IMG/VR virus record: IMGVR_UViG_3300045768_000052
Coordinates: 1-24,165 of that record
Length of the DNA: 24,165 nucleotides
DNA from: a virus
Direction: 5' to 3' (one strand)
A program made the translations under genes and the position numbers. The first letter of the stretch is position 1, and each line of letters starts with the position of its first letter. The notes beneath the pieces are model-generated. The model was not told the DNA's origin, did not search any database, and was given only the letters and a program-made list of their open reading frames with translations. Shown here one piece after another: positions 1-24,165 of the stretch.

Positions 1-597
1 TCATGCTCCGGGCGTGGCGACAGCCTCGGGCTCAAGCGCGCGGTAGACGGTCTGGCGGCTGACGCCGACTTCGTAAGCGATGTCCGCCACGGTGTGGCGC
101 CTCTTGCCGGTCTCGTCGGTCTCGGCGTACATCAGCCGGACGAGTTCGATCTGACGGCGGCCGAGCTTGGCCTTGCGTCCGCCGGTGCGACCGCGGGCAC
201 GGGCGGCAGCCAGGCCCTCGTTGGTGCCCTCCACGATGAGTTCGCGCTGGAACTCATCGATTGAGGCGAGCAGGTGGAACACGAGACGACCCTGCGGCGT
301 GGTCGTGTCGATCGACTGCTTGATGACCACCAGGCCGATGCCGCGCTTCCGGAGGTCCTCGGCCAGCTCGATCATGTGCTTGAGCGATCGCATCGCCCTG
401 GAAAGCCGGGTGATGACGAACACGTCGCCCTCACGGAGGTAGGCGAGCGCCTTGTCGAGCTCGGGGCGGCTGGCGTGCTTGCCGCTGACACCGTGGTCGA
501 TGAACAGCTTGTCGACGCCATAGGTGGTCAGGTCATCGACCTGAGAGTCGTCATTCTGGCCGCGGGTGCTAACCCGGGCGTAACCGATCTTTGCCAT
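1..597 (-). CDS. Serine recombinase (resolvase/invertase family), 198 aa
   Basis: Small serine recombinase expected to cut and rejoin DNA at paired short sites, as in cointegrate resolution or segment inversion. The N-terminal catalytic domain carries GYARVSTRGQ with the nucleophile Ser10 and Arg8, then ITRLSRAMR (about residues 62-70) holding the conserved arginines. The long E helix follows, and residues 165-187 form a helix-turn-helix (VADIAYEVGVSRQTVYRAL). Length fits the 180-200 aa resolvase/invertase class, not the large serine integrases. I chose the ATG at 597 because family proteins begin M-x-K-I-G-Y-A-R-V-S; a start at 633 would add 12 unrelated residues. There is no clear ribosome binding site, but TACAGT lies 7 bp before the ATG, suggesting a leaderless message. 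The position usually occupied by Asp in DRxxR is Ser66. The window begins exactly at its stop codon. Confidence 0.93.
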   Translation of the reverse strand: MAKIGYARVSTRGQNDDSQVDDLTTYGVDKLFIDHGVSGKHASRPELDKALAYLREGDVFVITRLSRAMRSLKHMIELAEDLRKRGIGLVVIKQSIDTTTPQGRLVFHLLASIDEFQRELIVEGTNEGLAAARARGRTGGRKAKLGRRQIELVRLMYAETDETGKRRHTVADIAYEVGVSRQTVYRALEPEAVATPGA

Positions 598-612
598 ACG
601 AGAACTGTACCG
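598..612 (-). promoter_or_regulatory. Putative leaderless promoter of the resolvase gene
   Basis: On the minus strand TACAGT (plus coordinates 604-609) is followed by six bases and then the ATG at 597. A -10 box at that distance would place the transcription start on the A of the start codon, a leaderless arrangement common in actinobacteria. No good -35 box is visible 17 bp upstream. Inference from spacing only. Confidence 0.4.
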
Positions 613-705
613 TAAACGATATCCGTGGAACATAGATATCGGACACGAGTTTCGGACATTTTCAGCCTGCGGGAAGTCGGCTCCGGCGACGTGTACCGCA
701 AACGA
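606..705. repeat. Pair of 14-bp direct repeats upstream of the resolvase
   Basis: TGTACCGTAAACGA at 606-619 recurs as TGTACCGCAAACGA at 692-705, one mismatch in 14, 86 bp apart. Between them lie two GATATC copies (618-623 and 634-639) and two TCGGACA copies (638-644 and 652-658), in a stretch less GC-rich than the surroundings. The first copy overlaps the putative -10 box. Small serine recombinases act at arrays of such sub-sites next to their own gene and often repress themselves there, so this is a candidate res or operator region. Function is inferred. Confidence 0.4.
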
Positions 706-720
706 CCGTTTATGGACGCC

Positions 721-2244
721 TCACCATCCGGCGTCCGGACGCTCAGCACCCTGCGGAGCCTGGAACCCCGCCATGCTCAGCGTGCCGCGAGGTCGCGCCG
801 GGAACCACGTTCCGCAGGCAAGCTGCGTCGCGTTGACCAAGTCCGCTACGCCGAAAGCCCGGTAACCGGGATTCGGGCCGGGAACCATAGCCCGGACGGC
901 TTGCATCAAGGCCATCGCGACGTCAGGAGATGCCTGCCCGGCTGCCGGGCCGATCTTCAGGCCACCGGATTCGGTCTGCTCGTAGACCAGGCCGCGCAGC
1001 TCCGAGAGCAGCTGCTGATGGCGGGGCAGGATCAGCGTCCCGCGCTGCAGGCCGCCCTTCACGGCACCCATGCCGGCCATCTTGCTGCGCTGATCAGTCC
1101 AGACGCCGATCACGTGGCTGCCGAGGCCCTCGCGCCCCACACTGCGCCGCAGTTCCTGTGTCGGCATCGGGCCCGGGCCGTTGAGTTCGGAAGCGAACAC
1201 GTGAACCTGCCAGCCGCGGGCGATGTCCAGGCACTTGTCGACCATCGCGTGGTACGGCAGCCGGTGATGGCTTTCCAGCCACGGAAGCCAGAAGACGGCC
1301 TGGTCGTTGGCTCCCCCGTCGTCGAGCCTGCTGAGCAGGACGGCTGCCGAGGCGTCACGGGCATATCCCCAGTCCAGGCCGACCACGCCGCCGGAAGCCG
1401 GGTACTTCCGCTTGTCGCCGTACCAGTCGTCATCCCAGGTCGCGAGACCCTTCGCCTGTAGCGGCGTCGTCAGGTCGTAGTCGGCGACGGCAGACATTAT
1501 CTCGTCCTCGGTGAAGTACGCGCCGCTGACGTCGGTGAACTCCGCTTCGTAGGTGCGCGCGAAGATGTCGGGGTCCATCGTCTTGCGCTTCTCTTCGAGC
1601 CACTTCTTGCTGATCAGCGGCGATACTGACGCGGGAAGCTTCCATGACCGCACCCACTCGTCCGGCTGGTCCATGCCGCGCCGGTAGAGCGTCCGGAACC
1701 AGTGACGCGGACCGCCGAATGGCGTGCCCGCCACGATCACCCGCGCGTTCGCCCGGGCCGCGATGACCGGTTCGAGATGTTCCCAGAAGTCCGCATCCAG
1801 GTAACCGGACTCGTCTGCCAGCAGCGTGTCCACGGTCCAGCCGACCGCCTGTCGGATCGAGCTTGGGATAGCTCGAAGGACGCTGCCGTTGGACAGCTTC
1901 ATCAGGTGGGCCTGGTCGTCAGTGACAGACGCGCGGAGCATCGGCGCCGCCGCCGCGATCGCCTCGGCCGTATCGATCAGGCGCTTGGCCGCGTCATCGA
2001 TCGTCGAGGCGATGAGCACCTGGTGGCCCGGCTCCGACCATGCCCGGTGAAGGGCAATCACGGAAAGCAGCGTGCTCTTCCCGATCTGCCGACCGCCGAG
2101 CAAGACCCGGTATTTGCTCGGAGCCTCAGCTATCTCACGCTGAAACGGGAACAGGTTGATTCCGAGCACGACCTTCGCGAACTCAGCCGGCGACTCGATA
2201 CAGCGCCTGATCGCCGCATCGTCGAGGCGCGTCGCCGTGCTCAC
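721..2244 (-). CDS. terL: Phage terminase large subunit (TerL-like), 507 aa
   Basis: Packaging motor that translocates and cuts concatemeric DNA into a prohead. The N-terminal ATPase has Walker A GGRQIGKST at residues 50-58 and Walker B with acidic pair D144-E145 (TLLADES), followed by a coupling-type motif VIVAGTP near 169-174. The C-terminal RNase H-like nuclease has the expected acidic residues: D291 (GLDWGYARD), E353 (FASELNG) and D441 (SPDVAMAL). Length matches full-length terminases, and all catalytic motifs are present, so it looks functional. The GTG start overlaps the stop of the upstream small-subunit candidate by 4 bp. No portal gene follows; downstream comes about 120 bp of intergenic DNA and then the resolvase, which is unusual because portal normally follows TerL. 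Confidence 0.92.
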   Translation of the reverse strand: MSTATRLDDAAIRRCIESPAEFAKVVLGINLFPFQREIAEAPSKYRVLLGGRQIGKSTLLSVIALHRAWSEPGHQVLIASTIDDAAKRLIDTAEAIAAAAPMLRASVTDDQAHLMKLSNGSVLRAIPSSIRQAVGWTVDTLLADESGYLDADFWEHLEPVIAARANARVIVAGTPFGGPRHWFRTLYRRGMDQPDEWVRSWKLPASVSPLISKKWLEEKRKTMDPDIFARTYEAEFTDVSGAYFTEDEIMSAVADYDLTTPLQAKGLATWDDDWYGDKRKYPASGGVVGLDWGYARDASAAVLLSRLDDGGANDQAVFWLPWLESHHRLPYHAMVDKCLDIARGWQVHVFASELNGPGPMPTQELRRSVGREGLGSHVIGVWTDQRSKMAGMGAVKGGLQRGTLILPRHQQLLSELRGLVYEQTESGGLKIGPAAGQASPDVAMALMQAVRAMVPGPNPGYRAFGVADLVNATQLACGTWFPARPRGTLSMAGFQAPQGAERPDAGW

Positions 2245-2774
2245 TTCGCCTCCTGGCCGTCCTGGCCGTCCCAGACAGCCCGCACCGCCATGACGTGCTT
2301 GGCTGAGTCGTACGCCGCCGCCAGATTGCGGCCGAGCTTCGCCGCGCTGGCCGGGTCGAGACCAAGCTTGGACCGCAGGTTCGCCGCGTGCGCCTCGTAT
2401 CGGCGCGCCAGCTCCTGCGCCGACTCCCTCCGGCGGCTGACCGAATGCCGCGTCACCGTCCCCTCGCTGTGGTGCTCGTCCTCGTCGGTGACCGCGACGT
2501 CCGTCAGCGCTTCCTGCAGGTCGAGGCTGGCCAGGTAGTCACGCAGCTTGATGCACTGCGCTTCCGCGAAGCAGTAGGCATCGAGAGCATGAGCGAACAA
2601 CGCCTGTCGCAGGTAATCGGGGAGTTCCGGGTCGTCGAGGATCCCTTGCTTGATCTCCTCAGCGAGCGGCGCCGTCAGGCGCACCGACCGGCTGCCGTGG
2701 CGCACGGCCATCGTGTTCCCAGGCTCGAAGTCCGGGTGACGTCGGTCCCACTGCTGGCCGTCACGGCTGGTCAT
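2241..2774 (-). CDS. terS: Probable terminase small subunit, 177 aa
   Basis: Likely DNA-recognition partner of the large terminase. The region near residues 16-30 (FEPGNTMAVRHGSRS) is a signature I associate with actinophage small-terminase-like proteins. The C-terminal stretch around residues 132-150 (LRSKLGLDPASAAKLGR) resembles the conserved end of P27-type small terminases. The middle is helical and charged. The ATG at 2774 has an AGGAG ribosome binding site about 9 bp upstream, and the 3' end overlaps the TerL start by 4 bp, so the two are probably translationally coupled. The assignment rests on the neighbour and on motif recall; a different packaging accessory protein is possible. Confidence 0.68.
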   Translation of the reverse strand: MTSRDGQQWDRRHPDFEPGNTMAVRHGSRSVRLTAPLAEEIKQGILDDPELPDYLRQALFAHALDAYCFAEAQCIKLRDYLASLDLQEALTDVAVTDEDEHHSEGTVTRHSVSRRRESAQELARRYEAHAANLRSKLGLDPASAAKLGRNLAAAYDSAKHVMAVRAVWDGQDGQEAK

Positions 2775-2857
2775 TCTGCAACGCTCCTCTCGCGCGCGCG
2801 GGGTTCGGGCTGATCAGCGGCTTGGCGCACACGCCGACCGCGGCTTCGCTCTCCTTG

Positions 2858-3412
2858 TCATTCGGGTGTCCCGGCGCAGCAGCAGCGAAGCAGTCGCGCG
2901 CTGAGGACGAGGCCCGTTGTTTCCTTCATGCTGGTTTCCAGGGCCGAGTCGAGGAACTCCAGGTCGTAGCCGGGGACGCCGACGCCCGCCTTGATGTAGT
3001 CCCGGGTCTTGGTGATCGCCTCTTCCTTGGTCGTGGCGAGTACGAAGATTTCGGCGAGGACGCTGCTGGAGGAGTTCACGGCCCAGTCGGCGGCGGGGGC
3101 CAGGTCCGCGGAGCAGTACCAGAGCTTGAGGACAGCGTTCTGGTGCGCTTCGGGCTGCTCGAGGAGCACGCCTGACGCCGCTTCCTTGATGTTGCGGAGG
3201 GCGATGTCGTGGAGGAGGCGTTGCTCGTGGCTGACGGGCTGGCGGGCGTGGTCTGAGTCCTTGATGAGCGCTCTGGTTCTGGCGATTGCGTCTTCTTTGG
3301 TTCTAGCTAGCACGACGACCAGGCTGCCTGTGTAGGCGCCGTACCACAGCTTGGGTTCGCCGTCGTGTTCTGGCGCTTCGGGCTGCTCGGTTTGGTGGGT
3401 GGTGTCGGTCAT
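2858..3412 (-). CDS. Unknown protein made of two tandem repeats, 184 aa
   Basis: Family not recognised. The protein is an internal duplication covering most of its length. Copy one starts KLWYGAYTGS at residue 21 and continues through ARTKEDAIARTRALIK (36-51). Copy two starts KLWYCSADLA at residue 96 and continues through ATTKEEAITKTRDYIK (126-141). The following helices also match (ALRNIKEAASGVLLE against ALETSMKETTGLVLS). Each unit of about 75 residues looks alpha/beta: a strand, then a TK-E-A helix. The C terminus is unusual, ending LLRCCCAGTPE with three adjacent cysteines. The ATG at 3412 has a strong GGAGG site and overlaps the upstream small gene by 4 bp. About 80 bp separate it from the terminase pair. 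It could be a packaging or replication accessory protein; no function can be assigned. Confidence 0.8.
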   Translation of the reverse strand: MTDTTHQTEQPEAPEHDGEPKLWYGAYTGSLVVVLARTKEDAIARTRALIKDSDHARQPVSHEQRLLHDIALRNIKEAASGVLLEQPEAHQNAVLKLWYCSADLAPAADWAVNSSSSVLAEIFVLATTKEEAITKTRDYIKAGVGVPGYDLEFLDSALETSMKETTGLVLSARLLRCCCAGTPE

Positions 3413-3573
3413 GGGGTCCTCCTTGGGGTGAGTTGGGCGACTGCGGGGGTGTGGGGTGCGGGGAGGGTTCCGGGCTCGCGCATGAGCCGGTCGAGGTCGT
3501 GGAGCTCGGCGAGGCGGGTTAGGAGCCGGTCGAGGTCGGCGCGCGGGATCGCGGTGGTGATGGTGGCGGTCAT
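3409..3573 (-). CDS. Small hypothetical protein, 54 aa
   Basis: Short open frame beginning MTATITTAIPRADLDRLLTR. The ATG at 3573 follows an AGGAG site spaced about 9 bp, and the TGA overlaps the ATG of the next gene in an ATGA arrangement. The first half is predicted to be a charged amphipathic helix with repeated LDRL segments (DLDRLLTRLAEL, DLDRLMREP); the second half is proline-rich. It is the first gene after the repeat cluster, so it may lead the transcript running into the terminase genes. No family recognised. Support comes from the start signal and the overlap. Confidence 0.55.
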   Translation of the reverse strand: MTATITTAIPRADLDRLLTRLAELHDLDRLMREPGTLPAPHTPAVAQLTPRRTP

Positions 3574-3620
3574 GGATTCGGGGCTCCTGCGGGTGGGGTT
3601 GTGGGCGGTGCCGGGGGTGA

Positions 3621-3803
3621 CCTGTGACCTGTGACCTCCCTCCCTATAGGGAGGTCACAGTGGTCACACCCCCGGCTGACCTGTGACGGAACCTGTGATG
3701 TCACAGGTTTGACCTGGGTAAATGCGGGACCTGTGACGGCGGTTCGTGATCACGGGTCAAATCACCTCATTTCGGGCACCTGTGATGTCACAGGTTTGAC
3801 CTG
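3621..3803. repeat. Iteron-like cluster of CCTGTGA/TCACAGG sites
   Basis: Within 183 bp the heptamer CCTGTGA occurs at 3621, 3628, 3680, 3692, 3730 and 3779, and its complement TCACAGG at 3701 and 3788. GTCACAG also occurs at 3654. Two of these form ACCTGTGA-TG-TCACAGGT dyads at 3691-3708 and 3778-3795, each followed by TTGACCTG, making a perfect 26-bp direct repeat (3691-3716 and 3778-3803). A GATC-centred palindrome CGTGATCACG sits at 3745-3754. The last copy lies inside the final codons of the AAA ATPase gene. Such spaced sites next to a RepA-like helicase gene fit a replication origin; a multi-site operator or a partition site is the alternative. Confidence 0.8.
3629..3660. other. 13-bp perfect stem-loop inside the repeat cluster
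   Basis: CTGTGACCTCCCT (3629-3641) pairs perfectly with AGGGAGGTCACAG (3648-3660) across a 6-base loop. The loop region also holds an alternative palindrome TCCCTATAGGGA (3641-3652). There is no T-tract on the minus strand, so a plain intrinsic terminator is not well supported. It could be a structured origin element, an attenuator between the ATPase gene and the 54-aa gene, or simply two opposed binding sites. Confidence 0.6.
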
Positions 3804-4812
3804 CGGGGATTCTCCAGAAGTCCGTTTTGCCCGTTCCTCGTTCGTGCTTCTGCGCGAGGTTGTGGCGGGCTAGTTCGTTGAGGCTCCGGCTGACGGTTTC
3901 GCGTCTGAGTCCGTGGCCGTACTTGGTGGCGAGCCGGTCGGTGATCTCCCGGATGGTGGCCAGGTCGGCGGTGAGTACGGCCTGGATCTTGATGGCGGCG
4001 GGGGTGAGCTTGACGGGTTCTGGTGCGCCTTCCTCGTCGGTTTCGGTGAACCGGACGTCCATCACGGGGCCGACGTGGATCCCGATTTCCCACCAGCGGT
4101 GTAGCCAGCCGCGGCGGTCTTTGGTCACCTGCAGGCGCAGGACGCCGTTGGTGGTCCGGTCGAATGCCTGCTCGATGGAGAGCTTGAAGGCGACGTCGGC
4201 GGCGGCGAGTTTGGCGCCGCTGCCTCGGGCGAAGCGGGATGTCTCGCCGTTCTTGGTGTCGTGGTCGATGACGAGGACGGCGGCGCCGTGTTCGCGGGCG
4301 ATCGGTGTGAGCACCTGGGCCCAGAACTTCGTCACGTCGCCGGCGTTGTTCTCGTCGAGGCCTGCGCGGGACAGGAACGCGGCCGAGCTGTCCCAGAGGA
4401 CGATGCCGGGCTTGATGTCGTCGAGCAGCTCGCGGAGCTGCATCACGTCGTAGGTGCTCCAGCTGCGCGCGGGGAAGGGAAAGTAGCGAATCGCGCGGGC
4501 TTCGTCGGGGGTGGCGCCGAGCGCGATCAGTTTCTCGGCGATGAGCTCGGCGCCGCCTTCCTCGTCGAGGAACAGCACCTGGTGGCCGGCGCGAACGTGC
4601 CGGAGCATCCAGTGCATGGCGATGGTGGTCTTCCCGCAGTCGGGTGGCCCGGAGATCGAGTGCAGGCCACCGCCGTACAGCAGGTCCCCGCACAGCAGTT
4701 CGGGGGGCGGCACGCCGCGCTCGACCAGGGCGCCGAGGTCGAATTCCGCGAGGGCCCGCGGCGGCGCGGCGGGTGCCTCGTCGTCGTGGAAGGGGTTCGC
4801 TTCGCTGGTCAC
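3757..4812 (-). CDS. RepA-like AAA ATPase/helicase with C-terminal winged helix, 351 aa
   Basis: P-loop ATPase of the RecA/DnaB-like RepA group (AAA_25 type), probably a replicative helicase or loader for the element. Walker A is GPPDCGKTT at residues 55-63, preceded by the family's GGLHSISG strand. FLDEEGG lies at 81-87, Walker B is IVLWDSS at 137-143, and a VLVIDHDTK motif at 179-187 matches the conserved His/Asp block of hexameric RepA helicases. Residues about 270-335 look like a winged helix (REITDRLATKYG ... RRETVSRSLNELARHNL), which would bind DNA. The GTG start overlaps the upstream gene by 4 bp. The last 15 codons (AGQTCDITGARNEVI) run through the repeat cluster, so the C terminus is partly dictated by cis-acting DNA. 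Confidence 0.85.
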   Translation of the reverse strand: MTSEANPFHDDEAPAAPPRALAEFDLGALVERGVPPPELLCGDLLYGGGLHSISGPPDCGKTTIAMHWMLRHVRAGHQVLFLDEEGGAELIAEKLIALGATPDEARAIRYFPFPARSWSTYDVMQLRELLDDIKPGIVLWDSSAAFLSRAGLDENNAGDVTKFWAQVLTPIAREHGAAVLVIDHDTKNGETSRFARGSGAKLAAADVAFKLSIEQAFDRTTNGVLRLQVTKDRRGWLHRWWEIGIHVGPVMDVRFTETDEEGAPEPVKLTPAAIKIQAVLTADLATIREITDRLATKYGHGLRRETVSRSLNELARHNLAQKHERGTGKTDFWRIPAGQTCDITGARNEVI

Positions 4813-5108
4813 GCTGCCTCCGTGGCAGCGCCGCGGCCGGGGAAGTCACCGGGCCGCGGGTCGGCGAAGTGCTCGCGGCCGTCGGGTCCCCAGCGTTTGC
4901 GCTCGAGTTCGGCGAACATGGGTCCGCCGCGCGCGACGGGGCGCGCGATCTCGACCCACCGGCGGTCCATCTCCCTGTAGGCGTATTCGTAGCCTTCGCG
5001 TCGGCCGGCTGCGCGGCCGCGGGCGAACGCGGCACGCTCGGCAGCGTGAAGCCGGGTTAGCCACTGGTCACGTTCGTCCGAGACAGCCAGGAGGTCAGAT
5101 GGGGTCAC
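4809..5108 (-). CDS. Conserved phage/AICE hypothetical protein, 99 aa
   Basis: Begins VTPSDLLAVSDERDQWLTRL with a GTG start overlapping the preceding stop by 4 bp, and its own stop overlaps the ATPase start by 4 bp. The middle is a charged helix with a Gly/Tyr/Ala repeat (GRAAGRREGYEYAYREM), and the end has PMFAELERKRWGPDGR and PRPGDFPGR. I recall this layout from proteins beside AAA ATPases in Streptomyces prophages and integrative elements, but no function is known to me. A longer open frame in the same phase extends to 5294 but would overlap the next gene completely, so the GTG at 5108 is preferred. Confidence 0.75.
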   Translation of the reverse strand: MTPSDLLAVSDERDQWLTRLHAAERAAFARGRAAGRREGYEYAYREMDRRWVEIARPVARGGPMFAELERKRWGPDGREHFADPRPGDFPGRGAATEAA

Positions 5109-5308
5109 GCTGCCCTCCGTGCTGGCGGGGCGACGGTCCATGCCCAGCACCGGTCGACGCGCCGCATCCGGTACATCGCGCCAAGCACGGGCCGCAGGTC
5201 GACGACGGCGACCTCGAGCAGCCCGGCCAGTTCGTCGTCTCTGCAGCCGGTTTCCTGCTGGAGGACGGTCTCGGCGCGGCGGACGAGCCGCCACTGCTCG
5301 GGCGTCAC
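5105..5308 (-). CDS. Small helix-turn-helix-like hypothetical protein, 67 aa
   Basis: Starts with GTG at 5308, 4 bp after the nuclease gene ends, and overlaps the next gene by 4 bp. The composition is helical: EQWRLVRRAETVLQQETG, then DDELAGLLEVAVVDLRPVLGAM, then a strand-like RVDRCWAWTV. This pattern suggests a small winged-helix fold with a C-terminal wing, compatible with DNA binding. No family recognised with confidence. Its place between a nuclease and a helicase suggests a replication accessory role. Confidence 0.7.
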   Translation of the reverse strand: MTPEQWRLVRRAETVLQQETGCRDDELAGLLEVAVVDLRPVLGAMYRMRRVDRCWAWTVAPPARRAA

Positions 5309-5312
5309 TGGC

Positions 5313-5723
5313 TCAGCCTGCTTCCGGGGCGAACAGCTGGCCCTGGACAGCGGTGAGTTCAGCGAGCTGCCGGGCGATAGTCCCGTTCAGCAGGTCCCGC
5401 GGCCGCCACACCGCCCAGCTGCCACCTGCCCGCGTGATCCGGGCGCCGACAGCGCGCTGCGCGGGACTGAGCACGCCGTGCTCGGTCTTCAGCTCGCGGT
5501 AGATGATCCGGTTCCCGATGATGACCCAGTCGGGCCAGCCGGGTTCGCTGCCCCGGCTGTTCCGGACGTGAAAGCCGAACAGCCCGAGGTCGGTCATGAG
5601 CCGCCGGACGTGGGCATCGAGTGAATCCGGGCCCTTGTCCTCGAGCATCGCCGCGGCGACGGGGTTGCGCGTCATCGCAGCACTTCCACCGGCCGGATCC
5701 CGGCGATTCGCCCTGTCACTCAT
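5313..5723 (-). CDS. VRR-NUC domain nuclease, 136 aa
   Basis: Stand-alone PD-(D/E)XK nuclease of the VRR-NUC family, a virus-type group related to Holliday-junction resolvases. The active site is visible: GWPDWVI with D65, then IIYRELKTEHG with E77 and K79, and SPAQ with Q89. Length fits single-domain phage versions. I chose the ATG at 5723, which follows GGGAGG by 3 bp; this spacing is short, and a second ATG at 5675 with GGAAG 8 bp upstream is also possible. It is the first gene of the left block, directly behind the mirrored control element, so it probably leads a nuclease-wHTH-ATPase operon. It likely processes replication or recombination intermediates before packaging. Confidence 0.88.
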   Translation of the reverse strand: MSDRANRRDPAGGSAAMTRNPVAAAMLEDKGPDSLDAHVRRLMTDLGLFGFHVRNSRGSEPGWPDWVIIGNRIIYRELKTEHGVLSPAQRAVGARITRAGGSWAVWRPRDLLNGTIARQLAELTAVQGQLFAPEAG

Positions 5724-5729
5724 GCACCT

Positions 5730-5804
5730 CCCGATCAAGGTGCTATTAGGGTGACGCCAGCCGCCCTAGGGCCGTCAACGGTGCACGCGACATTGATCGG
5801 GTTC
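5730..5804 (-). promoter_or_regulatory. Left copy of mirrored promoter/operator
   Basis: Read toward the nuclease gene this contains, in order: CCCGATCA (5794-5801), a TCAATG/CGTTGA near-dyad, TTGACG (5773-5778, -35-like), GTCACC (5750-5755) 17 bp later, and TGATCGGG (5730-5737). The last element overlaps the ribosome binding site region. The same elements in the same order lie in the right copy at 6568-6641. The GTCACC is a poor match to a -10 box, so the start site is uncertain. Likely drives and represses the left operon. Confidence 0.65.
5769..5804. repeat. 36-bp inverted repeat, left copy
   Basis: Perfect inverted copy of 6568-6603. On the plus strand it begins GGGCCGTCAACGGTG and ends GATCGGGTTC; identity stops abruptly on both sides (next bases A/G outside and G/A inside). 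It starts 8 bp past the stop of the intervening 243-aa gene. Confidence 0.95.
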
Positions 5805-5812
5805 GGGGATGG

Positions 5813-6544
5813 TCATGAGTCAGGCGGGTACTCGCCGGCGACACCCGACCTGGACGGCCCGAGTAGTCCCATGTCCCGGGCACGCTGAACCCACCGCCTG
5901 GCCGTGGGCTCAGGAACCGGGACTCTCTTCCAGTCCTCAAGCCGCCTCATCAGCTGGCGCATAGGCGCTCGCGGGCTGTTCTCGACCGCGAAACGGTACT
6001 CCTGTGCCACCATCTCGAAGTGGTCGCGGGGGAGCGCCTGACCCCGGACCCTCGGGCCAGCGGGGGGAAGATCCGGCACTAGGCCGGGAAAGAGCTGGTC
6101 AAGGAACGGCCGCGACTTCCGGGGTCCGCTGTAGCTGATCACGGCTGGTAGACGGTACGTTTTCCCGCCATCCATGGTTTCGAAGTCATCGGGGTTGTAG
6201 CCGGGCCCGGCGAGTTCCGCGAGCTGGGCGGCCGTGACGATTTGCGGTGAGGACAGGGCAGCCGCCTCGTCGGCGATGGCCTGCAGGAGCTCGGTGATCC
6301 GGACCTTGCGCAAAGACGCCGACGTGATCTCGATGGCCTCGGCGCCCGCAGGATCGGGGATACCGAGGATAAGACCCGTGCACCGGAGCCGGCCGCCAGT
6401 TCCTACCGCCAGGCTTACCGTCACCGGATAAGGCAACCCCCCCTCGGTCAGGGTTACCCAGCCCCGCCCTGCCGCGAACTCGGCGACGTCGCCGCCGGTG
6501 TCGAGAGAGAGGCGAGGCTCTGCACGCTGCTTGTCGTCTGGCAT
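5813..6544 (-). CDS. Putative regulator between mirrored operators, 243 aa
   Basis: Conserved actinobacterial protein of unknown function. The N-terminal half is alpha/beta, with repeated strands about residues 27-75 (WVTLTEGGLPYPVTVSLAVG, then RCTGLILGI), and contains LRKVRITELLQAI. The C-terminal part, residues about 175-235, is helical and includes EYRFAVENSPRAPMRQLMR followed by PEPTARRWVQRARDMGLLG. I recognise that ending from Streptomyces proteins and read it as a helix-turn-helix-like DNA-binding segment. The ATG at 6544 has only a weak AGGG site. Both 36-bp repeats flank it closely, and the right copy covers its own promoter region, so autoregulation and control of both operons is the natural inference. 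Direct evidence of DNA binding is lacking. Confidence 0.8.
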   Translation of the reverse strand: MPDDKQRAEPRLSLDTGGDVAEFAAGRGWVTLTEGGLPYPVTVSLAVGTGGRLRCTGLILGIPDPAGAEAIEITSASLRKVRITELLQAIADEAAALSSPQIVTAAQLAELAGPGYNPDDFETMDGGKTYRLPAVISYSGPRKSRPFLDQLFPGLVPDLPPAGPRVRGQALPRDHFEMVAQEYRFAVENSPRAPMRQLMRRLEDWKRVPVPEPTARRWVQRARDMGLLGPSRSGVAGEYPPDS

Positions 6545-6567
6545 GCCTGAACCCTACCGGTGATGCT

Positions 6568-6603
6568 GAACCCGATCAATGTCGCGTGCACCGTTGACGG
6601 CCC
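6568..6603. repeat. 36-bp inverted repeat, right copy
   Basis: Perfect inverted partner of 5769-5804. It lies in the divergent intergenic region between the 243-aa gene (minus) and the operon starting at 6687 (plus). Confidence 0.95.
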
Positions 6604-6641
6604 CTTGCCGCACCGTGTCACTGTGATGAGCAGTGATCGGG
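6568..6641 (+). promoter_or_regulatory. Right copy of mirrored promoter/operator
   Basis: Contains CCCGATCA (6571-6578), TCAATG (6576-6581) and CGTTGA (6592-6597) as a near-dyad, TTGACG (6594-6599), GTCACT (6617-6622) 17 bp later, and TGATCGGG (6634-6641). GTCAC and TGATCGGG lie outside the perfect repeat yet match the left copy in order, with GTCAC at identical spacing and TGATCGGG shifted by 1 bp. This suggests functional constraint, not just duplicated DNA. It faces the operon that starts 45 bp downstream. Confidence 0.65.
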
Positions 6642-6686
6642 TAGTGCAACCCCGATTGGCAGACCGGCAAGGAGGCAGCAGGCCGT

Positions 6687-7421
6687 ATGAGCACGGGCAT
6701 TGCAGAAGCCGACCAGGCGGCCGCGGCCGCCGCGGTCGGCGCCGCCGAGGCGGATCTCGCGGCAGGACGGCGCGGGATAACCGCTGACACCCTGCACCGG
6801 CTCCGCGACGACTACCGACACGCCCAGCTGTCCGCTGAGGGTGCCAAGGTGAAGGCTGAACGTGCCCGCGAAGCGGCTCGCCTCGCCGCGCTCGGGGAAG
6901 TAGGCCGCCAGGTCGACCAGCTCGCCATCGCTGACGTGGCCGGCGAGCTCGCTGACGTGCTGCAGGTCATCACGGACGCCTGCGCCCGGGCGCGGAGCAT
7001 AACCGGGGCGTGGGATGGCTCCGTGCGGGACCTGATCGAAGCTGCGTGCGACCTAGGCGTCTCCGACGCCCCCCCGGGTGGGCCGGCCAAGGCCTCGGGG
7101 TATCTCGCGGCGAGGAACCTTGGCGGTGACCAGTCCATCACTCACCACCGTGTGCGGCTGACGCCTGTGAGTACGGACCTGGCCCGGGCGATCGACCGCG
7201 CCGTACTCGGGCACCCGGATGACGGACTCGCCCTGATCGCCGGTGTGCGCGAACTGCCGGAGCCGAAGCGGCCGGATCTCGTCGTGCGCGGCCGCGGCGG
7301 CTGGTGCCAACCGATTTTCGGGGAGCTCAACGAGAACCAGCGGAGCCAGGTCCGGACAGGTGATCTCAAGGTCCTCGACAACGACGAGGTAGAGGCGTGG
7401 CTGCGAGGTGATCTCAAGTGA
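6687..7421 (+). CDS. Hypothetical coiled-coil protein, first gene of the middle operon, 244 aa
   Basis: Family not recognised. Residues about 5-80 are alanine-rich, charged and strongly helical (AEADQAAAAAAVGAAEADLA, then KVKAERAREAARLAAL), consistent with a coiled coil. A central helical region follows, then a more globular C terminus with LVVRGRGGWCQPIFGELNEN and EVEAWLRGDLK. The ATG at 6687 lies 11 bp after AAGGAGG. The TGA overlaps the GTG of the next gene by 4 bp, so the two are coupled. Position at the head of a tape-measure operon suggests a structural or assembly role, but nothing in the sequence proves it. Confidence 0.78.
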   Translation: MSTGIAEADQAAAAAAVGAAEADLAAGRRGITADTLHRLRDDYRHAQLSAEGAKVKAERAREAARLAALGEVGRQVDQLAIADVAGELADVLQVITDACARARSITGAWDGSVRDLIEAACDLGVSDAPPGGPAKASGYLAARNLGGDQSITHHRVRLTPVSTDLARAIDRAVLGHPDDGLALIAGVRELPEPKRPDLVVRGRGGWCQPIFGELNENQRSQVRTGDLKVLDNDEVEAWLRGDLK

Positions 7422-8017
7422 CTTCCGCAGACTCCGATAGCGCCCTCGCGACAGATCTTGCCGCTGTTAAGCAGTCCCTCGACGCTCAGCAAGCGGCACG
7501 TGAGAAGCAGAATGACGCCCTGGCCATAGCGCTTGGCTTTAAGCAGCCTCCGCTCGACCCTCGGCAGGTCGCTGCGGAGCGGGAAAAGGCGGCGGCGGCG
7601 ATCGCTCAGCGGGACGCTGCCCTGCGAGAGCAGGCCGCAGAGAACGCGGTCTTGCGCCACGCCGGGAGGTACGGCGGTAACGGTACCGCGCTGGCTGATT
7701 CGAAGACGTTCATGTCCAGGGTGGCCAAGCTCGACCCGTCGTCAGCCACCTTCACCGAGGACCTCGGTGCCGAGATCCGGGCCGCGGTGGAATCCGGCCC
7801 GCGATTCAGGACCGGTGATGGCAGGCCCGCGAACGGGTCAAGGACCACCGCGCCGCCTATGGGTCCGGGCGGCGCGTCGGCTGGCGCCCGTCAGTGGACC
7901 CTCGACGACGTGAACCGGCTGCCCAGGAACCGCAAGGGCGCAGCCCAGTTGCAGGAAGCCATCGACGCCGGGCTCCTGCAAGACCTCGGCCACGGTCCCG
8001 CCAAGAACAGGCGCTAA
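7418..8017 (+). CDS. Scaffold-like phage protein, 199 aa
   Basis: Layout matches actinophage scaffolding-like proteins: a coiled coil over residues about 8-85 (AAVKQSLDAQQAAREKQND, then AAEREKAAAAIAQRDAALRE), then the pattern LRHAGRYGGNGTALADSKTFMSRVAKLDP (described here as residues about 80-107), and a flexible Gly/Pro/Ala-rich tail. Scaffolds guide capsid assembly and are normally encoded next to the major capsid protein, but no capsid gene follows here. GTG start overlaps the upstream stop by 4 bp, and the TAATG junction couples it to the next gene. The assignment is from recall of pattern and context; another coiled-coil assembly factor is possible. Confidence 0.55.
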   Translation: MTSADSDSALATDLAAVKQSLDAQQAAREKQNDALAIALGFKQPPLDPRQVAAEREKAAAAIAQRDAALREQAAENAVLRHAGRYGGNGTALADSKTFMSRVAKLDPSSATFTEDLGAEIRAAVESGPRFRTGDGRPANGSRTTAPPMGPGGASAGARQWTLDDVNRLPRNRKGAAQLQEAIDAGLLQDLGHGPAKNRR

Positions 8018-8331
8018 TGACGACCCCGGCGCCGTCGCAGGGTTCGTTGCCGCGTGTCGCTCCCGAGATCGGCCTCGATGCCCTCAGGGACGCGATCGCG
8101 GCGATCCGCTGCTCGTCGGCCGGAGATGCTGAAGGCGTCTACGCAGTTCTGGCTGGCAGTGACGCGCCTCGGCATGTCGCCTGGGTGCTCACTGCTGTCA
8201 CCGTCGTGCTCTGCCGCCGCGTTGGGCTCAGTAGCGACGACATCGCCGCACTGCTCAACGAGATCAGCACAGACTTCACGAACAGCGTCCTGGACCAGCC
8301 GCGCCCCGAGCTCGGCAACGAAGGCGGGTGA
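8017..8331 (+). CDS. Small hypothetical protein preceding the tape measure, 104 aa
   Basis: Starts at the ATG of a TAATG junction with the scaffold-like gene (a longer open frame from 7894 would lie inside that gene). Largely helical: GLDALRDAIAAIRCS, then HVAWVLTAVTVVLCRRVG, which is hydrophobic enough to be a buried helix, then SSDDIAALLNEISTDF. Its site directly before a tape-measure gene is where tail assembly chaperones usually lie, but it is one continuous frame without the usual overlapping second frame, and I see no frameshift signal. Function unknown. Confidence 0.7.
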   Translation: MTTPAPSQGSLPRVAPEIGLDALRDAIAAIRCSSAGDAEGVYAVLAGSDAPRHVAWVLTAVTVVLCRRVGLSSDDIAALLNEISTDFTNSVLDQPRPELGNEGG

Positions 8332-8337
8332 CGCCCT

Positions 8338-11300
8338 GTGTCCGAAGGGTTCCGGATCGCGACGGCTTGGGTTCAGGTGTCCCCGGACACCACGGGATTC
8401 AAGGAAGAATTGCAGGCCAAGGTCGATGAGGCCACCGAGGGTGTCGAGGCGAGCGTCCGGGTCGGCTTGGATACCAGCGAACTGGACGCGAAGGCCGACG
8501 AGGCTAAGGCGAAGGTCGACGAGCTCGACGGCAAGAAGGCCACCGCGACCGCCAGCCTGGACGACGCTGACCTGTCAGCCAAGGCCGATGACGCTACCGA
8601 GAAGCTGGCGCGCCTCGATGCCGGGGAAGCCAGGCCCACCCTCGAGCTGGAAGCCGCGGACTTCGACGGGAAGTCCGACGACGCGACCTCGAAGCTGGAC
8701 CGGCTCGACTCGGAAGAGGCACGGCCGCGGCTGGACCTCGACGACACCGATTTCAACGCCAAGATCGACGCGGCCGAGGCCAAGCTCGATGCGCTGAAGG
8801 AACAGTCCGCGACGATCAACCTCGGTGCCAGCGGCGGGGGCGGCGGCGGTGAAAGCGGGGGCGGCGAGGGCAGCCTGCTCGGTGCGGGCCTGCTGGGCGC
8901 GGGCGCGCTGATGCCCGGCCTCGCGGGTGCTGCCACCGGTCTCGGGCTGCTCGGCGCGACGGGTGCGCTGGCGTTCGGCGGGATCGCCAAGGCCCTCTCA
9001 TCCGCGCACCAGGCCAGCGAGAACGTCGGGATGACCAGCCAGCAGATGGCCGCGACCCAGTTCTCCAACGCCGTCGCGGTCCAGCAGGCGCAGCAGCAGA
9101 TCGGGGAAGCCCACCAGCAGGCGGCCCAGGACGCTACCCAGTCGGCTCAGCAGATCGAGTCGAGCCAGATGAACCTGGCGTCGGTTGAGCGTAACGCTGC
9201 CGCGTCGCAGGTCCAGGCGCTCCAGTCCGTCGAGCAGGCGCAACAGGGCGTCGAGCAGGCGAACTACGGGCTGTCTGAGGCGCAGTACAACCTGTCGCAG
9301 GCGTGGATCACCGCGAAGGAAGACCTGCAGAACCTCAACGACCAGCTCGCCGACTCCAACCTGAACGTCCAGGCGGCGCAGCTGGCGATCCAGCAGGCGA
9401 TCTACAACCAGACCCTCGTCGACCAGAACGCCTACTCCACCAGCCTTGACCGGCAGCAGGCCACCCTGGCTGTGGCTCAGGCGCAGCAGCAGCTCACCGA
9501 CGCTCAGGCAGCCCAGACCGACGCTCAGACCGCGGCGAACACCGCCAACCAGCAAGGCGTCGCGGGCTCGCAGACGGTGATCCAGGCTCAGCAGGCGCTT
9601 ACCCAGGCGCAGTACCAGCAGACCGACGCCGTGCAGCAGCAGCAGGACGCCTCGAACAACCTGACGTTGACCGAGCAGAACAACGCCGCGCAGGTCAAGC
9701 AAGCCCAGATGGAGGTCTCCCAGGCGCAGGAGCAGGCGGCCTACCAGCAGCAGCAGAACGCGCAGAACATCCGGATCGCCGAGCAGAACCTCACCAACAC
9801 GATCGAGGAACAGAAGCTCGAGTGGGCCGCGACGGAGTCCACGGAGAACCAGGCGGCTAACACGTTCCTGAAGGACATGGCGAAGCTGACCCCGGCGGGC
9901 CGGGGGTTCGTCAACCAGGTCCTCGCCATGAAGGGCGCGTTCCAGGGGCTTGAGTCGGTCGCCCAGAACGCGGTGCTGCCCGGCTTCACGATCTTCCTCA
10001 AGGGCATCCAGGATCTTCTGCCCACGCTCAGCGCCGGGGTCGGCAAGATGGGCACCGCTATCTCCAACGCGTTCGGCCAGTTCGGCAAGCAGATGCAGAC
10101 GTCATCGTTCGCGAAGGTGCTGCAAGGGCTGATGAACAACGGCACTCAGTTCGTGAACATCGTGCTGCCCGCGTTCGGCCAGTTCTTCCAGGAGCTGGCG
10201 AAGCTAGGCAGCACCAAGGGGGCGGCGTCCGGGCTGGCCAATCTCCTGGCGGGGGTGGCTAACGGGCTGACCGGGATGGCGAAGTCCCTGCAGCCGTACA
10301 TCCCGGGCATCGACAAGTTCCTTACCCAGGTCGGCAAGATCATCACTGACATCGGGCCGCCGCTCGGCACGATCGTCGGCCAGATCGCCACCGTCACCGG
10401 CGATGTGCTCAGCTTCCTGAACGCCCACACGCACGGCAACGCTGCCAAGGTGATCGGCGACGTCCTGGCCGGGCTGATCGCCCTCAAGGGCATGGAGAAA
10501 ATCCCCCTGCTGGGGAGCTTGCTCAAGGTCCCCGAGAACCTGGGCATCAGTCTGGGGAAGAAGCTAGGCACCTCGATCCTCAGCGGCATCAAGACCCGCA
10601 TGGGCGGCGGCGCACTGAAAGACGCCGTCGAAGGCGGAGAGGGAGCCGAGGGACTCGAAGGAGCCGAAGGACTTGAGGGGGCCGCCGGGGCGGCATCAGA
10701 GGGCGGCGGACTGCTGTCCGGCATCCTCGGCGGCGCGTCCCTCGGCCCGATCGGACTCGTAGGCATCGCCCTGGCCGGGGTCGGCGTCGGCGCCTATGAG
10801 CTGGCCAAGCACTGGAAGACCGTCTGGGGCGACATCAAGAAGTGGTCGTCGGACGCGGCCGGCTTCCTCAGTAACCTGTTCCACAACCATGTCGTGCAGG
10901 ACATCCTGGACATCTGGTCGCTCGGGCTGGTGCCGCTCGCGGAGCACTGGAGCACCGTGTGGGGCAACATCCAGAACTGGACGTCGGACGTCGGCACGTT
11001 CTTTACGCAGACGATCCCGAACGCCGTGCAGACGGGCATGAGTGACGCCTGGAAATGGTTCGACTCAACCTTCATCTCGCCCGTGGTGAGCTTCTTTACC
11101 AGCACCGTCCCCGGCTGGGGCGCTGATATCAGCAACTTCTTCACCCAGACGATCCCGAACTACATCAGGACCGGCATGACTACCGCCTTCGGCTGGATCA
11201 GGTCCACCTTCATCACGCCGGTCGAGAACTTCATCACCGGGACGATCCCCGGCTGGGGTACGGACATCAGCAACTTCTTCACCCGGACCATCCCCGGCGC

Positions 11301-12672
11301 TGTCTCCCAGGGTGTCTCTGCCATCGCTACCGTCTGGGACAAACTCGAATCGGTTTTCAAGACCCCGGTCAACTTCCTGATCAAAACCGTGTACGACGAC
11401 GGCATCGCCCGGCTGTGGAACGACGTGGTGGGCGCGGTCGGGCTCGGTTCGATCAAGCTTCCTATCATCCCGGCGCTCGCTGCCGGCGGTGTGGTGCCGG
11501 GCTGGTCACCGGGCCGGGATAACCACCTGGCCGCCGTCTCGGGCGGTGAGGGGATCCTGACTCCGCAGGCCACTCAGGCGGTCGGCGGCAAGGGAACCAT
11601 CGACGCATTGAACTCGCAGTACCCGTCGAGCGGATCAACGCCGGGTGCCGGCCACGCCATCACGAAGATGGCAGGGAAGGAACTCCGCAGGCACCTGGGC
11701 GAACGGCCGGCCGAGCACATCCTGACCGGCGGGATGTTCGCAGGAGGCGGCATCGTCGGTGACATCACCGGGGCCCTGTCCGGCGCCGCCCACGCCGTCG
11801 GCTCAGTGGTGTCGGGCGCGATCGACGTCGGGAAGATGATCGCAGCGGTGGCCACGGGCAACACCGCCGCGTTCGTCAACGCCGCATCGGCGGCGATCGG
11901 CACCCAGGCCGCCGGTGACCTCGGCAAGATCATGGTCGGCATCCCGAAGGCACTGGTCACCGACCTGGCCAAGGAACTCACCGGGGCCACCGCCACTTCC
12001 AGTGCGATCGGGAGCCTCCCGCAGAACTGGCAGACCATCGCCAGCTTCCTGGCCTCGCACGGGTTCACGAAGTTCGCGGCCGCGGGAGTCGCCGGGAACA
12101 TCGACGCCGAGTCCGGGGGCCGCCCCGAGCAACTCGAGATCGGCGGCGGGGGCGGCGGTGGCCTGATCCAGTGGACGCCTTATCCGGCGGGTTACATCAC
12201 CGGGAACGTCTCACAGGACCTGATGACGCAGCTGAACGCCATCTTGTCGTTCGGCGGTGGTCCGGGGCTGGTGAACCAGGCCACGTCGCCGTCCAACGCG
12301 GCGCAGATCTACCAGGACCAGTACGAGAAGCCCGCGAACCTCACGGCCAGCCTGCCGCAGCGGATGGCATCGGCAAACGCCGTCTACAAGGCGATGAACT
12401 GGGGTGCGTTCGACCAGGGCGGCCAGCTGCCGCCCGGCATGACGATGGCAGTGAACGCCACCGGCAAGCCCGAGGCGATCCTCACCAGCCAGCAATGGCA
12501 GACCCTCGCCGCGCTCGCCGACCACCTGACCGGCCGCGGACCGGCCGGCACCGCGGGCGCCGGCGCAGCGCAACGGCCGATCGAACTTAACTTCTACGGG
12601 CAGTACCCGACAGGGGAGATGAAAGCCACGATGATGCGAGAACTAGCGCTGGCGCTCGGAGGCGCATCGTGA
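8338..12672 (+). CDS. Phage tail tape-measure protein with C-terminal tail lysozyme domain, 1444 aa
   Basis: Tape measures set tail length and exit the tail during infection. Features in order: three to four tandem units of about 30 residues (about 30-162; each with a V/L-D-x-S/D-L strand and a KAD-E-A-K helix, such as LDTSELDAKADEAKAKVDEL); a glycine-rich linker; a hydrophobic Gly/Ala/Leu block (about 178-220); a long Gln/Ala-rich coiled coil (about 225-500); a second hydrophobic segment (about 788-822); three 46-residue repeats carrying FFTQTIP and PGWGADISNFF (about 881-1021); and residues about 1224-1352 resembling Phage_lysozyme2 (GVAGNIDAESGGRPEQ, GGLIQWTP). GTG start 6 bp after the previous stop. 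Expected genes for tail tube, distal tail and baseplate do not follow. Confidence 0.93.
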   Translation: MSEGFRIATAWVQVSPDTTGFKEELQAKVDEATEGVEASVRVGLDTSELDAKADEAKAKVDELDGKKATATASLDDADLSAKADDATEKLARLDAGEARPTLELEAADFDGKSDDATSKLDRLDSEEARPRLDLDDTDFNAKIDAAEAKLDALKEQSATINLGASGGGGGGESGGGEGSLLGAGLLGAGALMPGLAGAATGLGLLGATGALAFGGIAKALSSAHQASENVGMTSQQMAATQFSNAVAVQQAQQQIGEAHQQAAQDATQSAQQIESSQMNLASVERNAAASQVQALQSVEQAQQGVEQANYGLSEAQYNLSQAWITAKEDLQNLNDQLADSNLNVQAAQLAIQQAIYNQTLVDQNAYSTSLDRQQATLAVAQAQQQLTDAQAAQTDAQTAANTANQQGVAGSQTVIQAQQALTQAQYQQTDAVQQQQDASNNLTLTEQNNAAQVKQAQMEVSQAQEQAAYQQQQNAQNIRIAEQNLTNTIEEQKLEWAATESTENQAANTFLKDMAKLTPAGRGFVNQVLAMKGAFQGLESVAQNAVLPGFTIFLKGIQDLLPTLSAGVGKMGTAISNAFGQFGKQMQTSSFAKVLQGLMNNGTQFVNIVLPAFGQFFQELAKLGSTKGAASGLANLLAGVANGLTGMAKSLQPYIPGIDKFLTQVGKIITDIGPPLGTIVGQIATVTGDVLSFLNAHTHGNAAKVIGDVLAGLIALKGMEKIPLLGSLLKVPENLGISLGKKLGTSILSGIKTRMGGGALKDAVEGGEGAEGLEGAEGLEGAAGAASEGGGLLSGILGGASLGPIGLVGIALAGVGVGAYELAKHWKTVWGDIKKWSSDAAGFLSNLFHNHVVQDILDIWSLGLVPLAEHWSTVWGNIQNWTSDVGTFFTQTIPNAVQTGMSDAWKWFDSTFISPVVSFFTSTVPGWGADISNFFTQTIPNYIRTGMTTAFGWIRSTFITPVENFITGTIPGWGTDISNFFTRTIPGAVSQGVSAIATVWDKLESVFKTPVNFLIKTVYDDGIARLWNDVVGAVGLGSIKLPIIPALAAGGVVPGWSPGRDNHLAAVSGGEGILTPQATQAVGGKGTIDALNSQYPSSGSTPGAGHAITKMAGKELRRHLGERPAEHILTGGMFAGGGIVGDITGALSGAAHAVGSVVSGAIDVGKMIAAVATGNTAAFVNAASAAIGTQAAGDLGKIMVGIPKALVTDLAKELTGATATSSAIGSLPQNWQTIASFLASHGFTKFAAAGVAGNIDAESGGRPEQLEIGGGGGGGLIQWTPYPAGYITGNVSQDLMTQLNAILSFGGGPGLVNQATSPSNAAQIYQDQYEKPANLTASLPQRMASANAVYKAMNWGAFDQGGQLPPGMTMAVNATGKPEAILTSQQWQTLAALADHLTGRGPAGTAGAGAAQRPIELNFYGQYPTGEMKATMMRELALALGGAS

Positions 12673-12703
12673 CCGAGCGCCCAATCAAGTGGAGGGTGAG
12701 CTG

Positions 12704-13057
12704 ATGAGCGACGGACCCCGGCCGCTCGGGCAGAGCATCTCGTTGCCTGGATCGCCGTTGGCCGAGTTCGAGGCCCGGATCAACGACGAGCTGGCGGCTG
12801 GGGAGATCGCGCCCACGTGCCCGCATCCCGTTACGGTCGCGCGGCTGTACCTGCCTGCGCGGATCCTGTGCTGCCTCGACTGCGACGACACGATGCAGGA
12901 CACGCTGCAGGAAGCCGAAAGCAACCCGCCCGCGTGCGCGATCTGCGCTGGCACGGCAACTCGCTGGGCGTGCTGGCTGGCCGGCCCGGTGCTAGCGATG
13001 GCGCGCCTGTGCGATCCCTGCGGCACGGCAGGCAACGTACCGATGAGCCCGAACTAA
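12704..13057 (+). CDS. Cys-rich zinc-ribbon-like protein, 117 aa
   Basis: ATG at 12704 follows GGAGG by 8 bp; a GTG at 12689 would place that site inside the coding region, so it was rejected. Cysteines are grouped as CPH near residue 39, CCLDC near 56-60, CAIC near 77-80, and CDPC near 102-105, suggesting one or two zinc sites. A hydrophobic stretch WACWLAGPVLAMARL lies between the last two groups. No family recognised. It follows the tape measure, where a tail component would normally be encoded. Confidence 0.75.
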   Translation: MSDGPRPLGQSISLPGSPLAEFEARINDELAAGEIAPTCPHPVTVARLYLPARILCCLDCDDTMQDTLQEAESNPPACAICAGTATRWACWLAGPVLAMARLCDPCGTAGNVPMSPN

Positions 13058-13067
13058 GGAGGACTAC

Positions 13068-13373
13068 ATGACCCCGAGCGGTAAGAATCCCGCTGCGGCG
13101 GCGCCGCGCCGACACAACATCCGCTCGAGTGACGGGAAGTTCGCTCCGGCCGCCAGTCCGCACCACGGCGCCGTCAACTCTGCCTTCAAAGGCGCCCAGA
13201 TCAGCAGGACCGGCGGGTTCACCCCCCACCAGCCAGCACAGGTCACTCAGACCGTCGGCATGAGCCCGGATCCGCCAGCGAACCATCAGGCCGCACAGGA
13301 CATCTCTCCGACGATCCCCTACATCGGCGGCAGTCCCACAGGCTTTGACCCAGCCACGGGAGGCACGTTCTGA
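13068..13373 (+). CDS. Disordered basic hypothetical protein, 101 aa
   Basis: ATG at 13068 has a strong AAGGAGG site and lies 10 bp after the previous stop. The protein is rich in Pro, Gly, Ala, Ser and Thr, with a basic N terminus (KNPAAAAPRRHNIRSSDGKF) and no hydrophobic core, so it is probably intrinsically disordered. It may be a virion decoration or linker protein, but no homology is recognised. The good start signal and steady codon use support it as real. Confidence 0.65.
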   Translation: MTPSGKNPAAAAPRRHNIRSSDGKFAPAASPHHGAVNSAFKGAQISRTGGFTPHQPAQVTQTVGMSPDPPANHQAAQDISPTIPYIGGSPTGFDPATGGTF

Positions 13374-13565
13374 CATCGGCCGCTTCATGGCCGGGCCTGC
13401 GTCAAAGTCACGCCTTTCCGGGGCGACGGACACGCCTCGACGTGGCGAGCCAAGGCGGCGAGCAGGCTCCCGCGCCTCCTACCCGCAGAGACCCGCCTGC
13501 GCCAGGCCTGGCCATGACCAGGGTGCCATTCCATCCTCAACTGTTACTAAAGAAAGAAGGTCACG
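13374..13565 (+). other. Intergenic stretch, no supported gene
   Basis: 192 bp between the disordered protein and the next gene. Open frames here lack actinobacterial third-position GC bias. A perfect 12-bp palindrome GCCAGGCCTGGC (13501-13512) and an overlapping CCTGG/CCAGG dyad (13507-13522) are the only structures seen. The end provides the AGAAGG ribosome binding site for 13566. Confidence 0.5.
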
Positions 13566-14015
13566 ATGACCGACGTACGACCCGAGGTGCTCGAGCTGCT
13601 TAACAGCCGGGACCCACTGAAGCCGTTTCACCGCGCTGACGGCCAGGACTTCACGGAAGCCGAGGCCGCCCTCATGGCGGACGCCACCCCGGCCGAACGT
13701 GCTGTGGCTGCGCAGGCCCGGCTGATCGCCCGCGCCGAGGCTGGCCAGGCCATCCGCACGAAGCTGGCGGAGAACCTGGCGGCAAGCGGGGTCGCTGATC
13801 AGCACGTAACGCGAGTCACTGAGGGGCTGCTTGTCAACTTGGGAAGCGTCCCGCACGCCGAGGTCGTCAAGCTCGCGCCCGAGGCTCCCGACACCCCGGC
13901 CGTCGACGAGCTGGAGACGCGGTTGGGCCGCGACTGGCCCGTGATGGTCGCGACGGAAGCTGGTCTTCCGGTTGTGCAGGTCCGGGAGATGTTCGGCCAG
14001 GTGCCACCCCGCTGA
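13566..14015 (+). CDS. Hypothetical protein, last gene of the middle operon, 149 aa
   Basis: ATG at 13566 preceded by AGAAGG. An acidic, mostly helical protein: RPEVLELLNSRDPLKPF, then FTEAEAALMADATPAERAVAAQARLIARAEAGQAI (residues about 28-62), then a small domain containing DELETRLGRDWPVMVATEAGLP. No cysteines, membrane segments or family signature recognised. It is followed by a strong hairpin, consistent with being the end of the transcript. It is separated from the previous gene by 192 bp, so it could have its own promoter. Confidence 0.78.
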   Translation: MTDVRPEVLELLNSRDPLKPFHRADGQDFTEAEAALMADATPAERAVAAQARLIARAEAGQAIRTKLAENLAASGVADQHVTRVTEGLLVNLGSVPHAEVVKLAPEAPDTPAVDELETRLGRDWPVMVATEAGLPVVQVREMFGQVPPR

Positions 14016-14107
14016 CGACGAGGTGAGCGTCCGGTAGCGCGTACAGTCGCCCACTGGTTACGTCTCAACCCATGCCGGTGGGGCGCAAGATCACTTTCGC
14101 GTGGTGA

Positions 14108-14140
14108 GTGGCCGGGTGGCCGTGACCACCACCCGGCCAC
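14108..14140. terminator. Bidirectional hairpin between convergent transcripts
   Basis: GTGGCCGGGTGG (14108-14119) pairs perfectly with CCACCCGGCCAC (14129-14140) across a 9-base loop. It lies between the plus-strand gene ending at 14015 and the minus-strand gene ending at 14149. There is no T-tract, but GC-rich hairpins without one are common terminators in actinobacteria. Confidence 0.75.
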
Positions 14141-14148
14141 CTGCTTCG

Positions 14149-14589
14149 TCAGCCCATTCCGGCGGGCCGGAGGATCAGCCTCGCCAGGACCTCAGCCGCG
14201 ACATCCTTGCCGGTGTCGCCGAGGAAGCCAGCGACCTGGCGCAGACGGCTCTTGCGGTCCGGGTCGGCCTCATGGTCCGCCACGTCATCGAAGGCGTCGG
14301 CCAAGCTCTTAGCCAGGCTGTCGCCGGTGGGCCACTGCCCGACCGCGCGCCTGGCCGCCGAGGTGACTTCCGTGACGTACCAGGAGTCCGGGTGCCCCCC
14401 GGTCATCATCTTGTTGTACTTGCGGATGTACGTCCCGGTCAGCGCATCGAGCGCCCGGTCCACCGTCTGCACGTCCATGCCGGTCTCGTCGGCGATATCG
14501 GCGACCCTTACTGCGAAGATGCCCTTCTCGAGCAGCCGGACCACCGCGTCCAGGACGGGCAGCTCCCGGCTCATCCACGTATCTTCCAT
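14149..14589 (-). CDS. Winged-helix DNA-binding protein, 146 aa
   Basis: Probable transcriptional regulator. Residues about 12-55 (LDAVVRLLEKGIFAVRVADIADETG, then VQTVDRALDALTG) form a helix-turn-helix, with YIRKYNKMMTGGHPDSWYVTEVT as the likely wing. The C-terminal third (DPDRKSRLRQVAGFLGDTGKDVAAEVLARLI) is a helical segment I recall from several actinobacterial proteins and may drive oligomerisation. Two starts are possible: ATG at 14589 (MEDTWMSREL) and ATG at 14574, the latter with GGAAG 8 bp upstream. A much longer frame extends to 15132 but would overlap the divergent gene. It transcribes away from the excisionase-like gene, forming a divergent regulatory pair. Confidence 0.8.
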   Translation of the reverse strand: MEDTWMSRELPVLDAVVRLLEKGIFAVRVADIADETGMDVQTVDRALDALTGTYIRKYNKMMTGGHPDSWYVTEVTSAARRAVGQWPTGDSLAKSLADAFDDVADHEADPDRKSRLRQVAGFLGDTGKDVAAEVLARLILRPAGMG

Positions 14590-14825
14590 ATCGGACCCAT
14601 TTCTTCCATTTTGTTCCGTGTAGTAATGAGGGGTAAGCAAACAGTAGCGATTCCGGGAGGCCGGACTCGGGATTTGCGCAGCGCCGCAAATGCCGTCCTG
14701 CGGGAACAGGCCCAGGTGCTCCTGATTCGCCCTGGTTTCCGCGGTAAGCCTCGACTCTCCCGTCTGAGTTGCGATCAGCGGCACCGATCCGGTGGTGCGG
14801 CAGGCTCGGTGCCGTGGCACCGCAG
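14590..14825. promoter_or_regulatory. Divergent intergenic region with GGCACCG half-sites
   Basis: About 236 bp between the winged-helix gene (minus) and the excisionase-like gene (plus). The part near 14590-14650 is less GC-rich than its surroundings and probably holds the leftward promoter. Close to the plus-strand start lie three related half-sites: GGCACCG (14780-14786), CGGTGCC (14807-14813) and GGCACCG (14816-14822). The last two form the perfect dyad CGGTGCC-GT-GGCACCG (14807-14822), a likely operator. Confidence 0.5.
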
Positions 14826-15161
14826 ATGACCATGAAGGAGTTGCTCGAGCTGCCCGTGGTCGTCGATCTGAGGACTGCGGCGCGGGCGTTCGGCATCGGT
14901 AAGAACAAGGCCTACGAGCTGGCTGCAGCCGGGAACTTTCCCTGTCCGGTCCTGCGGTTCGGCCAGAAGTACCGGGTGACCAGGCCCCACCTGTTCCGTG
15001 CTCTCGGCCTCGATCCGGCCATGGACCTCGAGGTCTGCGGCGGACGGGGTGATGACAATTCACCAGATGATGAATACGACGGCAGCTCACTTGACGATCT
15101 GGGTCACGGAAGAACCTCCCCGGTGACGACACGGGCGATGTCTTGGCCGTCTGCGACGTGA
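14826..15161 (+). CDS. Excisionase-like helix-turn-helix protein, 111 aa
   Basis: The core LRTAARAFGIGKNKAYELAAAG followed by FPCPVLRFGQKYRVTRPHLFRALG is the typical MerR/excisionase-type winged helix of actinomycete integrative elements, where it directs excision or acts as a regulator. The C-terminal 40 residues are acidic and disordered (DDNSPDDEYDGSSLDDLG) and overlap the end of the convergent gene at 15104 by 58 bp. Starts at 14826 (ATG), 14832 (ATG) or 14814 (GTG) are all possible; no clear ribosome binding site decides. In an AICE an integrase normally follows Xis on the same strand, but here none does. Confidence 0.72.
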   Translation: MTMKELLELPVVVDLRTAARAFGIGKNKAYELAAAGNFPCPVLRFGQKYRVTRPHLFRALGLDPAMDLEVCGGRGDDNSPDDEYDGSSLDDLGHGRTSPVTTRAMSWPSAT

Positions 15162-15472
15162 TAGTGGTAGTGGACGTGCTGCTCGATCGCGGGCGGTGTC
15201 GCCTGGCTGACCTGGGGTGCGCCAGGGGCGGCCGGCACCTCGCGGGCGTAATGAAACTGCCACGTGACTGCCCGGCGCGCGTCTCTGCGGTCGGCCCACC
15301 GCGTCAGCGCGATGACGACGGCGACAGCCAGGGCCCCGCTGACGGCGCACGCGATCGCTACCTCGATAATGTGCTCGGCGAGCCACACGACCCCGTACAA
15401 CTCGAGCAGCGGCACGACGGGCACGGCCACGCCTCCGGCGCACCCTGCGCAGTGAAGACCTGAGCAGCTCAC
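15104..15472 (-). CDS. Single-pass membrane protein with His-rich tail, 122 aa
   Basis: The N terminus carries CSGLHCAGC (three Cys). Residues about 22-56 are hydrophobic (LLELYGVVWLAEH, then EVAIACAVSGALAVAVVIAL), giving one long or two short membrane segments, followed by basic WADRRDARR, which predicts a cytoplasmic C terminus. Near residue 99 is a HVHYHYH motif. I chose the GTG at 15472, which overlaps the previous stop by 4 bp (GTGA) and has GGGGG 8 bp upstream, instead of the GTG at 15481. It is the last gene of the long minus-strand run. Unknown function, likely a transfer-associated membrane protein. Confidence 0.7.
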   Translation of the reverse strand: MSCSGLHCAGCAGGVAVPVVPLLELYGVVWLAEHIIEVAIACAVSGALAVAVVIALTRWADRRDARRAVTWQFHYAREVPAAPGAPQVSQATPPAIEQHVHYHYHVADGQDIARVVTGEVLP

Positions 15473-15714
15473 GGCTGGCACCCCCTCGATACCAGGACCC
15501 GCAGGTAGCAGCGATGCGGAGCACCCTTGGCGTCGAGGCAGTCACCGCACAGCATGGCGCCTTCCCTTACCTCGCCGGCGTGCCTGGGGCACAGGTCGCG
15601 CTCGCCGATGTACTCATGGACGCAGCCTGCGACGATTACCTCGGTGGCCACGTCCGGACAGGGCCGGTTCCACCGGTCGGAGCCACTGAACGCGATGTAT
15701 CCGTTGCATGTCAT
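15469..15714 (-). CDS. Cys-rich zinc-binding-like protein, 81 aa
   Basis: Eight cysteines in 81 residues, at positions 3, 19, 31, 42, 56, 59, 69 and 79. The recognisable pairs are LCPRH (C42, H45) and CGDC (C56, C59), a spacing that would suit one zinc ribbon. The start and stop both overlap neighbours by 4 bp, which supports the frame strongly. Such small Cys proteins recur in Streptomyces AICEs beside TraB, and no function is known to me. Confidence 0.72.
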   Translation of the reverse strand: MTCNGYIAFSGSDRWNRPCPDVATEVIVAGCVHEYIGERDLCPRHAGEVREGAMLCGDCLDAKGAPHRCYLRVLVSRGCQP

Positions 15715-16022
15715 GGCCGCACCTGCTCTCGTTCCTGGGCGCTGCGGTCCGGTGCTGCGTCAGCGGCCCGCCTGGCGGCACGGAGGGTGAGTTCGTCGTG
15801 GCGCCTTAGCGCGCCGATGATCCGGTAGACCAGCCGGGCAGGCACGCGGAACCGTTTCCCGGTGCCGTCACAGCGGCGGCACCGGCGGCGCGGCGCCCGG
15901 CGGCGGCGAGCGGCCTTGCTGCCCCACCCGCCGCAGCGGCGGCAGTTCTTCGACGGCCTGATCAGGCAGAACGCCACGTACAGCGGTAGCCCGATCAGCG
16001 CCGCCAGAAGCAGGTGGGTCAT
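15711..16022 (-). CDS. Membrane-anchored DnaJ-type zinc-finger protein, 103 aa
   Basis: Residues 4-21 form one N-terminal membrane segment (LLLAALIGLPLYVAFCLI). Two CxxCxGxG repeats follow: CRRCGGWG at 27-34 and CRRCDGTG at 48-55, the signature of DnaJ-like zinc-binding modules, separated by a strongly basic linker (KAARRRRAPRRRCRR). The remaining helices are basic too. The DnaJ module normally contributes to protein or nucleic acid binding. Start and stop overlap or nearly abut the neighbours. Probably a small membrane factor of the transfer module; function inferred only from context. Confidence 0.72.
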   Translation of the reverse strand: MTHLLLAALIGLPLYVAFCLIRPSKNCRRCGGWGSKAARRRRAPRRRCRRCDGTGKRFRVPARLVYRIIGALRRHDELTLRAARRAADAAPDRSAQEREQVRP

Positions 16023-16035
16023 CGCGTGTTCCTCC

Positions 16036-16674
16036 TCACAGATGGGTGCGCGGGCAGGCCATGATGCCGTCCGGGTATCCCTTGGCGTAGCCCTGCTCGA
16101 ATCCCTGCTCTAGTCCCCGCTCGAAGCCGGACCGGTCGCCCTCCCGGTAGCCCTCTTTGAATGCGATGCAGACTGGCCGCTGGCAGTCCTTGTCGATGCA
16201 GGACTGGTACTCGTGCGGCGGTCGCCGCGGCCGGGCCGGTTTGGACGCTGACGGGCGCTTGACCGGCGTTTTCGCCTTGGCGCGGGCAGCGGCCAGGCGT
16301 GCCTCGTATGACGCCTTGAGCCTGGCGACCTGAACCCTGGACCGCTGGCGTTCGCGTTCCCGCGCCGCGGTGATCCTGGCACGCTGCTTGTCCCGCTCGG
16401 CCGTGCGGGCCGCGGCCCTGGCTGAGGCTCGGGCCTTGCTGGCCTCGGCGTTCTTCCGGCGACGGAAGTCGCCTTCCCGTGGCCGGCAGACATGAGTCAG
16501 CGGGTTCCCGTTCTTCCCGCCGTACTGCTTGCCGCACCGGGCACAGCCGCCGAGCACGGGCTGCAGCCTGATCGTGGCCCGGCGCGCGGAGTTGGACCGG
16601 CACACGTGCCGCAGGCCCTCGCGGCGCTTGCCGCACCGGCCGCAGATGACGTTGAGTCGCGGCTTGATGGTCAC
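16036..16674 (-). CDS. Double zinc-ribbon, coiled-coil AICE protein (often labelled mucin-2-like), 212 aa
   Basis: Conserved next to traB in Streptomyces elements, often under a misleading mucin-2 label. It has two N-terminal ribbons: C11-x2-C14 with H23-x-C25, and C44-x2-C47 with H61-x-C63. A long basic Ala/Arg/Lys helix spans about residues 70-145. The C-terminal domain has CIDKDCQRPVCIAFKEGYREG and then the repeats FERGLEQGFEQGYAKGYPDG. GTG start with AGGAGG 8 bp upstream. The basic helix and zinc ribbons suggest nucleic acid binding during transfer, but that is inference; the biochemical role is unknown. Confidence 0.8.
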   Translation of the reverse strand: MTIKPRLNVICGRCGKRREGLRHVCRSNSARRATIRLQPVLGGCARCGKQYGGKNGNPLTHVCRPREGDFRRRKNAEASKARASARAAARTAERDKQRARITAARERERQRSRVQVARLKASYEARLAAARAKAKTPVKRPSASKPARPRRPPHEYQSCIDKDCQRPVCIAFKEGYREGDRSGFERGLEQGFEQGYAKGYPDGIMACPRTHL

Positions 16675-16686
16675 TGCCGCTGCCTC

Positions 16687-16845
16687 CTATGGGGTCGATC
16701 GGGGGCGCTGCCGGGTTTTGTGCCCGCACAGCGGATCGCGGCAGGTCACGGCCGGTGCGCGGTGTGCGTGGCCGGTCCGCTCGCGAGCGGGGACGCAGGT
16801 CAGCGCGTGTTCCGCTAGCGGAACGCCCTTCGGGGCTGCCGTCAC
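16687..16845 (-). CDS. Small Cys/His protein between traB and the zinc-ribbon gene, 52 aa
   Basis: Short frame beginning VTAAPKGVPLAEHALTCVPA and ending with TAG at 16687. Its GTG overlaps the traB stop by 4 bp (GTGA), as in neighbouring genes. The residues C17, C35, C40 and H42 (TCRDPLCGH) could make a small zinc site. It fills the otherwise non-coding gap before the AGGAGG of the next gene. Support comes from the overlap, codon use and Cys pattern; too short for family assignment. Confidence 0.55.
   Translation of the reverse strand: MTAAPKGVPLAEHALTCVPARERTGHAHRAPAVTCRDPLCGHKTRQRPRSTP
16777..16824. repeat. Two adjacent perfect palindromes inside the 52-aa gene
   Basis: CCGCTCGCGAGCGG (16777-16790, 14 bp) and GTTCCGCTAGCGGAAC (16809-16824, 16 bp) are both perfect and lie 18 bp apart, just after the traB stop. 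They may be protein-binding sites or hairpins that reduce read-through between traB and the next genes. GC-rich DNA yields chance palindromes, so the functional reading is uncertain. Confidence 0.5.
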
Positions 16846-18923
16846 GCATCGGGACTCCCGGCCGCGGCTGCGACGGCCGCCCGCTCGCACCCGGAGCGCG
16901 GCTCCTTGCCCGTCTCCCGGACGCGCTTGACGGTCACCTTGAGGTTGCGGAGTTGGCTCGCGACGGCCTCCTGCGTGATGTCGGCGTAGGCCTCGGGGAA
17001 GGATCCGGCGAGCCGTTCGGCGATCGTGGAGCACCACAGCGCCTTGGCGTCGCCGAACACGGTCAGCACGTCGTCGAGCACGCGCCGGGCCGGAGCGCCG
17101 TCGTGGTCCTGGCCGAGGGCGTAGCCGGTGATCCGCCCGGCGTGCTCGCGCATCACCCGGGCCCGGGCGGCGATCGCCTTGGACTCGGGCAGGTCGAAGC
17201 CGTAGCCGTACAGGATCTGCGGGGCCTTGCCCTCGCCGGAGAAGTAGAAGACGCCCTTGTCGTCGAAGCTGAACATGGTGGCGCGGGTACCGTTCTTGTA
17301 GGCCGAGGTGCCCAGGACCATGTCGTTCTCGGTCTGGCCCATCACCTTCAGGCACATCCGCAGCACCGCGTTGGCGCTGATGCCGGTCGGGATCGACTTG
17401 GCGTCGGGTCGCTGCGTGGCCAGGATCAGCAAGATGGCAAGAGCCGGGCCGCGCTTGGTCAGGTCGGTGCAGATGGCCTCGGCCTCGCCGCCGTAGACCG
17501 GGTGCTCGAACAGGACCTGGCACTCGTCGATGCCGATCGCGATGGGGTGCAGGCCGAGGCGCTTGTCGTCGGCCAGCTCGGGGGTGACCTTGTTCTCCGG
17601 GCACCTGTCCGTGGTCTCACCGAGCTCGCGGATCACCTTGGTCCGGCGCCGCATCTCGGTCCGCAGCTCGCGCAGGTCGGCCATCAGGTAATCGATGTCC
17701 TCGGGCTCGTCCCCGGCCCGGTAGCGGTGCGCCACAACGCGCAGCGGGGCCAGGTCCCCGGTGCCCTTCAAGTCGTAGACGTGCTCTTCTGCCCGGACGT
17801 CGAGCGCGCAGATCAGCAGGAGCAGGCGCAGCAGGAACGTCTTGCCCATCCGCGGGACGCTCCCGATGATGATCGAGACGAACATCAGCGTGACCGTGAC
17901 CACCCGGCCGCGCGGGTCGGTCGCGAACACGGTGGGCTTGAACATGTCGGCGGCACCGCGCTTGGCCAGCGGCCACGCGACCCGGTCGGCCTCGGTCATG
18001 TCCTCGTCGGCCACATAAAGGTTCAGCGCGCCCGGGTGCCGCTTGTGCATCGTCTCGGGCCACACGCAGCCCAGAGGGCGCCGCAGCCCGGACGCCAGCC
18101 GCTCGCGGCGCTCGGAGACCTCACCGGCGGTGACACCGTGCGGCAGTTCGTACAGCGCGAGCCAGCCGTTGCCGTCCCTGGTGATCGGCGCGATAGGCAT
18201 GACCGCGTGCTCGGGGTCCTCCCGCAGGCCCCGGTTCAGCTCGCCGATGCCCAGGCCGCCGAGCGCGCGGATCAGGGCCAGCTCGGTCAGCGGCTCGAAG
18301 GCGGTCGGGATGACCGCCGAGTCGACGATCGGCCGGTCATCCGGACGGCCCGCCATGGCCAGGAACGGCACCGCGACCAGCGCCACGGGCAGCCATACGA
18401 GCGGAATCTTGACTGTGATGGCCACCGCCGCGGCGAACACCGCCAGGTGCACGATGATCAGGACCGGCACTCGCAACAACCGGGTTTCCTTGCCCTCCTT
18501 GTGTACCTGCAGGTAGCTGCGGATATCGCCTGCCTCGATCGTCTGACCGCGCAGGTACGCCTGCTCGGTGACGAACGCCCACGCAGTGAACGCGACATCC
18601 ACGCGCAGCACGCCCACCGCGGCCCACCACAGCGCCAGCGGTACCCGCTTGGGCACCCTGACCAGGTGATACAGGCTGATATGGCGGGCGCGGCGCCACC
18701 GCCACCGGAGCGCCTTACGGATCCCGGCCGCGGTCGACAGGTGCTCGGGGATGATCCGGCGCAGCTCACCGCGCTGGCCGGGCGCGGCCTTACGCGGCGC
18801 GGGCGCAGACTGCCCGGCAGGGCGCGGGAACGGGACGACCGTCCCCTCGACAGCGTCGTCTTCGGTCGCGTCGGGCTCCGGCCAGTCGTCCTCGGCTTGG
18901 CCTTCAAACGGCCACTCGGCCAT
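16842..18923 (-). CDS. traB: TraB-like FtsK/SpoIIIE DNA translocase, 693 aa
   Basis: Main transfer protein of actinomycete conjugative elements: a hexameric ring ATPase that pumps double-stranded DNA between hyphae. Counting from the ATG at 18923, residues about 150-192 contain two hydrophobic segments (VPVLIIVHLAVFAAAVAI and PLVWLPVALVAVPFLAM). Walker A is GSVPRMGKT (about 354-362) and Walker B is IAIGIDECQ (about 461-469), followed by LILATQRPD (about 499-507), a classic FtsK/TraB motif. The C terminus (FPEAYADITQEAVASQLRNLKV) looks like the winged-helix DNA-recognition domain. The GAGG site 8 bp before the ATG favours it over the GTG at 18932. Full length, all motifs intact. Confidence 0.9.
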   Translation of the reverse strand: MAEWPFEGQAEDDWPEPDATEDDAVEGTVVPFPRPAGQSAPAPRKAAPGQRGELRRIIPEHLSTAAGIRKALRWRWRRARHISLYHLVRVPKRVPLALWWAAVGVLRVDVAFTAWAFVTEQAYLRGQTIEAGDIRSYLQVHKEGKETRLLRVPVLIIVHLAVFAAAVAITVKIPLVWLPVALVAVPFLAMAGRPDDRPIVDSAVIPTAFEPLTELALIRALGGLGIGELNRGLREDPEHAVMPIAPITRDGNGWLALYELPHGVTAGEVSERRERLASGLRRPLGCVWPETMHKRHPGALNLYVADEDMTEADRVAWPLAKRGAADMFKPTVFATDPRGRVVTVTLMFVSIIIGSVPRMGKTFLLRLLLLICALDVRAEEHVYDLKGTGDLAPLRVVAHRYRAGDEPEDIDYLMADLRELRTEMRRRTKVIRELGETTDRCPENKVTPELADDKRLGLHPIAIGIDECQVLFEHPVYGGEAEAICTDLTKRGPALAILLILATQRPDAKSIPTGISANAVLRMCLKVMGQTENDMVLGTSAYKNGTRATMFSFDDKGVFYFSGEGKAPQILYGYGFDLPESKAIAARARVMREHAGRITGYALGQDHDGAPARRVLDDVLTVFGDAKALWCSTIAERLAGSFPEAYADITQEAVASQLRNLKVTVKRVRETGKEPRSGCERAAVAAAAGSPDA

Positions 18924-18952
18924 GATGGTCACCTCACTTCGGTGGGAACCCG

Positions 18953-18988
18953 GTGCCGGGCTGGCTTCCTAGGGCATGGGCCCGGCAC
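18953..18988. other. Hairpin between spdB and traB
   Basis: GTGCCGGGC (18953-18961) pairs with GCCCGGCAC (18980-18988) across an 18-base loop. It lies in the 78-bp gap between the spdB-like stop and the traB start, one of the few non-overlapping junctions in this operon. It could tune traB expression by attenuation or mRNA processing; no T-tract. Confidence 0.45.
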
Positions 18989-19001
18989 TGGGGGCTGGTG
19001 T

Positions 19002-19790
19002 TCAGTTGTCCGGGGGCGGTTCCCCGGTGTCTTCCGGGTGCTGTCCGTTGACCTCGGCGCCCTGGCGTATCCCGTCACGGATACGGCGGATACTGCGCCC
19101 GGCCGGGGTGAGCGTCTCGAGGTGCGCCTGTACCTCGCGGGCGCGCGGCTGGCCGACATGGAGTTCAGCGCGGATACGCCGGATGCTCGGGATTTCGCCC
19201 GCCTCGATCTCGGCGGCGAATAGGCGCTCGGCTTCGGGGCCATGACCGTTCAGCCCGTATCTGGCAGCAGGTACAGGCTCCGGATCGGATACACCAGCGG
19301 GTGCACCCTCGGATACGCCCTCAGGACCAGCTGATACGGCGTCCTTTGATTCAGCCTCGGCCGGGATGCGCAGCAGGTGGGTCAGGGCGGCGCCGAACCC
19401 GAGGGTGATCACCGGGACGCAGGACACCAACATGGTCACCGGCCACGGCGCCCGGACCGCGTGAACGGCGGCGAGCAGGTGGTAGATCACCTGCCCGCAC
19501 ATGCCCAGGGCCAGCGCGCCGAGCGCTGAGGCCTTCGCGAACCGCTGCGCCCGCTCCGGTACGCCCGGAGTCAGCCACGCCCGCAGCGCGTAAGCGCCGT
19601 ACGCCTCAACCCCGATCGGCAGCGTGATCGCGGTGTTGATCACGATGCCGCCGGCGATGCCGGGCAGCGGGTGGATCGGGCCGAACCCGCACAGGCCGCC
19701 GAGCCCGACCCAGCCGGACCAGATCGCGACCGCGGCCGGGGAAGCGATCAGGAACAGCGGCCAGCGGGCTATCCCGCGTTGGCCGCTCAC
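19002..19790 (-). CDS. spdB: SpdB-like membrane spread protein with C-terminal HTH, 262 aa
   Basis: Spread proteins help conjugated DNA move along the recipient mycelium. Four hydrophobic segments are visible, roughly residues 11-35, 44-65, 85-107 and 116-140, as in SpdB/DUF2637-type proteins. An Ala/Pro/Glu-rich linker (145-178) is followed by a helix-turn-helix-like part, residues about 188-228 (AERLFAAEIEAGEIPSIRRI, then VGQPRAREVQAHLETL), also typical of this group. GTG start overlaps the previous gene by 4 bp and has GGAGG 6 bp upstream. It lies next to traB, the usual partner. DUF2637 assignment is from layout, not from a search. Confidence 0.75.
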   Translation of the reverse strand: MSGQRGIARWPLFLIASPAAVAIWSGWVGLGGLCGFGPIHPLPGIAGGIVINTAITLPIGVEAYGAYALRAWLTPGVPERAQRFAKASALGALALGMCGQVIYHLLAAVHAVRAPWPVTMLVSCVPVITLGFGAALTHLLRIPAEAESKDAVSAGPEGVSEGAPAGVSDPEPVPAARYGLNGHGPEAERLFAAEIEAGEIPSIRRIRAELHVGQPRAREVQAHLETLTPAGRSIRRIRDGIRQGAEVNGQHPEDTGEPPPDN

Positions 19791-20062
19791 AGCGCACCTC
19801 CCAGGCTAAACAGCGGCTCATGCATGGCGTCGACGAGCAGCTCGACGTGCGAGACGTCCTGCCCGTTCGCGCGGGCCTGCTCGATCCAGCTCTCAGCCAG
19901 CTCGCGCGTGTTCTCGATCGCCTGCTGCTTCCCGGCGCCGTGGTTACGGCCGCCGCAGATACAGTCGCACTCGTCTTCGCGGGCGTCGTAGCACTTGGCG
20001 TCACAGCGGCCCTGGTCGCCGCCGGAGGACTGGTAGGAGATCAGCGTCGTCATGGCATTCAC
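19787..20062 (-). CDS. Conserved Cys-rich AICE protein, 91 aa
   Basis: The cluster C20-x3-C24, C32-x-C34-x-C36 and H41 (in DECDCICGGRNHGAG) is a pattern I recognise from small proteins of Streptomyces integrative elements; it looks like a metal site. The rest is helical (KQQAIENTRELAESWIEQA). The GTG at 20062 overlaps the previous stop by 4 bp and lies 7 bp after GGAGG. The ATG at 20053 is too far from that site. Function unknown. Confidence 0.76.
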   Translation of the reverse strand: MNAMTTLISYQSSGGDQGRCDAKCYDAREDECDCICGGRNHGAGKQQAIENTRELAESWIEQARANGQDVSHVELLVDAMHEPLFSLGGAL

Positions 20063-20268
20063 CCGCGCTCCTCCGCGATCTGAAGGGTCAGGTACACCCG
20101 GACGCCGGGATCCTGGCGGTTCGGATAGGGCGCGGACCGCTCGATGACGTCGAGGCCGGATCCGGCGTAGTCCGCCAGCAGGGTGGCGAGCATCTCGACG
20201 TCGGCGGACGCTCCGGACAGGCGCACCTTGACGATGCCGGGTGCCTGCCCGGCCTGCTGGCGGGTCAT
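20059..20268 (-). CDS. Conserved hypothetical protein, 69 aa
   Basis: Compact alpha/beta protein: VKVRLSGASADVEMLATLLADYAGSGLDVI, then a strand near the end (GVRVYLTLQI). The order strand-helix-strand-strand suggests a small ferredoxin-like fold. Both ends overlap neighbours by 4 bp. I recall comparable short proteins in AICE gene runs, without known function. Confidence 0.74.
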   Translation of the reverse strand: MTRQQAGQAPGIVKVRLSGASADVEMLATLLADYAGSGLDVIERSAPYPNRQDPGVRVYLTLQIAEERG

Positions 20269-20540
20269 GATGTGCGCTTATCGTCGGACTCGGCTTCAGC
20301 CAGCGCATCCTTCGCGGCCTGGACGTACTCGCACCATCCCGCCCAGTTCCGATCAGGGCTGGGAATCTCCCCGATGAGGATGCCTCCGTGGATGCCTGAC
20401 ATCGCGAAAGCGTCAACGTCGGCGGCCTCGCTGATGAGACGCTCCGACGCGGCTGCGTCGCCGCGGGCATGAGCCTCTACAGACTCGCCGAGCAGTTCGA
20501 GCACGCGGACGGTGCGGCGGCGCTGGTCAAGGTCACTCAT
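20265..20540 (-). CDS. Conserved hypothetical protein, 91 aa
   Basis: Acidic helical protein starting MSDLDQRRRTVRVLELLGES. Contains AAASERLISEAADVDAFA and GIHGGILIGEIPSPDRNWAGW, followed by a final helix. No cysteine cluster or membrane segment. Both ends overlap neighbours by 4 bp. Family and function not recognised. Confidence 0.74.
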   Translation of the reverse strand: MSDLDQRRRTVRVLELLGESVEAHARGDAAASERLISEAADVDAFAMSGIHGGILIGEIPSPDRNWAGWCEYVQAAKDALAEAESDDKRTS

Positions 20541-21025
20541 CGCGGGCCGCCCTCGTCCTTGGCCTCCCGAGCGCAGGCCTGGCAGGTAGCCGGGTCGCCG
20601 GGGATGAATTCCGGGTGACTGTGGCCAGCCTCGGGCACGGGCCCTTCAAGGGCGCAGCCGCAGGCCTTCGCGAACGCCGCGGCCATGTGCCACCGGTGGA
20701 CCACGCCCATGCCGGACAGGCCGAACGCGTTCTCGCCGAGGGCGACCGCGAAGTCCAGCAGTCGCCGCTGTGATGAGGACGCGGGTAGAGGTCGCTGGCC
20801 GCGCTGGGCGTAGCCGCGGTCGATGAACTCGCGGGCCTCGTACCAGTTGATGATCGCGACCAGGCCGGACGCACGCTGGGTGATGCACGCGCCCTTGAAG
20901 TCCGGGCGGCGCAGCCACGTCTCGTGCCAGATCAGCAGGTCGGCCGCTGCCTGCTCATGCGCGGTGCCGCCGCGGGCCCAGCCGCGCAGGCCGACCGCCA
21001 GGTCCTCGAAGCTGATCTCGCTCAC
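20537..21025 (-). CDS. Hypothetical protein, 162 aa
   Basis: Not recognised as a known family. Aromatic-rich helices run from residue 20 onward (AHEQAAADLLIWHETWLRR, then LVAIINWYEAREFIDRGYA), and later HRWHMAAAFAKACGC. The end contains TCQACAREAKDE, a possible half zinc site. GTG start and TGA stop both overlap neighbours by 4 bp, supporting the frame. Likely cytoplasmic. Confidence 0.74.
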   Translation of the reverse strand: MSEISFEDLAVGLRGWARGGTAHEQAAADLLIWHETWLRRPDFKGACITQRASGLVAIINWYEAREFIDRGYAQRGQRPLPASSSQRRLLDFAVALGENAFGLSGMGVVHRWHMAAAFAKACGCALEGPVPEAGHSHPEFIPGDPATCQACAREAKDEGGPR

Positions 21026-21315
21026 GGCTTCCGCCTCCTGTCGCGGTCGGTGCAGACGGTCATCGGGGGCAGGCTGATCAGGGGCCTGAGCCGTCGCCAG
21101 TAAACAGGCTTGACGCCCGGGGTGCTGATCTTCTCCACCTCGCCGCTGGCCGCGAGCCGGGCCAGCACGGTGTAGACCAGCTGGCCGTAGCGCATGCCGT
21201 ACCCGGTGCGGTCCTGCAGGGCCGGGGTCGACAGCGGCATCGGCGCCGCCTCGGCCAGCGCGGCCATCACCTGATCGGCGACGTGGGTCTTGAACGAGTC
21301 TGGACGGACGGTCAT
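21022..21315 (-). CDS. Winged-helix-like small protein, 97 aa
   Basis: Residues 8-62 look like a winged helix: HVADQVMAALAEAAPMPLST, then DRTGYGMRYGQLVYTVLARLAASGEV, then KISTPGVKPVYWRR as the wing. Probably a DNA-binding accessory or regulator within the transfer operon. Start and stop overlap neighbours by 4 bp. Assignment from pattern only. Confidence 0.74.
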   Translation of the reverse strand: MTVRPDSFKTHVADQVMAALAEAAPMPLSTPALQDRTGYGMRYGQLVYTVLARLAASGEVEKISTPGVKPVYWRRLRPLISLPPMTVCTDRDRRRKP

Positions 21316-21752
21316 GACTGGCCTCCGTCCGGTTCAGCGGCGGCCTTGAGCGCCGCGGCGTACTCGGCGTCGTTCATGCCTGCGTACTTGTGCTGGCCTT
21401 CGGCCCATTCGCGGTAAGCGGCCCGGGCCGTCTCAGGAGTGGTGTTCCTGGCCGCCGCGATCTGCTCCCACGTAGCGCCAGCCTTAACGGCATGGTCGAC
21501 GCCTGCCGGGTGCCGGTAGTAGAACGCGATCGCCTCGCCGAGCGCGAGCATCTCCAGGTGCTCGGCCACGGACAGCGGCTGGTATTTGCCGGTCGGCAGG
21601 ATGGCGCCTTTCTCGTCGTCGTACTCGCCGCGGGCCTGCAGGGTCGTGATCGAGCGGGCGGCCAGGTCCCGGTTCGTCAGCTCTTTGTAGCGGTCGATCT
21701 GGTCCGGGAGGGCCAAGTCCATGGCCTCGTGGTAGGTAACCGGGCCGGTCAT
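21312..21752 (-). CDS. Conserved AICE hypothetical with HTH-like segment, 146 aa
   Basis: Starts MTGPVTYHEAMDLALPDQ. The middle contains YQPLSVAEHLEMLALGEAIAFYYRHPAGVDHAVKAG (residues about 58-93). Then come ATWEQIAAARNTTPETARAAYREWAEGQ, a helix-turn-helix-like unit, and an Ala-rich tail. I recall this type from Streptomyces mobile elements. Both ends overlap neighbours by 4 bp. DNA binding is plausible; a partner or target cannot be named. Confidence 0.76.
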   Translation of the reverse strand: MTGPVTYHEAMDLALPDQIDRYKELTNRDLAARSITTLQARGEYDDEKGAILPTGKYQPLSVAEHLEMLALGEAIAFYYRHPAGVDHAVKAGATWEQIAAARNTTPETARAAYREWAEGQHKYAGMNDAEYAAALKAAAEPDGGQS

Positions 21753-22105
21753 GGCTGCGCCGCCGCGGGCGAGTCGTCTCCGGCGGCCTTAGGAACCCAC
21801 CTGCCGGAGTCAAACGCCCTGGTGTCGCGGACCTCGGGCGGCCCACCCGGCTCGTACTTCGCGAACCGGGTCAGCTCGCGCCAGTAGTGATCGCGCCCCT
21901 GGTGGTGCCACAACTCAGGCGGGACGTTCCGCAGCCAGCGGCGGATGATCTCCCGGCCGATGTGTTCCGTGAGTTTCCCGGCCATGTAGTCCCCGTGCCC
22001 GGCGGGGTTTTGCTGGGCGGTATGCCAGCACACCGCGAGGAACTCATCGGTGTAGCTGGCAAGTTTGGCGTCGTCGATCTCGATCGTGATGGCGTGGGTG
22101 GTCAT
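21749..22105 (-). CDS. Conserved AICE/phage hypothetical, 118 aa
   Basis: Starts MTTHAITIEIDDAKLASYTD, a pattern I recognise from small proteins in Streptomyces integrative elements and phages. Then AVCWHTAQQNPAGHGDYMAG, EIIRRWLRNVPPELWHHQG and a flexible C terminus. The ATG at 22105 has GAGG 7 bp upstream. A longer frame to 22315 would overlap the preceding gene entirely and was rejected. Function unknown. Confidence 0.76.
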   Translation of the reverse strand: MTTHAITIEIDDAKLASYTDEFLAVCWHTAQQNPAGHGDYMAGKLTEHIGREIIRRWLRNVPPELWHHQGRDHYWRELTRFAKYEPGGPPEVRDTRAFDSGRWVPKAAGDDSPAAAQP

Positions 22106-22109
22106 CGGG

Positions 22110-22343
22110 TCACCTCGAATCTGGCGGCCAGCTCTGGCCGTACGTGGGCGCCGCGGACTGCAGAGCGCGGCGGTAGGTGTGGGCTCTGCCCTCGGCGGCG
22201 AGGCAGGCGGGGCACGGCTTCTGACCGTGGCGGCGCTCCCGGCGGGCCCGGGCCTCAGTGCCGTGCGGACGGATGTCGGCTCGCTCATGCCAGCCGCGGT
22301 CGAAATTCGGCTCAAGGCCGACGACTTCAGTCGGCGCGCTCAC
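22110..22343 (-). CDS. Small CxxC protein, 77 aa
   Basis: The central ERRHGQKPCPACLAAEGRAH resembles the HG-x3-C-x2-C segment of many small actinophage and AICE proteins. GTG start overlaps the previous stop by 4 bp; the stop lies 4 bp before the next ATG. Only two cysteines, so a lone zinc site would need the nearby histidines or a dimer. Function unknown. Confidence 0.72.
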   Translation of the reverse strand: MSAPTEVVGLEPNFDRGWHERADIRPHGTEARARRERRHGQKPCPACLAAEGRAHTYRRALQSAAPTYGQSWPPDSR

Positions 22344-23002
22344 TCGTCATCACCTTCGGGCGGTGCGGACTGAACGACGATGTGATGACGCCGCGCGAAC
22401 GACGGGAGCGCGACCTCGGCAAGGGTGCGCCAGAGCGCGTCGGGGCGTCCCCATTCCGGGTCGATGACAGTAACCTGCCAGGCATTGCACAGGTCCTTCA
22501 CCGCGCCCCGCCTGCAGATGCCGTAACCGAGATACGGGTCGCGGATGTGACGGCGGGGCACCTGGACCCCGAAGCAGGTGAGCCGCTGCCCGTTGACCTT
22601 GGTGACCACCTGGGCTTCGCCGTAGTAATAGCGCCAACGGGGCAGGTAGGCCGGGTCGTGGACGATGGCGATCAGGTCAGCGTGGACAGCGGCCGTCTCG
22701 ATCCGCTCGGCAACAGCCCAGCTCGCGAATCCCTCGACGGCGGCACGCTGTTCCGCGCTCGTCCCCTCGCCGTCGCGCTTCAGGATGCCGATCTGGCTTC
22801 CGGTAGTCACGAACCGGGCCCGGTTCAGCTTCGCCAGCAGCGGGACCAGAGCGGGGTCCTCGATGTCGGAGGTCCCGTAGTAGCCCGGCTGTGAGGCGAT
22901 GCCGCCCTCCAGCCAGCGGGCGGTCAGCTCGCCGACTTCGGCGAGGGTGCAGGCGGCTGCCCACTGCTCGCGGTCGCGCCCGTTCATGCGGTGGCGGTTC
23001 AC
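22340..23002 (-). CDS. DUF6919-like protein, 220 aa
   Basis: The segments TLAEVGELTARWLEGGIASQPGYYG (residues about 19-43) and LAKLNRARFVTTGSQIG resemble the Streptomyces DUF6919 family, whose role is unknown. Beyond that come strand-rich parts (ADLIAIVHDPAYLPRWRYYYGE, then GQRLTCFGVQVPRRHI) and an Arg/Trp-rich end. GTG start overlaps the upstream stop by 4 bp. I recognise the family by recall, not search. Its size makes it the largest unknown in this part of the operon. Confidence 0.75.
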   Translation of the reverse strand: MNRHRMNGRDREQWAAACTLAEVGELTARWLEGGIASQPGYYGTSDIEDPALVPLLAKLNRARFVTTGSQIGILKRDGEGTSAEQRAAVEGFASWAVAERIETAAVHADLIAIVHDPAYLPRWRYYYGEAQVVTKVNGQRLTCFGVQVPRRHIRDPYLGYGICRRGAVKDLCNAWQVTVIDPEWGRPDALWRTLAEVALPSFARRHHIVVQSAPPEGDDE

Positions 23003-23223
23003 GTGTTCACCATCCTTGGCCGCAGGTACAGGAGGCCGCCGTCACGGATAACCGAGCGGATGAGCCACAGCACCAAGGCCAGGAGCGCGAGCACCACCGC
23101 GGCGGCGATCAGTCCCAGCACCGGCACCGACAGGGGCTGGCCGAGGATGACGGCGTTGAGCCGGGTCTTGGCCGACACGATGAGGCCGAGCACGATCAGC
23201 ACGGCCGGCACGGGGGCGATCAC
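22999..23223 (-). CDS. Two-helix membrane protein, 74 aa
   Basis: Two membrane segments: VPAVLIVLGLIVSA near the N terminus and VLGLIAAAVVLALLALVLWLI in the middle, then a basic tail (RSVIRDG, LRPRMVNT). The GTG at 23223 overlaps the preceding 36-aa gene by 4 bp. A longer frame to 23340 would add an Arg-rich leader overlapping that gene and was rejected. Probably an inner-membrane component of the transfer module. Confidence 0.7.
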   Translation of the reverse strand: MIAPVPAVLIVLGLIVSAKTRLNAVILGQPLSVPVLGLIAAAVVLALLALVLWLIRSVIRDGGLLYLRPRMVNT

Positions 23224-23330
23224 CGGGCACCTCCGACGACTTGCAGGTGACGCTGGCGCGGAGGCCGGGCGCAGCGGAGCTCGTCGACCTCGGCCTCGAG
23301 CTCGGTGAGACGCTGCTCGGTCCTGGTCAT
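23220..23330 (-). CDS. Tiny coiled-coil protein, 36 aa
   Basis: Starts MTRTEQRLTELEAEVDELRC, a heptad-like leucine pattern, followed by a basic tail. Both its start and its stop form 4-bp overlaps with neighbours, so it probably is a real coupled gene even though it is very short. It may pair with another coiled coil. Confidence 0.55.
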   Translation of the reverse strand: MTRTEQRLTELEAEVDELRCARPPRQRHLQVVGGAR

Positions 23331-23896
23331 GAGGCACCACCGGGCTTCTCGTCGTAGACGACCGTGGCGTTGGTGAACACCACAGCGGCCTCGAAGATGC
23401 TGCTGAGGTCCTGGCTGGTGATTAGCTCCTTCTGCGTGGCCAAGACGAACCGCGCGACGTGGTAGCCGTCCTGGCCGGTACCCAAGGAAGCGCACGCCTC
23501 GCCGGGGAGCGCGCAGCAGTAGCGGCAATTCGCCCGGCGTATCGCTTCGCAGATGGCATGCGGACCGCGTGGCACGCCGCGCTCGTCAGACATCTCCTCC
23601 AGGGCCGCGAACCAGAGGGGTGCCCGGTCCGGATTCTCCCATGGGGGCGGCTGGCGCATGGCGGCCTCGATCGCAGCGATTGCGTCCCGTGTCTCAGACG
23701 CCGCCCGGCAATCCCGGCAGTCGACGGTGGACCAGTCGCCGCTGGCCGTCTCATCGTCGCCGATGAACCCGCAGAGCGGGGAGCCGTCGCCGAACGCATC
23801 AGCGTGGGTGACGGTCACGCCGACCAGGTTGAGGGTGAACATGTACTCGGTTACGGGCGTCGACTCGGCACCGGGGTGATCTGCTGTTACCTTCAT
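23327..23896 (-). CDS. Phage/AICE zinc-finger protein, 189 aa
   Basis: Two metal-binding patterns. The first runs from H31 through C42 to C60-x2-C63 (VDCRDCRAA). The second is C124-x2-C127, C135 and H146 (CRYCCALPGEACAS, then YHVAR), the CxxC-x7-C-Hx type common in actinophage proteins that bind nucleic acid. Between them lies a helix with PPWENPDRAPLWFAAL. The ATG at 23896 has AGAGGA upstream; a longer frame to 24118 overlaps the preceding gene and lacks support. Role in transfer or regulation is inferred. Confidence 0.75.
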   Translation of the reverse strand: MKVTADHPGAESTPVTEYMFTLNLVGVTVTHADAFGDGSPLCGFIGDDETASGDWSTVDCRDCRAASETRDAIAAIEAAMRQPPPWENPDRAPLWFAALEEMSDERGVPRGPHAICEAIRRANCRYCCALPGEACASLGTGQDGYHVARFVLATQKELITSQDLSSIFEAAVVFTNATVVYDEKPGGAS

Positions 23897-23934
23897 GGGT
23901 GGGTCCTCTCTCGGTTGTGCGGGAGTGGTTCCGG

Positions 23935-23968
23935 GGGCCGCCAAGGTGTTCGCCCACCGAGGCGGCCC
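23935..23968. other. Hairpin before the zinc-finger gene
   Basis: GGGCCGCC (23935-23942) pairs with GGCGGCCC (23961-23968), and an inner GGTG/CACC (23945-23948 and 23955-23958) can extend the stem. It lies in the 101-bp gap between the last two minus-strand genes. The plus-strand side is followed by GTTTTG, so it could also terminate plus-strand transcripts; on the minus strand there is no T-tract. Confidence 0.45.
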
Positions 23969-23997
23969 GTTTTGAGCGAGTAGCGCAGGCGCGCTTG

Positions 23998-24165
23998 TCA
24001 CGAGGCCAGCGCTTCCATGGCGTTGACCAGATCGAGGCATGATGCGGCCGGGTGTTCCGGGTCCGACGTTGCCCACTGGCGCGCTTCTGCTGCAGTGACG
24101 CCGAGGTCGAGGATCCACAGGGCGATCGCGCTGAGGCTGCTGTCGTTTGCGGGGCCGCGCGTCAT
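23998..24165 (-). CDS. Small hypothetical protein at the window edge, 55 aa
   Basis: Reads MTRGPANDSSLSAIALWILD onward, then LGVTAAEARQWATSDPEHPA and a final helix, ending with TGA. The ATG is exactly the last codon of the window, so a longer N terminus or an upstream ribosome binding site cannot be seen. Codon use is actinobacterial. No family recognised. Confidence 0.5.
   Translation of the reverse strand: MTRGPANDSSLSAIALWILDLGVTAAEARQWATSDPEHPAASCLDLVNAMEALAS

Follow-up and report, generated by a model that had tools for sequence, protein, structure and literature searches.

In bacteriophage lambda, the gene for the cI repressor lies between the left and right operators that control two operons transcribed outward, and the repressor also regulates its own synthesis; the lambda operators are triplets of symmetric sites bound by dimers. 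A different way of reading DNA has been described for actinobacterial phages, in which the immunity repressor of mycobacteriophage L5 and TipsytheTRex recognizes short asymmetric sites, some of them located within promoters (PMC9283540). The locus described here, from an uncultured actinobacterial provirus, resembles lambda in its layout, with a putative regulator gene between two control regions, predicted autoregulation and possible looping, and resembles L5 and TipsytheTRex in that it belongs to an actinobacterial phage and carries short asymmetric sites, some of them promoter-borne, to which binding is predicted.

The window, that is, the whole stretch of DNA that we analyzed, is the 24,165-base IMG/VR virus record IMGVR_UViG_3300045768_000052 (68% GC). 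The record opens with the stop codon of a serine recombinase gene on the minus strand and closes with an ATG read on the minus strand, and end repeats are absent; it is probably a provirus cut at gene boundaries out of a longer contig, and both ends may therefore lack genes. The putative regulator gene (5813–6544, minus strand, 243 codons) is flanked by the first genes of two blocks that point away from each other. To the left, on the minus strand, a gene for a VRR-NUC-like nuclease (5313–5723) opens an operon that continues (1–5294) with a 161-aa protein, a RecA/DnaB-type ATPase of the helicase/RadB type, a 184-aa protein, the small and large terminase subunits, and a serine recombinase of the DNA-invertase type (1–633, phrog_125). 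To the right, on the plus strand (6687–12672), the genes for a 244-aa protein, a scaffold-like protein (phrog_15186), a small protein and the tape measure protein follow one another. We found no terminator-like site between the regulator gene and the left operon.

Several further features of the record concern its overall make-up. The gene for the scaffold-like protein (7418–8338) almost directly precedes that for the tape measure, and portal, capsid and tail-tube genes are absent from the positions that they hold in relatives; in the related locus L135, the scaffold gene (3426–4208) and the tape measure gene (10001) are separated by head and tail genes spanning about 6 kb, and the DNA similarity between the window and L135 begins 16 bases 5′ of the tape measure start. 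The element could be mosaic, defective or a satellite, or else the genes might lie beyond the record. In the same record as the phage terminase and tape measure, positions 16842–18932 encode an FtsK/SpoIIIE-like protein of a type known from actinomycete integrative and conjugative elements, with 41–57% identity to proteins in many Micromonospora, Salinispora, Streptomyces and Actinomadura genomes, and positions 22340–23002 encode a DUF6919 protein (E 5e-40).

The earlier note on this DNA had pointed out a perfect 36-bp inverted repeat at the head of two outward operons, and this was borne out. The arms (5769–5804, read outward on the minus strand, and 6568–6603, read outward on the plus strand) both read GAACCCGATCAATGTCGCGTGCACCGTTGACGGCCC, are 100% complementary and are separated by 763 nt with the regulator gene as the single gene between them; no other perfect inverted repeat within 3 kb in the window exceeds 14 nt. 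The description of the right block as the tape-measure operon calls for amendment, in that the genes for the 244-aa and scaffold-like proteins come first.

Both within and beyond the arms lies a short box, TGATCGGG. The inner copies are part of the repeat (5794–5801, plus strand, on the left, and 6571–6578, minus strand, on the right), and the outer copies lie outside it (5730–5737, minus strand, and 6634–6641, plus strand). Counting both orientations (CCCGATCA/TGATCGGG), there are five exact copies in the 24 kb, four at this locus and one stray copy at 15990 within a gene. The four places share a longer box, TTGATCGGG, with TGATCGGG as its core, except that the first T is absent in the outer right box. 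The further elements reported in the earlier note were also recovered: TTGACG-N17-GTCAC is present in both copies, GTCAC is followed by the outer TGATCGGG after 12 bp in the right copy and 13 bp in the left, and the opposed outer and inner boxes are 55 and 56 bp apart. Measured from center to center, the pairs are spaced by 63 and 64 bp, or roughly six turns of the helix, which would allow looping without demonstrating it. The intergenic regions that hold the boxes are 63–64% GC.

How unexpected the outer elements are depends on the way in which the question is put. Recurrence of one 8-mer from the repeat in the two outer flanks of 60 nt, at offsets that differ by no more than 1 nt, would be expected 4e-6 times by chance given the observed word frequencies and 1e-5 times under a first-order model, and about tenfold should be allowed on either figure because the 8-mer and the flank length were chosen post hoc. 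Overall similarity of the flanks, taken without the 8-mer as a prior, is weak, with 1.3% of random pairs drawn from the window aligning as well. Judged from the sequence, we consider that the mirrored boxes together with the repeat are a real cis-regulatory feature.

In each copy, the outward TTGACG is the start of a candidate promoter: TTGACG-N19-CACCCT on the left (5748–5778, minus strand), which holds GTCAC at 5751–5755, and TTGACG-N19-CACTGT on the right (6594–6624, plus strand), which holds GTCAC at 6617–6621. The −10 boxes of both are weak and would not persuade by themselves. For the left operon, ATG 5723 is a more likely start codon than TTG 5738, and its putative Shine-Dalgarno sequence, GGGAGG, overlaps the outer left box.

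A better promoter candidate, overlooked in the earlier note, lies in the right copy and faces the regulator gene. The minus strand through the right arm reads ...CATTGATCGGGTTC and then AGCATCACCGGTAGGGTTCAGGCATG, and contains TTGATC-N17-TAGGGT (6551–6579), the only strict match to TTGAY-N16-19-TANNNT on either strand of the window and the joint best score in a relaxed promoter scan. A scan with an E. coli-type consensus found nothing, and the −10 consensus in Streptomyces coelicolor is TANNNT (PMC4895711). The predicted promoter ends 6 nt before the ATG at 6544, so the regulator mRNA is probably leaderless and the gene self-regulated; leaderless mRNAs arise from 21% of primary transcription start sites in S. 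coelicolor, and many of them are linked with transcriptional regulation (PMC4895711). The inner right box overlaps the −35 element of this promoter, and since TTGATCGGG would then be both the shared element and the −35 of the regulator gene, autoregulation is the simplest reading. The inner left box, unlike the right one, is not followed by a −10 box.

The 243-aa protein had been credited with an HTH-like C terminus, and the structural model agrees: a three-helix HTH is predicted with pLDDT of about 97 over residues 171–230, and the model outside the HTH, including the N-terminal part, is poor (mean 61.6). The protein had no match in Pfam, PHROGs or NCBIfam, and a fold search of the model against the PDB returned nothing below E 0.001. 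Relatives were reached by searching 395 actinobacterial genomes and with a profile made from the first ones found. They make up a dispersed family whose N-terminal domain is marked by the motif ITxxxLRxIxI and whose C terminus carries an HTH; one member is weakly similar to DUF6214. Residues 160–237 of the 243-aa protein match the C-terminal HTH of the family in profile and pairwise comparisons, and its EITSASLRKVRITELL aligns with the ITxxxLRxIxI motif, at low identity to the relatives (17–33%, alignment A2). These matches place the 243-aa protein, as a distant member, in an actinobacterial integrase-linked HTH family, possibly an undescribed family of regulators. A limited literature search on DUF6214, on conserved inverted repeats of phiC31 and on tape-measure-bearing actinobacterial phage satellites yielded no papers.

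Several relatives are encoded between a small, divergently transcribed gene for an HTH_17 excisionase-like protein and a tyrosine integrase gene directly downstream. The integrase is confirmed by Pfam in L104, L107 and L110 and weakly matched in L100; in L088 and L102 only the appearance of the N-terminal sequence suggests it, and the first 110 residues of the downstream neighbor in L088 had no Pfam match. An HTH_17 gene adjoins the relatives in L088, L098, L100, L102 and L110. More broadly, an HTH_17-type gene lies upstream in these loci and in L104 and L107, most of them with a tyrosine integrase downstream. Because several relatives adjoin a tyrosine integrase and an HTH_17 gene, it is reasonable to class the 243-aa protein as a regulator of the life cycle of a mobile element. 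The HTH_17 and integrase arrangement is not found at the regulator gene of the window, nor at L086 and L105, and we treat these flanks as typical of the family rather than defining for it. In L088, L102 and L137, both orientations of a TTGCTC-like motif are found repeatedly in the divergent gap upstream of the regulator gene. Repetition of a box within the intergenic regions of relatives was clearly above that in shuffled sequences only in L088.

Searches of phage records at the DNA and protein levels, scans of IMG/VR (with the regulator, helicase, terminase, FtsK-like and tape measure proteins as queries, along with an exact 36-mer scan) and genome scans did not yield a relative carrying the repeats, and among the relatives and viral contigs scanned neither the 36-mer nor a box pair at a promoter was found. 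A pattern scan of viral contigs for CCCGATCA..TTGAC..TGATCGGG gave five matches, none like the locus in the window: four share one near-identical sequence that resembles a single conserved coding region (the frame was judged by eye), and the fifth (L133) was rejected as unrelated.

We propose, at what we regard as an even chance of being right, that the 243-aa HTH protein controls itself and both flanking operons through the boxes, the left copy being an inverted duplicate. The protein would recognize the asymmetric box TTGATCGGG by its TGATCGGG core, and binding at the inner right box would close the regulator's own promoter at its −35 element, resulting in negative autoregulation. In each copy, the opposed boxes, about six turns apart, would bracket the outward promoter region that begins at TTGACG, and occupation of both, with or without a small loop, would switch both outward operons off. 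The helicase and terminase genes on the left and the scaffold and tape measure genes on the right would be off together and would be released jointly once the protein is lost. The right copy would be the counterpart of the divergent control region between the regulator and the excisionase-like gene in the relatives, and the left copy, as its inverted duplicate, would bring the helicase and terminase operon into the regulon. Within this scheme, binding, repression rather than activation, looping and the duplication history are parts that we infer. The perfect identity over 36 bp suggests either a recent duplication or copies kept alike by recombination; it exceeds what an operator alone requires, and we count this against our explanation. 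The claim of the earlier note that one regulator sets both operons through twin operators gains from the shared cis-elements at both operon heads, the C-terminal HTH and the loci of the relatives, and loses from the poor outward −10 boxes.

Weak outward −10 boxes are also what would be expected at activator-dependent promoters or those read by an alternative sigma factor, and the twin promoter/operators might be read by some other factor, such as a special sigma factor, a regulator of the host or a different HTH protein encoded by the element, with the 243-aa protein lying between them by chance. The window does encode further proteins with weak HTH matches (14149–14700 and 14769–15161); however, the inner right box serves as the −35 of the promoter predicted for the 243-aa gene itself, and the relatives of this protein hold regulator positions beside divergent genes, and we consider such a factor rather unlikely. 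The same weak −10 boxes, and the presence of TTGACG downstream of the inner boxes in both copies, would suit an activator that binds at the inner boxes, about 55–60 bp upstream of the expected starts, and turns on the outward promoters. The outer boxes, however, coincide with the expected start or follow it closely, and one of them overlaps the Shine-Dalgarno sequence, which favors joint repression; activation from the inner boxes, though a serious rival, seems to us improbable.

The remaining explanations view the 36-mers or the mirrored boxes as sites for DNA transactions other than transcription. Small serine recombinases act on near-symmetric crossover sites of about 26 bp, which are inverted in invertible segments, and the window encodes a recombinase of the DNA-invertase type and carries perfect, inverted repeats; the 835-bp regulator cassette might accordingly flip. 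However, the best dyad within the 36-mer is no stronger than chance allows (shuffled versions do as well in 66% of cases), flipping would not account for the boxes repeated beyond the arms, and since each promoter is split between a −35 in the repeat and a −10 in the flank, all three promoters would survive an inversion, which would alter nothing but read-through from the regulator gene, so that we grant this a small probability. That helicase/RadB-type ATPase encoded in the left operon could instead point to sites of replication origin or partition, but the intergenic regions are not markedly A+T-rich and there are only four copies of the box, in fixed promoter-like positions and with one forming a −35 box, which makes this role very unlikely. 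A single gene between perfect inverted repeats is likewise the plan of a small insertion sequence with the 36-mers as its terminal inverted repeats, a reading that we find scarcely credible given the absence of a target-site duplication (the flanks are CCCTA and CTTGC), of any transposase match for the 243-aa protein in Pfam, PHROG or NCBIfam, and the presence of conserved boxes outside the repeats and of relatives of the protein in integrase loci.

If control by the 243-aa protein is right, it would assign a testable function to a protein family from several actinobacterial integrase loci, and mirror-image copying of one control region would be a route by which a phage can enlarge its regulon by a whole operon. 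The boxes, promoter and start site are predicted precisely enough to permit a quick experimental decision. In a wider and more tentative generalization, which we think may well turn out to be wrong, the integrase-linked HTH proteins would constitute an undescribed class of life-cycle switch in actinobacterial mobile elements, targeting short asymmetric boxes within a divergent and partly leaderless promoter region, and the mirror duplication in this provirus would have joined replication and packaging with morphogenesis.

With respect to this family, the locus in the window shares the homologous protein with its C-terminal HTH, and several relatives are transcribed away from the HTH_17 gene, but here there is neither an adjacent integrase nor an HTH_17 gene; phage operons take their place, and the control region is duplicated. 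The comparison with L5 is similarly mixed. The L5-type repressor acts as a monomer on one asymmetric site through two DNA-binding domains, and its sites are 13-mers, present in more than 20 copies per genome and oriented with transcription, whereas in the window a single gene is surrounded by four 8-bp boxes arranged as opposed pairs; many intergenic sites spread over the genome, as in L5, are not found, four of the five exact 8-mers being at this locus. Compared to lambda, the boxes are asymmetric, the two control regions are identical over 36 bp and mirrored, and the operons are those of helicase and terminase and of scaffold and tape measure. To conclude, without claiming membership in either the lambda or the L5 group, we consider that this provirus probably carries a dual-operator-like switch, of a kind familiar among viruses but in a new arrangement.
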